A stretch of DNA of 64,000 nt from Jiangella endophytica. GTDB lineage: Bacteria > Actinomycetota > Actinomycetes > Jiangellales > Jiangellaceae. The first letter of the stretch is position 1. Each line of letters starts with the position of its first letter. Position numbers and translations under genes: made by a program. The stretch is from NCBI RefSeq assembly GCF_003427025.1, contig NZ_QVAI01000013.1, positions 1 to 64,000 of the forward strand, read 5' to 3'. Below the pieces are notes generated by a model, which did not search any database, was not told where the DNA came from, and worked only from the letters and a program-made list of their open reading frames with translations. Positions 1 through 64,000 of the stretch are shown piece after piece.

Positions 1-89
1 TGCCCAACGTCGCCCAGGGCCGGGACCTTGGTCATCCGCCCAAAGGACCGACGGCTCGGCACGTCGCGCGAAGCGGTGGGAGACGACCC

Positions 90-302
90 TCAGGAGTCCG
101 CCTCGGCGTGATGCTCCCGCCGATGGTGGACGACGGCGTCGGGTCCGGGAAAGACCAGGGTCACGACGCCGCTGCCGGACCAGCGCACGACGTAGGGCGG
201 AGCGCCGCCGGCGCCGCGTACCTCGATGATCTCGCCCTCGCGACCGTGTTCGTCGAGCACGGGTCCCTGGACGACCAGCAGATCGCCGACTTCCGCATGC
301 AT
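90..302 (-). CDS. DUF1918 domain protein
   Basis: This 70-residue protein starts MHAEVGDLLVVQGP and has the short beta-rich pattern of DUF1918, with PPYVVRW in the middle and a run of V/L and then HH near the end. DUF1918 is a small actinobacterial SH3-like family of unknown role, often found beside universal stress genes. The ATG at 302 is preceded by a strong GGAGGAGG-type ribosome site on the minus strand. It is divergent from the GH65 gene, and two DosR-like boxes lie between them, which suggests co-induction under hypoxia or redox stress. The family call is from sequence pattern; the regulation is inferred. Confidence 0.85.
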   Translation of the reverse strand: MHAEVGDLLVVQGPVLDEHGREGEIIEVRGAGGAPPYVVRWSGSGVVTLVFPGPDAVVHHRREHHAEADS

Positions 303-352
303 GAGACCCACCTCCTCCTTCCCAGGCTCCCGCCCGCTCGGCCGGTGGAGCA

Positions 353-387
353 GGGTCGAACGTCCCACCGCCGGGGTCCCTTGGCCC
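353..387. promoter_or_regulatory. Two DosR/DevR-like boxes
   Basis: GGGTCGAACGTCCC (353-366) and GGGTCCCTTGGCCC (374-387) both fit GGGNCNNNNGNCCC. They are 21 bp apart, between the divergent DUF1918 and GH65 genes. Near-identical 14-mers recur at 9783 and 12003. The resemblance to the actinobacterial dormancy-regulator box is from knowledge; binding is inferred. Confidence 0.55.
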
Positions 388-422
388 TGCCGGGCGACCG
401 GGCCGGCCGCTACCGTCCAGGC

Positions 423-2834
423 ATGCTCCGGCGTGCACTCGTCGAGCTGCCCGAGCGGGACTACCCCCGCGACCCGTGGCGGCTCGTGGAGGCCCGCTTC
501 GATCCGCGCCACGTCGCGCGGGCCGAGACGGTGTTCGCGCTCTCCAACGGGTACCTGGGTGTTCGAGGCACGCAGGACGAGGGCCGGCCGGTGTTCTCGC
601 CCGGCACGTTCGTCAACGGCTTCCACGAGACGTGGCCGATCACGCACGCCGAGAACGCCTACGGCCTGGCCCGGACCGGCCAGACGATCGTCACCGTGCC
701 CGATCCGACGACGCTGGCGCTGTTCGTCGACGACGAGCCGTTGCTGCTGCCGGTGACCCGCGTCCGCGAGTACCGTCGCGTGCTGGACCTGAGGGCCGGG
801 ACGCTCACGCGGGAGCTGCTCTGGTCGACACCGTCCGGCAAGCACGTCCGGGTCCGCTCGACCCGGCTGGTGTCCCTGCACCACCGCCACCTCATGGCGA
901 TCGACTACGAGGTGACGGTGCTCGACCACGCGGCGCCCGTGGTGGTCCGCTCGCTGCTGGTCAACCACCAGGACAGCCCTGCCACCCGCACGCCGGAGCG
1001 GACGGCCGACCCCCGCCTCGGCACCGCGATCCCGCACCGGGTGCTCGACCTGCGCACCCGGCGCCTCGACGGCGGCCGGTTCGTCCTCGGCTACCGCACG
1101 GCGGACAGCGGCATGACGCTGGGCGTCGGCGTGGACCACCGGATCGAGGCCGGCGACGGACCCGAGGTGACCAGCCGCGTCGAGCCCGACCTCGCCGAGC
1201 TGGTCGTCCGCGTGGACGCCCGGCCCGGCACCCCGATCCGCGTCACCAAGTACGTCAGTTACCACGGCTCCCGATCCGCGGACACCGCGGAGCTGGCCGA
1301 CCGCTGCGCGCGGACCCTGGACCGCGCCGTCCGGGACGGCTTCGCCGAGCTCCGCACGCTGCAGCGGGCGGCGCTCGACCGGTTCTGGGAGCGGGCCGAC
1401 GTGCAGGTCGAGGACCGCGACGGCTCGGCGGGGCTGCAGCAGGCCGTGCGGTGGAACCTGTTCCAGGTCGCGCAGGCCACGTGGCGGGCCGAGGGCAGTG
1501 GCGTCCCCGCCAAAGGGCTGACGTCGCCGGCCTACGAGGGGCACTACTTCTGGGACACGGAGATGTACGTGCTGCCGTTCCTCTGCTACACGCGGCCGCG
1601 CATCGCCCGCAACCTGCTGCGGTTCCGGCACGACATGCTGGCGCAGGCCCGCCGCCGGGCCGCGGAGCTGGATCTGACGGGCGCGGCCTTCCCGTGGCGG
1701 ACGATCAACGGCGAGGAGGCGTCGGCGTACTACGAGGCGGGCACGGCCCAGTTCCACCTCAACGCCGACATCGCCTACGCCGTGCGCCGCTACGTCGACG
1801 TCCGCGGCGATCCGGGCTTCCTCGTCGAGGCCGGCGCGGAGCTCCTGGTCGAGACCGCGCGCATGTGGGCCGACCTGGGCTTCCACGGCGACGACGACCG
1901 GTTCCACATCCACGGCGTGACCGGTCCGGACGAGTACACGACCATGGTGGACGACAACACCTACACCAACCTGATGGCCCGCGAGAACCTGCGCGACGCG
2001 GCGGCCGTCGTGGCCCGGCTACACAGCGACGACCCGGACGCGTACGCGGCACTGGCCGACGCCGTCGGGCTGCGGCCGGAGGAGCCCGAGGTCTGGCGGC
2101 GGGCCGCGACCGCGATGGCCGTCCCGTACGACGAGGCCCGCGGCATCCATCCGCAGGACGCGGGGTTCCTGCGCCGTGAGACGTGGGACCTCGACGCGAC
2201 CCCGCGCGACCGGTTCCCGCTGCTGCTGCATTACCACCCGCTGGTGATCTACCGGCGCCAGGTGGCCAAGCAGGCCGACGTGGTGCTCGCGATGTTCCTG
2301 CTGAGCGACGGGTTCACCACCGAGCAGAAGCGGCGCAACTTCGCGTACTACGAGCGCCTCACCACCGGCGACTCGTCACTGTCGGCCTGCGTCCAGTCGA
2401 TCGTCGCGGCGGAGATCGGCGAGGAGCGGGCCGCGCTCGACTACTTCCGCTATGCGCTGTTCATGGACCTCGGCGACGTCGAGGGCAACGTCGCCGACGG
2501 CGTGCACATCGCCGCGGCGGCCGGCGTCTGGATGGCGCTGGCCTACGGGTTCGCCGGACTGCGCGACCGGGGCGGCGAACTGTCGTTCGACCCGCGCCTG
2601 CCCGCCGGCTGGACCCGGCTGCGGCTGCCGCTGCGCTTCCGCGACCGGCAGCTCGAGGTCGTCCTCACGCACGAGGGCGAGACGTACCGTCTGGTCGGCG
2701 GCGAGCCGCTGGACGTCGTCGTGCGGGGCGACCGCCACCACCTCACCGTCGCGAGCCCACGGGTGATCGGACGGCGGCTTCGGGACCATCGCCTCTCGCC
2801 GCGACCGGCGGGCGGAGGTGGACTGGAGACATGA
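423..2834 (+). CDS. Glycoside hydrolase family 65 protein (kojibiose/trehalose/maltose phosphorylase type)
   Basis: This 803-residue cytoplasmic enzyme follows the GH65 plan: an N-terminal beta-sandwich (about 1-280), an (alpha/alpha)6 barrel and a C-terminal beta domain. The N-terminal motif FALSNGYLGVRG, the barrel motif YEGHYFWDTEMYVLPF and the catalytic TGPDEY (Glu at about residue 504) are all visible. GH65 members phosphorolyse or hydrolyse alpha-glucosides such as trehalose, kojibiose or maltose, but the substrate cannot be read here. The ATG at 423 is chosen because FDPRHVARAETVFALSNG follows directly; upstream in-frame sequence is intergenic and carries the DosR-like boxes. No phosphoglucomutase partner is adjacent; Hsp20 follows 21 bp downstream, probably co-transcribed. 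Confidence 0.9.
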   Translation: MLRRALVELPERDYPRDPWRLVEARFDPRHVARAETVFALSNGYLGVRGTQDEGRPVFSPGTFVNGFHETWPITHAENAYGLARTGQTIVTVPDPTTLALFVDDEPLLLPVTRVREYRRVLDLRAGTLTRELLWSTPSGKHVRVRSTRLVSLHHRHLMAIDYEVTVLDHAAPVVVRSLLVNHQDSPATRTPERTADPRLGTAIPHRVLDLRTRRLDGGRFVLGYRTADSGMTLGVGVDHRIEAGDGPEVTSRVEPDLAELVVRVDARPGTPIRVTKYVSYHGSRSADTAELADRCARTLDRAVRDGFAELRTLQRAALDRFWERADVQVEDRDGSAGLQQAVRWNLFQVAQATWRAEGSGVPAKGLTSPAYEGHYFWDTEMYVLPFLCYTRPRIARNLLRFRHDMLAQARRRAAELDLTGAAFPWRTINGEEASAYYEAGTAQFHLNADIAYAVRRYVDVRGDPGFLVEAGAELLVETARMWADLGFHGDDDRFHIHGVTGPDEYTTMVDDNTYTNLMARENLRDAAAVVARLHSDDPDAYAALADAVGLRPEEPEVWRRAATAMAVPYDEARGIHPQDAGFLRRETWDLDATPRDRFPLLLHYHPLVIYRRQVAKQADVVLAMFLLSDGFTTEQKRRNFAYYERLTTGDSSLSACVQSIVAAEIGEERAALDYFRYALFMDLGDVEGNVADGVHIAAAAGVWMALAYGFAGLRDRGGELSFDPRLPAGWTRLRLPLRFRDRQLEVVLTHEGETYRLVGGEPLDVVVRGDRHHLTVASPRVIGRRLRDHRLSPRPAGGGGLET

Positions 2835-2855
2835 GCACGGAGAGGAGGTGAGCAG

Positions 2856-3281
2856 ATGAGCCACACCCCACGGCACGACCTCCGCCGCGCGGTTCCCGAC
2901 CTGCTCGAATGGGTCGAGGACCTGCCCAGCATGTTCGCCTGGCCCGGCCCGCCCGGCCTGCGGCCGTTCCGGCTGGAGGAGCACCTGGACGACGACGAGT
3001 ACGTCGTCCGGGCGGAGCTGCCCGGCATGGTTCCGGAGATGGACATCTCGATCGAGATCACCGACGACGAGCTGACGATCAACGCCGAACGCACGGACAA
3101 CCGTGAGGAGTCCGACCGGTCCGAGTTCCGCTACGGCCGGTTCCACCGCAGCGCCGTCCTACCCAAGAACGCCGACAGCACCAGGGCGACGGCTCGCTAC
3201 GAGGCGGGGATCCTGGAGATCACCGTCCCGATCGCGGATCAGCCGTCCGAGTCCCGCATCGTTCCCATCACGAGAGGATGA
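2856..3281 (+). CDS. Hsp20/alpha-crystallin family small heat-shock protein
   Basis: This 141-residue ATP-independent holdase has an alpha-crystallin domain (about 40-135). Hallmarks are EYVVRAELPGM, the strand DELTINAER, the YGRFHRSAVLP segment and the final YEAGILEITVP before a short C-terminal tail. An AGGAGGTGAG ribosome site sits just upstream of the ATG. It forms a short operon with the GH65 gene. Hsp20 proteins are common members of actinobacterial hypoxia regulons, which fits the DosR-like boxes upstream of the operon. Confidence 0.93.
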   Translation: MSHTPRHDLRRAVPDLLEWVEDLPSMFAWPGPPGLRPFRLEEHLDDDEYVVRAELPGMVPEMDISIEITDDELTINAERTDNREESDRSEFRYGRFHRSAVLPKNADSTRATARYEAGILEITVPIADQPSESRIVPITRG

Positions 3282-3310
3282 CCGCCACGACCCGTTGAGC
3301 ACGCAGCATC

Positions 3311-3347
3311 CGTGTGCCTGCCCCTCTCCCGTTCGGGCGGGCACACG
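3311..3347. terminator. Bidirectional hairpin between convergent genes
   Basis: Arms 3311-3323 and 3335-3347 (CGTGTGCCTGCCC / GGGCGGGCACACG) are complementary with one mismatch around an 11-nt loop. The hairpin lies between the ends of hsp20 (+) and the ABC permease (-). There is no clear U-tract, as is usual in high-GC actinomycetes. Confidence 0.6.
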
Positions 3348-3362
3348 CGTGCTCGGCCGGGT

Positions 3363-6305
3363 TCAGTCGCGGACGCGCACGGCCACGGCCGGCCGGATCC
3401 GGGCGGCGCGCTGGGCGGGCGCCAGGGTGGCCACCGCCGAGGCGACCAGCGTGACCGCCACGAGGGTCAGGATCTGCCCCCACGCGATGGGGTACGGCCC
3501 GCTGATCGTCTCGAACGCGGCACTGTTGCGGTACAGCAGCCAGGTGATGACGACGCCGAGCACCGAGCCGATGACCACGCCCTCGACCGCGATGAACGCG
3601 CTCTCGGCCAGGAACGCCGTCCGGATGGTCCGGGCCTGGAAGCCCAGCGCCCGGAGGACGCCGATGGCCCGCCGGCGCTCCCGCACCGCCCGCACCATGA
3701 TCACGCCGAGGCTGGTGATGCCGACCAGCAGGCCCAGTGCCAGGTAGCCCTGCATGAGCCGGAAGAACTGGTTGTTCGCGGCGTAGCTCTGCTCGACGGC
3801 CGCGCCGAGGTCGGTCGCCACGACACCGTGATCGACGAGCACACCCTGCAGCTGCGTGGCGAGGGAGGGGACGTCCACCCCGGGAGCCGTCCGGAGCATG
3901 GCGCTGGACTGCGTCGCGGCCACCCCGAAGGTGTCGACGACGGAGTCGATGCCCATGAAGACCGGGAACCGCAGGTCGGCGCCCGTCACGCCGTAGAACG
4001 GGCTGCCGTCCCGGACGACGCCGGCGACGGTGCGCTCGACCTCGCGTCCGGTGCGCGGGTCGGTGAGCGTGATGCCCTGGCCCGGCGCCACGGGCTCCCC
4101 CGGCGGCCCGCCGCTGGAGCCGTAGAGCGTGTCCACGAGCACGTACGCCGGGTCCAGGCGCACCAGGTCCCAGGCCGCGCGGTCGCTGGGCAGCCGCGCC
4201 AGCCTGGCGTCGAGCACGGGCGGGGTGAAGGTGAAGTCCTCCGGCACGCCGACGGCCACGACAGGCAGCTGGACATCGGTCGTGAGCCGCGGGTCGTCGC
4301 CCTCGGCGACGGCGATCGTCAGCGGCGCGGCGTCGGTGATCCGCCCGGCGAACGGTCCCGTCGTGAGCTCCTGGCCCAGGTTCGCGATCGGCGTCGTCGG
4401 GTTGTAGTCCAGCCGCAGCGACCAGCCGGACGTCGCGTCGGCGACCGCCTGGTCCATGTTGCGGTCGATGACCGTCATGATCTGCGTCATCAGCACGATG
4501 ACCAGGACGACGACGGAGTACATCGCCAGCGTGGCGCCGGTGCGGAACCGCTTCGCCGTGGGGTACGCGACCGCGAGCCGGGTGGCCAGGCCGCGCTGGG
4601 TCGGCCGTTCGACCAGGCGCCGGAACGGCCGCAACAGCACCGGCTGGTGCAGGCTCACCAGCGTCACCGCGGCGAAGGACAGCATGCAGCCGAGCACGAC
4701 GTACGGTGCGGTGCTCGCCTCGTCGTAGATGTCCGGCCGGACGGTATTGGCCAGCAGGCCCCAGGCCAGCACGCCGAGCGCCACGACGGTCAGCGCGGCC
4801 CGCGACCCGATCAGCCGCGACAGCATCGGCACCGCGGCGACGGCGGCCAGGGTCGGCAGCAGGTAGGTCTGCGTCGCCGCACTGGCCACCACCGCCGGGA
4901 TCGCGGCCGCGGTGAGCAGCACCGTGGCGACGGCCGACAGCACGACCAGCCGCGTACGGGTCTTCGGCCGCACCGGCGGCTCCAGGTCGCGGATCGCCGC
5001 GATGATGTTCGTCCGGGCGATCCGCACGCTGGTCAGGACGACCGCCAGGAACGCGAACAGGAAGCCCGTCGCGGCCCCGCCGATCAGGCTGGCCGGGGTG
5101 ATCTCGAACGCCACCCGCAGCTGGTTCCCGCCCTGGTCGTAGCTGTTGAGGATGCGCAACGCGATGGCGACGACGACCCGTCCGAGCAGGACCCCGAAGG
5201 CCGCGCCGAGCACGGCGGAGGTCAGCGCGTAGACGGCGCCCTCGATGGCGAACTCGCCGGTCACGTGCCGGCGCCGCATGCCGATGGCCCGCAGGATGCC
5301 CAGCTGGCCGCGGCGCTCGTCGGCGAGCATGACGAACACGTTCACCAGCAGCAGGATCCCGGCGATGATGCAGAAGCTGCCGATGAACAGGAACAGCGAG
5401 CCCAGGCTCTCGCCGGTCTCCGCGGCGGCGTCCAGGACGTCCTGTTTCGGCGTCGCGACCGACGCTCCACGCGCGGTCAGCGGCCCGAGCCGGTCCGCCA
5501 TGGCCGCGCTGACCTCATCGGTGAGCTCCGCTCCCGATTCCACCCCGCCGGCGTTGGACACCAGGCTGGTGGTGGTCGGCTGCACGCCGCCCGCGGCCGC
5601 GGCGGCGGTCAGCACGCCGGGCGACACGAACGCGTCCTGGTTGGCCGACGCCCCCAGGCCGAGCCCGGCCAGGCCCTCCGCCGGAACGACCCGGGTCACG
5701 GTCGCGCCGATCCGCTGCCCGTAGGCATGGAAGACCAGCTCGTCGCCCGGGCCCGCGCCCAGGCGGCCGGCCAGGTTCGCGTTGATCACGACGCCGCCCG
5801 GTCCCGGGTCGGCGACGTCCAGGCCGGACGCGTCCGGCGCGCCGAAGCCGGCGGCCGCGTCGAAGTCGACCTCCCACAGCAGCACGCGCGGCTCGGCGAC
5901 GACGCCGTCGGCGCCCTGCCGGACGGCGGCGGCCTGGTCGCCGCGGATCGTCAGCAGGCCGTCGACGCGGGGGTCCGACGCCAGTGGCGCGAGCCGCTGG
6001 GCCACCTCGTCGCCCTGCTCCAGCGTCGCCGAGCGCACCGACTCGTCGACCGGGCCGAGCACGTCGTAGGCGGTCTGCCGGACCGAGCGGTCCAGCGAGT
6101 CGCCGACGGCGAGACTGGCGACGATCAGGGCGGTCCCCAGCACCGACCCGAGGACGACGAGGATCGTCTCGGCCGGGCGGCGGGTCAGCTGCCGCCCGGC
6201 CAGGCGGCGCAGCACCGCCTTGCCGAGCAGCACGGCGACGAACGCCAGGACCGCGGCCACGGCGACGATCAGGCCGAGTGTCAGCGGGTCCAGCATCGTC
6301 CTCAC
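3363..6305 (-). CDS. FtsX-family ABC transporter permease (large, two FtsX domains)
   Basis: This 980-residue membrane protein has an N-terminal TM helix (about 8-30), a periplasmic MacB-PCD-like region and a first FtsX block (TM helices about 290-420). A central set of TM helices and a second extracytoplasmic region follow, then a C-terminal FtsX block containing VRAVRERRRAIGVLRALGF, the usual coupling motif. It should act with the ATPase encoded just upstream in lipoprotein or lipid extrusion, or in envelope-stress export. The GTG start at 6305 overlaps the ATPase stop as GTGA, so translation is coupled. Substrate is unknown. Confidence 0.88.
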   Translation of the reverse strand: MRTMLDPLTLGLIVAVAAVLAFVAVLLGKAVLRRLAGRQLTRRPAETILVVLGSVLGTALIVASLAVGDSLDRSVRQTAYDVLGPVDESVRSATLEQGDEVAQRLAPLASDPRVDGLLTIRGDQAAAVRQGADGVVAEPRVLLWEVDFDAAAGFGAPDASGLDVADPGPGGVVINANLAGRLGAGPGDELVFHAYGQRIGATVTRVVPAEGLAGLGLGASANQDAFVSPGVLTAAAAAGGVQPTTTSLVSNAGGVESGAELTDEVSAAMADRLGPLTARGASVATPKQDVLDAAAETGESLGSLFLFIGSFCIIAGILLLVNVFVMLADERRGQLGILRAIGMRRRHVTGEFAIEGAVYALTSAVLGAAFGVLLGRVVVAIALRILNSYDQGGNQLRVAFEITPASLIGGAATGFLFAFLAVVLTSVRIARTNIIAAIRDLEPPVRPKTRTRLVVLSAVATVLLTAAAIPAVVASAATQTYLLPTLAAVAAVPMLSRLIGSRAALTVVALGVLAWGLLANTVRPDIYDEASTAPYVVLGCMLSFAAVTLVSLHQPVLLRPFRRLVERPTQRGLATRLAVAYPTAKRFRTGATLAMYSVVVLVIVLMTQIMTVIDRNMDQAVADATSGWSLRLDYNPTTPIANLGQELTTGPFAGRITDAAPLTIAVAEGDDPRLTTDVQLPVVAVGVPEDFTFTPPVLDARLARLPSDRAAWDLVRLDPAYVLVDTLYGSSGGPPGEPVAPGQGITLTDPRTGREVERTVAGVVRDGSPFYGVTGADLRFPVFMGIDSVVDTFGVAATQSSAMLRTAPGVDVPSLATQLQGVLVDHGVVATDLGAAVEQSYAANNQFFRLMQGYLALGLLVGITSLGVIMVRAVRERRRAIGVLRALGFQARTIRTAFLAESAFIAVEGVVIGSVLGVVITWLLYRNSAAFETISGPYPIAWGQILTLVAVTLVASAVATLAPAQRAARIRPAVAVRVRD

Positions 6306-7015
6306 CCCACGGCCGAGCGAACCTCGTCGCCGATGACCCGGCCGTCGCGCATCGTCACCAGCCGGCGCGCCGAGCGCCCGATGTCGTCGTCATGGGTGAC
6401 CAACACGATCGTCTGCGCCTCCTCCTCGTTCAGGCGGTGCAGCAGGTCCATCACCTGCGCGGCCATCGCGCTGTCGAGGTTGCCGGTGGGCTCGTCCGCC
6501 CAGACGACGGCCGGCTCGGCGACCAGCGCGCGGGCGATGGTCACCCGCTGCTGCTCGCCGCCGGACAGTTCGGCCGGCCGGTGCCCCGCCCGGCCGGCCA
6601 GGCCGACCTTCGCCAGCATCGCCAGCGCGCGCTCGCGGGCCGCATGCGCGGGCACGCCGGCCAGCAGCAACGGCAGCTCGACGTTCTCCGCGGCGTCGAG
6701 CACGGGGATCAGGTTGAACGACTGGAACACGAAGCCCATCGAGCGGGCCCGGTGTGCCGTGCGCTCGTGGTCGCTCATCGCGAAGAGGTCGCGGCCCTCG
6801 ACCAGCACCCGGCCGCCGTCGATGTCGTCGAGCCCGGACAGGCAGTTCAACAGCGTGGTCTTGCCCGAGCCGGACGGCCCCATGACCGCGACGAGCTCGC
6901 CGCGCCCCACCGTGAGGCTCAGCCCGTCCAGTGCCACGACCGCCTGCGACCCGGTGCGGTAGACCTTGGTCACCGACTCCGCGACCAGCAGCGGTGTGCT
7001 CTCCTCGGTATCCAT
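6302..7015 (-). CDS. ABC transporter ATP-binding protein, LolD/MacB type
   Basis: This 237-residue ATPase has Walker A GPSGSGKTTLLN (about 46-57), the signature LSGGEQQRVTIARAL, Walker B VVWADEPTGNLD and the switch histidine in VLVTHD. The EPTGNLD motif is typical of the LolD/FtsE/MacB group that partners FtsX-type permeases. The ATG at 7015 shares one base with the upstream stop codon (TGATG), and the stop overlaps the permease start, giving a tight three-gene operon. Confidence 0.93.
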   Translation of the reverse strand: MDTEESTPLLVAESVTKVYRTGSQAVVALDGLSLTVGRGELVAVMGPSGSGKTTLLNCLSGLDDIDGGRVLVEGRDLFAMSDHERTAHRARSMGFVFQSFNLIPVLDAAENVELPLLLAGVPAHAARERALAMLAKVGLAGRAGHRPAELSGGEQQRVTIARALVAEPAVVWADEPTGNLDSAMAAQVMDLLHRLNEEEAQTIVLVTHDDDIGRSARRLVTMRDGRVIGDEVRSAVG

Positions 7016-7947
7016 CACGCACCCACTCGTGTACGGTCCCGCCGCAGGGCGAGGTAGACCAGCAGTGCGGCGACCAGCAGGCCGAGACCGCCGGCGCCGA
7101 TCGCGATCAGCGCCACCCACGGCAGGACGGGCAGCTCGGCGGCCGCCCGTGCGGTCAGGTCGACCCCGGCGGTGCCGTCGGCGTTCATCGCGACGACCAC
7201 CCACTGACCGTCGTGCGGCTGGAAGGTCAGCGTCTGCTGCCCGGTGCCGCTGGCCGAGGCGGTCCAGAAGTCCTGCGCCGCCGGGTCGCTCGCCGGCGCG
7301 CCGCCGGCATGAGCGGCGTAGCCGGCGTCGTCGCCCTCGATCCGGGTGATCTCGTCGTACCCGAGGCCGTCCAGATAGGCGCCCGCGTCGGACGCGGGGG
7401 CCACGCCCACGAACACGTCGCCGGCGCCCGCGTCATAGCGCAGCCGCACCTGGCCGACGATGTCCTCTTCCTGCAGCCAGCCCGGGGCGTCGGTGTCCAC
7501 GTCCAGGCCGGTGGCGACGACGGCGAACTCCTGGCTCGCGACGTGCACGGCGGCGCTGGACAGGTAGCCGTCGGCGTCGCGCTGGGTCTGGTCCACCACC
7601 AGTCCGGCCACACCGGCCGCGACCAGCCCGAGCGAACCGAGCCCGATCAGCGAGCCGAGCACCAGCGCGACCACCCGCGCGGCCCCCTTCGGCCGGGCCG
7701 GCGGTGGAGAGGGCGGCTCGGCGGACGGCACCGTGCCGGCGTCGGGGCCGGCGGGTTCTCCTTCCCCCGTGCCGGGGCGGACCGGCGGGTGCTCGTCGGT
7801 CATGAGGGCGGCGTACGCGACGACGACCCGGAGCACGAGCACCATGTGGTGCGGAATGGCCAGGAACCGCGTCACCAGCCATGACCACCGCGAGATGCCC
7901 GGCTCGAACCGGGCCGCTGGGCGGGCGGCCACTGCCATCGGGCTCAT
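7015..7947 (-). CDS. Membrane protein with truncated DUF4389-like N-terminus
   Basis: This 310-residue protein is first in the ABC exporter operon. The N-terminus (about 15-60) reads SRWSWLVTRFLAIPHHMVLV and then ALMTDEHPP. From memory of the family, these match the beginning and end of a DUF4389 domain with its middle missing. A proline-rich linker follows, then a TM helix (about 91-117), an extracytoplasmic domain and a C-terminal TM helix (about 272-300) with a basic tail. The extracytoplasmic domain may sense or bind the transporter substrate. The ATG at 7947 has a ribosome site (AAGGAGA) upstream; a shorter start at the internal MTDEHPP (about residue 49) is possible. Confidence 0.75.
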   Translation of the reverse strand: MSPMAVAARPAARFEPGISRWSWLVTRFLAIPHHMVLVLRVVVAYAALMTDEHPPVRPGTGEGEPAGPDAGTVPSAEPPSPPPARPKGAARVVALVLGSLIGLGSLGLVAAGVAGLVVDQTQRDADGYLSSAAVHVASQEFAVVATGLDVDTDAPGWLQEEDIVGQVRLRYDAGAGDVFVGVAPASDAGAYLDGLGYDEITRIEGDDAGYAAHAGGAPASDPAAQDFWTASASGTGQQTLTFQPHDGQWVVVAMNADGTAGVDLTARAAAELPVLPWVALIAIGAGGLGLLVAALLVYLALRRDRTRVGA

Positions 7948-8056
7948 CTCCTTCGGTGGAGCTTCGCCTCCAGTTCACGCCCACGCCGCCCGGACCGGCA
8001 GAGGAGTTCGTCGTGGCCGGCCGGGACGAAGGGCGGGACGCATGCCCGCATCGGCC

Positions 8057-8070
8057 GGGCCGTTCGCCCC
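8057..8070. promoter_or_regulatory. DosR-like box
   Basis: GGGCCGTTCGCCCC fits GGGNCNNNNGNCCC and sits 35 bp before the SRPBCC start codon, in the divergent gap with the ABC operon. Weaker than the other boxes because the sequence around it is GC-rich. Confidence 0.4.
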
Positions 8071-8105
8071 TGCCCCGCCACGGCCGCGGGTGGTGTCGTC
8101 GGTAC

Positions 8106-8831
8106 ATGACCGCTCAGCCGCAGGGACGCGTCGTGGACGCCCGGCGCGCCAAGGAGCGTCGCCGGACCCTGATGGCCGCCGCGGCGCTGATGGCGTCCAC
8201 CACGGCCGCCGTCGCGGCACGCGCGCGGCTGCGGAACTGGGGCGCGACGGAGGACGAGACCCTTCGCCGGCTCCCCGGCGACGACTTCATCTTCGATGCC
8301 GACGCGGCCACCACCCGCGCGGTCACCGTCAACGCGCCCCGCGAGGAGGTCTGGCGCTGGCTGGTGCAGATCGGCCAGGACCGCGGCGGCTGGTACAGCT
8401 ACGACTGGCTGGAGAACCTCTTCGGGCTCGACATCCACAGCGCGCACACCGTCCGCGACGAGTGGCAGCACCTCGAGGCCGGCGATCAGGTGCGCGCCGC
8501 GCCGGCCGGCGCGCTGGGCATGCAGGACGGCTACGTGTTCCGGGTCGCCCGCGTCGAACCCGGCCGGGTGCTGGTCCTGCGGCAGCGGCCGCCCGTGCAC
8601 CCGTGGAACGCCACCTGGGCCTTCGTCCTCGTCGACGACGTGCCGGGCAGCTGCCGGCTGCTGGTCCGCTGCCGGGCGAAGCGCACGCCGGGCCTGAGCG
8701 GGCGGCTGGCCTGGATCGGCGGCGAACTGATGGACCCCGTCGTCCTGGTGATGACCCGCAGGATGCTGCTCGGGATCCGAGCGCGCAGCGAGTTCGCGCA
8801 CGACCAGCGGCGACGCCGGGCGCTCACCTGA
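8106..8831 (+). CDS. SRPBCC (START/polyketide-cyclase-like) family protein
   Basis: This 241-residue protein has a basic N-terminus followed by a short hydrophobic alanine-rich stretch (about 23-40) that could anchor it. An SRPBCC fold follows, recognisable from AVTVNAPREEVWRWLVQIGQ, GGWYSYDWLENLFG and the later beta strands. SRPBCC domains bind hydrophobic ligands in a deep pocket, but no ligand can be named. ATG 8106 is chosen because upstream in-frame sequence is the divergent promoter region with a DosR-like box. Confidence 0.8.
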   Translation: MTAQPQGRVVDARRAKERRRTLMAAAALMASTTAAVAARARLRNWGATEDETLRRLPGDDFIFDADAATTRAVTVNAPREEVWRWLVQIGQDRGGWYSYDWLENLFGLDIHSAHTVRDEWQHLEAGDQVRAAPAGALGMQDGYVFRVARVEPGRVLVLRQRPPVHPWNATWAFVLVDDVPGSCRLLVRCRAKRTPGLSGRLAWIGGELMDPVVLVMTRRMLLGIRARSEFAHDQRRRRALT

Positions 8832-8848
8832 GCGCACAGCGGCGGTGG

Positions 8849-9724
8849 TCATCGCCGCGGGAGCGTGTCGCGGACGACGGTGACGGGGATCGGCATGCGC
8901 CGCAGGATCTTCCGGGCGGACGAGCCGAGCAGCATGCCGGTGATCCGCCCGTGCCCACGTCCGCCGATGACCGCGAGATCGGCGCCGGCCGCGTACTCGG
9001 GCAGTGCGAACGCGGGGTGCTGGTACTCCACCGCCGTCGTCACGTCCACGTCGGGGAACTTGGCCCGCCACGGCTCGACCGCCGTCGCGAAGACGCGGGC
9101 CGCCGCCTCCTCGTAGCGCGGCTGCTCCGGCGTCAACGGCCGCCCGGCCGGGTAGCCCAACGGCAACTCCATCGCGTACACGGCGACGATGCGCAGCCGC
9201 CGCTCGGCGGCCAGCGTGAACGCGTACTCCACCGCTGGCAGGCCGCGCTCGGACCCGTCCACGCCGAGCACCAGTCGCCGGTGCGGCCGGCCTCCGGCCT
9301 CCCAGGTGTCCGGGACGATCGTCAGCGGCACCCGGGTGTGCGCGGCGCAGGCCAGCGACGTCGACCCCATGACCAGCTCCGCGACGCGGCCCAGTCCCTG
9401 CCGCCCGACGACCAGCATGGGCGCACGCAGTGCGGCGCGCAGCAGCACCCGCGGCACCAGGCCGTACCTCGTCACGGTGCGCACCGGCAGGTCGCCGTGG
9501 CCCCGCCCGGCCAGCCGGTCCAGGGCCTCGTCGAAGATGTCGTCGGCCAGTTCCTCCGGCGCGGTGTCGAGGACGGCGAGTGCGTGCCGCTCGCCGGGGT
9601 GCGCGAAGAGCAGCGTCAGCCCGCACCCGCGCGTCCGGGCCTCCTCGGCGGCCCAGTCCAGCGCGAGCAGCGCGCTCGGCGATCCGTCCAGCCCGACGAC
9701 GACGGGTGCGGAGGTGGCGGTCAT
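8849..9724 (-). CDS. Universal stress protein, tandem USP domains
   Basis: This 291-residue protein has two UspA folds (about 8-150 and 158-290). Each starts with the V-x-G-x-D-G-S pattern (VVVGLDGSPSALLALDWA; LVLGVDGSERGLPAVEYA) and ends with an ATP-binding G-x2-G-x9-G-S type loop (VVGRQGLGRVAELVMGSTS; GGRGHGRITGMLLGSSA). Such ATP-binding tandem USPs are typical of actinobacterial dormancy regulons. It is divergent from the DUF1876 gene, with a DosR-like box 58 bp upstream of its start. Confidence 0.92.
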   Translation of the reverse strand: MTATSAPVVVGLDGSPSALLALDWAAEEARTRGCGLTLLFAHPGERHALAVLDTAPEELADDIFDEALDRLAGRGHGDLPVRTVTRYGLVPRVLLRAALRAPMLVVGRQGLGRVAELVMGSTSLACAAHTRVPLTIVPDTWEAGGRPHRRLVLGVDGSERGLPAVEYAFTLAAERRLRIVAVYAMELPLGYPAGRPLTPEQPRYEEAAARVFATAVEPWRAKFPDVDVTTAVEYQHPAFALPEYAAGADLAVIGGRGHGRITGMLLGSSARKILRRMPIPVTVVRDTLPRR

Positions 9725-9782
9725 GACCCCAGCTCACCGCGCCCGCACCGGTCGCCCACAGGGCAGGGCGTCCCGGCCGGAC

Positions 9783-9796
9783 GGGTCGAAGGTCCC
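9783..9796. promoter_or_regulatory. DosR-like box
   Basis: GGGTCGAAGGTCCC differs by one base from the box at 353 and by one from that at 12003. It lies between the divergent USP (9724) and DUF1876 (9878) genes. A second, imperfect GGCCCTGGGCCCTGTCC follows at 9814-9830. Confidence 0.55.
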
Positions 9797-9877
9797 ACCA
9801 GGCGCACGCCTTCGGCCCTGGGCCCTGTCCCGTCCGCTTCGTAGCGTCGACGGTGAAGCACAGCTGAGGAGGACGTC

Positions 9878-10150
9878 ATGGCGACGCGCAGATACTGGGC
9901 CGTCGACATCATCATCGGTGAACGCGACGGCGAGACCCTCGCCGATGCCCGGCTCACCACTCATGCGACCAGCGGCCTGCGCGCCGCCGGCCGTGCGCAC
10001 CTGAGGCCGGGCGAGGTCGACGTGCCGGAGGTCGGTGACGAGATCGCGGTGGGCCGTGCCCTGCACCACCTGGCCGACCGCCTGCTGGACGTCGCCGCCG
10101 CCGACATCGAGTACCTGACCGACGAATCGGTCGATCTGAGGAGCCGGTGA
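9878..10150 (+). CDS. DUF1876 domain protein (dsRBD-like fold)
   Basis: This 90-residue protein shows the DUF1876 pattern: RYWAVDIIIGERDGETLADARL at the N-terminus, VDVPEVGDEIAVGRAL in the middle and LLDVAAADIE near the end. The family is short, actinobacterial and of unknown function. It recurs in hypoxia/dormancy gene sets next to USPs. The ribosome site is GAGGAGG ahead of ATG 9878. Its stop overlaps the next start as GTGA. Confidence 0.85.
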   Translation: MATRRYWAVDIIIGERDGETLADARLTTHATSGLRAAGRAHLRPGEVDVPEVGDEIAVGRALHHLADRLLDVAAADIEYLTDESVDLRSR

Positions 10151-10764
10151 GTCCGGTGCGCATCCTGTTGTCCTGCACCATCCCGGGCGGCGACGCGGTC
10201 GACGTGCTCGGCCGGCTGCGCCGCGCCGGGCACACGGTCTACACCTGCGCCGGCGGCGCACACTGCGCACTCGCCTCAGGCGGGACGTGCCCGCTCGCCG
10301 ACCACCTGGTCGACGTCCTGGTGCACGTCCGTGAACGCCCGGATCCGCCGGCCGACCGGGATCGTCCCTTCCTGTGCGGCGTCGTCGCCGACGTGCCGAA
10401 GGTGCTCTGCGGCTACCCCACGCCCGAGGGCCCGTGGTCCCGCGCCGACGCCCACTGCTCCCCCGCCGGCGTGGTCGACGCCGTCGAGAAGGTGACCCTC
10501 CCGACCTCGCGTACCGCGCACCACCGGGTCCGTCAGGCCGTCGCCGACGTGCTGCGCCCGCACGGGCTCCGGCCACCGCGCTACGTCCGGATCAACGCCG
10601 ATCACGATGTCCTCGACGTCGCGCTGACGTTCGAGCGGCGGGTTCCGGTGCTGGTCCGCGAAGAGTTGCGGCCCGCGGTCCGCTCGGCGCTGGCGCCGTT
10701 CAGCCCGCACTGGGCCTACGCCCGGGTGCGGGTCCTCGAGGACCTCCCGGCCGCGACGGTCTGA
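10147..10764 (+). CDS. Conserved hypothetical protein in stress island
   Basis: I do not recognise this 205-residue family. The N-terminus (VRILLSCTIPGGDAVDVLGRLRRAGHTV) looks like a Rossmann-type first strand and helix. Cysteines cluster at about residues 34, 40 and 48 (YTCAGGAHCALASGGTCP), with two more at about 76 and 88, which could bind metal or act as a redox site. The C-terminal half is an alpha/beta segment rich in V and R. Its GTG start overlaps the DUF1876 stop by four bases, so the two are translationally coupled. Confidence 0.7.
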   Translation: MSPVRILLSCTIPGGDAVDVLGRLRRAGHTVYTCAGGAHCALASGGTCPLADHLVDVLVHVRERPDPPADRDRPFLCGVVADVPKVLCGYPTPEGPWSRADAHCSPAGVVDAVEKVTLPTSRTAHHRVRQAVADVLRPHGLRPPRYVRINADHDVLDVALTFERRVPVLVREELRPAVRSALAPFSPHWAYARVRVLEDLPAATV

Positions 10765-10839
10765 GGCGTCCACGGCCGCAGGACGGTGCGAGTGGCGACG
10801 GCGCCGGCGAGGTGCGCCGTCCGGAGAACGGAGCCGACG

Positions 10840-11781
10840 ATGCCGAACGTGCTCGAAGCGACCACCAGGCCGATCGTGGCCGGTATCGGCGGCCACCCGG
10901 ACAGCGAGGCCGCCCTGCACTGGGCCGTGACGGCCGCTCGGGCGCGCCGGGCGCCGCTGCGCGTCGTGCTGGTCGCCGACGAGCCCGAGCTGCAGCGGTA
11001 CGTGTCGTACCGGCCGGCGATCGACGGCGAGACGTTCCTGGTTCCCGCCCGGCCTCGCCGGCATCCGTACGACGACCTCGACCGCGCGGTCGCGTTCGCG
11101 CGGCTGCACCTGCGGCGCGGCACCGTCACCGGACGGCGGGCACCCGGCTCCGCCGCGACGGCACTGATCGAGGACTCCGTCGATGCGGCCATGCTCGTCG
11201 TCGGCACCCGCCGGCGCGGCCCGCTCGCGGCCGCCGCGCTGGGGTCGGTGAGCGCGACGGTGGCCGCCCACGCGCGGTGCCCGGTGGTCGTCGTCGGCAC
11301 CGCGCCGCCGGAGTCCACCACCGACCTGCCGGTCGTCGCGGGCATCACGGACGACCGGGCCGCCGACGGCGTCCTCGACTTCGCCTTCCGCGAGGCGTCC
11401 GCGCGCCGGGTGCCGCTCTCCGCCGTCCATGCCGCCCCGCCCGGCCTCGGCGAGCCGCGCCACCCCGGCAGGTTCTTCGGCGGCCTGGTGCCGACGCTGG
11501 CCGCCCGGCTGGCGAACTACGCCTCCCGGTATCCCGGCGTTCCGGTGACGTCACACCTGTCCGGCGCCGACGCGGCCGGCGAGCTGGCCGCCGCGAGCGC
11601 GCGGGCTCAGCTGGTCGTCGTCGGGTCCCGCGGGCGGGGCCGGGTGTCCGGTCTGGTGCTCGGCTCGGTCGGGCAACACCTGCTGCACCGGGCGCACAGC
11701 CCCGTCGCCGTCGTCCACCCCTCCCGGGCGCGCCCGCCGCTGCGGGCCAGGACCCGGCCGGCCGCCGGCTCCGCCTCGTAG
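10840..11781 (+). CDS. Universal stress protein, tandem USP domains
   Basis: This 313-residue protein has two USP domains. The first (IVAGIGGHPDSEAALHWA) has a degenerate G-x-D motif with Gly in place of Asp. The second ends with VVGSRGRGRVSGLVLGSVGQ, an intact ATP-binding loop. An alanine/arginine-rich tail follows. ATG 10840 is preferred over the in-frame GTG at 10786 because GGAG lies six bases before it and the USP fold begins a few residues later. It is followed by a strong hairpin. Confidence 0.88.
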   Translation: MPNVLEATTRPIVAGIGGHPDSEAALHWAVTAARARRAPLRVVLVADEPELQRYVSYRPAIDGETFLVPARPRRHPYDDLDRAVAFARLHLRRGTVTGRRAPGSAATALIEDSVDAAMLVVGTRRRGPLAAAALGSVSATVAAHARCPVVVVGTAPPESTTDLPVVAGITDDRAADGVLDFAFREASARRVPLSAVHAAPPGLGEPRHPGRFFGGLVPTLAARLANYASRYPGVPVTSHLSGADAAGELAAASARAQLVVVGSRGRGRVSGLVLGSVGQHLLHRAHSPVAVVHPSRARPPLRARTRPAAGSAS

Positions 11782-11790
11782 GACGAGTGT

Positions 11791-11823
11791 CTTCGGTCCC
11801 GCCCGGGCCGGGACCGAAGGCCC
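11791..11823. terminator. Hairpin terminator overlapping a DosR-like box
   Basis: Arms 11791-11801 and 11809-11819 (CTTCGGTCCCG / CGGGACCGAAG) are perfectly complementary around CCCGGGC, just after the USP stop. The right arm also forms GGGACCGAAGGCCC (11810-11823), which fits GGGNCNNNNGNCCC. The element could therefore terminate the USP transcript, bind the dormancy regulator, or both. Confidence 0.6.
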
Positions 11824-11843
11824 TGTCCGCACCCCGCGCGACG

Positions 11844-11944
11844 GGCGCATCGTGAAACTGACGCCCACCAGCCTGGTGAGGCAAACCCCGGAGCGTTGGG
11901 GGATGGCGGCCGATGCGCCGCGAAACACACCATCGCCGCGATGG
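11844..11944 (+). other. Structured non-coding segment upstream of PIG-L gene
   Basis: The 291-bp gap between the USP and PIG-L genes contains nested complementarity. GGCGCATCG (11844-11852) pairs with CGATGCGCC (11911-11919) and encloses CACCAGCCTGGTG (11866-11878) and a CCCC/GGGG hairpin (11886-11902). A separate hairpin CCATCG/CGATGG spans 11930-11944. The multi-branched layout resembles a riboswitch or small RNA, but it matches no class I can name. The transcribed strand is a guess from the downstream gene. Confidence 0.35.
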
Positions 11945-12002
11945 GTCGGCTCCGGCGGGATCACCCGGCTGGTGGGCGTCCGGGCGCCGGTGACCGGCTT
12001 TC

Positions 12003-12016
12003 GGGCCGAAGGTCCC
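12003..12016. promoter_or_regulatory. DosR-like box upstream of PIG-L/USP operon
   Basis: GGGCCGAAGGTCCC is the best palindrome of the set in its context, lying within TTTCGGGCCGAAGGTCCCGA. It is 56 bp before the PIG-L start and would control that gene and the two USPs behind it. Confidence 0.55.
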
Positions 12017-12072
12017 GACATCGCCGCCTTCGGTCTCTACGACCGGGGCCGTCCCGGGTGGACATTGGAGGT

Positions 12073-12729
12073 ATGGGTCACCACGCCAGACCAGTGCCAG
12101 CGGTGCGGCGGCTGCTCGTCGTCTGCGCCCACCCGTACGACGCGACGTTCGCGCTCGGCGGCGTGATCGGCGCCTTCGCCGACGCCGGGACGTCCGTCCA
12201 CCTCCTGTGCCTGACGCACGGGCGACGTCCCGACCCGACACCGCGGCGGCGGATCGACCGCGCCCGCGACCTCGGCCGGGCCGTACGGCGGCTCGGCGCC
12301 GAGGACGTCGTCCTGCTGGATCACTCCCCCGGGATGCTCGGGGCCGCGACGACCGATGAACTGGCCGCCGAGATCCAGCAGGCCGCGGCCGCCGCCGACG
12401 CGCTGCTCGTCGTCGACGCCACCGGCCGCGACGCCCACCCCGACCATGTGCGGACGATGCGCGCGGCCTACCGCGCGGCGGCCGCCACCGGCGCCGTCCT
12501 GTACGCCTGGACGCTGCGACCGGCCGAGCCCGGGACCGCCCGCCAGGAGCTGATGGTCGACGCCGACCGCGAGCGGCAGCGCGCGGCCATCGCCTGCCAC
12601 ACCGGCCTGCCCGAGGACGACCCGCTGCGCAGCCGCTGGATGCGGAACCAGGACTCGGCCGAACGGCTGGTCGTGCTCCGGGACGAGCCGCTCCTCACGC
12701 CCGCGAACCGGCCGGCTGGGACGCCGTAA
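12073..12729 (+). CDS. PIG-L family deacetylase-like protein
   Basis: This 218-residue protein has the PIG-L/LmbE fold: LLVVCAHPYDATFALGGVI at the N-terminus and RDAHPDHVRTMRAAYRAA in the second half. The canonical metal motif is AHPDDE. Here it reads AHPYDA, so two of the acidic residues are replaced, while the later H-P-D-H is intact. Zinc hydrolysis of an N-acetyl sugar or thiol may therefore be altered or lost. GGAGGT precedes ATG 12073. It leads an operon with two USP genes under a DosR-like box. Confidence 0.8.
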   Translation: MGHHARPVPAVRRLLVVCAHPYDATFALGGVIGAFADAGTSVHLLCLTHGRRPDPTPRRRIDRARDLGRAVRRLGAEDVVLLDHSPGMLGAATTDELAAEIQQAAAAADALLVVDATGRDAHPDHVRTMRAAYRAAAATGAVLYAWTLRPAEPGTARQELMVDADRERQRAAIACHTGLPEDDPLRSRWMRNQDSAERLVVLRDEPLLTPANRPAGTP

Positions 12730-12751
12730 CGCCTCGCAGGCGGGCGTCGTC

Positions 12752-13624
12752 ATGACCGGCTCGGACTCCATCGTCGTCGGCGTCGACGGCTCTCCGGACA
12801 GCGGCATCGCCCTCACCTGGGCGGCCGCCGAGGCGTACCGCCGCGACGTGCCGCTGTGCGTCGTGCACGGCCTCTGGCTGCCGATGGCGGCCACGCCGTT
12901 CAGCGGCGCCACCCTCGTCCTGGCGCCGGACGAGCTGCACGCCTACGCCACCCAGGTCCTCGACTGGGCCCGGCAGCGGGTGAAGGACGAGTGGCCCGCC
13001 GTCGATCTGGTCACCTACCTGGTCCACCGAGCGCCGGTCGAGGCACTGCTCGACGCGGGCCGCGACGCCGCGCTGACGGTCGTCGGCACCCGCGGCCTGA
13101 GCGACCTCGGCGCTCTGCTGCTCGGCTCGGTGAGCGGACGGCTCACCGCCCGCTCGAAGCGGCCCGTGGTCGTCGTCCCGCGGCAGCTCTCCCCCGGCGA
13201 CGGGACCATCGTCGTCGGCGTCGGCTGCTCGGCGCACAGCGACGCCGCGCTCCGGTTCGCGCTCACCGAGGCCCGCCTGCGATCGGCCCCGGTGGTGGCG
13301 GTCAGCGCGGTGCAGGCGCGGGCGGTGCCGACCGTCGGTCCCGACGGCGTCACCCAGGCGGCAGCGCGGGAATGCCTATACGCCGAGGCGATGGCGGCCG
13401 AGGCCATCGCCCGCGCCCGCGCGGCCACCGGCTCCCGGGCCGACGTCACCGTGCGTGTGGTGTGCGGCCGCCCGATCGACGTCGTCGTCGAGGCCGGCCG
13501 GACCGCCGAGCTCGTCGTCGTCGGCACCCGAGGCCGTGGCGAGGTGCGCAGCCTGCTGATCGGCTCCACCAGCCACGGCGTCCTGCACCACGCGACCAGG
13601 CCGGTCGCCGTCGTCCACGCCTGA
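12752..13624 (+). CDS. Universal stress protein, tandem USP domains
   Basis: This 290-residue protein has two intact UspA folds: SIVVGVDGSPDSGIALTWAA with loop VVGTRGLSDLGALLLGSVSG, then IVVGVGCSAHSDAALRFAL with loop VVGTRGRGEVRSLLIGSTSH. It is 22 bp after the PIG-L stop and 10 bp before the next USP. The two neighbouring USPs share much sequence and look like a recent tandem duplication. Confidence 0.92.
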   Translation: MTGSDSIVVGVDGSPDSGIALTWAAAEAYRRDVPLCVVHGLWLPMAATPFSGATLVLAPDELHAYATQVLDWARQRVKDEWPAVDLVTYLVHRAPVEALLDAGRDAALTVVGTRGLSDLGALLLGSVSGRLTARSKRPVVVVPRQLSPGDGTIVVGVGCSAHSDAALRFALTEARLRSAPVVAVSAVQARAVPTVGPDGVTQAAARECLYAEAMAAEAIARARAATGSRADVTVRVVCGRPIDVVVEAGRTAELVVVGTRGRGEVRSLLIGSTSHGVLHHATRPVAVVHA

Positions 13625-13634
13625 GGAGGAGTCC

Positions 13635-14522
13635 ATGTCCAACACCGTCGTCGTCGGGGTCGACGGCTCGGCCGACAGCGGCCACGCCCTCAGCTGGGCC
13701 GCCGCGGAGGCACGCCGGCGCGGCAGCACCCTCGACACCGTCTTCGGGCTCTGGGCGCCGCTGACCGCGGTCCCGTTCGGCGGACGGGCGGTCGTCCCGC
13801 CGGACGACGAGCTCCGCGCGTACTCCGCGCTCGTCCTCGACCGGGCCGAGCGGCGGGTCGAGGAGGAGCAGCCCGGTGTCGACGTGAGCAGGGTCCTCGT
13901 CCTGCGTCCGGCGGTCGAGGCGCTGCTCGACGTCTCCCACGACGCCGCGCTGGTCGTCGTGGGGCGGCGCGGGCTCGGGGCGTTCGGCGCGATGCTGCTC
14001 GGCTCGGTGAGCGCGCGGGTGGCCGCCCGCTCGACGGTGCCCGCCGTCGTGGTGCCCGAGCCCGCCGGCCCGGGCGACGGCACGATCGTCGCCGCGGTCG
14101 ACGGATCGCCGCACAGCGATGCCGCGCTGCGCTTCGCGCTGACCGAGGCGCAACGCCGCTCGACCTCCGTCGTGGCGCTGACCGCCTACCAGCCGGCGCC
14201 GCTCATGCTGCCGGTGACCGACCCCGCCGCCGTCGACCGGGCCGCCGCCGCGGAGGAGCACGACGCCGAGCGGCTGGTATCCGACGCGGTCGGCCGGGCC
14301 AGGGCGGCGACCGGGTCCGCCGCACCTGTCACCGTCCGTGCCGGGGCCGGGCACCCGGCCGAGGTCATCGCCGACGCCGGCCGTGACGCCGAGCTCATCG
14401 TGGTCGGCTCGCGCGGGCGGGGCCAGGTGCGCGGCCTGCTGCTCGGCTCCACCAGCCAGGGCGTCCTGCACCGCGCCCGGCGGCCGGTCGCCGTCGTGCA
14501 CGCCCCGGCCGGCTGCTCATGA
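13635..14522 (+). CDS. Universal stress protein, tandem USP domains
   Basis: This 295-residue paralogue of the preceding gene has domain starts TVVVGVDGSADSGHALSWAA and IVAAVDGSPHSDAALRFAL, and loops VVGRRGLGAFGAMLLGSVSA and VVGSRGRGQVRGLLLGSTSQ. GAGGAG lies before ATG 13635. Its stop codon is inside the left arm of a long palindrome that ends the operon. Confidence 0.92.
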   Translation: MSNTVVVGVDGSADSGHALSWAAAEARRRGSTLDTVFGLWAPLTAVPFGGRAVVPPDDELRAYSALVLDRAERRVEEEQPGVDVSRVLVLRPAVEALLDVSHDAALVVVGRRGLGAFGAMLLGSVSARVAARSTVPAVVVPEPAGPGDGTIVAAVDGSPHSDAALRFALTEAQRRSTSVVALTAYQPAPLMLPVTDPAAVDRAAAAEEHDAERLVSDAVGRARAATGSAAPVTVRAGAGHPAEVIADAGRDAELIVVGSRGRGQVRGLLLGSTSQGVLHRARRPVAVVHAPAGCS

Positions 14523-14570
14523 TCATCAATGATGCGACCACGTATGGGTGGTCGGATCATTGATGATCAT
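14519..14570. terminator. Long palindromic bidirectional terminator
   Basis: Arms 14519-14541 and 14548-14570 are 23 nt, complementary except for one G-G mismatch, around a 6-nt loop. They begin ATGATCATCAATGAT, strikingly AT-rich for this genome. The hairpin overlaps the USP stop and lies 4 bp from the stop of the convergent amidase. A related ATGATCATCAACGATCG occurs in the core of the three large repeats. Confidence 0.75.
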
Positions 14571-14574
14571 GGAA

Positions 14575-16245
14575 TCAGCGCGCGGCGCCGAGATAGGTGC
14601 GCCAGCCACCGTAGGAGGTGATGTCGGGGGCCCCGTCGAGCGCGATCGGCTCGCAGAGGAAGCCCGCGACGCCCCGGCCGTCGTCGAGGCGGACGGAGCC
14701 GATGCCCATGGGCGCGGGCAGGCCGGCGACGAACGCGCCGAAGCCGGACGCGGGCAGCCGCCACAGCTCGCCCTCGATCGCGGCCCCGCCGGTCGCCACC
14801 CGGGCCAGGCCGGGCTTCGGCGGCGTGGTCGGCAGCGCGTGCAGCCGGTACGACGGCTCCGTCCGCACGCCGGCGACGAAGCTGCCGCCGGCGGAGACCA
14901 GCTGGTGGTTCAGCGGCTGTCCGCGCAGGTGCGCCCCGACGACGAGCAGGTCGACCGGCGGGGCGGCGATCCGCTCCGCGAGCTGCGCCAGCGTGCGGTC
15001 GGCGAACGGGTCGCCGGTGAGCATCACCCCGAACGGCAGGCCGGCGACGGCACCGGCCGGGACGGCGAGCGCGCTGCGGTCCAGCAGGTTCGCGAAGTTC
15101 GTGTAGCGGCCCATGCGCGCGTTGGCGCCGACCGGGTCCGCGGCGACCTCGGCGAGGGTGGGATGCCAGGTGGTCGTCGGGGTGAGCAGCGCGGCCGTGC
15201 CGTCCAGCCGGGACAGCCCTTCGCGGCCGAGGCGGTCCAGCCGCTCACGGTCGCGGACGTAGTCGACGGCGCGGACCCGCTCGCCGGCGAGGATGATCGC
15301 CGCGACGGTCGGATCGAGGTCGCCGCCGACGAGTTCGGGGTGGGCGGCGATGAAGTCGCCCACCGCCGCGGTGCGCTCGGCGACGAACGCGCCGTCGTAC
15401 AGCAGGGCTGCCGCGTCCAGCAGCGGCGCGATGTCGACCTCGACGATCTCGGTGCCGGTGGCGGCGAGGTCCGCCACGACGCGGGCAAAGGCGTCGCCCC
15501 AGCCGCCGGCCAGCCCGTCCAGGTGCTCGGCCGTCGGTACGGCGACCCGGGGCACGGCGGGCAGGGCCGGCGCCGGGCGGTCTGGGCGGGTCAGCGGGTC
15601 GGCGCCGTCGGGGCCGCTCATGAGCTCGGCGGCGCGCCGGGCCAGGCCGAGGCCGCGAGCGAACACGGTGACGCAGTCGAGGGTGCGGCAGGCCGGGACG
15701 ACCCCCGTCGCCGGCACCAGCCCGAGGGTGGGCTTGACGCCGTAGACCCCGTTGAGGGCCGCCGGCACGCGACCGGAGCCGGCGGTGTCGGTCCCCAGGG
15801 CGAGATCGACGATCCCGAGCGCCGTCGCGACGGCCGAGCCGGAGCTGGACCCGCCGGAGACGCGCGCCGGATCCCAGGCGTTGCGCACGGCGCCGAACGG
15901 GCTGCGGGTGCCCACCAGGCCGGTGGCGAACTGGTCGAGGTTGGTCTTGCCGATCACGACGGCGCCGGCCGCCCGCAACCGCGCGACGGTTGATGCGTCG
16001 TGCTCCGGGTCGTACGCGAACGCCCGGCTGCCCGCCGTCGTCGGCAGACCGGCGACGTCGATGTTGTCCTTGACCGCCAGCACCGTCCCCGCGAGCGGGA
16101 GCCGCTCCCCCGCCTCGGCGCGCCGGTCGGTCTCCGCGGCCTCGGCCAGCGCCGCCGCCTCGTCGCGCAGCGTGATCCAGACCTCGGGCCGGCCGACCTC
16201 GCCCACCCTGGCGTAGGCCGCCGCTACCGCGTCGGTACTGGTCAC
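14575..16245 (-). CDS. atzF: Allophanate hydrolase-type amidase
   Basis: This 556-residue protein has an amidase-signature domain (about 40-430) and a C-terminal domain that follows LLVVGAHLRGQPLNHQL, the hallmark of AtzF/DUR1,2 allophanate hydrolases. The Ser-cisSer-Lys triad is present: Lys59 in VLAVKDNIDVAG, Ser133 in SGGSSSGSA and Ser157 in GTDTAGSGR. The known reaction is allophanate to ammonia and carbon dioxide via the C-terminal domain. The GTG start at 16245 overlaps the UAAP stop as GTGA. It is last in a nine-gene operon with no urea or guanidine carboxylase. Confidence 0.88.
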   Translation of the reverse strand: MTSTDAVAAAYARVGEVGRPEVWITLRDEAAALAEAAETDRRAEAGERLPLAGTVLAVKDNIDVAGLPTTAGSRAFAYDPEHDASTVARLRAAGAVVIGKTNLDQFATGLVGTRSPFGAVRNAWDPARVSGGSSSGSAVATALGIVDLALGTDTAGSGRVPAALNGVYGVKPTLGLVPATGVVPACRTLDCVTVFARGLGLARRAAELMSGPDGADPLTRPDRPAPALPAVPRVAVPTAEHLDGLAGGWGDAFARVVADLAATGTEIVEVDIAPLLDAAALLYDGAFVAERTAAVGDFIAAHPELVGGDLDPTVAAIILAGERVRAVDYVRDRERLDRLGREGLSRLDGTAALLTPTTTWHPTLAEVAADPVGANARMGRYTNFANLLDRSALAVPAGAVAGLPFGVMLTGDPFADRTLAQLAERIAAPPVDLLVVGAHLRGQPLNHQLVSAGGSFVAGVRTEPSYRLHALPTTPPKPGLARVATGGAAIEGELWRLPASGFGAFVAGLPAPMGIGSVRLDDGRGVAGFLCEPIALDGAPDITSYGGWRTYLGAAR

Positions 16246-16928
16246 GGACTCGTCACGATCATCCGCAGGGGCGTGCAACTGAAGTCGTTGCAGGGGTTGT
16301 TCATCTGCGGGCAGTTCGAGACGACCACCAGCACGTCCCGTTCGGCGCGCAGCGCCACCCGCTTGCCCGGGGCGGACATCCCGTCGACGATGCCGAGCGA
16401 GCCGTCCGCCTCCACCGGCACGTTCATGAACCAGTTGAGGTTCGACACGAGATCGCGCACGCCGAGCCCGTGCCGGGCCGCCTCGGCGAGGAAGTTCTCC
16501 CGGCACGCGTGCTGGTAGGCCGTGTGGTGGCCGTAGCGCAACGTGTTGGACTCCTTGCCGCAGGCGCCGCCGATGGTGTCCTGCCGGTCCACCTCGTTGC
16601 CGGCCACCGTCATGAGCGGCCGGCCGAGGTTGCTGCGCAGGACAGTGCCGGTGCGCACGTAGACGTTGCCCTGCCAGGCGATGGTGTCAGCCGCGCTGTA
16701 CCGCTCGGCGGTGTCGTCAGCGGCGTAGAGCAGGCAGTCGGCCGACTGGTTGCCGCCGACGTCGACGATGGTCAGCACGTCGCCGGTGGCCACGACCCCG
16801 GACCACGCGGCTCGCGGGGCGACCCGTTCGTCCAGCACGACCCGGCCCGGCACGAGCGGGCCGGACCAGTCGAGCGGGCTGTCCGGGGCGTGGACGGGCC
16901 GCGGCGGGACCGTCGTCGTGAGGCTCAT
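16242..16928 (-). CDS. DUF1989 protein (UAAP2/carboxyguanidine deiminase subunit-like)
   Basis: This 228-residue DUF1989 protein has VDVGGNQSADCLLYAADDTAERY, GRPLMTVAGNEVDRQDTIGGACGKESN and the C-terminal NCPQMNNPCNDFSCTPLRM, all diagnostic of the urea-amidolyase-associated protein group. In guanidine-degrading bacteria the two UAAP proteins form a carboxyguanidine deiminase that feeds allophanate hydrolase. It is 17 bp from its partner gene and overlaps the allophanate hydrolase start. AAGGAGCACG precedes ATG 16928. Confidence 0.88.
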   Translation of the reverse strand: MSLTTTVPPRPVHAPDSPLDWSGPLVPGRVVLDERVAPRAAWSGVVATGDVLTIVDVGGNQSADCLLYAADDTAERYSAADTIAWQGNVYVRTGTVLRSNLGRPLMTVAGNEVDRQDTIGGACGKESNTLRYGHHTAYQHACRENFLAEAARHGLGVRDLVSNLNWFMNVPVEADGSLGIVDGMSAPGKRVALRAERDVLVVVSNCPQMNNPCNDFSCTPLRMIVTSP

Positions 16929-16945
16929 CTCGTGCTCCTTCGTGC

Positions 16946-17791
16946 TCACAGCCCGGCCAGGCCGGCGTAGGCGATCGTGTTGCGGTAGGCCCTCTCCCGC
17001 TCCGGTGAGGCCACGGCGACGGCGTCGTCGAGGGCGGTGGGCCTGGACCGCCAGGCGTGCACGCGCAGCGGCCCGGCGACGTAGTCCGGACGGGGGTCGC
17101 GTGGGTGCGGCGCGTTCGCGATCAGGACGATCAGCGGCAGCTCCGCGAGCAGGTCGACGCGGCGGCCGGGACCGGCCGAGCCGGTCCACTCGAGCGTGCC
17201 GTCGGCGGCGACCCGCACCCCTTTGAAGAACGACACCGCGGGCGGCAGGTCGCGCGTCTCCAGCCCGTGCTTGGCACCGGCCAGCCGCAGCAGCGCGTGG
17301 CCGGACGGGGACGGGCCCTCGGCCGCCGCGTCGCCGTACTTCGCCTCGTTCCAGGCGTCGCTGCTCGCGCCGCAGAACGCGTCGTGCCGCCCGGACGTGT
17401 CGGCGACGATCGTCGCCAGCACCCGGCCGTCGCCCGACAGCAGCGGGTGGCCCGCGCCGAGGTAGGCCTGCCACGGGATCTTCTGCGTGTCGGCCACGTT
17501 GAGCCGCTCGCCGGGCTCCACCGCGTTGTGGACGAGGACGCTCGCGCACGCCTCGCCGTCGGCGTCCTCCAGGCGCAGCCGGGTGCCGCGTGCCACCCGC
17601 AGGTGCGTGTAGCCGCCTGGCGCGACGGTCTCCGCCCAGGTCAGCGTGGCCGGGTCGATCCCCTCCGGTGGGTACGGCGTGTCCGCGGGCGGCAGGTAGG
17701 GCATCCACGCCGAGACCGCAGCCCGGCCGCGCGCGTCCGCCCGGGCCCGGCCCACGTCGGCGAGCGCTCCCTCACGTCCTCCTGTCGTCAT
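16946..17791 (-). CDS. DUF1989 protein (UAAP1/carboxyguanidine deiminase subunit-like)
   Basis: This 281-residue partner of the next gene has ETVAPGGYTHLRVARGTRLRLED, NVADTQKIPWQAYLG, a SDAWNEAKYG motif and PPAVSFFKGVRV, as in UAAP1. The pair probably forms a heteromeric metal-dependent deiminase acting on a carboxylated guanidine or similar ureido compound. ATG 17791 overlaps the HyuB stop as ATGA. Here it sits with an ATP-dependent hydantoinase instead of the usual biotin carboxylase, so its substrate may be a hydantoin-derived ureide. Confidence 0.86.
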   Translation of the reverse strand: MTTGGREGALADVGRARADARGRAAVSAWMPYLPPADTPYPPEGIDPATLTWAETVAPGGYTHLRVARGTRLRLEDADGEACASVLVHNAVEPGERLNVADTQKIPWQAYLGAGHPLLSGDGRVLATIVADTSGRHDAFCGASSDAWNEAKYGDAAAEGPSPSGHALLRLAGAKHGLETRDLPPAVSFFKGVRVAADGTLEWTGSAGPGRRVDLLAELPLIVLIANAPHPRDPRPDYVAGPLRVHAWRSRPTALDDAVAVASPERERAYRNTIAYAGLAGL

Positions 17792-19413
17792 GGACCTGTC
17801 TCCTCGCTCGTCGGTGGTTCTCCGTATCCGCCGCCGCCCGCGGCGGTGAGCCGCACGACGTCGCCCCGGCGGACCGCCAGGGACGACGTGTCGTACGGCA
17901 GCGGCTCCCAGGCACCGCCGGCCCGGCTCACCAGGACGCTCGCCGGGGCACCGGGCCCGCCTCCGGCCACGCCGCGCGCGGCGTGCTCGGGCCGGCGTTG
18001 CTCCGCCGCGACCCGGCCGCTGGCGTCGTCGGCGAGCAGCTCGTAGTCGCGCCGCACCGCACGGCCGCCCGGCCACGCGCCCGGGCCGCCGCTGCCGGGC
18101 ACCAGAGCGCAGGACCGCACCCGCCACGGGTACTCCAACTCGATGACCTCGGCGGAGATGAGCGCGCAGTTGGACGTGTACGAGTCGATGCCGTCGTCGC
18201 CGGGCGCGCCACGGCGCGCGCCGCCGCCACCACCGACGGTGTCCATGAGCGTCTTCGCCGCGGCCGTGCGAGGGTCGACGGCGCGCATCAGCAGAACGGG
18301 GAACGAGACGTGGCTCGCCGCGACGGCGCGGTCCGGCAGCAACTCGCCGAGCGCGCGGAAGACGACATCGGTGAGCACCTGCACGGCCATGTGCCGCGAC
18401 ATCACCGCCGCCGGCCGGCGCGGCCGGAACAGCGACCCGTCGGGCACCCGGGCCTCGACGTGGCGCATGTAGCCGTGGTTCTGCCGCACCCCAGGGCCGA
18501 GGAAGCAGCGCAGCGCGTAGTACAGACTCGAGTAGGTGCTGGACCACGGCACGTTGAACGTCCCGGTGGTCTGCGCCGCCGACCCCGCGAGGTCCACGAC
18601 CATGCGACCGGCCTCGATGGTCACGGCGGCCTGGACCCGCAGCGGCTCGTCGTAGTGCAGGCCGTCGCCGTCGAGGAAGCCGGTCGCCGTCACCGTGCGC
18701 CCGGGCCAGCCGCGCAGAACGGCCTCGGCGCGCGCCGACGTGTCGTCGATGAGGTCGTCGGCGGCGTCGCGCAGCGTTCCGGCGCCGTGCCGTGCCGCCA
18801 GCTCGCGCAGCCGTTCGACGCCACGCCGGCAGGCCGAGAGCTGGGCGGTGAGGTCACCTTCCACGGACTCGGGGTCGCGCACGTTGCGCAGCACGACCTC
18901 CCACAGCGCGTCGTTGCGGACGCCGCGTTCGAACAGCCGCACCGGCGGGAGCTGCAGGCCCTCCTCGAACAGATCGCGCGAGGCCTCGGTGTGCCCCGCG
19001 ACCGCGCCCCGGTTGCGCGCCGAGATGCCGCCGATGTCGACGTGGTGCGCGACGGTCGCGACGTAGCCGAGCAGCTCCCCGCGGGCGTACACGGGCGTGA
19101 ACACCTCGAGGTCGGGCAGGTGGGTCGCGCCGGCGTAGGGGTCGTTGGTCACGACGACGTCGCCGTCGGCCAGCGGTCCCGTGCGGGCCAGCGCGCCGGC
19201 GAGGGCGAACTCGAGCGTCCCGGCCTGCGCCGGGATGAGGTGGGAGTCGGCGACGAGACGCCCGTGCACGTCGAGGAAGCCGCAGGAGAAGTCCAGCATC
19301 TCGCGGATCAGGGGCGAGAACGAGCTGCGCTGCAGCAGCAGCGACATCTCGCCGACGACGGCCTCGAAGCCGTTCCACAGCAGCTCGCGCACCGCGGGCT
19401 CGGTCACTCGCAT
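17788..19413 (-). CDS. hyuB: Hydantoinase B/oxoprolinase family subunit
   Basis: This 541-residue protein is homologous along its length to HyuB/N-methylhydantoinase B. It shows LLLQRSSFSPLIREMLDFSC, IPAQAGTLEFALAG, VVTNDPYAGATHLPDLEVF and a glycine-rich TVGGGGGARRGAPGDDG near the centre. With HyuA it catalyses ATP-dependent opening of cyclic amides (N-methylhydantoin, 5-oxoproline, caprolactam). The start at 19413 overlaps the HyuA stop by ten bases. The C-terminus has the SLAVRRGDVVRLTAAGGGGYG motif typical of the family. Confidence 0.92.
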   Translation of the reverse strand: MRVTEPAVRELLWNGFEAVVGEMSLLLQRSSFSPLIREMLDFSCGFLDVHGRLVADSHLIPAQAGTLEFALAGALARTGPLADGDVVVTNDPYAGATHLPDLEVFTPVYARGELLGYVATVAHHVDIGGISARNRGAVAGHTEASRDLFEEGLQLPPVRLFERGVRNDALWEVVLRNVRDPESVEGDLTAQLSACRRGVERLRELAARHGAGTLRDAADDLIDDTSARAEAVLRGWPGRTVTATGFLDGDGLHYDEPLRVQAAVTIEAGRMVVDLAGSAAQTTGTFNVPWSSTYSSLYYALRCFLGPGVRQNHGYMRHVEARVPDGSLFRPRRPAAVMSRHMAVQVLTDVVFRALGELLPDRAVAASHVSFPVLLMRAVDPRTAAAKTLMDTVGGGGGARRGAPGDDGIDSYTSNCALISAEVIELEYPWRVRSCALVPGSGGPGAWPGGRAVRRDYELLADDASGRVAAEQRRPEHAARGVAGGGPGAPASVLVSRAGGAWEPLPYDTSSLAVRRGDVVRLTAAGGGGYGEPPTSEETGP

Positions 19414-21455
19414 CGGGCCTCCTCGCGTTCCAGGACCATGCCGACCCCGTCGGCCCGGGCCACGCGCCAGCCGGACGGGATGAGCGTCGTGGTGTCGGTC
19501 TGCTGCACGATCGCCGGTCCGCGCAGCCCCGTCTCGACGTCACCGCGGTCGACGACGACGTACTCGACCGGCGCGCCCGAGGCGTCCCAGCCGGCGCGGC
19601 GGCGGGCCGGAGCCCGTTCGCGCGACGACCGGCCGTCGGCGGCCCAGTCGGCCGCGGCACGCGGCACGACGGCCCGCACGCGCAGCGTCACCAGCTCGAT
19701 CGCGACGTCGTCCCAGGCGTGGCCGTACACCGACCGGTGCGTCCGGCGGAAGGCCACCTCCAGCCGCTCGACGTCGCCGGGACCCAGCGCGCATGCCGCG
19801 GACACCGGGATCGTCAGCTCGTAGGCCTGCCCGGCGTAGCGCAGGTCGGCGTCGAGGCTCAGCGCCGGCTCGGCGGCCACCCCGGCGCCGCGCAGCAGGC
19901 TCGTGGCCTCCTCGACCAGCGCGCCGACGAGCGCGTCGACCTGCCCGTGGTCCAGCGCGCGCAACGGCGCCACGTGCGTGCGGCTGAGGTCGTACCGCCC
20001 GTCACCCATCAGCAGCCCCAGCGCCGACGTCAGCCCCGGGTAGCGCGGCACGACGACGCGCCGGATGCCGAGGTCCGCCGCGATGGCGCAGGCGTGCAAC
20101 GGGCCGGCGCCACCGAATGCCATCAGCGCGTGGTCGCGCACGTCGATCCCGCGAGCGACCGTGACCGCGCGCAGGGCGTCGGCCATCCGGCCGTCGGCGA
20201 TGCTGACCACGCTCGCGGCCGCGGTCTCGCCGCCCAGGCCCAGCGGCGCCGCGACGTCCCGGTCGATCGCCGCCCGGGCCCGGACCGGGTCGAGCGGGAG
20301 CGCGCCGCCCAGCAGGCCGGCCGGGTCGATGGAGCCGCGGACGACGTGTGCGTCGGTGACGGTCGCGTGCCGGCCGCTGCCGTAGGCGGCCGGTCCCGGA
20401 TCGGCGCCCGCGCTGTCGGGACCGACGGCGAGCGAGCCGAAGTCGTCGACCCGGGCCAGCGACCCGCCACCGGCGCCGATCGGCAGGACGTCGATCTGCG
20501 GCAGCGCGACCGGCAGGCCCGCGACCTCGCTGCGGTAGCGACGCCGCGCCTGCCCGTCCTCGATCAGCGCGACGTCGGCGCTGGTGCCTCCGACGTCGAG
20601 CATGACGACGTCCGGTTCACCGAGCCGCCGGCCCAGCTCGGCGGCCGCGACGGCGCCCGCAGCCGGGCCGGAGACGAGGAGTGCGACCGGCAGGTCCTTG
20701 GCCAGTGCCGCGGGGATCACCCCGCCGGTCGACGTCATCAGCTGGAACGCGCCGGTGAAGCCTCGCTCGCGCAGCCGCTCCTCCAGGCGCGCGAGGTAGC
20801 CGCCGCTGCGCGGCAGCAGGGCGGCGTTGAGCACGGTGGTGGCCGCTCGCGGGTACTCGCGGAACTCAGGCGCGACCGACGACGACATCGTGACGGGCAG
20901 TCCGGGCAGCTCCGCCCGCACGATCGCCGCCGCCCGGCGCTCGTGCGCGGCGTCGGCGAACGAGAACAGGAACACGATCGCGACCGCGTCGACGGTGCCG
21001 GCGAGCTCGCGCGCCGCCCGGCGGACGTCATCCTCGGCGAGCGGCGTGACGACCGCGCCGTCCACGCCGACCCGCTCACGCACTCCGTGGACCCGCTCGC
21101 GAGGCACGATCGCCGCGGTCTTGGGCCGCCAGGGGTCGTAGAGGTCGGGCCGCTGCTGGGTGCCGATCTCGAGGATGTCCTCGAACCCGGCCGTGACGAG
21201 CAGCCCGACACGGGCGTAGTCGCCCATGATGACGGCGTTCGTCGCGACCGTCGTGCCGTGGACGACGGCGGTGATGTCGCCCGGCGCCAGCCTCGACCGT
21301 TCGAGCAGGCGGTCGACCGCGGTGACGAGGGCGATCCCGGGATCGGACGGCGTCGACCTGACCTTGTGGACGTGCAGGGTGCCGTCGGCCGTGAGCAGCG
21401 CCGCGTCGGTGTGGGTGCCGCCGATGTCGACGGCGACGACGTTGCGCCCGCTCAC
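19404..21455 (-). CDS. hyuA: Hydantoinase A/oxoprolinase family subunit
   Basis: This 683-residue actin-like ATPase subunit has the N-terminal phosphate loop VVAVDIGGTHTDAALL and VVHGTTVATNAVI. The second nucleotide motif is VVMLDVGGTSADVALI, and MAFGGAGPLHACAIA is the family signature. It phosphorylates the cyclic amide before hydrolysis with HyuB. The GTG at 21455 overlaps the oxidase stop (GTGA). It is encoded with HyuB, two DUF1989 proteins and an allophanate hydrolase, which suggests a hydantoin- or ureide-degrading route. Confidence 0.92.
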   Translation of the reverse strand: MSGRNVVAVDIGGTHTDAALLTADGTLHVHKVRSTPSDPGIALVTAVDRLLERSRLAPGDITAVVHGTTVATNAVIMGDYARVGLLVTAGFEDILEIGTQQRPDLYDPWRPKTAAIVPRERVHGVRERVGVDGAVVTPLAEDDVRRAARELAGTVDAVAIVFLFSFADAAHERRAAAIVRAELPGLPVTMSSSVAPEFREYPRAATTVLNAALLPRSGGYLARLEERLRERGFTGAFQLMTSTGGVIPAALAKDLPVALLVSGPAAGAVAAAELGRRLGEPDVVMLDVGGTSADVALIEDGQARRRYRSEVAGLPVALPQIDVLPIGAGGGSLARVDDFGSLAVGPDSAGADPGPAAYGSGRHATVTDAHVVRGSIDPAGLLGGALPLDPVRARAAIDRDVAAPLGLGGETAAASVVSIADGRMADALRAVTVARGIDVRDHALMAFGGAGPLHACAIAADLGIRRVVVPRYPGLTSALGLLMGDGRYDLSRTHVAPLRALDHGQVDALVGALVEEATSLLRGAGVAAEPALSLDADLRYAGQAYELTIPVSAACALGPGDVERLEVAFRRTHRSVYGHAWDDVAIELVTLRVRAVVPRAAADWAADGRSSRERAPARRRAGWDASGAPVEYVVVDRGDVETGLRGPAIVQQTDTTTLIPSGWRVARADGVGMVLEREEARCE

Positions 21456-22402
21456 CGCAGCGCCACCAGGTCCGCCGCCGCCCGGGCGGAGCCCCACGAC
21501 AGCGCCACTCCGGCGCCGCCGTGCCCGTAGCAGTACACGACGTCGCGTCCGCCCGTCCGCTCCGCGGCGACCCGCACCTCGGGACGCACGGGCCGGTGGC
21601 CGACCGCCCGGCCGACGACGCGGGCGCCGGCGAGCGCGGGCTCGGCACGGACCGCCCGTTCGACGAGCTCCCGTTCCAGCACGGGATCGGGATCGGGGTC
21701 CCAGACGCCGTCCTGCGCCGGGCCGCCGACCACGACGTCATCGAAGCGCGGGACGACGAACAGCGGCGCGAGCGGGCCGTCGCGGACGATCGTGGTGCGG
21801 GTCAGTCCCGGGTTCTCCAGCACCGCGACCTGACCGCGGACGGGGCGCAACGCGTCGTCGCCGGCCAGCGCTCCCGAGCCGCACCCCGCTGCCAGGACGA
21901 CGACGTCGCCGGCCGGTCCGCCGTCGTCCAGCCGCGCCACCTCGCGCCGTTCGATGTCCACGCCCGCCTCGGCACAACGCGCTCGGAGCCAGGGCAGGTA
22001 CCGGCTGGTGTCGACCAGCGGGATGCTCGCCACCGTGCCCACGCGACAGCCCGGCGGCAGCTCCTGCGCCGTCGCCTCGCGCAGCGGCGGGGTGAAGCCG
22101 CGCAGCCACGGGTCCGGCGTCGCCGCCGCCACGCCGACGGTGCGGGCCGGCTGCTCGCGCACGCCCGTCTCCGGACCGGCGTCGCGGCGCAGCCGCGCGA
22201 GCGTCGCATAGGCCCATGCGCGCACCCGCTCGCTGCGCTCCACGAGCGGCACCGCCCACAGCGACGCGGCCGCCGCCGAGGCCGTCCCGGCGCCGGTCTC
22301 GCGCGCGACGACCCGCACCGGGTGGCCCCGTTCGGCCAGCACGAGCGCGCAGCTGAGGCCGACGACGCCGGCCCCGATGACGGTCACCGCGCGTCGCGTC
22401 AC
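21452..22402 (-). CDS. FAD-dependent D-amino-acid oxidase-like protein
   Basis: This 316-residue flavoprotein has the N-terminal Rossmann motif VTVIGAGVVGLSCALVLAERG, IPLVDTSRYLPWL, VVVLAAGCGSGAL, the RGQVAVLENPG strand and a C-terminal YCYGHGGAGVALSWGSA that matches the D-amino-acid oxidase FAD/substrate loop. It probably oxidises a D- or N-substituted amino acid to the imine, which would connect with the RidA genes upstream. GTG 22402 overlaps the preceding stop. Confidence 0.85.
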   Translation of the reverse strand: MTRRAVTVIGAGVVGLSCALVLAERGHPVRVVARETGAGTASAAAASLWAVPLVERSERVRAWAYATLARLRRDAGPETGVREQPARTVGVAAATPDPWLRGFTPPLREATAQELPPGCRVGTVASIPLVDTSRYLPWLRARCAEAGVDIERREVARLDDGGPAGDVVVLAAGCGSGALAGDDALRPVRGQVAVLENPGLTRTTIVRDGPLAPLFVVPRFDDVVVGGPAQDGVWDPDPDPVLERELVERAVRAEPALAGARVVGRAVGHRPVRPEVRVAAERTGGRDVVYCYGHGGAGVALSWGSARAAADLVALR

Positions 22403-23418
22403 GAGTCGCCCGCCGGGCGGTCGAGCAGCCGCCGCGGCTCGTCCACGAGCATCCGGTCGAGGCGCCGCGCCGGGATCCCGCTATCGCGCAGCGCGGGCAC
22501 GATCCGCGCCAGCAGGTGACCGTAGCCGTGGCCGCCGTAGGTCCGCAGCTGCGCCTTCGTCCACAACGACCCGCCCAGGACGTGCCGCGACCCGGGATGC
22601 TCCGCACAGAACCGGGTGAAGAAGTCCAGACGCTCGGCGTCGGAGGGATTGCGGACGCGGTCCAGGTGACCGGCCTCCGTGCCGAAGCACATCTCGAGCA
22701 CGGCGCCCGCGGCGGCGAGCTCGGCCCAGTACGCGGCGTCCATGTACTCGTCGGCGTTGGTGAACACGACCCGCTCGGCCGGCAGGCCCTCGGCGGCGCA
22801 GAGGGCGAGCACCTCCGGGCCGCGGGCGGTGTCGGGGTCGAGCCGGATCGAGACGGCGGCGCCGGCCCGGACGGCGGCCCGCGCGGCGGCGCGGAGCATG
22901 GAGCGCTCCTCCTCCGGCAGGTCCGCCGTCGTGCCCATGATGCCGAGCAGGCCGGCGCGGTATCCGGTGCCCGGCACGCGGTCCAGCAGCGCACCGGCCA
23001 GGTGCCGCTCCAGGCCGTCCTCGTCGAGCTCGGCGATCCAGCCGGGCAGGGTGCGCCGGATGTAGGCGCCGTAGCTGCAGACGATCGTCATCCCGGAGCG
23101 GCGGGCCACGTCCGGCAGACCGGCGTGGCCCGGGCCGAGGCCCCACGACGTGTCCTCGACGAGCGCACGCTGGCCGAGTTCGACGGCATGGGCCAGTTCG
23201 GCGACGGCGACGTCCGGCTCGTCCAGCCGCAGGTTGTCCGCCAGCGCGAGCATGTTCGAGCGCAGGTAGTCCTGCGTTTCGGGGCCTACCCGCTCCGATG
23301 CCGGGCCGGGCGCGGCGCCGTCGCGACGCAGCGCCGACGCGTCGCTCAGGACGTGGTCGTGCATCGACGTGACGCCCAGCCGTTCCGCCGGGACGGGGCC
23401 CAGGACGGTCTCGATCAC
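22399..23418 (-). CDS. Phosphotriesterase-family protein, metal ligands mostly lost
   Basis: This 339-residue protein has the phosphotriesterase-related start (IETVLGPVPAERLGVTSMHDHVLSD) and end (GGHGYGHLLARIVPALRD). The first HxH (HDH) is present. The bridging Glu/Lys is replaced (LLGIMGTT where relatives have GEIGT). The His ligands are replaced by Arg (VSIRLD) and Asn (VFTNADEY), and the Asp by Ser (LGGSLWT). It is therefore unlikely to use the normal binuclear site. The paralogue at 39794 shares the same losses, while those at 47429 and 48454 are intact. Confidence 0.85.
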   Translation of the reverse strand: MIETVLGPVPAERLGVTSMHDHVLSDASALRRDGAAPGPASERVGPETQDYLRSNMLALADNLRLDEPDVAVAELAHAVELGQRALVEDTSWGLGPGHAGLPDVARRSGMTIVCSYGAYIRRTLPGWIAELDEDGLERHLAGALLDRVPGTGYRAGLLGIMGTTADLPEEERSMLRAAARAAVRAGAAVSIRLDPDTARGPEVLALCAAEGLPAERVVFTNADEYMDAAYWAELAAAGAVLEMCFGTEAGHLDRVRNPSDAERLDFFTRFCAEHPGSRHVLGGSLWTKAQLRTYGGHGYGHLLARIVPALRDSGIPARRLDRMLVDEPRRLLDRPAGDS

Positions 23419-23930
23419 GCGCGTCCCTCCGGTGCGGGGTCTCGGGTCTCGACGACCGCGACCAGCTCGAACACGTTGCCGCCGGACAGGCTCAGGACGC
23501 CGATGCTGGCCGACGTCCCCCGCCCGGCCTCGGCACCGAAGACCTCGACGAACAGGTCGAGCGCGCCGTTCGCGACGAGGTTGACGTCGGTGAACTCAGG
23601 GGTCGTCACGACGAAGCAGAGCGTGCGCACGAACGCGGTGACCTCGTCGAGCGTGCCGGCGGCGTAGCGGATGAGGCCGAGCACGTTGACCGCCGCCGCA
23701 CGGGCGGCGAGGTAGCCCTGCTCCTGCGTGACGCCGGCGCCGACCCGGCCGGGGTACAGCTTGATGCCCTGCCGGTCCTCCGGCGTCATGCCGCTGATCG
23801 TGACCGTGCGGCCGGAGCGATGGAAGGCCTTCATCGGGCTGTAGCGCTCGCCGTAGGGCGGATCGGCGTAGTCGGGGATCACCAGGCCGAGCTCGGCCAC
23901 GCGCTGCTCAGGGGTGGGGGTCGTCGGCAC
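23415..23930 (-). CDS. RidA/YjgF family protein, first gene of hydantoinase operon
   Basis: This 171-residue YjgF-fold protein has VTISGMTPEDRQG, LAARAAAVNVLGLIRYAAGTLDEV and NGALDLFVEVFG. RidA proteins hydrolyse reactive enamine/imine intermediates using a conserved Arg. The equivalent position here seems to be Ser (TSASIGV against the usual RSAVG/RASIG), so this copy may bind a ligand without deaminase activity. GTG 23930 follows GGAGGAGCCTC. It is divergent from a close paralogue; both start with IPDYADPPYG, and they share one operator region. Confidence 0.88.
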   Translation of the reverse strand: MPTTPTPEQRVAELGLVIPDYADPPYGERYSPMKAFHRSGRTVTISGMTPEDRQGIKLYPGRVGAGVTQEQGYLAARAAAVNVLGLIRYAAGTLDEVTAFVRTLCFVVTTPEFTDVNLVANGALDLFVEVFGAEAGRGTSASIGVLSLSGGNVFELVAVVETRDPAPEGRA

Positions 23931-23945
23931 GAGGCTCCTCCGCTA

Positions 23946-23977
23946 GAATGGATCCATTCAGGATGTTATCGGATCCA
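23946..23977. promoter_or_regulatory. Double GGATCC operator, divergent promoter
   Basis: GGATCC at 23950-23955, inside the perfect palindrome GAATGGATCCATTC (23946-23959), and GGATCC at 23971-23976 start exactly 21 bp apart. They lie in the 67-bp gap between the two divergent RidA genes, 20-46 bp from one start and 22-48 bp from the other. The same pair recurs at seven other sites in the window. Confidence 0.75.
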
Positions 23978-23997
23978 CATCTGTTTGGGGAGGGTAC

Positions 23998-24498
23998 ATG
24001 GCCGGTGCGGAACAGCGGGCCCGGGAGCTCGGGCTCGCCATCCCCGACTACGCCGATCCGCCGTACGGCCGGCGCTACGGGCCCATGAAGCCGTTCCATC
24101 GCATCGGTGACCTGCTGCAGCTCAGTGGCCTGACCCCCGAGAACCGCGCCGGCGAGCGGCTGCATCCCGGCGTCGTCGGCGTCGACGTGACCATCGAGCA
24201 GGGCTACGCAGCAGCCCGGCTGACCGCGATCCACACGCTCGGGATGATCCGTTACGCCATCGGCTCGCTCGACAACGTCGCGAGCCTGTCCCGTGCCCTG
24301 TGCTTCGTGGTCTGCCCGCCGGGGTTCGAGCTGCCGCACGAGGTGTCCAACGGCGCCAGCGACCTCTTCCTCGAGGTCTTCGGCGCCGACGTCGGCAGCA
24401 TGGGCCGCGCGTCCATCGGCGCCACGACTCTGTCGCGCAACAACTGCTTCGAGCTCTGGCTCGACCTGGAGTGCGTGCCCGAGCCGACCGCCGTATGA
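23998..24498 (+). CDS. RidA/YjgF family protein
   Basis: This 166-residue paralogue of the divergent RidA gene shares IPDYADPPYG, RYGPMKPFHR and the YjgF core (LQLSGLTPENRAG, AARLTAIHTLGMIRYAIGSLDNV). The putative catalytic Arg is retained in GRASIGA, unlike its neighbour. It may detoxify imines made by the amine and amino-acid oxidases of the cluster. GGGGAGG precedes ATG 23998. The stop overlaps the MFS start (ATGA). Confidence 0.88.
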   Translation: MAGAEQRARELGLAIPDYADPPYGRRYGPMKPFHRIGDLLQLSGLTPENRAGERLHPGVVGVDVTIEQGYAAARLTAIHTLGMIRYAIGSLDNVASLSRALCFVVCPPGFELPHEVSNGASDLFLEVFGADVGSMGRASIGATTLSRNNCFELWLDLECVPEPTAV

Positions 24499-25727
24499 GG
24501 GGCGAGCACGACATCACCCGCACCGTCCCGTTCTGGCTGATCTTCGCCGCCTCCGCCCTCGGCGCGATGACGAACGCGGCCAGCACGCCGATCATCCCGG
24601 TCTACGTCGAACGCGTCCTGGGTGGCGGCACCACACTGTCGGGGGTGGTCATCGCCCTCGCGGCCGTCTCGTCGATGATCGCGATGCCGGTCGCCGGCAT
24701 GCTGGGCGACCGGCGCGGGTACCGGACGGTCGCCCTGGCCGGCGGTGCACTGGCGGCGCTCGGCATGGTGCTGCTGGCGGCGCTGCCGTCGCTATGGGGC
24801 GCCGGCCTGGGCCGCATCCTGTTCGGCCTCGGCAACGCCGCGGCGATGACGCTCGTCATGACCTGGCTGGTCGCCATGGCACCGGCGGCGCAACGCGGCA
24901 AGGCGCTGAGCATCTTCGGGCTGAGCGTGTGGATCGGGCTCGCGCTCGGACCGCAGGTCGGCACGGCCGTGAACCAGGCCGCCGGACCCGTCGCCGTGTT
25001 CGTCGTCTGCGCCACGCTGGAGCTGGCCACCGCCACGCTGATCGCCTTCCTGCCGCGTCCGTCACGGCCGGTGTTGCCCGACGTGACGGCACCGATCCCC
25101 CGGCGCACCGTCGCGGCCGGGCGCGCCTTCGTCGCCGTCTGGGTCCCCGGCATCGCCGCGGCGGCGGCCTGGTGCGGCGAAGGCCTCATGCTCGGCTTCC
25201 TCATCGTGCATCTCGAAGGCGGCGGCGTGCCGTCGAGCGGCCTGCTGAGCGCCGCGTCCGTCTTCGGCGTCTTCTCCGTCGCCGTCATCGCGGCCCGCAT
25301 CGCCCTCGCGTCCCTGCCCGACCGCCTCGGCCCGCTGCGCGCGACCGCCATCTCCCTGTGCGCGCTCGCGGCCGGCCTGGCCACGCTCGGGTTCGCCCGC
25401 AGCTTCTGGACCGCGGCCCTCGGCGCCGTGCTCATCGGGGTCGGCTTCTCACCGCTCTACCCCTCGCTGACGATGCTCGCCACGCGCGGCCTGACCCCGG
25501 AGAACCGTGCGCTCGGCCTGGGCATGTTCTCCAGCTTCACCAGCGTCGGCTACGCCAGCGGCGCCCTCATCGGCGGCCTCGTCATCGCCGTCGCCTCCAC
25601 GACATGGGCGTTCACTCTGGTCGCCGCCCTGCAGGTCGCCGCCCTGGCCGCCGTCACGATCTTCACCCGCGACGACTCACCACGCGAACGCCCGGACGGC
25701 GACGAACCGCGCGACCCCGCCGCCTGA
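24495..25727 (+). CDS. MFS transporter (12 TM)
   Basis: This 410-residue protein has about twelve hydrophobic segments and the MFS loop 2-3 motif GMLGDRRGYRTVAL, repeated weakly as ALASLPDRLGPLRAT in the second half. It probably exports or imports a catabolite handled by the coupled RidA gene, to which it is joined by an ATGA overlap. It is the only plus-strand transporter in the catabolic region. A 19-bp tandem array and a large repeat follow its stop. Confidence 0.92.
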   Translation: MRGEHDITRTVPFWLIFAASALGAMTNAASTPIIPVYVERVLGGGTTLSGVVIALAAVSSMIAMPVAGMLGDRRGYRTVALAGGALAALGMVLLAALPSLWGAGLGRILFGLGNAAAMTLVMTWLVAMAPAAQRGKALSIFGLSVWIGLALGPQVGTAVNQAAGPVAVFVVCATLELATATLIAFLPRPSRPVLPDVTAPIPRRTVAAGRAFVAVWVPGIAAAAAWCGEGLMLGFLIVHLEGGGVPSSGLLSAASVFGVFSVAVIAARIALASLPDRLGPLRATAISLCALAAGLATLGFARSFWTAALGAVLIGVGFSPLYPSLTMLATRGLTPENRALGLGMFSSFTSVGYASGALIGGLVIAVASTTWAFTLVAALQVAALAAVTIFTRDDSPRERPDGDEPRDPAA

Positions 25728-25771
25728 CGCGGCTGTCATCGATGCTCCTCGATCCACCGGTTCGGTCGGCG

Positions 25772-25924
25772 TGCTCGCGTCGGCCCGGGCCTACTCGCGT
25801 CAGCTCGACGTACTCGCGTCAGCCCGGCGTGCCCGGGTCGGCTCGGCGTGCCCGGGTCGGCTCGGCGTGCCCGGGTCGGCCCGGCGTACCCGCGTCAGCC
25901 CGGCGTGCTCGCGTCGGCCCGGCG
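25772..25924 (+). repeat. 19-bp tandem repeat array, 8 units
   Basis: Eight degenerate units of 19 bp (first 20), for example TACTCGCGTCAGCCCGGCG and TGCCCGGGTCGGCTCGGCG. The array begins 45 bp after the MFS stop and joins through a conserved linker containing TTCCTTGGGTCTGCC to the large repeat. It has no spacers, so it is not a CRISPR array. Arrays of the same unit occur at 44781 and 53982. Confidence 0.85.
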
Positions 25925-25953
25925 TGCCGTTCCTTGGGTCTGCCGCGTTCGCC

Positions 25954-26637
25954 GTCCCCCTGCTGCCCATTTTCTGAGCCGCGCACCCGCGCCTCAAGCG
26001 GACCAACGGGCGCTCCGCGCCGACGAGACCGCTTGACCCACGGCCGCACGGTCTCAGAACTGGCAGCTATCAGGGGGACGGGGGAGGTGTGGGCACGCCT
26101 CGTGCTTCGCAGCCGACGCTACGGTCGTTCGCGGACGTGGACCGGCCCATCGACGGCCGTCACCTCCACCCCACCGGTGCCGTTGGGGCTGCTGGTACCC
26201 GTGGTGGCTTGTGGACAGCCATGATCATCAACGATCGCTTACTTCACCAGGCGTTCTCCCCCTCCACCAGGCATGCATGCCTCGCAGAGCGAACACACTC
26301 CTGGGCAAGGCCCCCGAATCGCCGAGAAATCTCACCCACCGGACACCACACCTACCGCGACGGCCCCGACCATCAACCAAACGCCCCCCAGGGGAGCGTC
26401 GCAGGCGGCATAGGGCCACCGTCACACCACGACCAACGGCGCAAGACGGCGAACGGCCGGCGCCCCGGTTCGACGGCGCACCAAAAGGGGGCCGTGCCCG
26501 CACTCCCCCCGTCCCCCTGATAGCTGCCCGCACCGAGACCGCGAGGGTGCGGGTCAAGCGGCCATCGCCGGCGCGAAGCGCCCAACAGTCCGCTTGAGGC
26601 GCACCCTCGCGGCTCAGACAATCGGCAGCAGGGGGAC
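25954..26637 (+). repeat. Large intergenic repeat, copy 1 (684 bp, palindromic inverted ends)
   Basis: The terminal blocks 25954-26079 and 26511-26637 are inverted copies of each other. Each is an imperfect palindrome running from GTCCCCCTG to CAGGGGGAC. The core holds CCATGATCATCAACGATCGC and the palindrome AGGCATGCATGCCT. No transposase or convincing reading frame is present. It sits between the convergent 3' ends of the MFS and ABC operons. Together with the array it fills the 991-bp gap 25728-26718. Confidence 0.85.
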
Positions 26638-26718
26638 ACCCAACTGAGAACCCCCAGCCAACGCGCGCCCCCGGCCAACTTGCACCCCAAAGGGCACGGC
26701 AGCAAACCCCGGCGAACG

Positions 26719-27774
26719 TCAGGCAGCGACCATCGCCTTCGACGGCGGGGCGGCGATGACGTGAACGCGTTCCGGGTTGCGGCAGGCGACCCGGGCGGGC
26801 GCCCCCACCACGAGCGCCGACGCGTCGACGGACGTGGGCAGGGAGCAGACGACCCGCCGGCCGGCGCCGGTGAGCAGCTCCAGCCGGAACCTCGTGCCCT
26901 GGAAGCTCAGCAGGTGGATGGTGCCCTCGACGTGCCAGGCGGGACAGGCGTCGCCGGCGGGCACCAGTTCGAGGTCCTCGGGGCGGAGGACGGCTGTGCC
27001 GTCGACGTCGGCGTCGCGCGCGTCGTCGAGGATGCGGCCGCCGGCCGTCGGCAGCAGGTTGGCCTCCCCGAGGAAGCCGGCGACGTACTCGTCGACGGGA
27101 TGGCGGTAGAGATCCTCGGGCGAGGCGACCTGGACCAGGACACCGTCGCGCATGATCGCGACCCGGTCGGACATCGTCAGCGCCTCGGTCTGGTCGTGCG
27201 TCACCGACACCGTGGTGATGCCCACCTTGCGCTGGATGCGGGTGACCTCGACCTGCATCTGTTCGCGCAGCTGCTTGTCCAGCGCCGCCATCGGCTCGTC
27301 CAGCAGGAGGACGCCGGGGTTGGCCGCCAGCGCCCGGGCCAGGGCGACGCGCTGGCGCTGGCCACCGGACAACGACGCCGGCGAACGGTCGGCCATGCCC
27401 GGCAGCTGGACGAGCGCGAGCATCTCCTCGGCGACGGCGCGCCGCTCCTTCGCGGGACGCCGGGCGGCGCGCAGCGGGAACGCGACGTTGTCGCCCACCG
27501 ACATGTGCGGGAACAGCGCGTACGACTGGAAGACGACGCCGACGTTGCGCTTCTGCGGCGGCCGCTTGTCCACGTTGACACCGTCGAAGGTGAGGTGGCC
27601 GCTGTCGACCGCCTGCAGCCCGGCGACCACGTTCAGCAGGGTCGACTTGCCGCTGCCGCTGGCGCCGAGCAACGTCACGAACTCCCCCGGCTGGACGTCG
27701 AGCGACACGCCCTTGAGCACGTGGTTGTGGCCCAGTGTGACGTGCACGTCCGAGATCGAGAGGGCGATGGTCAT
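26719..27774 (-). CDS. ABC transporter ATP-binding protein, PotA-like
   Basis: This 351-residue ATPase has Walker A GASGSGKSTLLN, Q-loop VVFQSYALFPHMSV, signature LSGGQRQRVALARAL, Walker B GVLLLDEPMAALD and the H-loop SVTHDQTEAL. A C-terminal TOBE domain (VLRPEDLELVP onwards) regulates uptake in the PotA/FbpC group. ATG 27774 overlaps the permease stop as ATGA. It is the only importer ATPase in the window, so it probably powers uptake by all three binding proteins. Confidence 0.94.
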   Translation of the reverse strand: MTIALSISDVHVTLGHNHVLKGVSLDVQPGEFVTLLGASGSGKSTLLNVVAGLQAVDSGHLTFDGVNVDKRPPQKRNVGVVFQSYALFPHMSVGDNVAFPLRAARRPAKERRAVAEEMLALVQLPGMADRSPASLSGGQRQRVALARALAANPGVLLLDEPMAALDKQLREQMQVEVTRIQRKVGITTVSVTHDQTEALTMSDRVAIMRDGVLVQVASPEDLYRHPVDEYVAGFLGEANLLPTAGGRILDDARDADVDGTAVLRPEDLELVPAGDACPAWHVEGTIHLLSFQGTRFRLELLTGAGRRVVCSLPTSVDASALVVGAPARVACRNPERVHVIAAPPSKAMVAA

Positions 27775-28646
27775 GGCGTGACTCCTTCCAGCGCGGGCGT
27801 GCGCTCGGCGGGGCGAGCCGAGGCCGCACGGCGCGCGCGGCGCCGCCTGACGGCGTTGCTCAGGGGAATGACGGCGAGCACGAGGATGGCGAGGATCGAG
27901 ACGAGCGTGGACGCCGCGGTCAGCTCGGGCGAGAACGCCTCCTGCGACGCGTTCAGCATCCGCAACGGCAGCGTCTGCTCGCCCGGCGGCATGAGGAAGA
28001 CGGCGAGGACGACCTCGTCGAAGACCACCACGAACGCGAACAGCGCACCCGACAGCAGGTACGGCACCAGCGCCGGCAACTCGATCTTCCACAGGATCAG
28101 CGGCCACCGCGCGCCGAGCGTGCGCGCCGCCGGTCGCAGCGCGGGATCGATGCGGGCGATGCCGCCGGAGACGATGACGAAGACGTACGGCAGTGCGACG
28201 AGCGCGTGCCCGATGATCAGCGTGACCAGCGTGCCGCGCAGGAAGCCGAGGTCCATGTTCACGCCGTAGAGACCGACGGCGTAGGCGATCGGCGGCAGCG
28301 CGATCGGCACGATGAACAGGGTGCGGATCCAGCGTTGCGCCAGGCGGCTGCGCACCCGTGTCAGGCCGAGCGCGCCCAGCGTGCCCAGGACCGTGGCGAT
28401 GGCGGTCGAGACCGTCGCCGTCCACAGCGACAGCCGGAACGACTCCATCCACCGGCTGTCGGTGAGCACCTCGGTGTACCACTGCAGCGAGAAGCCCTCG
28501 GGCGGGAACAGGATGAAGCTCCCCCCGGTCCACGACGTGGCGACGAGGATGAGGAAGGGGACGATCAGCAGCAGGCTCGCGAGTATCGCCACCACGACGA
28601 CGGGCACCCGGTACCAGCCGAGACTGCGACCGACAGGCGTGCTCAT
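27771..28646 (-). CDS. ABC transporter permease, PotC-like
   Basis: This 291-residue inner-membrane permease has six predicted helices and the EAA loop (ARTLGARWPLILWKIELPALVPYLLSG region, about 175-200) that contacts the ATPase. It forms a heterodimer with the following PotB-like permease. It ends by overlapping the ATPase start and lies 4 bp after the other permease gene. Confidence 0.93.
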   Translation of the reverse strand: MSTPVGRSLGWYRVPVVVVAILASLLLIVPFLILVATSWTGGSFILFPPEGFSLQWYTEVLTDSRWMESFRLSLWTATVSTAIATVLGTLGALGLTRVRSRLAQRWIRTLFIVPIALPPIAYAVGLYGVNMDLGFLRGTLVTLIIGHALVALPYVFVIVSGGIARIDPALRPAARTLGARWPLILWKIELPALVPYLLSGALFAFVVVFDEVVLAVFLMPPGEQTLPLRMLNASQEAFSPELTAASTLVSILAILVLAVIPLSNAVRRRRARRAASARPAERTPALEGVTP

Positions 28647-28650
28647 CGCC

Positions 28651-29553
28651 TCACCCCCACTTCTCGCTGACGCGGAACAGGCGGTCGGCGATGAGGTAGA
28701 CGATCATCGTCCCGCCCACGAGCAGGATGCTCATCGCCGCGCCGATGTCCGGCCGGTTCGCCTGGTTCATCTGGGCGTTGATGACCCCCGACACCGTCAT
28801 GTTGCCGGGCCCGCCGAGCAGCAGGGGCGTGACGTAGAAGCCCAGCGACATGACGAACACGAGGACGCCGCCGCTCAGCACCGACGGCAGGATCTGCGGC
28901 CAGGTCACCGCCCGGAACGTCAGCAGCGGACCGGCGCCGAAGATCGTGGCCGCGTTGAGCTGCTCGCGGTCGAGCGACTGCAGTGCCGACATCACCGGCA
29001 AGACGGCGAACGGCAGCATGACGGCCACCATCGCCGGATACATGCCCAGTGTCGTCTGGTAGAGCTCGATCGGCTCGTCGGCCAGGCCGAACAGGCCGAG
29101 GAACCAGTAGATGGCGCCGCGGGGCAGCTCGAGCAGCATCCAGCCGAACGAGCGGACCATGATCGACGTCCACAGCGACAGGATCAGCGCCGCGAGCAGC
29201 GCGAAGCGCAGCCAGGCCGGCGACGCGACGACCGCGAGGCCGTAGGCCGTCCCCAGCACCATCGTCAGGACCATGACGACCACGGCCATGACGACGGTGC
29301 GCATGAGCGAGCCGGCGAACGCGGGCACGTCGAGCGCATCGATGTACGCCGATCCACCGCCCTCCAGCGACTGGATCACCAGCGTGACCAGCGGGAAGCC
29401 GAGCGCGAGGGCGAAGAAGACGAGTGGCGGCCACAGCAGCCACCGCGACTCAGCGGCGGTCGTCCCCGGTGGCCGGCGCACCGGTGCTATCCCGCGTGCT
29501 CGCGGCATGGCGGTCCCTGGCGTGGTCACGGCGTCATGCTCCTGGATCGACAT
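28651..29553 (-). CDS. ABC transporter permease, PotB-like
   Basis: This 300-residue permease has six helices, the first at about 38-60 (LLWPPLVFFALALGFPLVTL). Its EAA-type loop contains NAATIFGAGPLLTFRAVTWP. The N-terminus is unusually long and basic (about 35 residues) before the first helix, so a later start is possible. It is 51 bp downstream of its binding-protein gene. Confidence 0.92.
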   Translation of the reverse strand: MSIQEHDAVTTPGTAMPRARGIAPVRRPPGTTAAESRWLLWPPLVFFALALGFPLVTLVIQSLEGGGSAYIDALDVPAFAGSLMRTVVMAVVVMVLTMVLGTAYGLAVVASPAWLRFALLAALILSLWTSIMVRSFGWMLLELPRGAIYWFLGLFGLADEPIELYQTTLGMYPAMVAVMLPFAVLPVMSALQSLDREQLNAATIFGAGPLLTFRAVTWPQILPSVLSGGVLVFVMSLGFYVTPLLLGGPGNMTVSGVINAQMNQANRPDIGAAMSILLVGGTMIVYLIADRLFRVSEKWG

Positions 29554-29604
29554 TGCTCGGGTGTTTCGGGACGATCCGCGCGGGCGTCGTCATGGGGTCG
29601 CTCG

Positions 29605-30684
29605 TCACCCGGCCAGCCAGGCCGTGTACGCGGTCAGCAGGTCCTCGTAGTTCTCGCCGCGCCACTGGTTGTCCCAATGCAGCACCTGGTCCTCGTGCTC
29701 GGGCGAGTTCACCACGTTGGCCGCGACGTCTTCGGGGATGTGGTCGAAGACCTCGGAGTTCACCGGGCCGTACAGCGTGCGCTCGGTGAAGTCCGCCTGC
29801 CGCTCCGGGTCGTTCATCCAGCCGGCGAGGGCGGTGACGGCGTCCGGGTTGCCGGAGACCGCGGGGAAGGCGAAGCCGGACGGGACGACGAACGCCTCGT
29901 TCCACTGGATCGTGACGTCCTCACCGGCGTTCATCAGTGCCGTGTACTGGCCCGTCACGGTCACCGCGATGGCGGCGCTGCCGCTGACCAGCAGCTGCTG
30001 CACCTCCGGGTAGGCCTGATAGAACACCAGGTCGTCGCGGATGGTGTCGAGCTTGGCCTCGGCGCGCGGAATGTCGAGGGGGTAGAGGTCGTCCGGCGCG
30101 ACGCCGTCGGCCAGCAGCGCGATCTCGTACGACGCGTCGAAGCTGCCCGGCGCCCCCGGCCAGGCACGCGTGCCCGGGAACGCCTCGGTGTCGAAGAAGT
30201 CCGCCCAGGTCTGCGGGCCGCCATCCGGGAAGGTGTCGGTGAGCCAGCCCTGCGCGATCCCGAAGACGAAGCCCCCGACGACGTACGGCCGCAACTCCTC
30301 GGGCAGCAGGTCTCCGCGCATCTCCTCCGGGAGCTCGAGGAGGTTGTCCGTGTGGGTCAGCGTCTCGGCGGCGCTGGACTGGAAGACGTCGTAGTCGCCG
30401 TCCTCGCCGTCGAGCATGCCCATGTAGATGGCGTCCTCGATGGCGACGGAGACCACCTCGACACCGGTCTCGTCCTGGAAGCCGTCGAAGTACGCCGCCT
30501 GCCGGCTCTCGTTGGTCGGACCGCCGTAGTCGGCAAAGATGATCTCGCCGCTCAGGTCGGACCCGCCGCTCGCACCGGCCGACGCGGTGTCGTCGGAGCC
30601 CGCGCAGCCGGCGGCCAGGGCGGTGACCAAGGTGAGAGCGATGCCGGCCATCGCGGCACGGCGCACTCGGATGAAGCCTGCCAT
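29605..30684 (-). CDS. ABC transporter substrate-binding lipoprotein 1, PotD-like
   Basis: This 359-residue lipoprotein has a signal peptide with lipobox LAAGC (Cys about 27). The mature part is a type II periplasmic-binding fold: SGEIIFADYGGPTNESRQAAYF, TWADFFDTEAFPG, EIALLADGVAPDDLYPLD and the hinge strand ITVTGQYTALMNAG-like segment. It resembles PotD-type proteins that bind polyamines or other cationic or amide ligands. It leads the importer operon under a double GGATCC operator and is closest to the paralogue at 37257. Confidence 0.92.
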   Translation of the reverse strand: MAGFIRVRRAAMAGIALTLVTALAAGCAGSDDTASAGASGGSDLSGEIIFADYGGPTNESRQAAYFDGFQDETGVEVVSVAIEDAIYMGMLDGEDGDYDVFQSSAAETLTHTDNLLELPEEMRGDLLPEELRPYVVGGFVFGIAQGWLTDTFPDGGPQTWADFFDTEAFPGTRAWPGAPGSFDASYEIALLADGVAPDDLYPLDIPRAEAKLDTIRDDLVFYQAYPEVQQLLVSGSAAIAVTVTGQYTALMNAGEDVTIQWNEAFVVPSGFAFPAVSGNPDAVTALAGWMNDPERQADFTERTLYGPVNSEVFDHIPEDVAANVVNSPEHEDQVLHWDNQWRGENYEDLLTAYTAWLAG

Positions 30685-30730
30685 GGGAAGCGGTCCTCCT
30701 CGATCGGCCGGGGCTCACGGTTACATTCAG

Positions 30731-30759
30731 TGGATCCAATCTAGGCGTCTATGGATCCT
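30731..30759 (-). promoter_or_regulatory. Double GGATCC operator of ABC importer operon
   Basis: GGATCC at 30732-30737 (in TGGATCCAAT) and 30753-30758 (in ATGGATCCTA) start 21 bp apart, 48-74 bp before the binding-protein start. Read on the minus strand, a TAGATT -10-like hexamer (30738-30743) directly abuts the downstream box, so regulator binding would block RNA polymerase. Confidence 0.75.
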
Positions 30760-30816
30760 AGAGCGTATCCGGGATGTTTCACCTCTGCAACAGTCGTTCC
30801 GATTCACGCGCGGAGG

Positions 30817-33099
30817 TCAGTCGCCGAGGACGGGCGCGCCGGACACGAACCTGTCGACGACGTTGCCGAGCAGCCGGGACACCGACGTCTCGCCGTCGTC
30901 GCCGTCGCGCAGCGCCCCGGCGAAGGCGATCGATCCGGTCGAGAACACCGCTCCGCCGCCGGCCCGCGGCACCAGGACGAGGTCCGACCGCACCCTCGGG
31001 TTGCGGGCGCCGCCCAGGATCCTGCTCGTCATGTTGAAGTTCTCGCGCGCCTCGAGCATGTCGTCGCCGTGACCGACGGACGTGGCGAGGACGACGGCGT
31101 CGGGCGACGTGCCCAGCTGAGGGCTGGCCGAGTCGATCTCCAGCCCGGCGGCGCCGCCGGAGACGCCGTAGCGCCCGAAGTCCGTCCCGCCGTCCGGGCC
31201 CAGGACGCCGTCGAACACCCAGGCCACGCGCGGATCGCCGGTGGCACGCCGGTACCCCGCGGAGGCGCCGGGGTTGCCCGCCGCGACGAACCCGACGCCG
31301 AACGTCTTCTGCGGGGCGCGCCCGCGGAAGCGCCAGATCCCGCCCGGCTCGCCGGTGAACGACAGGTGGTACTCCCCCGGGTCGGCGCACCAGGCCTGCG
31401 TGCCACCCCATCGACGGATCTCGATGACCTGCTCGTCCTCCGGGTCGTAGGCCGTGACCCAGTACATCCCGTTGCCACCGAGGTAGAGCAGCCGGCCGCC
31501 GGTCGACACGTAGCGCTCGTACGCGTCCAGCATCGGACCGCTCGCGTACTCCGGGTGCGAGCCGGTGAGCACCGCCGCGTACCGCGCGAGCAGGCCGGCG
31601 CCCTCGCGGTGCAGCTCGAGGTCGGTCACGACGTCGTACGGCCGGCCGGTGCGTTCGAGCCAGTCGACGATCTGCAGGTCGCCGGTGAACTGCCAGACCG
31701 GCGCGTTGTGGTCGTAGACGCGCTCGCGCATGGTCAGGATCGGCCGGCGCCAGCTGGAGTAGAACACCGGCGAACCGTCGCCGTGCACCTCGTACAGCGA
31801 CGAGCCCAGGTCGCGGCGCGCGTTGCGGAACAGCTCGAAGTCGTCGAGCGTGGGCACCATCTGGCTCCACACCTGCGTACGCGGGCTGTCGACGCCCACG
31901 TGGTCGTTGGCGTACGCGAGGTAGGAGTTCGTCGGCAGCACGAGCAGCAGCGGCGCGGTGGCGGTCCCCTCCGGCGGCCCGACGAACACCGGCACGAGGT
32001 CCTCGGTGTCATCGTCGGCCGTGAGCCGGACCGCGTACACGCCGCTGCGCAGGTCCGGCGGCAGCGCGATGCCGACCTGCGAGCGCCAGCCGCAGTCGGT
32101 CAGGTCGTCGCGGTGAACGTGGATCGCCGCGTACTCGTCCGGTGCGAACCGCGCATCGGTGACCTCACCGCGCCAGCCTGACGCGGTGACGGCGCGGTGC
32201 GGATGCTGCGCGGCCACGCCGTGCCGGCCGTGGCCGCTCGCGTCCGTGACGTGCGTGGTGGCGGCGACCCCGGCGGGCCCGATGCCCGCGCCGAGGTCCC
32301 AGGCCGCGACGACGGCGGGATGCCCGGCCAGGTCCGCGCGCGAGCCCTCGGCCGTCGCGTCGGCCACGATCACCGGGTTCTCGACGCGGCCGTCGAAGCT
32401 CAGTTCGGGCTCGCGGCCGTCGCGCAGCGACCGGCAGCCCCACAGCAGCGGCCCGCGCGCCGGCACGACCGGCGAGCCGACGACGACCGACGCCGACGCG
32501 GGTCCGGCCGGCGGCCGCACGAACCGGTTGGCCGCCAGCGTGCCGGCCGGGCTCACCTCGATCCCCAGCCGCTCGCCGGGACGGCCGGGGATGGTGGCCC
32601 GGATCTCGACCCAGCAGCCCGGCGCCAGCGGCTCCCCCACGGCCAGACTCACCGGGCCGGACCTCGTGCACAGGCCGGCGCTCGCCCGGCCGTCCGGGGT
32701 CAGGCCCACCCACCAGCCGGTGCCGTCGGACGCGTGCGCGATCGCGACCTGCGGACCGTGTGCGGGGTCGCCCGGGGTGGTGGGCATGAGCGCGAGCGCG
32801 ACGACGAGACCGTCCGCCCCGATCGGCGGGACGCCGTCGACGCGCACGTAGGAACCGGGGGCGGTCGACTGGTGGAGACCGGGCGCCATCACCGGGACGA
32901 CGCCGGGCACCTCCTCGACGTGCTGGCGGACACCGGCGGACGGGATCTCCAGCGCCAGCAACCGCACCAGGTCACCGCGCCAGCGCCCCGCGCGCGTGCT
33001 CACGTGCAGGCCGACGGTGTCACCCGGCCGGTAGGAGACGCGGTCGGTGTAGCCCATGACCCGTGCCGGGACGACCACCGGGCGCGTCTGCTCACCCAT
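30817..33099 (-). CDS. dmfA2: N,N-dimethylformamidase large (beta) subunit homologue
   Basis: This 760-residue protein matches the length and plan of the dimethylformamidase large subunit: a beta-sandwich first half with a LamG-like region (about 95-330) and a second half with a ThuA/GATase-like fold (about 380-760). The three iron ligands recalled for the Paracoccus enzyme (two Tyr, one Glu) have counterparts at near-identical spacing: Tyr396 in NSYLAYAND, Tyr436 in SSLYEVHG and Glu517 in GSHPEYAS. The expected reaction is hydrolysis of N-alkylformamide to amine and formate. No small subunit gene is adjacent; a candidate lies at 44945. It is third in the operon starting at 35834. Confidence 0.87.
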   Translation of the reverse strand: MGEQTRPVVVPARVMGYTDRVSYRPGDTVGLHVSTRAGRWRGDLVRLLALEIPSAGVRQHVEEVPGVVPVMAPGLHQSTAPGSYVRVDGVPPIGADGLVVALALMPTTPGDPAHGPQVAIAHASDGTGWWVGLTPDGRASAGLCTRSGPVSLAVGEPLAPGCWVEIRATIPGRPGERLGIEVSPAGTLAANRFVRPPAGPASASVVVGSPVVPARGPLLWGCRSLRDGREPELSFDGRVENPVIVADATAEGSRADLAGHPAVVAAWDLGAGIGPAGVAATTHVTDASGHGRHGVAAQHPHRAVTASGWRGEVTDARFAPDEYAAIHVHRDDLTDCGWRSQVGIALPPDLRSGVYAVRLTADDDTEDLVPVFVGPPEGTATAPLLLVLPTNSYLAYANDHVGVDSPRTQVWSQMVPTLDDFELFRNARRDLGSSLYEVHGDGSPVFYSSWRRPILTMRERVYDHNAPVWQFTGDLQIVDWLERTGRPYDVVTDLELHREGAGLLARYAAVLTGSHPEYASGPMLDAYERYVSTGGRLLYLGGNGMYWVTAYDPEDEQVIEIRRWGGTQAWCADPGEYHLSFTGEPGGIWRFRGRAPQKTFGVGFVAAGNPGASAGYRRATGDPRVAWVFDGVLGPDGGTDFGRYGVSGGAAGLEIDSASPQLGTSPDAVVLATSVGHGDDMLEARENFNMTSRILGGARNPRVRSDLVLVPRAGGGAVFSTGSIAFAGALRDGDDGETSVSRLLGNVVDRFVSGAPVLGD

Positions 33100-33135
33100 G
33101 GCGACGTCGCCCGCTCATGACATCAGTCGGTCGCC

Positions 33136-34716
33136 TCATGCGGCGAAGACCTCGCGCCCGCCGACGACGGTCCGCAGCACCGTCGCGGCGGCCAGCTCGT
33201 CGTCGCCGGCGTCCACCGGGTCGGCGCTGACCTCGACCCAGTCGGCGAGCTTGCCTGGTGCGAGGCTGCCGCGCACCTCGTCGGCGAAGCAGTAGTAGGC
33301 CGAGCCGAGGGTCCACATGCGCAGCGCCTCGGCCGGCGTGAGCGCCGAGTGCGCGCCGAGCACGCCGTCGCCGCCACGGATCCGCCGGGTCCGCGCCTGC
33401 CACATGCCGAACAGCGGTGACATCGGGAAGTCGGGGCCGTCGGAGCCACCGGCCAGGCACACGCCGGCGTCCGCCCACGCCCGCAACGGCGCCAGGCCCT
33501 CGGCCGCGGACCCGAACCGGTCGGCGATGCCGGCGCCGACCCGCCAGTGCATGGACGGCTGGGTCGACAGGACGACGCCCAGGCGGGCCGCCAGGGCCAT
33601 CGAGTCCGCCGACGGCCACAGATAGGCGTGCATGATCGAGAAGCGCAGGTCGCGGATCGGGTGCCGCCGGTCGGCCTGCTGGAAGCAGTCCAGGACGATC
33701 CGCACCGCCTCGTCGCCGACGGTGTGCACGGCCAGCGACCAGCCGCGCGCGGCACAGTGGTCGACGAGCGCCTGGAACGTCTCGGTGGAGCAGACCTGTG
33801 TGCCGTGGTAGCCGGGCTTCCCGGGCCACTCACGGCTCAGCAGCGCCGTGCCGAACCCGCCGGTGCCGTCGAAGTACACCTTGAGCGGCCCGATCCGCAG
33901 CCGCTCGTCACCGAAACCGGTGACCGTGCCCAGTCCGGCCAGGAACTCCTCCGGCGCCGGCGCGGTGTCGACGAGCGGCATCGCGAGCGTGCGCAGGGTG
34001 AGGGTGCCGCGGGCCCAGGCCTCCTGGTAGACGGCCAGCTCGGCCGGGCTCAGCCCCGGCTCGGCGCCGCCGACGATGCCCAGTCCGTGCAGGTAGGTCT
34101 GCGCCTCGGCGAGCGCCGCGTGCAGCTCGTCGCGGTCCACCGGCGGCACGTGCGAGAAGACGAGGTCGGCCGCGGGGCGCTCGACCAGCACGCCGGTCGG
34201 CTCGCCGCGGGCGTCGCGCTCGATGGTGCCACCGGGCGGGTCCGGCGTCGACCGATCGATCCCGCATCGCTTCAGCGCCGCCGTGTTGACGATGGCGTCG
34301 TGCGTGCGGCGGTCGAGGTACAGCGCGGTCGAGCCCGAGACCGGGTCGAGGTCGTCCCGGTTCGGGAGCCGGCCCTCGGCGAGGTCCTCGGCGTGGAAGT
34401 GGGCGCCGACGACGGCCCAGTCGAGCCCGGGCCGATCGGCCAGCCAGTCCCGGACGCGCTCGACGACCTCACGTACCGACCCGGCGTCGGAGATCGTCAG
34501 CCGCCGCCGCTCCAGGCCGACGACGAGCGTGTGCAGGTGGGCGTCGACGAAGCCGGGCACGACGACGCCGCGAGCCTCGTCGACCCGGGCCGACGGGTCG
34601 AGCTCACGCACCGCCGCCAGGTCTCCGGTCGCGACGACGCGGTCGCCGTGCACCAGCATCGCCTCGGCCAGCGGCCGCGCGTCGTCCATCGTGCGGATCC
34701 GGCCGCGGACGATCAC
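33136..34716 (-). CDS. Amidohydrolase family 3 (YtcJ/NfdA-like)
   Basis: This roughly 526-residue enzyme has the full metal set: HxH in VDAHLHTLVVG, Lys in IGPLKVYFDGTGG, His in LAVHTVGDEA and SIMHAYLW, and Asp in LAGGSDGPDF. This subfamily includes N-substituted-formamide deformylases, which suits its place between a binding protein and a dimethylformamidase-like gene. GTG 34716 gives the usual short lead to VRGRIRTMDD. An upstream TTG at 34755 overlaps the binding-protein stop (TTGA) and is a real alternative. Neither start has a clear ribosome site. Confidence 0.85.
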   Translation of the reverse strand: MIVRGRIRTMDDARPLAEAMLVHGDRVVATGDLAAVRELDPSARVDEARGVVVPGFVDAHLHTLVVGLERRRLTISDAGSVREVVERVRDWLADRPGLDWAVVGAHFHAEDLAEGRLPNRDDLDPVSGSTALYLDRRTHDAIVNTAALKRCGIDRSTPDPPGGTIERDARGEPTGVLVERPAADLVFSHVPPVDRDELHAALAEAQTYLHGLGIVGGAEPGLSPAELAVYQEAWARGTLTLRTLAMPLVDTAPAPEEFLAGLGTVTGFGDERLRIGPLKVYFDGTGGFGTALLSREWPGKPGYHGTQVCSTETFQALVDHCAARGWSLAVHTVGDEAVRIVLDCFQQADRRHPIRDLRFSIMHAYLWPSADSMALAARLGVVLSTQPSMHWRVGAGIADRFGSAAEGLAPLRAWADAGVCLAGGSDGPDFPMSPLFGMWQARTRRIRGGDGVLGAHSALTPAEALRMWTLGSAYYCFADEVRGSLAPGKLADWVEVSADPVDAGDDELAAATVLRTVVGGREVFAA

Positions 34717-34751
34717 CCGGTGATCGTCCGCGGCCGGTGCGGCGGGCGGGG

Positions 34752-35834
34752 TCAACCGGCCAGCCACGTCGTGTACCAGTTGAGCAGGTCCTCGGTCACC
34801 TCGGAGCGGGCCTTCGAGTCCTGGTAGACCACCTCGGTGTGGCTCGGGGCGTTGACGAGGTTGTCCTGGACGTCCTCGGGGATGAACTCGTACGCCTCCG
34901 GGTTGCCGGGGCCGTAGTTGGTGCGCGCGGCGAACTCCGCCTGCAGCTCCGGGTCGTGGAAGACCTCGGTGAGCGCCAGGATGTTGTCGGGGTTCGGCGC
35001 CTCCTTCGGGATCGCGATCACGTTCGGCGCCACGACCGCCTGGTTCCAGGAGACCGTGACGTCCTCGCCGGCGTTGCGCAGCGCCGCGAACTGGCCGCTC
35101 GGGCCGACGGCGATCGCGGCCGTGCCGGAGACGAGCAGCTGCTGGATCTCCGGGTAGGACGTGTAGAACACCATCTCCGGCCGCAGCTCGTCGAGCTTCG
35201 CCGAGCAGCGGTCGAAGTCCAGCGGGTACAGCTCCTCGGGCGCGACGCCGTCGGCGAGCAGCGCGATCTCGCACGAGCTGTCGTAGCTGCCCGGCGTGCC
35301 CGGCCAGGCCCGCTTGCCCGGGTAGGTCCCGACGTCCCAGAAGTCGGCCCACGTCTGCGGGCCGCCGTCGGGGAACGTGCTGGTGAGGTACCCCTGTGCG
35401 TGACCGACGAAGAACGTGCCGAAGGCGTAGGCACGGATGTCATCCGGCAGCGCCTCGTCCTGGAACTCCGCCGGGATCTGGATGACGTTGTCCATGTTGG
35501 CGTAGACCAGGTCGAGACCGACGTGCGTCGCGTCGTAGTCGCCGGGCTCGCCGGACATCATCGACTCCTGCATGGCGTCGTTGACCACGACGGAGGTGAC
35601 CTCCACCCCGGTGTCGTCGGCGAACGGCGCGAAGTAGATCTCCTGGCGGGCCTCGTTGGTGGGCCCGCCGAAGTCGGACCAGATGATCTCGCCGCTCAGC
35701 TCGGCGGCGTCGCCGCCACTGCTGGTCTGCGGCTCGTCCGCGTCATCGCCGCAGCCCGCGAGCAGGGCGATGCTGGCCACCGCGGCACCGAGCCCGGTGC
35801 CCGCTCGGCGTAGGTCCCTGCGTGTGAGCGCCAT
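34752..35834 (-). CDS. ABC transporter substrate-binding lipoprotein 2, PotD-like
   Basis: This 360-residue lipoprotein has a signal peptide carrying RR near the start (TRRDLRRAG) and lipobox LLAGC. The core (SGEIIWSDFGGPTNEARQ, TWADFWDVGTYPGKRAWPG) matches the other two paralogues. It alone carries two cysteines 26 residues apart (SSCEIALLADG and DFDRCSAKLDE), a likely disulphide near the pocket. No permease is encoded beside it, so it presumably docks on the importer at 26719-29553. It leads its own operon. Confidence 0.9.
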   Translation of the reverse strand: MALTRRDLRRAGTGLGAAVASIALLAGCGDDADEPQTSSGGDAAELSGEIIWSDFGGPTNEARQEIYFAPFADDTGVEVTSVVVNDAMQESMMSGEPGDYDATHVGLDLVYANMDNVIQIPAEFQDEALPDDIRAYAFGTFFVGHAQGYLTSTFPDGGPQTWADFWDVGTYPGKRAWPGTPGSYDSSCEIALLADGVAPEELYPLDFDRCSAKLDELRPEMVFYTSYPEIQQLLVSGTAAIAVGPSGQFAALRNAGEDVTVSWNQAVVAPNVIAIPKEAPNPDNILALTEVFHDPELQAEFAARTNYGPGNPEAYEFIPEDVQDNLVNAPSHTEVVYQDSKARSEVTEDLLNWYTTWLAG

Positions 35835-35859
35835 GTCGAACCCTTTCTCCGCAAGAATG

Positions 35860-35888
35860 TGGATCCACTATAGCGAGCCGTGGATCCA
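35860..35888 (-). promoter_or_regulatory. Double GGATCC operator of binding protein 2/dimethylformamidase operon
   Basis: GGATCC at 35861-35866 (TGTGGATCCACT) and 35882-35887 (TGGATCCAATT) start 21 bp apart, 27-53 bp before the start codon. A good -10 hexamer TATAGT (35867-35872, minus strand) abuts the downstream box. Confidence 0.78.
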
Positions 35889-35929
35889 ATTGGGTCACGG
35901 ATGTGTTACACCTGCACAGCCCGCGGACG

Positions 35930-36376
35930 TCACCAGGTCCGCGGGCGCTTCGCGGGCAGCAGATCGGCCGCGGTGACGGCGATCGTCTCGTCGCCGCGCG
36001 TCACCCAGACCCGCGCCTGCGGCCAGTAGTCGCTGAGCAGTTCGGCGCAGACGCCGCACGGCTCGATGACGTGCGTCGTCCCGGCCGGGCGGCGCAGCAC
36101 GCTCACGCAGCTCACCACGGTCGCGGCGGCGCCGGTCGTCGCGGCGTGCGCGACGACGTTGCCGGCGGCCACGCCCTCCGCGCAGACGGCGCTGCGCCGC
36201 GCGGACCCGTCGACGTGCACGCCGAGCTGCACCGACCCGTCGGCCAGCCGCATCGCGGCGACGACCTCGTGCCGGCCGGACGCGTGGACGCGGTCGAGCA
36301 GCTCCATGGCCGCGTCCATCGCCGCGGCGTCGGCGTCGTCCATCTCCGGCGGGCGGGTCAGCGGCGGCCTGCTCAT
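35930..36376 (-). CDS. Cytidine/blasticidin-S deaminase-like protein
   Basis: This 148-residue protein has the zinc deaminase motifs CAE (Cys65, Glu67 in SAVCAEGVAAGN) and PCGVC (Cys107, Cys110 in IEPCGVCAELLSDY), so the active site is intact. The family deaminates cytidine or related heterocycles. Here, last in a catabolic operon, the substrate may be another amidine-like ring or a salvage nucleoside. Its ATG overlaps the stop of a 39-codon reading frame. Confidence 0.85.
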   Translation of the reverse strand: MSRPPLTRPPEMDDADAAAMDAAMELLDRVHASGRHEVVAAMRLADGSVQLGVHVDGSARRSAVCAEGVAAGNVVAHAATTGAAATVVSCVSVLRRPAGTTHVIEPCGVCAELLSDYWPQARVWVTRGDETIAVTAADLLPAKRPRTW

Positions 36377-36492
36377 CGGCGGTCTCCTGGATGAGAACCA
36401 TGATCATGGCGCTGTTCGTACCGCCGGAGCAGCAACAACGGCGCCATGACCCTGGCCCGCGTGGCCTGCCGGTACGTGTCGGACTCACCCAT
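36373..36492 (-). CDS. Possible 39-residue coupled small protein
   Basis: A short reading frame fills the whole gap between the amidohydrolase and the deaminase. Its ATG (36492) follows the amidohydrolase TAG with no intervening base, and its TGA overlaps the deaminase ATG (ATGA). The product begins MGESDTYRQATRARV, has a short hydrophobic core APLLLL and a basic, His-rich end. It has no ribosome site of its own and no recognised family. The exact fit at both ends supports translation, possibly only as a coupling leader. An inverted repeat (36405-36417 with 36438-36450) lies inside it. Confidence 0.35.
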   Translation of the reverse strand: MGESDTYRQATRARVMAPLLLLRRYEQRHDHGSHPGDRR

Positions 36493-37257
36493 CTAGGCGT
36501 CGATGCCGAGCAGCGCGGCGATGTTGCCGCCCTCGACGCGGGCCCGATCGGCCACGTCGGGGATCGCCTTCGCGATCTTCAGCCGCTCGATGTCGAAGTC
36601 CGACCCCGGCCACTCGGTGCCCATGAGGATCCGCTCGGCGCCGAGCCGCGCGTAGGCGCGCTTGACGTCGGCCATGAGGGTGGCCGACGTCTCGAGGTAG
36701 ATGTGCGGCCGGCGCTCGGCGACGATGATCGCCTCCGGCACGTTCCAGACCGCGCCCATGTGGGCGATGATCGTGGGCACGTCCGGGTGGTCCTTGGCGA
36801 CCTCCTCGATGGCGAACGGCGCGCAGAACGCGTCGTCCAGGGCGTTGATCAGCACGACCATCCCGTGCGTCGCGCACGCCCGGAAGACCGGGTCGAGCAG
36901 ACCGTGGTCGGCCACGTGGTAGCCGTGCAGGCTCGGATGCAGCTTGAGACCGCGGATGCCGGCCTCCGCCAGGCGGCGGATCTCGTCGAGCGCGCCGTCG
37001 GCCTGCGGCATGACCTGGCCGAAGCCGATGAACCGGTCGGGACGGGAGTCCTGCATCGCGATGATGAAGTCGTTCTCGATGCGCTGCGAGAGCGAGCACA
37101 CCATGGCCATGTCGACACCAGCGGCGTCCATGCTGGTCAGGATCCGCTGCGGGTCGAAGGGCACGTACGGAGGCGGCTCCTCGCCCGGCCGGGACCCCGT
37201 GAGGTAGTCCGAGCGGCCACGCACGTCCTGGGTCGTGTTGTAGGCGTCGATGATCAT
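36493..37257 (-). CDS. Amidohydrolase family 2 protein lacking the N-terminal HxH
   Basis: This 254-residue TIM-barrel protein begins MIIDAYNTTQDV where most relatives have DxHxH. The later barrel residues are present: LKLHPSLHGY, IIAHMGAVWN and a final strand MGTEWPGSDF. Without the first two histidines, metal binding may be altered or lost. Amidohydrolase-2 proteins include decarboxylases and hydrolases. ATG 37257 shares one base with the preceding stop (TGATG), so it is coupled to binding protein 3. Confidence 0.83.
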   Translation of the reverse strand: MIIDAYNTTQDVRGRSDYLTGSRPGEEPPPYVPFDPQRILTSMDAAGVDMAMVCSLSQRIENDFIIAMQDSRPDRFIGFGQVMPQADGALDEIRRLAEAGIRGLKLHPSLHGYHVADHGLLDPVFRACATHGMVVLINALDDAFCAPFAIEEVAKDHPDVPTIIAHMGAVWNVPEAIIVAERRPHIYLETSATLMADVKRAYARLGAERILMGTEWPGSDFDIERLKIAKAIPDVADRARVEGGNIAALLGIDA

Positions 37258-38324
37258 CAGCCGGCCAGCCATTCCGTGTAGGCGTCGAGCATCGCCTGCT
37301 TGTTGTCGGCGCGCCACTGCTCGTTCCACGGAATCACGACGTCCTCGTGCTCGGGCGAGTTGGCGAGCGTCGCGGCGAACTCCGGGTCGAGGTGGTCGAA
37401 CACCTCGGAGTTCACCGGTCCGTAGCCGGTGCGCTCGACGAACACCGCCTGATGCTCCGGGTCGTTCATCCACTCCGCGAGCGCGAGGACGGCGTCGGGG
37501 TTGCTCGACTCCGCCGGGACGACGAAGCCCTGCGGAGTCGTGAACGCCTGGTTCCACTGCACGGTGACGTCCTGCCCGGCGTTGCTCAGGGCGGTGAACT
37601 GGCCGGTCACCGTCACGGCGATCGCCGTGCTGCCGCTGGCCAGCAGCTGCTGCACCTCGGCGTAGGACTGGTAGAAGACCAGGTCGTCGCGGATCGTGTC
37701 GAGCTTCGCGATGGCCCGCTCGAGGTCGAGCGGGTAGAGGTCCTCGGGCGCGACACCGTCGGCGAGCAGCGCGATCTCGTAAGAGGAGTCGTAGAAGGGC
37801 GGCTGGCCCGGCCACGCGCGTTTGCCCGGGTACTTCTGCGTGTCGAAGAAGTCGGCCCAGTCCTGCGGACCGCCGTCGGGGAAGGTCTCGGTGAGCCAGC
37901 CCTGCGCCATGCCGAGGTAGAAGCCGCCCATCAGGTAAGGGCTCAGCTCGTCCGGCAGCAGGTCCGACCGCGCCGCCTCCGGCAGCTCCCGTGCGCCGCC
38001 GGCATAGTTCAGCGGCTCGGCCGCGCTGACCTGGAAGACGTCGTAGTCGCCGTCCTCGCCCTCGAGCATCGGGTAGGAGACGGCGTCCTCGATCGGAACG
38101 GAGGTCACCTCGACGCCGTGCTCCTCGGCGAAGCCGTCGAAGTACGCGACCTGCCGGCTCTCGTTCGTCGGGCCGCCGAAGTCGGCCCAGATGACCGAGC
38201 CGCCGATGCCGCCGTCGGACGTGACGTCGTCGGACGAACCGGTGCAGCCCGCGACGAGGGCGCCGGCCGCGATCAATGCGAAGCCGGAGGCGGCGAGCCG
38301 CCGGCCGTGAACGTGGGAGGTCAT
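37257..38324 (-). CDS. ABC transporter substrate-binding lipoprotein 3, PotD-like
   Basis: This 355-residue lipoprotein has lipobox LVAGC (about 26), SGGSVIWADFGGPTNESRQVAYFDGF-type N-terminal strands and DWADFFDTQKYPGKRAWPG. It is very close to binding protein 1 over the whole length, and much of the C-terminal 120 residues can be aligned by eye (GPVNSEVFDHL, NSPEHEDVV). It has no adjacent permease and is embedded in a catabolic operon, 54 bp after the amidase gene. Confidence 0.91.
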   Translation of the reverse strand: MTSHVHGRRLAASGFALIAAGALVAGCTGSSDDVTSDGGIGGSVIWADFGGPTNESRQVAYFDGFAEEHGVEVTSVPIEDAVSYPMLEGEDGDYDVFQVSAAEPLNYAGGARELPEAARSDLLPDELSPYLMGGFYLGMAQGWLTETFPDGGPQDWADFFDTQKYPGKRAWPGQPPFYDSSYEIALLADGVAPEDLYPLDLERAIAKLDTIRDDLVFYQSYAEVQQLLASGSTAIAVTVTGQFTALSNAGQDVTVQWNQAFTTPQGFVVPAESSNPDAVLALAEWMNDPEHQAVFVERTGYGPVNSEVFDHLDPEFAATLANSPEHEDVVIPWNEQWRADNKQAMLDAYTEWLAG

Positions 38325-38378
38325 GTCAGCACGCTCCTCTTGCTGAGGTGGTGAGGTCCGCGGCGCTGCGGATCGCTG

Positions 38379-39797
38379 TCAGAGCCCGGGGCGACGGCGG
38401 ATGTGGCCGAGTGCCGCCTCGATGCCCGCAGTGGCGCACAGCAGGTCGAACTCGCCGCGGTGGCGGCCGACCACCTGGAGCCCGACGGGTCGTCCGTCGC
38501 TGAAGCCACCGGGCGTGACGACGACGGGGTGGGCGGTGACGGTGAACCGGTTCGCCAGCATCTGCCAGCGGAAGTACCGGTCGTACACGACGTCGCCGAC
38601 GCGGTCGACCCACTCCACCTCGGCGGGCGGGGCCACCACCGGGGTCGCGGGGGCGATCAGCACGTCGACGTCGTCGAAGAGTCGCTCGGTGCGCCGGAAG
38701 ATCTCGGTCCGCACGCGCAGCGCGTCGGCCAGCTGGGCCGCCGTGAGCCGCTCCCCCTGCCGGATGTTGCGCAGCAGGTCGGGGCGGAGCAGGTCCGGCC
38801 GCTTCGCGGCGTCGTCACGGCCGAAGGCGAAGAAGCCGAACATCTCGATCGTCTCCCACGCCTCCTCGGCGTCGGCCAGTTCCGGCTCGAGATCGACGAT
38901 CGGGAACCCGGCGGCGTCCAGCGTGTCTTTGGCAGCGGCGTGCGCCGCGGCGATCTCCGCGCTGATCGGCACTCCGTCCGCCGTCGCGCTCCACCCGATC
39001 CGCACGCTCGGCGGCGCCGCCGGGGCGACCTCCAGGAAGCGTGCGGGATCCTCGGGGATGGAGATCGGCGCGTACCGGTCGGCGCCGCTCATCGCCGCGA
39101 GACCGAGCGCTGCGTCCAGGCTGGATCGCGCCATGGGGCCGAGCACACCGTGCGCCGTCCAGCCGTTGTCCGGCCGGCCGCTCGCGACGCGGCCGGGGGT
39201 CGGGCGGACGCCGACGACGTTGCAGAACGCCGCCGGGTAGCGCAGGCTGCCGCCGCTGTCGGAGCCGTCGGCGATGGGCAGCATGCCGGCCGCCAGCGCC
39301 GCGGCGGCGCCTCCGCTCGATCCGCCCGCGTGACGGGACGGGTCGTACGGGTTGCGGCAGACGCCGTGCAGCGGGTTGAACGTCAGCGTCCCCAGCCCGT
39401 GCTCCGGCGTGTTCGTCTTGCCGACGATGATCGCGCCCGCGTCGCGCAGGCGGCGCACCATCAGGGCGTCCCGGGTCGCGGGCGGCGCGTCGGCATGGGC
39501 GGCCGAACCGTGCGTCGTCGGCAGGCCGGCGACGTCCATGAGGTCCTTCACCGCGGTCGGGAGGCCGTGCAGGACGCCGACCTCGTCGCCGCGGGCGACG
39601 GCACGGTCGGCGGCCCGCGCCGCCGCAAGCGCGTCGGCCTCCGGGACCATCGTGACGATCGCCCCGATCGCGTCGTTGGTCTCGGCGATGCGCTCCAGGT
39701 GCGCGCGCATGACCTCCTCGGCCGAGATCTCGCGGGCGCGGATGCCGCGGGCGAGGTCCGTGGCGCTCCACCAGTGCAGCGGGCTGTCGGTCGTCAT
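38379..39797 (-). CDS. Amidase (amidase-signature family)
   Basis: This 472-residue cytoplasmic amidase has an intact Lys-cisSer-Ser triad: Lys84 in TAVKDLMDVAG, Ser160 in HAGGSSGGAA and Ser184 in DSGGSLRYPAA. The family hydrolyses linear amides to acid and ammonia or amine. It has no C-terminal AtzF-type domain, so it is distinct from the allophanate-type amidase at 14575. ATG 39797 overlaps the phosphotriesterase-like stop (ATGA). Confidence 0.9.
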   Translation of the reverse strand: MTTDSPLHWWSATDLARGIRAREISAEEVMRAHLERIAETNDAIGAIVTMVPEADALAAARAADRAVARGDEVGVLHGLPTAVKDLMDVAGLPTTHGSAAHADAPPATRDALMVRRLRDAGAIIVGKTNTPEHGLGTLTFNPLHGVCRNPYDPSRHAGGSSGGAAAALAAGMLPIADGSDSGGSLRYPAAFCNVVGVRPTPGRVASGRPDNGWTAHGVLGPMARSSLDAALGLAAMSGADRYAPISIPEDPARFLEVAPAAPPSVRIGWSATADGVPISAEIAAAHAAAKDTLDAAGFPIVDLEPELADAEEAWETIEMFGFFAFGRDDAAKRPDLLRPDLLRNIRQGERLTAAQLADALRVRTEIFRRTERLFDDVDVLIAPATPVVAPPAEVEWVDRVGDVVYDRYFRWQMLANRFTVTAHPVVVTPGGFSDGRPVGLQVVGRHRGEFDLLCATAGIEAALGHIRRRPGL

Positions 39798-40813
39798 GCG
39801 ACTCCGTTCGTCCGGTCCAGCAGCGCGGCGGGACGCGCGATGAGCATGTCGTCGATCCGTTCCGGCGCGACGCCCAGGCGGGCGAGGGCGGGAACGACCC
39901 GGCGCACGACGTGCGCGTAACCCATGCCGCCGTAGCGGGTGAGCTGTCCCTTGGTCCACACCGAGCAGGTCAGCGTGACCGCGGCGGCGGGACGGTCGCC
40001 GAGCAGCCCGCAGAGGGCGTCGATGCGCTCGCCGTCGGTGGCGTCGCGCGCGCCGTCGGCGAAGTAGTGCTCGCTGCCGAAGGCGAACTCGACGACCGCG
40101 CCGGTGTCGGCGAGCTCGCGTACGTACCCGCCGTCGAGCACCTTGTCGGCGTTGCAGAACAGCACGCGCGACGGGTCCAGCCCTTCGGCCGCCAGGAGCT
40201 CCGCGACCTCCGGGCCGCGACGCGCCCGGGCGTCGAGCCTGATGCTCACGGCCGCGTTCGCCGCGGCGGCCGCCCGGGCTGCGGCGCGCAGGGCACGGCC
40301 CTCGGCGGGCGTGATCCGGTCGCTCGTGCCGAGCAGCCCCAGCAGGCCCGCACGGAAGTCCGTGCCCGGGACGGCGCTGGTGAGCGCCGTCGTGAACGCG
40401 CGCTCCATCTCGGCCTCGGTCTGCACGGCCCACCAGCGCGGCAGCGTCTTGTCGATGTAGCTGCCATAGGCGGCGACGATGTGGACCCCCGTGGCACGCG
40501 AGACCGCCGGGAGGTCGGCGTGGCGCGGGCCCATCCCCCATGACGTCGCCTCCACGATCGTGCCGAGTCCCGCCGCCACGGCGTCGCTCAGCTCGGCGAC
40601 CGCGGTCCGCGCCGAGTCGAGGGTGAGGTTGTCCGGCAGCGACAGGTAGCTCCACCGCAGGTCGCCCAGGATCTCCGGGCGCAGCGGGCCGTCGAGGGTG
40701 CCGCCCTCGCGGGTCAGGCGCACCAGGCCGCGTGCGTCGGTGAAGACGTGCTCGTTCGTCGCGACGCGGCCGAGGCTCGACGCCTCGACCGGGCCGAGGA
40801 CGGTCTCGATCAT
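39794..40813 (-). CDS. Phosphotriesterase-family protein, metal ligands lost
   Basis: This 339-residue protein is the same length as the paralogue at 22399 and similarly degenerate. The first HxH is reduced to NEH (VATNEHVFTD), the bridging Glu is Leu (LLGLLGTS), the His ligands are Arg and Asn (VSIRLDAR; LFCNADKVLD) and the Asp is Ser (TCSVWTKGQL). The fold is kept, including GGMGYAHVVRRVVPAL. It is probably a binding or structural protein, or a metal-independent enzyme. It is coupled by ATGA overlaps on both sides. Confidence 0.85.
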   Translation of the reverse strand: MIETVLGPVEASSLGRVATNEHVFTDARGLVRLTREGGTLDGPLRPEILGDLRWSYLSLPDNLTLDSARTAVAELSDAVAAGLGTIVEATSWGMGPRHADLPAVSRATGVHIVAAYGSYIDKTLPRWWAVQTEAEMERAFTTALTSAVPGTDFRAGLLGLLGTSDRITPAEGRALRAAARAAAAANAAVSIRLDARARRGPEVAELLAAEGLDPSRVLFCNADKVLDGGYVRELADTGAVVEFAFGSEHYFADGARDATDGERIDALCGLLGDRPAAAVTLTCSVWTKGQLTRYGGMGYAHVVRRVVPALARLGVAPERIDDMLIARPAALLDRTNGVA

Positions 40814-42147
40814 CGAGCCGTCACGTCATGGACGGTGCGCCCGCCGACGTCGGTCCGCAGCACCCGCAGGGCGCGCAGCTCGTCCGTCGCGACCGTCGTC
40901 GGATCGTCGGACCACAGCGCCCAGTCCGCGAGGCGCCCGGCCCGCAGCAGCCCGCGGGTCGACTCGGCGAAGGCCGCGTAGGCCGCGCCCGTCGTGTAGG
41001 CGGCCAGCGCCTCCTCGACGGTGATCGCCTCGTCCAGGCTCAGCGGCCGGTCCTCGCCACGGACCCGCCGGGTGACGGCCTGCCACATGAGGTGGCGCGG
41101 ATCGAAGGCGAAGAACGGCCCGTCCGAGCCGAACGCCACGACGGCGCCGGCGTCGAGCCAGCTCCGCACCGGGTTGGCGTGCTCGGCCCGCTCCCCCAGC
41201 GCGGCGCGCAGCCCTGCGCCGTTGTGCCAGATGATCGACGGCTGCAACGAGGCGATGGCACCGGCGCGCGCGGCGATCGCGATCGTCTCCGGTGCCGGTT
41301 CGAGGTACCCGTGGATGATCTGGAACCGTCGCTGCGCGACCGCGTCGCCCGCGGCCGCGTACTCGCGCGCGACCAGGGCGATGGCCGCGCCGCCGACCGC
41401 GTGCGTGCCCACGCCCCAGCCGTGCTCCGCGCAGAAGCGCACGAGCCGCGCGAAGTCCTCGTCGGAGATCCGCTGCAGTCCCAGGTAGCCGCTCTCGTCC
41501 CACGGCCGCTCCAACAGCGCCTGGCCCTTCAGCGCCTCGCCGTCGGCATAGACCTTGATCGGGCCGATGCGCAGCTCGTCGTCGCCGAAGCCGGTGGACA
41601 CGCCGGTGCCCTCCAGGTGCGCGATGACGGCGTCGACGTCGGGCGTCGCCGTGGAACCGAGCTCGAGGTAGGGCATCGCGACGGTGCGCATCGTCAGCTC
41701 GCCGCGCCGGTGGGTCTCCTGGTAGCCGCGCATCTCGTCGACGGTCGTCGCCGGGTCGACGATGCCGGTGACACCCAGCTGATGGAACAGGCTCTGGGCG
41801 ACACCAACGGCCTCGACCCGCTCGTCGAGCGTGGGCGGCTGCGCGCGGGGCCACCCCTCGTCGTGGAAGGTCCGGTCCATGGTCTCGATGAACTCGTCGA
41901 GACCGGCACCGTCGGGCAGGTAGGTCAGGGCCTTGAGACCGCCCCGCTGCATGTGCAGGTGGGCGTCGATGAGGCCGGGCAGGATGACGCCGTCGTGCGT
42001 CTCCTCCGGCGTGCCCGCGGGTACGGCCGCGCGCACCTCGGCGGCCGTCCCGACCGCGACGACGCGGTCGCCCGCCACGGCCATCGCCTCGGCGCGCGGG
42101 CGGTTCGGGTCCATCGTGAGCACCGGCGCGACGTGGATCCGGGTCAT
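40810..42147 (-). CDS. Amidohydrolase family 3 (YtcJ/NfdA-like)
   Basis: This 445-residue enzyme has metal motifs DAHLHMQRGG, IGPIKVYADGEALKG, GVGTHAVGGAAI, QIIHGYLEP and AFGSDGPFF, all intact. It is about 80 residues shorter than the paralogue at 33136. Both have the N-terminal pattern ending in TMD followed by RP-x-AEAM. It could deformylate or deacylate N-substituted amides. ATGA overlaps couple it to its neighbours on both sides. Confidence 0.87.
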   Translation of the reverse strand: MTRIHVAPVLTMDPNRPRAEAMAVAGDRVVAVGTAAEVRAAVPAGTPEETHDGVILPGLIDAHLHMQRGGLKALTYLPDGAGLDEFIETMDRTFHDEGWPRAQPPTLDERVEAVGVAQSLFHQLGVTGIVDPATTVDEMRGYQETHRRGELTMRTVAMPYLELGSTATPDVDAVIAHLEGTGVSTGFGDDELRIGPIKVYADGEALKGQALLERPWDESGYLGLQRISDEDFARLVRFCAEHGWGVGTHAVGGAAIALVAREYAAAGDAVAQRRFQIIHGYLEPAPETIAIAARAGAIASLQPSIIWHNGAGLRAALGERAEHANPVRSWLDAGAVVAFGSDGPFFAFDPRHLMWQAVTRRVRGEDRPLSLDEAITVEEALAAYTTGAAYAAFAESTRGLLRAGRLADWALWSDDPTTVATDELRALRVLRTDVGGRTVHDVTAR

Positions 42148-43862
42148 GCGACCACCGCCTGGGCCGGCTGGCGCGGGTCGGCGGCGGACTCGAGGAAACC
42201 GGTCCGGGCGTTGCGGTAGATGGCCTCCACTGCCGCGGCGTCGCGGGTGAAGGCGGGCCAGCGGCGCACGTCGTGCCCCCGCCGTCGCAGCTCGGCGTCG
42301 ACCGCGGGATCGAAGCGGTCCTCCAGGAAGACGTGCGCCGCCAGGTAGTCGAACGGCGCGAACGAGTTCGGGAAGCTCCAGGTCGAGAAGCGCGGCGCGT
42401 TCACCGCCTCCTGCAGCTCCATGCCGAAGTGGAAGGCGTTGAGGAAGACCTGGAGCATCGCCTGCACCTGCATGTCGCCGCCCGGGCAGCCGAACGGCAG
42501 CACGCTGCCGTCGTCGCGCACCGCGATGGCCGGGTTGGGGGTCAGCCGTGGCCGTTTGCCCGGAGCGACCCCGGACGGATGCGCGGGGTCCGGGCGCGAC
42601 TGCAGGCCACGCAACGACGGCACGAACCCGGTGCCGGGGACGACCGGCGCGGTCGACGCGCCGTCGGACGGCGTGGCCGAGAACGCGTTGCCCCACCGGT
42701 CGACCACGCAGACGTAGCTCGTCCCGCCCTCGCCGATGTGCCGCACCTCCTCCGCGCTGATCGCCTCGGGCAGCGCCTGCGACTCGCCGAACAGCGCCGG
42801 TGGCAGGCCCTCGTAGGCGCGCTCGGCGTCGATGGCGGCCGCCCGTGCGGCGATGTGCTCCTCGCCGAGCAGCCGATCCAGCGGGACGTCGACGAAGGCG
42901 GGGTCGCCGAAGTGGTGCTCGCGGTCGGCGAAGACGCCCTTGAGTGCCTCGATGACCGTGTGGACGTACTCGGCGCCGTTGTGCGCCAGCCCGTCCAGGC
43001 CGTGCCGCTCCAGAATCAGCAGCGCCTCCGCGAGGATCGGCCCCTGGCACCACGCCCCGCAGGTCAGCAGCGTGAAGTCGCGCCAGCGGGTCTCGACGAC
43101 CGGCTCGTACCGCGACCGGAACTCCGCGAGGTCGTCACGGCGCAGGTACCCGCCGTTGGCCTCGTGGTAGGCCACGATGAGGTCGGCGATCTCGCCCTCG
43201 TAGAACGCCGCGCGAGCGGCCTCGAGGCCGGCCGCCCGGTCGCCGCCGGCCCGCCCCTCGGCGTCGATCATGGTCTGGATCGTGCGGGCGAGGTCGGTCT
43301 GGACGAAGCGCTCCCCGACCCGCGGCGGCCGGCCACCGGGCAGGTAGATCGCCTCGTTGGCGGCCCATCGCCGGTAGCCCGCCTGCCGCTTCGCGATGCC
43401 GTCGGCCAGCAGCGGGAACACCGCGAACCCGTCCCTCGCCAGCCTGAGCGCGGAGTCGGCGACCTGCGCGAACGTCATCGTCCCGTGGTCGCGCAGCGCC
43501 GTGATCCAGGCGTCGGGAGCGGCCGGGACGACGGTGCGCAGAATGCCGGTGGGAATGGTCGCGCCGTGCTCGGTCATGAAGAGGTCGGCCGGCAGCCGCC
43601 GCGGCCAGACGCCCAGTCCGTCGAGGCTCACGGTGGTGCCGTCGGCGAGGCGGATCATGATGGGCGCGACGCCGGCGAAGTTCACCTCGTCGGCGTGCAG
43701 CACGGCCAGCGCCATGCCCGCGCAGCACCCGGCGTCGACCGCGTTGCCGCCCGCCTCGAGGATCGCGAACGCCGCCGACGACGCCAGATAGTGTCCCGAC
43801 GACGCGGAGTGCCGCGTGCCGAGCAGCGTCGGGTTCGGGACCGGCCAGGTGGGTGGCGTCAT
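42144..43862 (-). CDS. Gamma-glutamyltransferase-family Ntn hydrolase
   Basis: This 572-residue precursor has the GGT fold. The predicted self-cleavage nucleophile is Thr381 in GEGGTSYVCVVDRWGNAFS, and the downstream GKRPRLTPNPAIAV and GCPGGDMQVQAMLQV motifs match the small subunit. There is no signal peptide, unlike periplasmic GGT, so it works in the cytoplasm, perhaps on gamma-glutamyl amides or as an acylase or oxamate-type hydrolase. It is first in the operon under the operator at 43906. Confidence 0.88.
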   Translation of the reverse strand: MTPPTWPVPNPTLLGTRHSASSGHYLASSAAFAILEAGGNAVDAGCCAGMALAVLHADEVNFAGVAPIMIRLADGTTVSLDGLGVWPRRLPADLFMTEHGATIPTGILRTVVPAAPDAWITALRDHGTMTFAQVADSALRLARDGFAVFPLLADGIAKRQAGYRRWAANEAIYLPGGRPPRVGERFVQTDLARTIQTMIDAEGRAGGDRAAGLEAARAAFYEGEIADLIVAYHEANGGYLRRDDLAEFRSRYEPVVETRWRDFTLLTCGAWCQGPILAEALLILERHGLDGLAHNGAEYVHTVIEALKGVFADREHHFGDPAFVDVPLDRLLGEEHIAARAAAIDAERAYEGLPPALFGESQALPEAISAEEVRHIGEGGTSYVCVVDRWGNAFSATPSDGASTAPVVPGTGFVPSLRGLQSRPDPAHPSGVAPGKRPRLTPNPAIAVRDDGSVLPFGCPGGDMQVQAMLQVFLNAFHFGMELQEAVNAPRFSTWSFPNSFAPFDYLAAHVFLEDRFDPAVDAELRRRGHDVRRWPAFTRDAAAVEAIYRNARTGFLESAADPRQPAQAVVA

Positions 43863-43904
43863 GGTCGAGCCTTCCTCCGAGATGTGGGCGCCGCATCGTC
43901 GTCT

Positions 43905-43933
43905 CGGATCCTATTATCTCCAGATTGGATCCA
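43905..43933 (-). promoter_or_regulatory. Double GGATCC operator of GGT/amidase operon
   Basis: GGATCC at 43906-43911 and 43927-43932 (ATTGGATCCACA) start 21 bp apart, 44-70 bp before the GGT start. A GATAAT -10-like hexamer (43913-43918, minus strand) lies one base from the downstream box. Confidence 0.78.
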
Positions 43934-44058
43934 CAACTCGCTTGAGGGCCGAGCCGCGCCAGCACGGTGGATGACGGTCGGGGTGTCGCGGGCGTTGGTG
44001 CCGGTGGCGTTGTGCGGGGAGGTTCGCCGCGTTGGCCCGGGGTTTGCGACAGTTGGCC

Positions 44059-44751
44059 GTCCCCCTGCTGCCGATTGTCTGAGCCGCGAGGGTGCGCCTC
44101 AAGTCCGCGGCCTCTGCTGGGTGCTGTTCGCTGGTGTTGGGGGCCTTGGACTTGACCCGCGCCCTCGCGGTCTCAGTGCGGGCAGCTATCAGGGGGACGG
44201 GGGGAGTGCGGGCACCGCCCGCGGGTGCACGGTTGCCTGGGGCTGGCGGGCGTTCGCCGTCTTGCGCCGTTGATCGTGGCGTGACGGTGGCCCTATGCCG
44301 CCTGCGACGCTCCCCTGGGGGCGTCTGGTTGGTGATCGGGGCCGTCGCGGTAGGTGTGGTGTCCGGTGGGTGAGATTCCTCGGCGATCTGGGGGCCTTGC
44401 CTAGGAGTGTGTTCGCTCTGCGAGGCATGCATGCCTGGTGGAGGGGGAGAACGCCTGGTGAAGTAAGCGATCGTTGATGATCATGGCTGTCCACAAGCCA
44501 CCACCGGTACCAGCAGCCCCAACGGCACCGGTGGTGTCGAGGCGACGGCCGCCGATGGGCCGGTCCACGTCCGCGAACGACCGTGATGTCGGCTGCGGAG
44601 CCTGAGGTGTGCCCAGACTCGCCCCGTCCCCCTGATAGCTGCCACGTTCTTGGCCGCGGGTGCGCGGGTCAAGCGGTCGTCGCCGCGCGAAGCGCCATCA
44701 AGTCCGCTTGAGGCGCGCACCCGCGGCCAAGAAAATGGGCAGCAGGGGGAC
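44059..44751 (-). repeat. Large intergenic repeat, copy 2 (inverted orientation)
   Basis: Terminal palindromic blocks 44059-44198 and 44626-44751 flank a core homologous to copies 1 and 3 but reversed. The core shows GCGATCGTTGATGATCATGG and AGGCATGCATGCCT. The whole gap from the GGT promoter to 44944 (about 1 kb) is this repeat plus its tandem array. It lies downstream of the operon ending at 44945 and upstream of the GGT promoter. Confidence 0.85.
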
Positions 44752-44780
44752 GGCGAACGCGGCAGACCCAAGGAACGGCA

Positions 44781-44932
44781 CGCCCAGCCGACCCGAGCAC
44801 GCCGAGCCGACCCGAGCACACCGAGCGGACCCGACCACGCCCAGCCGACGCGACCACGCCGAGCCGACGCGACCACGCCGAGCCGACGCGAGTACGCCGA
44901 GCCGACCCGGGCACGCCCAGCCGACCCGAGCC
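44781..44932 (-). repeat. 19-bp tandem repeat array, 8 units
   Basis: Eight units of exactly 19 bp, such as CGCCGAGCCGACGCGACCA, reverse complements of the units at 25772 and 53982. The array ends 12 bp from the stop codon of the small gene at 44945. Confidence 0.85.
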
Positions 44933-44944
44933 CGGCCCGTGACC

Positions 44945-45274
44945 TCACCAGTCGATTCCGTAGTCCCGGAGGCGCTGCTCGAGGACGGCGTGCTCGGCCG
45001 CGCCGCGGTCCGGGTGGCGACGCGCGTCGAGCGGCTCCGGTGGCTGCCCCGGCGTCGCAGCGCGGACGGCGACGGCGTACCCGTCCGGGAGCCGCAGGAT
45101 CGCGTACCGGGGCAGGTCGGGGTCGGGGTTGCGCCGCACGAAGTCGAGCACCTCGGCGATGTCGGGGTCGTAGGGCGGCGCCGGCCGGGCCCGGGCACGC
45201 CGCATGAGGTCTTCCGTGACGAGCGGCCGCACCCGGGTGCGCAGGATCTCCGCGTCCTGGATCGACAGCGCCAT
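44945..45274 (-). CDS. Small protein, candidate dimethylformamidase small (alpha) subunit
   Basis: This 109-residue protein is the last in an eight-gene operon, 7 bp after the GMC oxidoreductase. Its second half (VLDFVRRNPDPDLPRYAILR, then a short beta pair, EPLDARRHPDRGAAEHAVLEQRL) resembles, from memory, the end of the dimethylformamidase small subunit, including a conserved A-x-HAV near the C-terminus. The known subunit is about 130 residues. The large-subunit homologue lies 12 kb away under the same operator type. The assignment is inference; otherwise it is a conserved hypothetical protein. Confidence 0.6.
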   Translation of the reverse strand: MALSIQDAEILRTRVRPLVTEDLMRRARARPAPPYDPDIAEVLDFVRRNPDPDLPRYAILRLPDGYAVAVRAATPGQPPEPLDARRHPDRGAAEHAVLEQRLRDYGIDW

Positions 45275-45281
45275 CGGGGCC

Positions 45282-46793
45282 TCAGCGCTCCTCGAGCAGC
45301 AGCCGGGCGACCTTCTCGCCCATCACCACCGCGGGCATCGCCGTCGTCGCGCGCGGGATCCTCGGCATGATCGAGCAGTCCGCGACGCGCAACCCGTCGA
45401 TGCCGTGCACCCGCGCTCGCTCGTCCACGACGGCCAGTGCGTCGTCGCCGGTGCCCATGCGGCAGGTGCCGACGGGGTGCCAGTAGTTGTCCGGGTGGCG
45501 GTACAGGTGGGCGACCAGCGCGTCGCGGTCGAACGTGTCCGGCCCGGGGTGGATCTCGGTGCCGGCGAGCGGGGCCAGCCGTGGGTGAGCCGCCAACTCA
45601 CGCAGGATGGCGGCGCCCTCGGCGAGGACGGCGACGTCGATCCCCTCGGGGTCGGCGAGGAACCGGTGGTCGATGACCGGCTTGGCCTCCGGGTCCGCGC
45701 TGCGCAGGCGCACGAACCCCCGCGACCGGGGCTGCAGCGCCGAGACTCCGACGCTCCACCGCTTGCGCTCGACCAGGTGGGTCGGGCTGTACGGCAGGAA
45801 GTGCAGGTCGAACGCCTCGGCGTCGAAGCTGGAGGCCACCTTGCCCATCGCCTGTTCGTCGGGGCACCAGCCGGCCGCCCGGGCCCGCTCCATCGCGGCG
45901 GTCATCTCGTCCGAGCCCGACCAGCTCATCAGCAGGAACGGCTGGTCGTGCAGGTTCTCGCCGACGCCGGGCAACTGCTGGACCAGCGGGATGTCCAGCG
46001 CCGCGAGCTGGGCGTACGGGCCGATGCCGGAGCGCAGCAGGACGGTCGGCGAGTTGTACGCGCCCCCGGCGAGCACGACCGTGGCGGCCCGCACCGTCGA
46101 CGTGACGCCCTCGTGCCGGACCACGACGCCGTTCGCCCGACCGTTCGCGACGGTCACGCGGTCGACGAGCGCGCCGCCCACGACGCGCAGGTTCGGCAGC
46201 GCCCGCACGGGGTCCAGGTAGGCGAAGGCGGTGTTGACGCGCACGCCGTCCTGGATGTTCACCGACTCCGGCGCGAACCCGGCGGCCTCGTCGACGGCGT
46301 TGAAATCGTCGAGGCACGGCATGCCTGCGGCGGGCGCGGCGTCGTACCAGGCGCGCTGCCAGGGCGTGAGGTCGGCGGCGGCGTAGGTGTGCACGCGCAT
46401 GCGCCGGGTGCCCTCGTGGAACAGCGGCAGCAGGTCGTCGGTCGACCAGCCGGTCAGGCCGGCCTCGGCCCATGCGTCGTAGTCGCGGCGGTGCCCCCAC
46501 GTCTGCGTGCAGCCGTTGAAGTCCGAGCAGCCGCCGATCGCCCGGGCCCGCTCGAAGCCGACGGTCCACGGGTAGGTGTCGCCGGAGTCGTAGCCCCAGT
46601 CGTGCGAGCGGGCGAGCCGTGTCGCGTCGAGGATGTCGGCGGGCCACGCCGCGCTCCCCTCGGGCCCGAAGTCGGGCCCCGCCTCCAGGACGAGCACGTC
46701 GAGACCCACCTCGGCCAGCCGGGCCGCGACCACGTTGCCCGCGGTACCGCCACCGACGACGACGTACTCGGCTTCCTCCGGCAGTGCCGTCAT
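45282..46793 (-). CDS. GMC family oxidoreductase
   Basis: This 503-residue FAD enzyme has the N-terminal dinucleotide motif YVVVGGGTAGNVVAARLAEV and EAGPDFG. The GMC signatures are GGCSDFNGCTQTWGHRRDYD and GAYNSPTVLLRSGIGP, and the catalytic His is in NYWHPVGTCRMG. It would oxidise an alcohol, choline-like or amino-alcohol intermediate to the aldehyde that the operon's aldehyde dehydrogenase can take. It starts 3 bp after the preceding stop. Confidence 0.92.
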   Translation of the reverse strand: MTALPEEAEYVVVGGGTAGNVVAARLAEVGLDVLVLEAGPDFGPEGSAAWPADILDATRLARSHDWGYDSGDTYPWTVGFERARAIGGCSDFNGCTQTWGHRRDYDAWAEAGLTGWSTDDLLPLFHEGTRRMRVHTYAAADLTPWQRAWYDAAPAAGMPCLDDFNAVDEAAGFAPESVNIQDGVRVNTAFAYLDPVRALPNLRVVGGALVDRVTVANGRANGVVVRHEGVTSTVRAATVVLAGGAYNSPTVLLRSGIGPYAQLAALDIPLVQQLPGVGENLHDQPFLLMSWSGSDEMTAAMERARAAGWCPDEQAMGKVASSFDAEAFDLHFLPYSPTHLVERKRWSVGVSALQPRSRGFVRLRSADPEAKPVIDHRFLADPEGIDVAVLAEGAAILRELAAHPRLAPLAGTEIHPGPDTFDRDALVAHLYRHPDNYWHPVGTCRMGTGDDALAVVDERARVHGIDGLRVADCSIMPRIPRATTAMPAVVMGEKVARLLLEER

Positions 46794-46796
46794 GAC

Positions 46797-47432
46797 TCAG
46801 GCCTCCGCGCGTTCGGTCAGCCAGGCGGCGACGTCGTCGGACAGCACCAGCGCGTCGCGCTGCAGGTACTCGATCGCTTCCAGCGCGTAGCCGTGGGCCC
46901 GCTCGCTGGAGCCGCCGACGCAGTCGGTGATCACCCGCACCCGGTAGTCGTGCTGATGGGCGTCGACCGCGGTGTAGTGGATGCAGACGTCGGTGAGGCC
47001 GCCGACGAGCAGGAGCGTCTCGGCGCGGTGGGCCTTCAGCACGATCTCCAGCTCGGTGCCGAAGAACGCGGAGTAGCGGCGCTTGCGGATCACGAACTCC
47101 TCCGGCCGCGGGTCGAGCCACGAGGCAAGCTCGGTGCCGTCGTCGCCCTCGATGCAGTGCGGGCCCTCGGCGCCATCGAGCTCGCGGCCGATGTCGACCA
47201 TCGACGGCTTGTGCACCTCCTGGATGAAGACGACCGGGACGCCCGCGGAACGGGCGAGGTCGATGAGCCGGCGCACTCGGGGCGCGCGCTGTTCACGCCC
47301 GCCCATGACGGGGATGCCGCCCTCGCCCGGTGCGGACTGTCCGGACCCGCCCTGGATGTCGACGACGATGAGAGCCGGGCGTCCGACGATGTGGGCGCGG
47401 CCGGGGTCGGGGTTCGGTGTTTCGGAGGTCAT
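46797..47432 (-). CDS. Isochorismatase-like cysteine hydrolase
   Basis: This 211-residue hydrolase has an intact catalytic triad: Asp25 (LIVVDIQGG), Lys117 (VIRKRRYSAF) and Cys150 (GLTDVCIHYTA), with the usual cis-peptide GGLTD. The family includes N-carbamoylsarcosine amidohydrolase and other ureide or amide hydrolases. With the hydantoinase at 17788-21455 and the sarcosine-oxidase-like gene at 59574 it could complete an N-methylhydantoin route, but this is inferred. ATG 47432 overlaps the upstream stop (ATGA). Confidence 0.9.
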   Translation of the reverse strand: MTSETPNPDPGRAHIVGRPALIVVDIQGGSGQSAPGEGGIPVMGGREQRAPRVRRLIDLARSAGVPVVFIQEVHKPSMVDIGRELDGAEGPHCIEGDDGTELASWLDPRPEEFVIRKRRYSAFFGTELEIVLKAHRAETLLLVGGLTDVCIHYTAVDAHQHDYRVRVITDCVGGSSERAHGYALEAIEYLQRDALVLSDDVAAWLTERAEA

Positions 47433-48448
47433 GGGCGGTCCAGGAGTCGTCGGGGCGTGTGGACGAGGATGGTGTCGGCGACGGCGCCGTCGTCACCGGC
47501 CAGCTCGGCGATGGCCGGTCCGATGCGGCGGAAGAGATGGTCGTAACCGTTGCCGCCGTTGCGGCGGAGGTTGGCCTGCGTCCAGACGTCGGCGCCGATG
47601 ATCAGCTGTCCGCCGAAGCCCTCGCTCAGCAGCCACTCGACCATCTCCAGCCGCTCGGCGTCGGTCGGGTTCCGCAGCGCCGGTGAGCCGTAGTAGAAGT
47701 CCGAGCCGAAGGTGTCGTAGCCGAGGACCGCGCCGGCCTGGGCGATCTCGCGGTGGTAGCCGCGGTCCCAGCGCTCGTCGAGGTGGCCGACGACGACGCG
47801 GTCGGCCGGCATCCCCTCCTCCAGCAGCGCGGCGAGCACGTCGGAGCCGCCGGAGCCGCGGAAGGACAGGTGGACGTAGACCGCGGCGCCGGTCCGCGCG
47901 CCGGCCCGGCCCGCGGCCCGCAGGACCCGCCACTCCGCGGCGGTGACCGGCCAGCTGGTGCCGATCTCACCGAGCAGGGCCGGTCTGACACCGCTCGCGC
48001 CCATGCCGTCGGTCAGCTGCCCCACCAGGGTCTCGGTGAGCTCGTCGACGTCCGCATGACGCACGTGGCCGGGCATCGTCGGCTCGACGTAGTAGCCGCC
48101 GCCGACGCAGACGTGCACACCGGCCCGGCGGGAGATCCCCGGCAGCTCCTCGATGCGCCGGCCCATGCCCGGCAGCGTCAGCTCCACCACGGCAGACCCG
48201 CCGGCCGTGCGCACGTGGGCGAGCTCGGCGGCGGCGACGTCCGGGTCGTCGAGCACCAGATTCTCCGGCAGCGACAGCGCGTTCCAGCGCAGGTAGGCGG
48301 CCAGCTCCGGGCCCATCGGCACACCGTCGGGCGGCGGCTCCCCCGGCGGCTTGGCCCAGAGGCGCAGATCGCTCAGCAGGTGCTCGTGCATCGACGTCGG
48401 CCCGAGCTGGTCCGGCGCGATGGGGCCGAGCACGGTGTGGATGGGCAT
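47429..48448 (-). CDS. Phosphotriesterase-family hydrolase, complete metal site
   Basis: This 339-residue protein has all expected ligands: HEH in TSMHEHLLSD, Glu in LLGEIGTSWP, His in AVYVHLSFRG and VVGHLDERWD, and Asp in IIGADVWTQANL. It is probably a lactonase, amidase or ester hydrolase rather than a true phosphotriesterase. It is 5 bp after a second intact paralogue in the same operon; the degenerate paralogues at 22399 and 39794 are in other operons. Confidence 0.9.
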   Translation of the reverse strand: MPIHTVLGPIAPDQLGPTSMHEHLLSDLRLWAKPPGEPPPDGVPMGPELAAYLRWNALSLPENLVLDDPDVAAAELAHVRTAGGSAVVELTLPGMGRRIEELPGISRRAGVHVCVGGGYYVEPTMPGHVRHADVDELTETLVGQLTDGMGASGVRPALLGEIGTSWPVTAAEWRVLRAAGRAGARTGAAVYVHLSFRGSGGSDVLAALLEEGMPADRVVVGHLDERWDRGYHREIAQAGAVLGYDTFGSDFYYGSPALRNPTDAERLEMVEWLLSEGFGGQLIIGADVWTQANLRRNGGNGYDHLFRRIGPAIAELAGDDGAVADTILVHTPRRLLDRP

Positions 48449-48453
48449 CGGCG

Positions 48454-49467
48454 CTACTCCCCGAAGATCGCGCGGCGCGGGTTGACCGTGTGGATGTCGT
48501 CGAGCACCTCGGGCTCGATGCCGGCCTCCGCCGCGAGGGTCCGGAACTCCTCGAACAGGAACGTGTAGCCGGGACCGCCCAGTGCCCGGAGGTGCGAGCG
48601 CTGGCAGACGTCTTGGGAGAGCAGGATCTGGTTCTGGTAGCCCTTCTCGATCATCGTCTTGAGGTAGGACAGCCGGCGGTCGATCTGGTGGCGGATCAGG
48701 GCGCCGCCGATGCGGCAGGTCATGAGGCAGTCGAACTGGACGAACGCTCCGCGCCGGAGCAGCTCCAGCGAGTAGTCGACGCTCTTCACAGTGTCGGAGT
48801 GCCCGATGACGACGCGGGCGGGGTCGACGCCCTCCTCGACCATGATCTCCAGCTGTGCCAGCCCGGTCGGGAACGACGCCGCGTGGGTGCTGACCATGAT
48901 GCCGGTCTCGCGGCTGGCGCGCGCGGCTGCCCGGAATGAGCGCTCCTCGACGGCGGTGATGTGCGACAGGTCCGAGGCGATCTCACCGATGATGCCCGCA
49001 CGCACGCCGGTGCCGGGGATCTCGTCGAGCAGGTCGGCGACGAGGTACTCGGCGATCTTGTTCGTGGAGTTGCGGTCGAACCAGCGCTTGTCGAGGTAGG
49101 TGTCGTAGTAGTGGCCGGTGCCGAGGATGACCTGCACGCCCGTCGCCTCGGCCATCGCCTTCGTCGCCAGCACGTTCGCGACCGACCGCGACCCGGTGTC
49201 GGGGTTCTGCTGCATGACGCGCAGGTCGTCGCTCCAGCCGACGGGCGCGGCGTAGTCGCTGAGCTCGCCGTTCGTCATGTCGATCAGCGTCGAGCCGCCC
49301 GCCGCGGTGAACAGCCCCAGCTCGTCCTCCATCTCCGACCACACGTTGAGGTAGCCGTCCTGCGGCGTCGTCCTCGTCATGTTGATGAACACGTGCTCGT
49401 GCGGCAGGGTGACACCGAGCTGCCCGGGCAGCAGCGGGCCGGTGACGCTCTGGACCGTGTCGACCAT
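48454..49467 (-). CDS. Phosphotriesterase-family hydrolase, complete metal site
   Basis: This 337-residue protein has HEH in VTLPHEHVFIN, bridging Glu in GIIGEIASDLSHIT, His in MVSTHAASFP and VIGHSDTVKS, and Asp in LLSQDVCQRSHL. It is more divergent from the other three paralogues and closer to the general phosphotriesterase-related group. ATG 49467 is preceded by GGAGAGGAC on the minus strand, 14 bp after the aldehyde dehydrogenase stop. Confidence 0.9.
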   Translation of the reverse strand: MVDTVQSVTGPLLPGQLGVTLPHEHVFINMTRTTPQDGYLNVWSEMEDELGLFTAAGGSTLIDMTNGELSDYAAPVGWSDDLRVMQQNPDTGSRSVANVLATKAMAEATGVQVILGTGHYYDTYLDKRWFDRNSTNKIAEYLVADLLDEIPGTGVRAGIIGEIASDLSHITAVEERSFRAAARASRETGIMVSTHAASFPTGLAQLEIMVEEGVDPARVVIGHSDTVKSVDYSLELLRRGAFVQFDCLMTCRIGGALIRHQIDRRLSYLKTMIEKGYQNQILLSQDVCQRSHLRALGGPGYTFLFEEFRTLAAEAGIEPEVLDDIHTVNPRRAIFGE

Positions 49468-49481
49468 GTCCGTCCTCTCCG

Positions 49482-50939
49482 CTAGATCGCGATCACGACG
49501 CTCTTGGGTTCGCAGAAGCCGCGTAGTCCCTCGTCGCCGAGGTCGCGGCCCAGCCCGGACTCGCCGACGCCGCCGAACGAGAGCGCCGGGTCGAACACGT
49601 TGTAGGTGTTGACCCACACGGTGCCGGCGCGGAGGGCGGCCGCCATGCGGTGCGCCCGGGACAGATCGCGCGTCCAGACTCCGGCTGCCAGGCCGTACGC
49701 GGTGTCGTTCGCGATGCGGACCGCGTCGTCCTCGTCGTCGAACGCGATGACGCCGACGACGGGGCCGAAGATCTCCTCGCGCGCGATCGTCATGTCGTTC
49801 GTCACGCCGGTGAACAGGGTGGGCTCGACGTAGTAGCCCGGGCCGCGGGTCCCGCCGCCGGCGACCAGCGTCGCGCCCTCGTCGACGCCCTTGCGGATGT
49901 AGCCGAGCACCCGTTCGCGCTGCTCCTCCGACACCAGCGGGCCGACGGTGACGCCGCCGGCGAGGCCGTCGCCCACCGGCACCGCAGCGACGGCCGCCGT
50001 CAGCCGCTCCGTCATCTCGTCGGCGATCGAGCGCTGCACGAGCAGCCGGCTTCCGGCCGTGCACATCTGCCCGGAGTGGCCGAACGAGGCCCGCATCGCG
50101 GTGACGACGGCGGCGTCGAGGTCGGCGTCGGCGAAGACGATGTTCGGGCTCTTGCCGCCCAGTTCGAGGGTCAGTCGCTTGAAGCCGTCGGCGGCGGCGT
50201 GCATGACGGAGCGGCCCACCTCGGTCGAGCCGGTGAACGAGACCTTGGCGATGCCGGGGTGGCGGGTGAGCGCGGCACCGACCCGGCCGTCGCCGGTGAG
50301 CACGCTGACGACGCCGTCCGGGATCCCTGCCGTCCGCAGGATCCGCGCGAGGCGCAGCAACGTGAGCGGCGTGTCCTCGGCCGGCTTGGCGACGACGGTG
50401 CAGCCCGCGGCGAGCGCCGGGGCGAGCTTGAACGCCGCGGTCATGATCGGGAAGTTCCAGGGCAGGATGACGGCGACGGCGCCGACCGGCTCCAGGACCG
50501 TGTAGACGTGGTGGCCGCCGCCGTCGATCGGGACGACGGTGCCGCCCAGCCGCGACGGGGCGCCGGCGAAGTGCCGGAACGTGCGCGCGGCGCTGGCGGT
50601 GTCGGCGCGTGAGCGCTCGATGGGCTTGCCGTTGTCGCGCGTCTCGAGGATCGCGAGCTCCTCGAGGTCGTCCTCGATCAGGTCGGCCACCCGGTTGAGG
50701 ATCCGCGCGCGCTCCAGCGGCGCCAGGCCCCGCCAGCGCCGGTCCTGGTGTGCGGCCACCGCGGCAGCGACCGCGGCGTCGACGTCGGCGTCGGACGCCT
50801 GCGCGACCGTGGTGAGCACCTCCTCGGTGGCCGGGTCGACGACGGCGCGGACCTCGCGATCGCCCAGGTCGACCCAGGTGTCCCCGCGGAGGAACGGCTC
50901 GTAGCCGGGCAGCGCGGCCACGGCTGTCCTGATGGTCAT
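49482..50939 (-). CDS. NAD(P)-dependent aldehyde dehydrogenase
   Basis: This 485-residue ALDH has Asn162 in PWNFPIMTAAFK, Glu259 in LTLELGGKSPN and catalytic Cys293 in GQMCTAGSRLLV. It would oxidise aldehydes released by amine oxidase, sarcosine oxidase or Rieske demethylation. Two in-frame ATGs occur at 50945 and 50939. GGAAGG directly touches the first but is correctly spaced from the second, so 50939 is chosen. It follows the glutamine-synthetase-like gene by 24 bp. Confidence 0.94.
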   Translation of the reverse strand: MTIRTAVAALPGYEPFLRGDTWVDLGDREVRAVVDPATEEVLTTVAQASDADVDAAVAAAVAAHQDRRWRGLAPLERARILNRVADLIEDDLEELAILETRDNGKPIERSRADTASAARTFRHFAGAPSRLGGTVVPIDGGGHHVYTVLEPVGAVAVILPWNFPIMTAAFKLAPALAAGCTVVAKPAEDTPLTLLRLARILRTAGIPDGVVSVLTGDGRVGAALTRHPGIAKVSFTGSTEVGRSVMHAAADGFKRLTLELGGKSPNIVFADADLDAAVVTAMRASFGHSGQMCTAGSRLLVQRSIADEMTERLTAAVAAVPVGDGLAGGVTVGPLVSEEQRERVLGYIRKGVDEGATLVAGGGTRGPGYYVEPTLFTGVTNDMTIAREEIFGPVVGVIAFDDEDDAVRIANDTAYGLAAGVWTRDLSRAHRMAAALRAGTVWVNTYNVFDPALSFGGVGESGLGRDLGDEGLRGFCEPKSVVIAI

Positions 50940-50963
50940 GCGCATCCTTCCGGTCGGCCGGTG

Positions 50964-52493
50964 TCAGAAGATCCCGAAGTACTCGCGCTGCTCCCAGTCG
51001 GAGACGTGGCGCAGGTACCGGTCGAACTCGGCGCGCTTGATGGTCGCGTACCACTCCACCACGGCGTCGCCGAAGGCCGCGCGGAAGGCGGCGTCGTCGC
51101 GCAGCGCGTCGACGGCGGCACCGAGGTTCGACGGCAGCGCGCGGGCGTCGGCGGCGTAGGGCTGGGCGGTCGGCGCCGGCGGCACGAGGCCGCGGTCGAC
51201 CCCGTCCATCCCGCTGACCAGCTGCGACGCGATGTAGAGGTACGGGTTCGCGGCCGGCTCCCCGGAGCGGTTCTCCAGCCGCGTGGCAGGATCGCCCGGA
51301 CCTCCGACGGCACGGATCATGGCGCCCTTGTTGTCGACGCCCCACGCCACCCGGTCCGGCGCGAGCGAGTACGGCTGGTAGCGCTTGTAGCCGTTGACGG
51401 TCGGCGTGGTGAACGCCGCGGCCGCGAACGCGTGGTCGAGCAGTCCGGCGAGGTAGCCGGACCCGACGGCGGAGAGGGTCTCGCGCGCGGTGTCCGGGAC
51501 GAACACCCCGGCGCCGGTCGCGAGGTCCTGCAACGACTGGTGCAGGTGCCAGCCGGTCGACGCGCCCTCCGCCCCCTGCGGCCGGGACATGAACGTCGCG
51601 TGATAGCCAAGTCCAGCGGCAATACGCCGCACCGCGGTGCGGCACAGCACGACCGCGTCGGCGACCTCGGCGGCGTCACCGGCCTCCATGGTGAGCTCGA
51701 ACTGGCTCGGCCCGAACTCCAGCTCGATCGAGCGCAACGGCAGGTCCAGCGACGTCAGCCCGCGGTAGAGCGCGTCGACCAGCGGCTGCATCGCGTCCAG
51801 GCCCTCGTCGTGCAGCAGTTGCGCGCCGCGCGTCGTGGGCAGGGCGGGTGCCGCGGCGCCCGGCCGGCCCGGGCCGCCCACCTGCTCCGGCCCGACGCCG
51901 ACGCCGGCCTCGCGGAACACGTGGAACTCCAGCTCGGCGCCGACCGTCATGCCGAGGCCGCGGGCGGCGAGCGTCGCGAGCTCGTTGCGCAGGATCGAGC
52001 GGGTGCAGAACGGGACCGGCGAGCCGTCGGGGAACCGCACGTCGCACAGGACCATCGCGGTCCGGCCGGCCCACGGCAGGACCCGGAACGTCGTCGGGTC
52101 CGGCACGAGGACGATGTCGCCCGCGCCGCTGAAGCCGTCCACACCCACCCCCGTGTCGGCGGAGAAGACCGGGAAGGCCGACTGTCCCGACGTGTCCTTG
52201 AGCAGCAGCGAGCTGGGCGCGGTGACGCCGGAGCGCAACGCCGAGGGCACGGCCGCCCGGGCCAGCGTCTTGCCGCGCAGGACGCCGTGCTGGTCGGCGA
52301 AGGAGAACCGCACCATCTCGATGCCGAGCTCGTCGACGACCCGGCGCAGCTGGCCGGCCGCCGCGTACTGCGCCTCGGTCCACAGGTCGTGCCGGTCGAC
52401 GAAGCCGCCGCGGTCCTGCAGCAGCATCGGCCGGGCGGACACGCCGCCTCCAGACGCGGCGACAGGACGCTCGTCGGCGTTGCGCTCACGCAT
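50964..52493 (-). CDS. Glutamine synthetase-family gamma-glutamyl ligase
   Basis: This 509-residue protein belongs to the GS fold, with VRFSFADQHGVLRGKTL at the N-terminus, LEFGPSQFELTM (metal/ATP), TGWHLHQSLQD and NRSGEPAANPYLYIASQL. Divergent GS-like enzymes next to amine oxidases, ALDH and GGT usually gamma-glutamylate amines (PuuA, GlnA3, IpuC types) rather than ammonia. Here two GGT-fold proteins could remove the glutamyl group. It overlaps the Rieske stop by eight bases. A start at the internal MLLQDRGGF (about residue 23) is possible. Confidence 0.9.
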   Translation of the reverse strand: MRERNADERPVAASGGGVSARPMLLQDRGGFVDRHDLWTEAQYAAAGQLRRVVDELGIEMVRFSFADQHGVLRGKTLARAAVPSALRSGVTAPSSLLLKDTSGQSAFPVFSADTGVGVDGFSGAGDIVLVPDPTTFRVLPWAGRTAMVLCDVRFPDGSPVPFCTRSILRNELATLAARGLGMTVGAELEFHVFREAGVGVGPEQVGGPGRPGAAAPALPTTRGAQLLHDEGLDAMQPLVDALYRGLTSLDLPLRSIELEFGPSQFELTMEAGDAAEVADAVVLCRTAVRRIAAGLGYHATFMSRPQGAEGASTGWHLHQSLQDLATGAGVFVPDTARETLSAVGSGYLAGLLDHAFAAAAFTTPTVNGYKRYQPYSLAPDRVAWGVDNKGAMIRAVGGPGDPATRLENRSGEPAANPYLYIASQLVSGMDGVDRGLVPPAPTAQPYAADARALPSNLGAAVDALRDDAAFRAAFGDAVVEWYATIKRAEFDRYLRHVSDWEQREYFGIF

Positions 52494-53823
52494 CGGCGGG
52501 CACCTCGGCCCGTGCGGTGCCGGCCGCCCACGGCGAGCTGCGCCGCCGCTCCTGCTCGCGCTCGATCCACCGCGTCTGCCACACGTCGTTGGCGGCGATG
52601 GTGTCCATGGCGAGCGGCCCGGTCAGCGTCGCCGCTTCCTCGTCGCTCACCGGGTGCGCCGGCGTCTGGCCGCCCGCCGCGAACGCGTCGATGGCGCGCA
52701 GCAACAGCCGCCGGTTGGCCGTGACGGCGCGGTCGGAGACGCCGAGCCGCTCGACCGTACGGTCCTGAATGGGGCCCATGCTCTCGACCGCCCACTGGTC
52801 GTGGACGTTGATATCCAGGCCCATCCCGGTGTAGGTGAGCTCCTTCTGCTCCCGCGCGTCGAAGCCCCAGTCGTTGCTCCGGTTCCGCAGCGGCCGGTAG
52901 TCGGGCAGGCTGACCCCTTCGAGGCGCTGCTGGAGCAGGGTGTCCTTGTCGGTCTGCTCGGCGAAGTCGTACCAGATCATGTACCAGTAGTGGTTCTCGT
53001 CGTCGATCGGCACGTGCCACTGCGTGAAGACCTTCGAGTTGCCGAACGGCACGACGAACGCGTTGGGGAAGAGCAGGTTCGTCACCCGGATGTGCTTGAT
53101 GTCCTCGGTCAGCTGCCGCAGCGCGAACACCCGCAGGCCGTGGTCGGCGCTCTCGACCTCGATGTCCGGGCGGTAGTTCTCGCCGACGAGCATCGAGAGC
53201 TTCTTCCCCGTGCCCTCGACCTCCTCGCTGAACTGCTGCCCGTAGACCTCGCGCGGGTCCTCCTGGATGAAGCGGTGCAGGAACGACACGTGGCTCGGGT
53301 CGATGCCGCCCTCCAGGCCCTGCAGCCAGTTGCACTCCCACAGCCCCTTGAAGGCGAAGGTGTACTCCTCGGGCGCGACGAAGCAGTCGAAGTGCGGGAA
53401 CGGCGGCGGGTCGCCGGCGCCGAGGTAGGCGAAGATGATGCCGTTCTTCTCCACGCACGGGTAGTTGGCGATGCGGATCTTGCCGAGGAACTGGCTGTGC
53501 TCGGGCTCGGCCGGCTGCTCGACGCATCGTCCCGTGCTGTCGTAGAGCCAGCCGTGGTACAGACACCGCACGCCGTCGTTCTCGAGCCGCCCATAGGACA
53601 GGTCGACTCCGCGGTGAGCACAGAAGCGGCTGATCAGCCCCCAGCCGTCGCGCTTCTTGAACAGCACGAGGTCCTCTCCGAGCAGGCGGATCGCCTTGAC
53701 CGGACGCTCACTCGGCATCTCCGAGACCAGACCGGCCGGCTGCCAGTAGGACCGGAGCAGCGCACCCAGCGGCGTCCCCGGGCCCGAGCGGGTGATCTTG
53801 ACGTTGTCTTCCTGCTTGAGCAT
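52486..53823 (-). CDS. Rieske non-haem iron oxygenase, phthalate dioxygenase-like alpha subunit
   Basis: This 445-residue oxygenase has the Rieske cluster ligands Cys68/His70 (CAHRG) and Cys87/His90 (CLYHGW). The mononuclear-iron set is Asp175/His178/His183 in GIDPSHVSFLHRF. The length and C-terminal part resemble phthalate 4,5-dioxygenase and related O/N-demethylases. It needs a reductase; the PDR-type reductase at 55128 is the obvious partner, although it is in another operon. It leads an eight-gene operon under the operator at 53851. Oxidative N-dealkylation is a plausible role. Confidence 0.93.
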   Translation of the reverse strand: MLKQEDNVKITRSGPGTPLGALLRSYWQPAGLVSEMPSERPVKAIRLLGEDLVLFKKRDGWGLISRFCAHRGVDLSYGRLENDGVRCLYHGWLYDSTGRCVEQPAEPEHSQFLGKIRIANYPCVEKNGIIFAYLGAGDPPPFPHFDCFVAPEEYTFAFKGLWECNWLQGLEGGIDPSHVSFLHRFIQEDPREVYGQQFSEEVEGTGKKLSMLVGENYRPDIEVESADHGLRVFALRQLTEDIKHIRVTNLLFPNAFVVPFGNSKVFTQWHVPIDDENHYWYMIWYDFAEQTDKDTLLQQRLEGVSLPDYRPLRNRSNDWGFDAREQKELTYTGMGLDINVHDQWAVESMGPIQDRTVERLGVSDRAVTANRRLLLRAIDAFAAGGQTPAHPVSDEEAATLTGPLAMDTIAANDVWQTRWIEREQERRRSSPWAAGTARAEVPADA

Positions 53824-53850
53824 GACGCGCGGCTCCCTTGCTCGACCTTA

Positions 53851-53877
53851 GGATCCGATCCTAGCCTGATTGTATCC
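53851..53877 (-). promoter_or_regulatory. Double GGATCC-type operator of Rieske operon
   Basis: GGATCC (53851-53856) and the one-mismatch GTATCC (53872-53877, in TTGTATCCAA) start 21 bp apart, 28-54 bp before the Rieske start. A TAGGAT -10-like hexamer (53858-53863, minus strand) lies one base from the downstream box. Confidence 0.7.
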
Positions 53878-53981
53878 AACTGTCACGCACGGGCGGGTCG
53901 GAGCCGGCGGTGCTGCTGCCTCGGAGCTTCCTTCAATGCAGGGCGTCACCGCGTTGGGGCCCGGGGCCTGGATCAGGGCTT

Positions 53982-54328
53982 GGGTCGCGTCAGCCCGGGC
54001 CTACTCGCGTCAGCCCGGGCCTACTCGCGTCAGCTCGACGTACTCGCGTCAGCTCGACGTACTCGCGTCAGCTCGGCGTGCTCGCGTCGGCCCGGGCCTA
54101 CTCGCGTCAGCCCGGCGTCCTCGCGTCAGCTCGGCGTACTCGCGTCAGCTCGACGTACTCGCGTCAGCTCGGCGTGCTCGCGTCGGCTCGGCGTGCCCGC
54201 GTCAGCCCGGGCCTACTCGCGTCAGCCCGGGCCTACTCGCGTCAGCTCGGCGTACTCGCGTCAGCTGGGCGTGCTCGCGTCGGCTGGGCGTGCTCGCGTC
54301 GGCTGGGCGTGGTCGGGTCGGCTGGGCG
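53982..54328 (+). repeat. 19-bp tandem repeat array, about 18 units
   Basis: The longest of the three arrays, with units TACTCGCGTCAGCTCGACG, TGCTCGCGTCGGCTGGGCG and 20-bp variants ending CCCGGGCC. The same linker (TTCCTTGGGTCTGCC) joins it to large repeat copy 3. Unit number differs from the other two loci (8 each), so the array expands or contracts. Confidence 0.85.
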
Positions 54329-54357
54329 TGCCGTTCCTTGGGTCTGCCGCGTTCGCC

Positions 54358-55044
54358 GTCCCCCTGCTGCCCATTTTCTGAGCCGCGCACCCGCGCCTCA
54401 AGCGGACTTGTTGGCGCTTCGCGCGGCGACGACCGCTTGACCCACGGCCGCACGGTCTCAGAACTGGCAGCTATCAGGGGGACGGGGCGAGTCTGGGCAC
54501 ACCTCAGGCTCCGCAGCCGATGCCACGGTCGTTCGCGGACGTGGACCGGCCCATCGACGGCCGTCGCCTCGACGCCACCGGTGCCGTTGGGGCTGCTGGT
54601 GCCGGTGGTGGCTTGTGGACAGCCATGATCATCAACGATCGCCTACCTCACCAGGCGTTCTCCCTCTCCACCAGGCATGCATGCCTCGCAGGGCGAACAC
54701 AGTCCTGGGCAAGGCCCCCGAATCGCCGAGGAATCTCACCCACCGGACACCACAGCTCCCGCGACGGCCCCGATCACCAACCAGACGCCCCCCAGGGGAG
54801 CGTCACCGGGCGGCATAGGGCCACCATCACGCCACGACCAACGGCGCACAACGACGAACGCCCGCCAACCCCAGACAACCGTGCACACCCCGCGCGGGCC
54901 GTGCCCGCACTCCCCCCATCCCCCTGATAGCTGCCCGCACCGAGACCGCGAGGGTGCGGGTCAAGCGGTCATCGCCGGCGCGAAGCGCCCAACAGTCCGC
55001 TTGAGGCGCACCCTCGCGACTCAGACAATCGGCAGCAGGGGGAC
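54358..55044 (+). repeat. Large intergenic repeat, copy 3
   Basis: Palindromic ends 54358-54483 and 54918-55044 flank a core nearly identical to copy 1, in the same orientation. With the tandem array it fills the gap from the Rieske promoter to 55127. An indel shifts the frame that is open across the core in copy 1, which argues against coding. The right end is 83 bp from the stop of the PDR reductase gene. Confidence 0.85.
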
Positions 55045-55127
55045 ACCCAACTGAGAACCCCCGGCCAACGCGGCGAACATCCCCGGGCAACGTCCCACCA
55101 CCCGACACCACCCAACGACGCCAGCAG

Positions 55128-56069
55128 TCACGCGTCGAGGACCAGCAGCGGGCACGCCGCCCGGGAAACGCAGACCATCATGCAGTCGTGGGCGGCCCGC
55201 TCCTGCGTGGTGAGAACGAAGTCGCGGTGCTCGACCTCGCCCTCGAGCACGCGGGTCTCGCAGCTGCCGCAGATGCCCTCCTCACAGTCGGTGAGCACGT
55301 CGACGCCCGCTTCGCGCATCACGTCGAGGACCGATCGCTCCGGCGGCACCTCGAGCTCGGCGCCGCTGCGCGCCAGCCGGACGGCGAACGTCCCGCCGGG
55401 CTCGTACTCCACGGCCGGGGCGGAGAAGTACTCGCATCGCAGCCGGTCCTCGTCGGGGATCAGCTCACGCAGGTGCACGAGCATGCGCTCCGGGCCGCAG
55501 GCGTACACGAGCGCGTCCGGCCAGGCGGCGACCTCCTGCGCAAGGTCGGCGCGCTTCGCCTCGTCCCGGGCGACGACGACCACGTCGCCGCCGAGCGTCG
55601 CGAGCTCGTCCAGGAACGGCATCCGCGCACGCGACGAGCCCAGGTAGAGCAGGCGCCAGCGAGCTCCCTCCGCGGCGGCGCGGCGGACCATCGGCAGCAG
55701 CGGGGTGACGCCGATGCCGCCGGCGATGAACAGCGTCCGCGGGGCGGTCTCGAGCGCGAAGTGGTTGCGGGGCCCGCGCAGGCTCAGGACGTCGCCAGGC
55801 CGCAACGCCTCGTGGACGTGCCGCGAGCCGCCCCGGCTGGTGGTCTCGCGCAGCACCGCGATGCGATAGCGGCCGGCCGCGGGATCGCCGCACAGCGAGT
55901 ACTGGCGCGTCGGCGCTCCAGGGGCGGCGAGGTCGATGTGCGCACCGGGCTCCCAGCCGGGCAGCGATCCGGCGACCGCCTCCAACTCCACCGAGAGCAC
56001 GCCTTCCGCCTCCAGGGTCATCGACCGCACGCGGACGGCGTGCTCGCGAGTGTCGGTCCGAGTCGGCAT
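55128..56069 (-). CDS. PDR/VanB family oxidoreductase (Rieske reductase)
   Basis: This 313-residue electron-transfer protein has an FMN/FAD domain (RQYSLCGDPAAGRYRIAVLRE, then HEALRPGDVLSLRGPRNHF), an NAD domain (LFIAGGIGVTPLLPM) and a C-terminal plant-type [2Fe-2S] domain with Cys in CEEGICGSCE and a last Cys in HDCMMVC. It fits as the reductase of the Rieske oxygenase encoded at 52486, from which it is separated by a repeat and a promoter. It is last in the operon beginning at 61921. Confidence 0.93.
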   Translation of the reverse strand: MPTRTDTREHAVRVRSMTLEAEGVLSVELEAVAGSLPGWEPGAHIDLAAPGAPTRQYSLCGDPAAGRYRIAVLRETTSRGGSRHVHEALRPGDVLSLRGPRNHFALETAPRTLFIAGGIGVTPLLPMVRRAAAEGARWRLLYLGSSRARMPFLDELATLGGDVVVVARDEAKRADLAQEVAAWPDALVYACGPERMLVHLRELIPDEDRLRCEYFSAPAVEYEPGGTFAVRLARSGAELEVPPERSVLDVMREAGVDVLTDCEEGICGSCETRVLEGEVEHRDFVLTTQERAAHDCMMVCVSRAACPLLVLDA

Positions 56070-56078
56070 GGCCGTCCC

Positions 56079-58034
56079 CTAGTGATGACCGTGGTGGTCG
56101 TGCGCCGACGCACCTCCGGTGGCCGGCTCGGGCGACGTGTGGCAGTGCGCCGACGGCTGCGACGGCGGCACGTCGAGCGCCGGGTTGCGGTCGAAGAATC
56201 CGTCCGGCTCCAGCCGCAGTCCGATGTGTTGCACCGGCATGATCGGCCAGTCCTCCGGCCGCACGTAGTGGTGCGAGGCGATGATCGGCCAGAGCACCAG
56301 CTCGGCGCCGTCGAGCGGGCGGTCGGCCCGCTGCCAGGCGGTGATGCCCTCCTCCCCCAGCGGCGCCTGGTTGGGGTACTCCCCCGCGATGAACCGCTCG
56401 GCCGGGTCGTACGCCGTCGCCCACAGGTGCTTCGCGACGAACGGCGCCTTGCGCTCGACGACGCTGCCGGGTCGCGCGAACAGCCGGGTGGTGTTCGGCA
56501 GCCCGAGCCGGAACGCGGTCGGCTCGCCGTAGCGGTTGGTGCGCTCGGTGCTCTCGACCCGCCAGTGCTGGGCGCGTGACGGGTCGGTCGTCCGCGCCGC
56601 CTCCTGCTCGGACGCGATGACGGTCGGCACCATGCGGCACGCGTTGCCGTAGGGGTTGAGCGCCTCGTCCTCCTCGAGCTCCGCGTGCACCTCGACCAGC
56701 CGGTTGAGCGGGCCGTCGACCGCGGTGTCGAGGCGGATCGCGAAGAAGTGCTGATGGGTCGGCGCCTGCACGTTCGGGCTGACCATGCGCCCGTAGCGCG
56801 GTGTCTGGCCGTCGTCGATGCCGGAGACCGAGAGGATCCCCGTCAGCTTGATCTCCAACTCGATCGCGCCGTCCTGGTACAGCGACCAGTAGAAGCCGTA
56901 GTCGTAGTTCGCGACCGTCGCGAAGAACGAGATGACCAGCCGGCGCGAGCGGCGGACGTCGGCCTCGCCGGTGCGGGTGTTGACGTGCTTCCAGAGGATC
57001 GAGTGGTCCTCCTCGTGCAGGCACACACCGTTGGCGATCGTCTTGACGTCGCCGTGCCCGTCCAGCACGTGCGCGTCGAAGTAGCGGATCTCGCCCAGGC
57101 AGTCGCAGCCCAGCTCCAGTGACGCGGTCAGCGGGCCGGCGCCGTACTCGCCCCAGTCGAAGAAGTTCTTGCGGTAGGCCGTCGGGTCGGAGTCGAGGTA
57201 CGGGACGTACATCTCGTTGACGGCGGCGCGCCGCAGCACCGGCCGCACCGTGTCGCCGTCACGGTAGACCAGGTCGTGCAGGACGAGCCCCTCGCGATGG
57301 GTGAACCCGACGCGGAACGTCCAGTTCTGCCAGCTGATCTCGTGCCCGTCGACGGCGAAGCCCGGCCCCTTCGGCTGGGTGATCTCCAGCGGAGCGACGT
57401 CGCGGTCGGGGCCCCAGGTGCCCGAGCGATACACGCCGGTCTCGCCGGCCATCGGCACCACGCCGTGGTCCTCGATGCGCACGACGTCGAGCGTCTCGAG
57501 ATCGAGGATGGGGACGAGCCCGGCGACGGGGCGGGCGTAGCCGTTGTCGCTCTCGGACTCGCGATGCCACACCGTGCCCCACGACAGCCGCCGGTCGGCG
57601 AGGTCGTCGGGCTCGAAGCCGGTGATCGACTCCGGGTCCACCCAGACCAGCGAGCTGTCCGCGATGCCGCGCCTTGCCAGCGCCTCCTTGAGCAGCGGGT
57701 GGTTGCGCGCGGCCTGCGCGACCAGCCGCGCCTCCTCGGAGGAGACGCCGGGTCGCTTGGCGTCGACGTCCTGCCACGCCACCAGGGACGCCGCACGGTC
57801 GCTGCCGGCCGTCCACGCGGTGACCTCCCACGCCCGGTGTGCGTCGGGATTCATGACGACGAGCCGCACGGGACGCCCCTGACCCGGCGCGAGGCTGCGC
57901 GCGAGGCCCTCCTCGACGGCGATCCCCCAGAAGCGCGGACGGGCGCCGATGCGCTCGTCCGCCCACACGAGGGCGACGACGCCGGCGATCTCCGCGGGCG
58001 CGAGCGGGTCGCTCCACAGGCGTGGCGTGGTCAT
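56079..58034 (-). CDS. Copper-containing primary amine oxidase
   Basis: This 651-residue oxidase has the topaquinone Tyr377 in VANYDYGFYW, the catalytic base Asp293 in NFFDWGEYGAG and copper ligands in PTHQHFF (His427, His429) and in PVQHIGLRL near the C-terminus. It lacks a signal peptide, like the cytosolic Arthrobacter enzymes. The last 25 or so residues are His-rich (HCHTSPEP, then AHDHHGHH) and may gather copper. It converts primary amines to aldehyde, ammonia and peroxide. It overlaps the GGT-like stop (ATGA). Confidence 0.94.
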   Translation of the reverse strand: MTTPRLWSDPLAPAEIAGVVALVWADERIGARPRFWGIAVEEGLARSLAPGQGRPVRLVVMNPDAHRAWEVTAWTAGSDRAASLVAWQDVDAKRPGVSSEEARLVAQAARNHPLLKEALARRGIADSSLVWVDPESITGFEPDDLADRRLSWGTVWHRESESDNGYARPVAGLVPILDLETLDVVRIEDHGVVPMAGETGVYRSGTWGPDRDVAPLEITQPKGPGFAVDGHEISWQNWTFRVGFTHREGLVLHDLVYRDGDTVRPVLRRAAVNEMYVPYLDSDPTAYRKNFFDWGEYGAGPLTASLELGCDCLGEIRYFDAHVLDGHGDVKTIANGVCLHEEDHSILWKHVNTRTGEADVRRSRRLVISFFATVANYDYGFYWSLYQDGAIELEIKLTGILSVSGIDDGQTPRYGRMVSPNVQAPTHQHFFAIRLDTAVDGPLNRLVEVHAELEEDEALNPYGNACRMVPTVIASEQEAARTTDPSRAQHWRVESTERTNRYGEPTAFRLGLPNTTRLFARPGSVVERKAPFVAKHLWATAYDPAERFIAGEYPNQAPLGEEGITAWQRADRPLDGAELVLWPIIASHHYVRPEDWPIMPVQHIGLRLEPDGFFDRNPALDVPPSQPSAHCHTSPEPATGGASAHDHHGHH

Positions 58035-59572
58035 GTCTCCTCCTTGGTGTTGGCCTGCTCGGCGACGACGACGCCCGCGCCGTCCGCGCGGGGGTCGCTC
58101 GCCGCTTCGAGTGTGAGCGTGGCGGACCGGTCGAGGCGGCGCACGACTTGCACGTGCCCGGCGGCGTCGGCCGGACCCGGGAACCGGTGGATGGGCAGCC
58201 CGGCGGCCGATGCCGCCGCGGCCACGTCGTCGTCGACGCCCGGTTCGGCGACGAGGGTGGGCTCGGCGTGGCCCAGATCGGCGTCGCCGATCACCCAGCG
58301 TGGCCGGGCCAGGACGTCGCCGAGCGGCTGCGCCGGGTCGGCCAGCGCGGGCAGCACCTGGGCCAGGATCCACGGCTGGGCCCGCCCGCCCTGACAGCCG
58401 GCCACCACCGTGGCCTCCTCGGCGTGGACGATGACCGGGCACAGCGTGTGCGGCGGCCGCGCGCCGGGAGCCAGGCGAGCCGGCGACGACGGGTCGAGGC
58501 TGAAGGCCGCGCCGCGGTTGTGCAGCACGATGCCGGTGTCCGGCTCGAGCAGCCCGGAGCCGAAGCTCTGGAAGACGCTCTGGACGACGGCGACGCTCCA
58601 GCCGGTGTCGTCGGTCGCGGTGACGGCGACCGTGTCGCCGGAGGCCCGGGGCTCCGGCCTCCCACCGGCGACGGCCACGGCGTCGAGGCGCAGCAGGCGC
58701 TGGAGGTCGACGGCGCCCACCCGCGGATCACCGAGGTACGCGGCCCGGGCCGCGGCGCCCGAGACGACGGCGTCGATCAGCCGCGCCGGGTCCGGGCCGC
58801 CCGCGGTCGCGTCGGCCACGGCCCGCCCGACGCCCACGAGAACCGGCCCGACCGACGGGGGCGGTGCCACCGACCAGGCGCGGCCGGCGACGTCGCGCGT
58901 CACGGCCCGCGAGGTCTCCGGCCGGTAGGCCGCGAAATCGGCCACGGTGTGCGTCCCGCCGCGCGCCCGCAGCATCGACACGAGCGCCGCCGCCGTCTCG
59001 CCGTCGTACAGGTCCCGCGGCACCCGGGCCAGGCGGCGCAGCGTCGCCGCGAGCGCCGGCTGGCGCAGCGGCGATCCACGGCGCAACGGTTCTCCGCCGG
59101 CCGCGAACACCGAGCGCAGCCCCGGATCGGCGAGCACCGCCTCGCGGCGGGCGTCGAGCGCGCGCTCCAGCCCCGCGCTCACCGGCGAGCCGTTCTCGGC
59201 CGTGGCCGCCGCGGCGGCGAACGCCGCGCCCAGCGGCCGGAGCGCGCCGAGGCGGGCCAGCTCGGCCCAGCCCGCGACGATCCCCGGCACGGTCACCGCG
59301 TGAACGCCCTGCCGCGGCATCGCCGTCCAGGCCGGCGACGACCGGCCGATCTCGCGCGGTGCGGCGCCCGCCGCGACGACCGCCGTCGTGTCGCCCGCGG
59401 GCGAGCGGACGAGCGCGACGAGGTCGCCGCCCAGCGCGCACTGGTGCGGGTAGACGACGGTGAGCATGACGGCGGCGGCGAGGGCGGCGTCGAGGGCATT
59501 GCCGCCCTCCTCGGCGGCGCGCCGGCCGGCGGCCACGGCCTCCCGGTGCGGGGCGGCGAGTGCGACGGTCAT
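58031..59572 (-). CDS. Gamma-glutamyltransferase-family Ntn hydrolase
   Basis: This 513-residue protein has the GGT N-terminal pattern AGRRAAEEGGNALDAALAAAVML and the ALGGDLVALV strand. The predicted nucleophile is Thr314 in ASGDTVAVTATDDTGW, and the small-subunit segment is HNRGAAFSLD. It has no signal peptide. It is diverged from the paralogue at 42144 (an Asp-Thr rather than Gly-Thr cleavage site), so the two may act on different gamma-glutamyl or acyl amides. It starts one base after the sarcosine-oxidase-like stop. Confidence 0.87.
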   Translation of the reverse strand: MTVALAAPHREAVAAGRRAAEEGGNALDAALAAAVMLTVVYPHQCALGGDLVALVRSPAGDTTAVVAAGAAPREIGRSSPAWTAMPRQGVHAVTVPGIVAGWAELARLGALRPLGAAFAAAAATAENGSPVSAGLERALDARREAVLADPGLRSVFAAGGEPLRRGSPLRQPALAATLRRLARVPRDLYDGETAAALVSMLRARGGTHTVADFAAYRPETSRAVTRDVAGRAWSVAPPPSVGPVLVGVGRAVADATAGGPDPARLIDAVVSGAAARAAYLGDPRVGAVDLQRLLRLDAVAVAGGRPEPRASGDTVAVTATDDTGWSVAVVQSVFQSFGSGLLEPDTGIVLHNRGAAFSLDPSSPARLAPGARPPHTLCPVIVHAEEATVVAGCQGGRAQPWILAQVLPALADPAQPLGDVLARPRWVIGDADLGHAEPTLVAEPGVDDDVAAAASAAGLPIHRFPGPADAAGHVQVVRRLDRSATLTLEAASDPRADGAGVVVAEQANTKEET

Positions 59573-59573
59573 C

Positions 59574-60674
59574 TCACAACCCCCGTCGTGCCGTCGACAC
59601 GAAGTCCAGATCGGGCCGCGGGACGCCGTCGCACAGGTCCGCGACGGCCTCGCCGACGGCCGGCCCGAACTTGAAGCCGTGTCCGGAGCAGGCGGCCGCC
59701 ACCACGACCTCGGGAGCACCCGCGAGCGGGCCGATGACGAACCGCCGGTCCTCGGTCATCGTGTACAGGCAGGCGGTGGCCTCGACCGGCGTCGTGTCGA
59801 GCCCCGGCACGTAGCCGGCCAGCAGCTCGCGCAACTCGTCGATCTCACTCGGCGTCGCAGGCGCCGGCGGCTCCTCCGGGTCCCAGCTCGGCCCGGCGTC
59901 GACGCCGATCTTGACCCCGTGGCCGCCGGCGTCCGGCAGGCCGAACACCAGCCCTTCGGGCCGGTCGACGGAGAACGCGCCGAGGTTCGGCGGCAGCCCG
60001 GCCGGCTGGCCCGCGGCGACCGTCAGGGTGAGGATCCGCCAGACGTCCAGCGACGGCGCCAGCGACGGCACCAGCCGCCCGGACCAGCTGCCCGCGGCGA
60101 TCACCAGACGCGACGCGGTCAGCACGCCGTCGTCGGTCGCGACGCGGACGCCGCTCGCCGCCGGCTCCCAGCCGCGCACGTGGACGCCGTGGCGCAGGTC
60201 CGCACCGCGAGCCACGGCGGCGCGGCGCAGGGCCGCGATCGCCTGGGCGGCCTCGAGCACGCCCGCGGCCGGATCGTAGACGGCCTGGCAGCCGTCGGGG
60301 ACGACGAACCCTGGCATGCGGCGCGCCAGTGCGCCGGGGTCGTCGACGACCACACACTCCGGGCCCTGCAGCCGGGCGGCGCCGCGGTGGGCGTAGAGGC
60401 CGCCGGTGCGGTGCACGAGGCGCCGGCCGGCTTCCGCCTCGAGCGCCGCCCACCCCGCGAACGCCCGGTCGACGAACTCGTTCCAGGCGGGGTTCGGATA
60501 GGCGCGTCTGATCATCCGCGTGTGTCCGTGCGAAGAGCCGCGCGCGTGTCCCGGCGCGAAGCGCTCCAGCGCGACGACCCGGCGGCCTCGTCGCGCGAGG
60601 CTCGCGGCGGCGGCGGTGCCGTGGATGCCGAGGCCGACGACGATGACGTCCGCCTCGTCCGGCGCTCGTGTCAC
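59574..60674 (-). CDS. Monomeric sarcosine oxidase/N-methyl amino-acid oxidase-like
   Basis: This 366-residue flavoprotein has ADVIVVGLGIHGTAAAASLA, GSSHGHTRMIRRAYP (typical of MSOX/SolA), Lys255 in GHGVKIGVDAG (the oxygen-activating Lys), Cys302 in ACLYTMTEDRRF (the covalent FAD site) and SGHGFKFGPAVGE. It should demethylate sarcosine or another N-methyl amino acid to formaldehyde, glycine and peroxide. GTG 60674 overlaps the aminotransferase stop (GTGA). Confidence 0.92.
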   Translation of the reverse strand: MTRAPDEADVIVVGLGIHGTAAAASLARRGRRVVALERFAPGHARGSSHGHTRMIRRAYPNPAWNEFVDRAFAGWAALEAEAGRRLVHRTGGLYAHRGAARLQGPECVVVDDPGALARRMPGFVVPDGCQAVYDPAAGVLEAAQAIAALRRAAVARGADLRHGVHVRGWEPAASGVRVATDDGVLTASRLVIAAGSWSGRLVPSLAPSLDVWRILTLTVAAGQPAGLPPNLGAFSVDRPEGLVFGLPDAGGHGVKIGVDAGPSWDPEEPPAPATPSEIDELRELLAGYVPGLDTTPVEATACLYTMTEDRRFVIGPLAGAPEVVVAAACSGHGFKFGPAVGEAVADLCDGVPRPDLDFVSTARRGL

Positions 60675-61921
60675 CCGCTCGTCCCCCCGTTGCGGGCGGC
60701 GGCGATCGACCGCACACCGTCGACCAGCGCGTCGATGTCGTCGTCGTCGTTGTAGACGTGCAGGGACGCGCGCACGACGGCGGGCAGCGCCCTGGCGCCG
60801 AGATCCCACTGGCCGTGGGTGGCGGGCACCGCCACGACCCGGACGTTGCGCGCGGCGAGCGCGTCGACGACCGCGCGGCACTCGAGACCGTCGATCACGA
60901 AGGTCACGATGGCCGACGCTACTCGCCCCGGGTCGGCGACCGTCACGCCCGCGACGTCGGCGAGGGCCGAGCGCAGCAGCTCCGCGCGTGCCCGCAGCCA
61001 CCGTTCGGTGCTCTGCGGCGAGCGCGCGATGGCCTCCCGCAGAGCGACCCCGAGGCCGAGCCGGGCGGCGATGGCGCTCTCCCACGACTCGAACCGGCGC
61101 GCGGTCGCGCTGAGCTCCCAGCCGGACGCCGACACCCATTCGGCCCCGCGCACGTCGGGCGCCGTGGGCGTGAGCCGGTCCAGCAGCGACTCACGGACGT
61201 AGGCGAACCCGGTGCCGCGCGGGCCGCGGAGGAACTTGCGGCCCGTCGTCACCAGCGCATCGCAGCCGATGGCGTCGACATCGACATCGAGATGCCCCAC
61301 GGACTGCGTCGCGTCGAGCAGGTAGGTCGCCCCATGGCGCCGGGCGATCTCGCCGATGCCCTCGGCCGGCTCGACCAGCCCGGACGACGTCGGGATGTGC
61401 GAGACGGTGATCAGCGACGGCCGACCGTCGGCCAGCAGCGCGTCGAGGGCGCCGAGGTCCATCATGCGCTGGGCGTCGACCGGCGCGATGACGAGCTCGA
61501 CGTCGTGCTCGCGGGCGAGCGTCATGAGGTGCATCGCGTGGCTGACGTACGTCGTGCTCGCGGCGACGATCCGCTCTCCCGGCGCGGGCCGCAGCGCGTC
61601 GACGAGCACCCGCAGGCCCGTCGAGGCGCTGTCGAAGAGGGCGATCTCGTGAGCACGGGCGCCGATCAGCCGCGCCGCCGCCGTGTAGACGTCCTCGCTG
61701 CGCTCGCGGACCGCGACCGCGGCCTCGTACCCGCCGTTGCGCTCTTCGAGCCGCAGGTGATCGACGACGGCCGTCACCACGCCGGTCGACGGCAGCGCGG
61801 CGCCCGCCGCGTTCAGGTGGTGGGACAGACCCGCGCCGACGGTGCGCGCTCGCTCGGCCACGACGTCGATCGGCGTCTGTGTGCCGAGGGCGGTGGCAGG
61901 TGCCGCCTCGATCGAATCCAT
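60671..61921 (-). CDS. Class V aminotransferase-fold PLP enzyme
   Basis: This 416-residue fold-type I enzyme has Asp203 and Gln206 in YLLDATQSVGH and the PLP Lys229 in TTGRKFLRGPRGTGFAYV. It resembles isopenicillin-N-epimerase and cysteine-desulphurase-like proteins. No desulphurase Cys loop is obvious. It could carry out transamination or racemisation in the amine pathway. ATG 61921 is close to the operator at 61943; an out-of-frame ATG overlaps just upstream. It is first in the operon. Confidence 0.88.
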   Translation of the reverse strand: MDSIEAAPATALGTQTPIDVVAERARTVGAGLSHHLNAAGAALPSTGVVTAVVDHLRLEERNGGYEAAVAVRERSEDVYTAAARLIGARAHEIALFDSASTGLRVLVDALRPAPGERIVAASTTYVSHAMHLMTLAREHDVELVIAPVDAQRMMDLGALDALLADGRPSLITVSHIPTSSGLVEPAEGIGEIARRHGATYLLDATQSVGHLDVDVDAIGCDALVTTGRKFLRGPRGTGFAYVRESLLDRLTPTAPDVRGAEWVSASGWELSATARRFESWESAIAARLGLGVALREAIARSPQSTERWLRARAELLRSALADVAGVTVADPGRVASAIVTFVIDGLECRAVVDALAARNVRVVAVPATHGQWDLGARALPAVVRASLHVYNDDDDIDALVDGVRSIAAARNGGTSG

Positions 61922-61942
61922 CTCGCATCGCCCTTCCGCTGA

Positions 61943-61969
61943 GGATCCAAATCTAACACAAGTGGATCC
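61943..61969 (-). promoter_or_regulatory. Double GGATCC operator of amine-oxidase operon
   Basis: GGATCC at 61943-61948 and 61964-61969 (GTGGATCCAATC) start 21 bp apart, 22-48 bp before the aminotransferase start. A TAGATT -10-like hexamer (61950-61955, minus strand) lies one base from the downstream box, as at 30732 and 43906. Confidence 0.78.
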
Positions 61970-62004
61970 AATCTGCATCTGTGGCGAAGCCCACGCGGGC
62001 GAGC

Positions 62005-62361
62005 TCAGGACTTGTAGACGACATAGACCTTGCGCAGGCGCTCATGCACGGTCCAGACGCCGCACCACCCGATCGGGAAGTAGGCGGTGGTGCCTGCGGC
62101 GACCTCGACCGGCGCCTCACCGTCGCGCTGGACGGTCATCCGCCCGGCGACGACATGGATGATCTCGCCGCGAGTGAGGAACTCCCACCGCGAACGGCCG
62201 GGCTCGCTCTCCCAGATGCCGGAGACGACCGTCCGGTCGTCATTGGCGAAGTCGACCCGGCTGCGCACGAGGACGTCGCCGTCGAGCGGCTCGGCACTCG
62301 GCGGACCCAGCGGCTTCTCATCCAGGCCGGTGGCGTCGAGAGGTCGGTTCACAGCGGTCAT
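62005..62361 (-). CDS. Cupin domain protein (DUF861/EutQ-like)
   Basis: This 118-residue single cupin has SRWEFLTRGEIIHVVAGRMTV as the first cupin motif (E and H present) and AYFPIGWCGVWTVHERLRKVYVV as the second. Such cupin-3 proteins often accompany amine and ureide catabolism and may act as isomerases or ligand-binding proteins. It is a one-gene unit with its own operator, between the regulator and the amine-oxidase operon. Confidence 0.86.
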   Translation of the reverse strand: MTAVNRPLDATGLDEKPLGPPSAEPLDGDVLVRSRVDFANDDRTVVSGIWESEPGRSRWEFLTRGEIIHVVAGRMTVQRDGEAPVEVAAGTTAYFPIGWCGVWTVHERLRKVYVVYKS

Positions 62362-62407
62362 GGCAGGCTCCCGTTCACTCGAAGGGTGCGCCTACCCTAT
62401 CCGCATC

Positions 62408-62434
62408 GAATCCAATCTCTTGACTGTGGGATCC
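62408..62434 (-). promoter_or_regulatory. Double GGATCC-type operator of cupin gene
   Basis: GAATCC (62408-62413, in GAATCCAATC) and GGATCC (62429-62434, in GGATCCAATC) start 21 bp apart, 47-73 bp before the cupin start. Both are followed by AATC. The boxes lie between the regulator's stop and the cupin gene. Confidence 0.7.
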
Positions 62435-62440
62435 AATCCG

Positions 62441-63163
62441 TCAGCCGCGGAAGACCGTCGACGACCGCTTCTCGTACCACTCGGCCAGCTGGTCCCCCGC
62501 CTTGACCACGTGCTCGCGCATCTCGGCGGCCGCCTTGTCGGTGTCGCCGGCTGCGAAGGCCTCGACGATCCGCTCGTGCTCGCGATAGTTCTCGTCGCGG
62601 TGACGCGCGTCGTTCACGATGAGCTGCGCCGAGACGTTGCGAGGGAAGAGCTCGTTGATGTCGTTGACGACCTTGGCGAGGCGCGCGTTGCCGGAGATCT
62701 CGGCGATCAGCGTGTGGAAGCGGTCGTTGCCCAGCCGGCTGACCGGAAGGCCGGCCGCCTGCCCCTGGCTCTCGGCGAGGGAGTTGTCGTACATCTCCTG
62801 GTTCGCCCGGCGCAGCTGCTCGAGCTGGTCCTGGGTGACCCGGCCCACCGCGCGCGCGGCCGCGAGCGCCTCCAGCTGCGCGCGCACCTCGTAGGCCTCA
62901 CGGACCTCCCAGGGTGCGGGCACCCGCACGACGGCGCCACGATTGGGTTGCACTTCGATGAGGCCGCCGCTCTGCAGCTGACGCAGGGCCTCCCGCACGG
63001 GCGTGCGGCTCACGCCGAAGTCGGCGGCCAGCTCGGCCTGCCGCAACTGCGCGCCGATGGGGATCTCGCCGGACATCACCCGGTCGCGGATGCGGCTCGC
63101 GAGGTCGTCGACCAGTGCGCGACCGGTCTTCTCCTCGCCATTCAGATCGGCGGTGTCAGGCAT
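62441..63163 (-). CDS. GntR family (FCD/FadR subfamily) transcriptional regulator
   Basis: This 240-residue regulator has an N-terminal winged helix (about 15-80) with AELAADFGVSRTPVREALRQL and an FCD ligand-binding domain (about 90-225) with VREAYEVRAQLEALAA, NDRFHTLIAEISGN and EHERIVEAFAAGD. The metal-type His residues of FCD domains are present (FHTLI, HVVKAG). The recurring ATTGGATCCAAT-like boxes match the operator known for the FCD regulator VanR of Caulobacter. Its own promoter carries a pair of such boxes, so it is probably autoregulated. Confidence 0.93.
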   Translation of the reverse strand: MPDTADLNGEEKTGRALVDDLASRIRDRVMSGEIPIGAQLRQAELAADFGVSRTPVREALRQLQSGGLIEVQPNRGAVVRVPAPWEVREAYEVRAQLEALAAARAVGRVTQDQLEQLRRANQEMYDNSLAESQGQAAGLPVSRLGNDRFHTLIAEISGNARLAKVVNDINELFPRNVSAQLIVNDARHRDENYREHERIVEAFAAGDTDKAAAEMREHVVKAGDQLAEWYEKRSSTVFRG

Positions 63164-63210
63164 CCGCGGTCTCGCTCCCCTCTGTGTCCCGGACTCACGG
63201 AAATCGTAGC

Positions 63211-63237
63211 GAATCCGAAACGCCAGGTCTTGGATCC
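63211..63237 (-). promoter_or_regulatory. Double GGATCC-type operator at the GntR regulator's own promoter
   Basis: GAATCC (63211-63216) and GGATCC (63232-63237, in TTGGATCCAG) start 21 bp apart, 48-74 bp before the regulator's start. The spacing equals that of all other sites, which supports autoregulation. Confidence 0.7.
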
Positions 63238-63394
63238 AGTCGCGTGCGTCGCGGCCCTTTGTGGAAGAGCCCGACGGCGCCTGGCGATGCCCCGACGATC
63301 TCCAGGGTCGGGGTCTGCCCGCTCCGGCGCCGCGACCAGTCATGACAGTGGCCGCTGACCCATGGGGACGACCTTCGCTCGACTTCAATTCCGA

Positions 63395-63404
63395 TCGGTA
63401 CCGA
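63395..63404 (+). promoter_or_regulatory. TetR-type palindrome and leaderless promoter
   Basis: TCGGTACCGA is a perfect palindrome. TAGAAT (63409-63414) follows and lies seven bases before the ATG at 63421, so transcription would start at or next to the start codon (leaderless mRNA). The palindrome is a likely autoregulatory site. Confidence 0.55.
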
Positions 63405-63420
63405 AGGGTAGAATCGGGGC

Positions 63421-64000
63421 ATGGCTGGTTCTCGCGGTGCCGTCATCGGCCGGCCCAGGGGCTTCGACGTCGACGAGGCGCTCGAGCGCGCCGTGCGGGT
63501 GTTCTGGGAGCGGGGCTACGAGGGAGCGAGCCTCACCGACCTCACCAGCGCCATGGGCATCACCAAGCCGAGCATGTACGCGGCCTTCGGCAACAAGGAG
63601 CAGCTGTTCCGCAAGGCGCTCGAGCGCTACGCCGAAGGGCCCGCCTCCTACGCGACGCGCGCCCTGCAGGAGCCGACCGCACGAGACGTGGCCGCGGCGA
63701 TCCTCCACGGAGCGGCCCGCACCACGACACTTCCCGACCGTCCCACCGGCTGCCTGACGGTACAGGGTGCCCTGGCGTCGAGCGAGGGAAGCCGGCCCGC
63801 GCACGACGCGCTCGTCGACTGGCGCAACGTGGCGGGCCTGCACCTCGAGGAGCGCTTCCGGCGTGCGGTCGACGAGGGCGACCTCCCGCGCGACGCCGAC
63901 CCCATGCGACTCGCCCGCTACATCATGACCGTGGCGTTCGGCATCGCCGTCCAGGCGGCCAACGGCCTCGGTCACGACGAGCTCGACGACATCGCCGACA
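63421..64000 (+). CDS. TetR family transcriptional regulator (partial, runs off window)
   Basis: 193 residues are visible. The N-terminal helix-turn-helix reads ALERAVRVFWERGYEGASLTDLTSAMGITKPSMYAAFGNKEQLF, standard for TetR/AcrR. The ligand domain begins at about 70 and includes GCLTVQGALASSEGS, seen in the subgroup close to NemR-like repressors. It has no ribosome site, in keeping with a leaderless transcript. It is divergent from the GntR gene. The 3' end is beyond 64000. Confidence 0.92.
   Translation, partial: MAGSRGAVIGRPRGFDVDEALERAVRVFWERGYEGASLTDLTSAMGITKPSMYAAFGNKEQLFRKALERYAEGPASYATRALQEPTARDVAAAILHGAARTTTLPDRPTGCLTVQGALASSEGSRPAHDALVDWRNVAGLHLEERFRRAVDEGDLPRDADPMRLARYIMTVAFGIAVQAANGLGHDELDDIAD

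Follow-up and report, generated by a model that had tools for sequence, protein, structure and literature searches.

A carboxyguanidine-deiminase and allophanate-hydrolase gene set without a dedicated carboxylase, beside a separable HyuAB module, in an island of Jiangella endophytica

The UAAP1/UAAP2 protein pair was long taken as a part of urea metabolism, and is said to have been assigned to the guanidine carboxylase pathway by Schneider in 2020. The first 64,000 nucleotides of contig NZ_QVAI01000013.1 of the soil bacterium Jiangella endophytica, hereafter the window, carry genes for this pair and for allophanate hydrolase, the two final steps of guanidine breakdown, in one run with HyuA and HyuB, and raise the question of what supplies the deiminase when no carboxylase gene accompanies it.

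Composition of the gene run and lack of a carboxylase

Gene calls and profile searches confirmed the five genes described in the first-pass annotation, all on the minus strand and joined by 4-10 bp overlaps or a 17-bp gap. HyuA (19404..21455, start GTG) was recognized by Pfam as the ATP-binding subunit of an enzyme of the ATP-dependent hydantoinase/oxoprolinase type, and HyuB (17788..19413; PF02538, 497.2 bits) as the metal-site subunit. UAAP1 (16946..17791; TIGR03425, 286.7 bits, cut-off 205.95) and UAAP2 (16242..16928; TIGR03424, 314.9 bits, cut-off 284.7) correspond to the DUF1989 subunits of carboxyguanidine-deiminase type. AtzF (14575..16245; TIGR02713, 665.8 bits, cut-off 511.05) is an allophanate hydrolase with amidase and AH_C domains (PF01425, PF21986). 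Within this set the Hydant_A_N, Hydantoinase_A, Hydantoinase_B, Amidase and AH_C matches were far above the Pfam cut-offs. The overlaps measure 10 bp for HyuA/HyuB and 4 bp for HyuB/UAAP1 and UAAP2/AtzF; the 17-bp gap separates UAAP1 from UAAP2 and becomes a 4-bp overlap if an alternative in-frame GTG at 16949 is used for UAAP2. After AtzF, a hairpin at 14518..14571 (16 + 7 bp stem, one mismatch) is probably the terminator of the run, as judged from a ViennaRNA fold of -37.2 kcal/mol for the 70 nt 14506-14575.

The run extends upstream of HyuA, each junction being a 4-bp overlap. The genes concerned, also on the minus strand, encode a DAO-family FAD oxidase (21452..22402; PF01266, 129.1 bits; 1an9, 125.7 bits), a PTE-family protein (22399..23418; PF02126, 118.9 bits) and, as first gene of the run, a RidA/YjgF-like protein (23415..23930) whose PF14588 score of 35.3 bits is barely above the cut-off of 35. 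The best solved relatives of the oxidase are D-amino-acid oxidases. Both GAGVVGL and RPVRPEVR (residue 270) are present in it, the arginine of the latter belonging to what we take to be the carboxylate-binding arginine region of D-amino-acid oxidase.

As in the guanidine carboxylase pathway (GC, CgdAB, AtzF), the deiminase pair (TIGR03425, TIGR03424) and an AtzF with its AH_C domain are present in the same order. In contrast to that pathway, the biotin-dependent carboxylase is absent: no such gene separates UAAP2 from AtzF, and nowhere in the genome does one score above the cut-off. The whole-genome search upheld the claim that no dedicated carboxylase goes with the UAAP pair and AtzF: 0 of the 15 matches to TIGR02712 (urea/guanidine carboxylase) exceeded the cut-off. 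No TIGR02712 match above cut-off was found in the genome of Jiangella anatolica either. The UAAP2-AtzF slot in Jiangella is a bare 4-bp overlap; the carboxylase occupies it in the carboxylase-bearing island loci with AtzF visible (L047, L049, L050, L055, L100 and L110).

A split carboxylase hidden elsewhere in the genome was rejected. Read by eye from the translations, the single carboxyltransferase-type match belongs to a 5-oxoprolinase operon of the PxpB-PxpA-PxpC-like kind, and on contig 56 the match to biotin carboxylase falls in an apparent acetyl-CoA-carboxylase set of a PKS/FAS-like cluster. The TIGR02712 matches on contigs 30, 1 and 67 cover biotin-carboxylase and carrier parts only. 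Therefore, if the enzymes work, the deiminase pair and AtzF need some other supplier. No Rfam family reached its gathering threshold in the window or in loci L042, L045 and L046, and thus no guanidine riboswitch was detected in any of these.

HyuAB and the deiminase pair in related genomes

The run lies in an island that spans about 48 kb and recurs, complete or partial, in several families of actinomycetes. Using the PTE-like protein of the run (22399..23418) as anchor, 22 relatives were found.

The first-pass annotation had put HyuAB in the place of the carboxylase, opening a ring with ATP and passing its product to the UAAP pair. Gene order alone does suggest such a substitution: the genes form one translationally coupled run, the carboxylase is absent, and in four of the six genomes bearing the DAO-HyuA-HyuB trio (the window, L045, L046 and L062) the trio shares a contig with UAAP2, both falling within about 13 kb. 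This proposal was not borne out by the relatives. In J. anatolica the run reads RidA1-PTE-UAAP1-UAAP2-AtzF, at 87-95% identity to the window and with a 4-bp PTE-UAAP1 overlap. It has no DAO-HyuA-HyuB, and the best HyuA of that genome is only 40% identical, which is hard to square with a supply through the trio. Conversely, Streptomyces radicis carries DAO-HyuA-HyuB at 83-89% identity, and its genome gave no UAAP2 at E 1e-40. HyuAB, UAAP1-UAAP2 and a carboxylase adjoin one another in L045 and L046; in L044 the UAAP set lies on another contig than the trio, with its own carboxylase. A genome-wide search found HyuA at 72% identity or more in six of the 24 island genomes; among the six carboxylase-less genomes the window alone has it. 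The other five thus lack HyuA of the window type, and two of them (M. endophytica and M. haikouensis) gave no HyuA match at E 1e-90. Pointing the other way, a 42%-identical HyuA (G411:C49:89349-91331) sits immediately beside the island stretch in Streptomyces shenzhenensis. Finally, the window UAAP2 is 80-90% identical to the UAAP2 of carboxylase-bearing island loci. The view that the deiminase depends on HyuAB for its supply was rejected on the evidence of J. anatolica, S. radicis, L045/L046 and Micromonospora, and we regard it as unlikely that the UAAP pair acts on the HyuAB product at all.

As judged from sequence comparison, DAO-HyuA-HyuB is instead an exchangeable module, separable from the UAAP set, so that a natural misreading of the gene order is corrected by the near relatives. 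The trio is contiguous, occurs with and without UAAP2, and bears the marks of purifying selection (dN/dS between window and S. radicis of 0.161 for HyuB, 0.214 for DAO and 0.253 for HyuA). Its motifs are intact: HyuAB has the hydantoinase/oxoprolinase domains, the ATP motifs (DIGGTHTD at 10, DVGGT at 287 and GADPGP at 350 of HyuA) and the metal tetrad (D41, H98, D101 and H123/H124 of HyuB).

Could HyuAB itself be a biotin-free, ATP-dependent guanidine carboxylase making carboxyguanidine in the manner of acetone and acetophenone carboxylases? These enzymes belong to the same superfamily, and caprolactamase, of the HyuAB family, requires bicarbonate (PMC8453981). However, the closest solved relatives are of the N-methylhydantoinase, caprolactamase and 5-oxoprolinase group, with which window HyuAB shares ATP motifs and metal tetrad. 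N-methylhydantoinase gave the best scores (385.7 bits for HyuA, 232.5 for HyuB), and 6yra, named in its file as 5-oxoprolinase and hydantoinase, gave 339 and 148 bits. Both outscore the acetone/acetophenone carboxylases, for which 272.9 to 171.7 bits (HyuA) and 69.8 to 29.3 bits (HyuB) were obtained. The acetophenone carboxylase equivalogs remained far below their cut-offs (ApcC 281.4/1500, ApcA 182.2/1250, ApcD 71.4/1500 bits). The caprolactamase CapAB equivalogs NF050156 and NF050157 also stayed below theirs (471.6 and 163.3 bits, cut-off 1000), and window HyuB lacks the adjacent cysteine pair reported for caprolactamase (PMC8453981). Scores and co-occurrence, namely the trio coexisting with a biotin carboxylase in L045/L046 and occurring without UAAP2 in S. 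radicis, both disfavour a carboxylase role, which we consider very improbable.

Conservation of the carboxylase-free UAAP set

The carboxylase-free state was placed on a UAAP2 tree of 50 rows. One row duplicating the window was removed, sequences that agree over their last 150 residues are represented by a single row, and whether a row counts as carboxylase-bearing was decided by the analyst from search results. The carboxylase-free state needs at least three changes on this tree, likewise when starred branches only are counted. The tree thereby shows at least three origins, each in an island-bearing genome.

A decaying remnant left after loss of the carboxylase would also explain the set, and two observations point that way: the dN/dS of AtzF between window and J. 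anatolica (0.261) exceeds that of most genes compared, and K174 of UAAP1 is altered in four of the six carboxylase-less rows. The other departure among these rows concerned A126, in one. The UAAP1 alignment covers 46 of the 50 rows, since for two no neighbour of the right kind was found and for two the called neighbour was too short. Against decay, UAAP2 (0.081) and UAAP1 (0.144) have the lowest dN/dS of the five J. anatolica run genes compared, followed by PTE (0.146), with RidA1 at 0.308. The frames are open, the origins number at least three, and all 59 residues near-invariant in carboxylase-partnered UAAP2 relatives are kept in the window, which therefore gives no sign of a new substrate. 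Over the six carboxylase-less rows, departures were found at two of these 59 columns, both in J. anatolica. Overall, the UAAP genes seem undamaged and under selection, and decay is in our view an improbable explanation.

The island and candidate suppliers

The island is an amine-catabolic one. Divergent from the run, on the plus strand, lie a second RidA-like gene (23998..24498; PF14588, 41 bits), kept in many island loci, and an MFS transporter (24495..25727; PF07690, 152.2 bits). On the minus strand follows an ABC transporter, here called PotABCD (26719..30684), with an ATPase and a binding protein (ABC_tran, TOBE_2, SBP_bac_8; gene calls) and two presumed permeases (27771-28646 and 28646-29443, the latter with no Pfam match), called from position and homology only. 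The middle part (30817..43862, minus strand) holds a dimethylformamidase-like gene, two Amidohydro_3, Amidohydro_2, amidase, PTE-like and GGT-like genes and two binding proteins. The distal part (44945..63163, minus strand) encodes a GMC oxidoreductase, an isochorismatase-like hydrolase (46797-47432), two PTE-like proteins, an aldehyde dehydrogenase, a glutamine-synthetase-like protein, a Rieske oxygenase, a Fer2 reductase, a copper amine oxidase, a GGT, a DAO, an aminotransferase-V-like protein, a cupin and a GntR regulator; this part shows synteny in relatives. Neither the island nor the carboxylase-free arrangement was described in the literature searched, as judged mostly by titles and the beginnings of abstracts.

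All six carboxylase-less genomes carry the island. They make up 6 of 18 island genomes with UAAP2, as against 0 of 38 UAAP2 genomes without the island PTE (Fisher p 0.0006, kinship ignored); five of the six came from looking at island genomes only, the unbiased census giving 2 of 41, both Jiangella. Among the 38 genomes without the island, each has a carboxylase-like gene, in 14 cases the carboxyltransferase part only, beside UAAP2. The carboxylase-free UAAP-AtzF set lies within the island in three Micromonospora and outside it in S. shenzhenensis. Six of 24 island genomes (S. radicis, three Acrocarpospora and two Phytohabitans) gave no UAAP2 at E 1e-40, and the deiminase is therefore dispensable for the island.

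The explanation to which we give an even chance is that the run joins two separable modules, a carboxylase-free UAAP-AtzF branch fed by an island hydrolase and a separate DAO-HyuAB-RidA branch. Weighing against it are the position of the set outside the island in S. shenzhenensis, the island genomes that have no UAAP2, the altered UAAP1 residues and a dN/dS that is higher for AtzF than for the UAAP genes. UAAP1-UAAP2-AtzF would then be an ordinary carboxyguanidine deiminase and allophanate hydrolase running without guanidine carboxylase. An island hydrolase, in place of a biotin carboxylase, would free carboxyguanidine, or a very close N-carboxyamidine, from a substrate already bearing the group. 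In the other branch, the DAO-like oxidase may make an imino acid, RidA may speed its hydrolysis, and HyuAB may open a lactam- or hydantoin-like ring with ATP. More tentatively, and with rather less than even confidence, we propose that such hydrolysis of a larger compound made the ATP- and biotin-dependent guanidine carboxylase dispensable, and that it is missing for this reason in at least three lineages (Jiangella, Micromonospora and S. shenzhenensis). Alternatively, the island might yield guanidine itself, carboxylated by a promiscuous biotin enzyme, the dedicated carboxylase thus becoming losable. Several biotin-carboxylase domains are indeed left in the window genome, and among the genomes of the 22 scanned loci 16 have UAAP2, 11 of which keep a guanidine-carboxylase-type gene. 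Yet all 22 genomes examined from the order have such domains and, in the census, the dedicated enzyme is missing only from island genomes; we find this route doubtful.

For the preferred supply by an island hydrolase, the first candidate would be the isochorismatase-like protein, which belongs to the family of guanylurea hydrolase (GuuH). The GuuH route ends in CgdAB-AtzF (PMC9800807), and the likeness to the island is at family level only. In contrast to the window genome, the strains of that study retain guanidine carboxylase. Against the biuret hydrolase model the candidate scored 67.1 bits (cut-off 370). All 24 island genomes tested have its gene, carboxylase-bearing ones included, and it therefore does not explain the loss of the carboxylase. 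The PTE-like protein at 22399 is the nearest conserved neighbour, yet in alignment with 3k2g only H20 and H22 are kept out of six positions presumed to be the canonical PTE metal ligands; because of the four lost, it was ranked below the isochorismatase-like hydrolase and rejected. As for the substrate, nothing firm came of creatinine, pterins, polyamines or 2-aminopyrimidines. Should the UAAP pair also work in the absence of any carboxylase, finding it in a genome would not by itself prove guanidine use, and there would have to be a biological compound that gives carboxyguanidine on hydrolysis.

Other island genes were considered as pointers to a carboxylase replacement. w33, the dimethylformamidase-like gene and W44945 follow the loss more closely than the isochorismatase-like gene and were found in five of the six carboxylase-less genomes. 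In the stretches of G398, G399, G400 and G412 (4 of the 12 carboxylase-bearing island genomes) w33 and W44945 are absent, and the dimethylformamidase-like gene reaches 42-43% at most. These pointers were rejected: all three are absent from the stretch read in M. zingiberis, and S. radicis, which has no UAAP2, carries both w33 and the dimethylformamidase-like gene.

The gene run and its surroundings

The five genes named in the first-pass annotation, HyuA, HyuB, UAAP1, UAAP2 and AtzF, were all found intact and closely coupled on the minus strand. In profile searches of the window, the carboxyguanidine-deiminase-type pair UAAP1/UAAP2 and the allophanate hydrolase AtzF passed their curated cut-offs. 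HyuA and HyuB were over the Pfam cut-offs and far under all equivalog cut-offs listed for them. Among solved structures, N-methylhydantoinase was the best match of both. Motif reading indicated that they retain ATP motifs and a metal tetrad as reported for caprolactamase (PMC8453981).

HyuA is preceded by three further genes of the same run, with a 4-bp overlap at each junction. These encode, in order and all on the minus strand, a RidA-like protein (23930-23415), a PTE-like protein (23418-22399) and a D-amino-acid-oxidase-like protein (DAO; 22402-21452). AtzF is followed by a strong hairpin. On the far side of this hairpin, positions 8849-14522 hold genes resembling, as judged by eye, those of universal stress proteins. 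Within this 7.85 Mb genome of 89 contigs, the region 14575-63163 looks almost entirely like one catabolic island, conserved across several actinomycete families.

HyuAB and the UAAP genes as separate modules

Using the PTE-like protein as scan anchor, 22 loci were obtained in named genomes. A contiguous DAO-HyuA-HyuB trio was observed downstream of the PTE gene in five of these loci and in the window, either directly (L043, L062) or after one reversed gene (L044, L045, L046). Genome-wide, HyuA proteins of at least 72% identity occurred only in the 6 of 24 island genomes carrying the trio, the next best match being at 46%; HyuA-family proteins at 37-46% identity are present in many of the island genomes. 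One such distinct protein, 42% identical, lies at the edge of the Streptomyces shenzhenensis island (G411:C49:89349-91331).

UAAP1-UAAP2 was found in the stretch at 8 of the 22 loci (L042, L045, L046, L047, L049, L050, L055, L063), and in seven of these UAAP2 is followed by a urea/guanidine carboxylase. It had been proposed that HyuA/HyuB take the place of this carboxylase. The comparison speaks against this. The Jiangella anatolica locus (L042) carries UAAP1-UAAP2-AtzF without the trio, its PTE and UAAP1 genes overlapping by 4 bp. S. radicis (L043) carries the trio at 83-89% identity without UAAP2 at E 1e-40, and L045 and L046 hold trio, UAAP pair and carboxylase together. In a tree of PTE, PotA and PotB, the window pairs with J. 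anatolica, though with weak support (80/76), and S. radicis joins this pair next (99/100), within a clade of 13 where the trio is present in six genomes and UAAP2 in 12. The HyuAB trio is therefore a module separate from the UAAP module, the two being gained or lost independently.

The deiminase without a carboxylase

As the first-pass annotation had suggested, the genome was searched for a urea/guanidine carboxylase; none was over the cut-off (TIGR02712), there or in J. anatolica. Within the order, two of the 22 genomes carried such a carboxylase. Of the weaker matches in the window genome, a carboxyltransferase-type match on contig 2 sits within a PxpB-PxpA-PxpC-like operon, and a biotin-carboxylase match on contig 56 within a PKS/FAS-like cluster.

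In a census of 393 genomes of the class, UAAP2 was over its cut-off in 41, of which 35 also gave a carboxylase match with an E-value no higher than 1e-250. Of these 35, 25 exceeded the carboxylase cut-off and the other ten matched the carboxyltransferase part only. Direct reading revealed a carboxyltransferase-type gene beside UAAP2 in four of the remaining six, two of them truncated by a contig end. Thus, by profile match and direct reading, a carboxylase-type gene was absent in only two of the 41, both Jiangella. As a side observation, in 16 of the 41 the match between the gene adjoining UAAP2 and urea carboxylase is confined to the carboxyltransferase part (for example genomes G024, G151 and G382; loci L092-L095), with no biotin-carboxylase part at the locus. 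Twelve of these cases came from the profile matches and four from direct reading, two of the four being cut by a contig end.

Among the genomes of the PTE scan, 16 of 22 had UAAP2, 11 of them with a carboxylase (one ending at a contig end and slightly under the cut-off). The other five were J. anatolica, three Micromonospora, where the set lies within the island, and S. shenzhenensis, where it lies outside. Overall, with the window and genome G320 included, six of the 18 UAAP2-bearing island genomes lacked the carboxylase, compared with none of the 38 census genomes that have no close island PTE (Fisher p 0.0006, ignoring kinship). Six of the 24 island genomes had no UAAP2. The UAAP2 tree comprised the 50 rows with fetched DNA, a part of all UAAP2 genomes, and on it the carboxylase-free state requires at least three changes. 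Comparison of the window with J. anatolica indicated purifying selection; in alignments, UAAP2 residues are conserved and UAAP1 departures concern mainly K174.

In the pathway given in PMC12186494, UAAP1/UAAP2 release ammonium from carboxyguanidine to yield allophanate, which AtzF then hydrolyses to two ammonia. Given the absence of the carboxylase, and since HyuAB is not what the carboxylase-free genomes share, we infer that the UAAP1/UAAP2 substrate has a hydrolytic source within the island. The hydrolase supplying the deiminase could be the isochorismatase-like hydrolase (46797-47432), present in all 24 island genomes and of the same family as guanylurea hydrolase (PMC9800807). It is only a candidate, since carboxylase-bearing genomes carry it equally.

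Protein families suggest that HyuAB acts in a separate ring-opening branch. RidA proteins hydrolyse imino acids; the DAO-type oxidase, whose arginine region would be the carboxylate-binding one, would produce an imino acid, RidA would hydrolyse it and HyuAB would open a ring.

Island content and its variation

Gene calls for the island came from a simple caller that had been trained on the window itself. They encode an ABC transporter and an MFS transporter, two RidA-like, four PTE-family and two GGT-like proteins. Besides the isochorismatase-like enzyme, the hydrolases comprise amidohydrolases (among them an Amidohydro_3 protein at 33136-34716), an amidase and a dimethylformamidase-like protein (30817-33099). 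A GMC oxidoreductase, an aldehyde dehydrogenase, a Rieske oxygenase and a reductase, a copper amine oxidase, a second DAO, a glutamine-synthetase-like protein, a cupin and a GntR regulator complete the set. The PTE-family proteins were scored at what we take to be the canonical metal-ligand positions: four of six ligands are missing in 22399-23418 and five of six in 39794-40813, and all six are present in 47429-48448 and 48454-49467. In the PTE-like protein 22399-23418, H20, H22, R192, N221, S284 and the E242-MCFGTE-H251 stretch are invariant over 23 sequences.

Within the fetched stretches, complete or partial gene sets in altered order were observed in Streptomyces, Microbacterium, Micromonospora, Phytohabitans, Acrocarpospora and Salinibacterium. 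At one Microbacterium locus (L063:11054-14188), a TetR-like regulator, assigned by eye, and a sodium:solute symporter precede the guanidine module, neither being seen in the Jiangella run. Several Microbacterium versions contain, close to the RidA genes, an additional RutA/SfnG-type flavin monooxygenase (L047:8507-9586 and relatives), an arrangement reminiscent of the Rut pyrimidine pathway.
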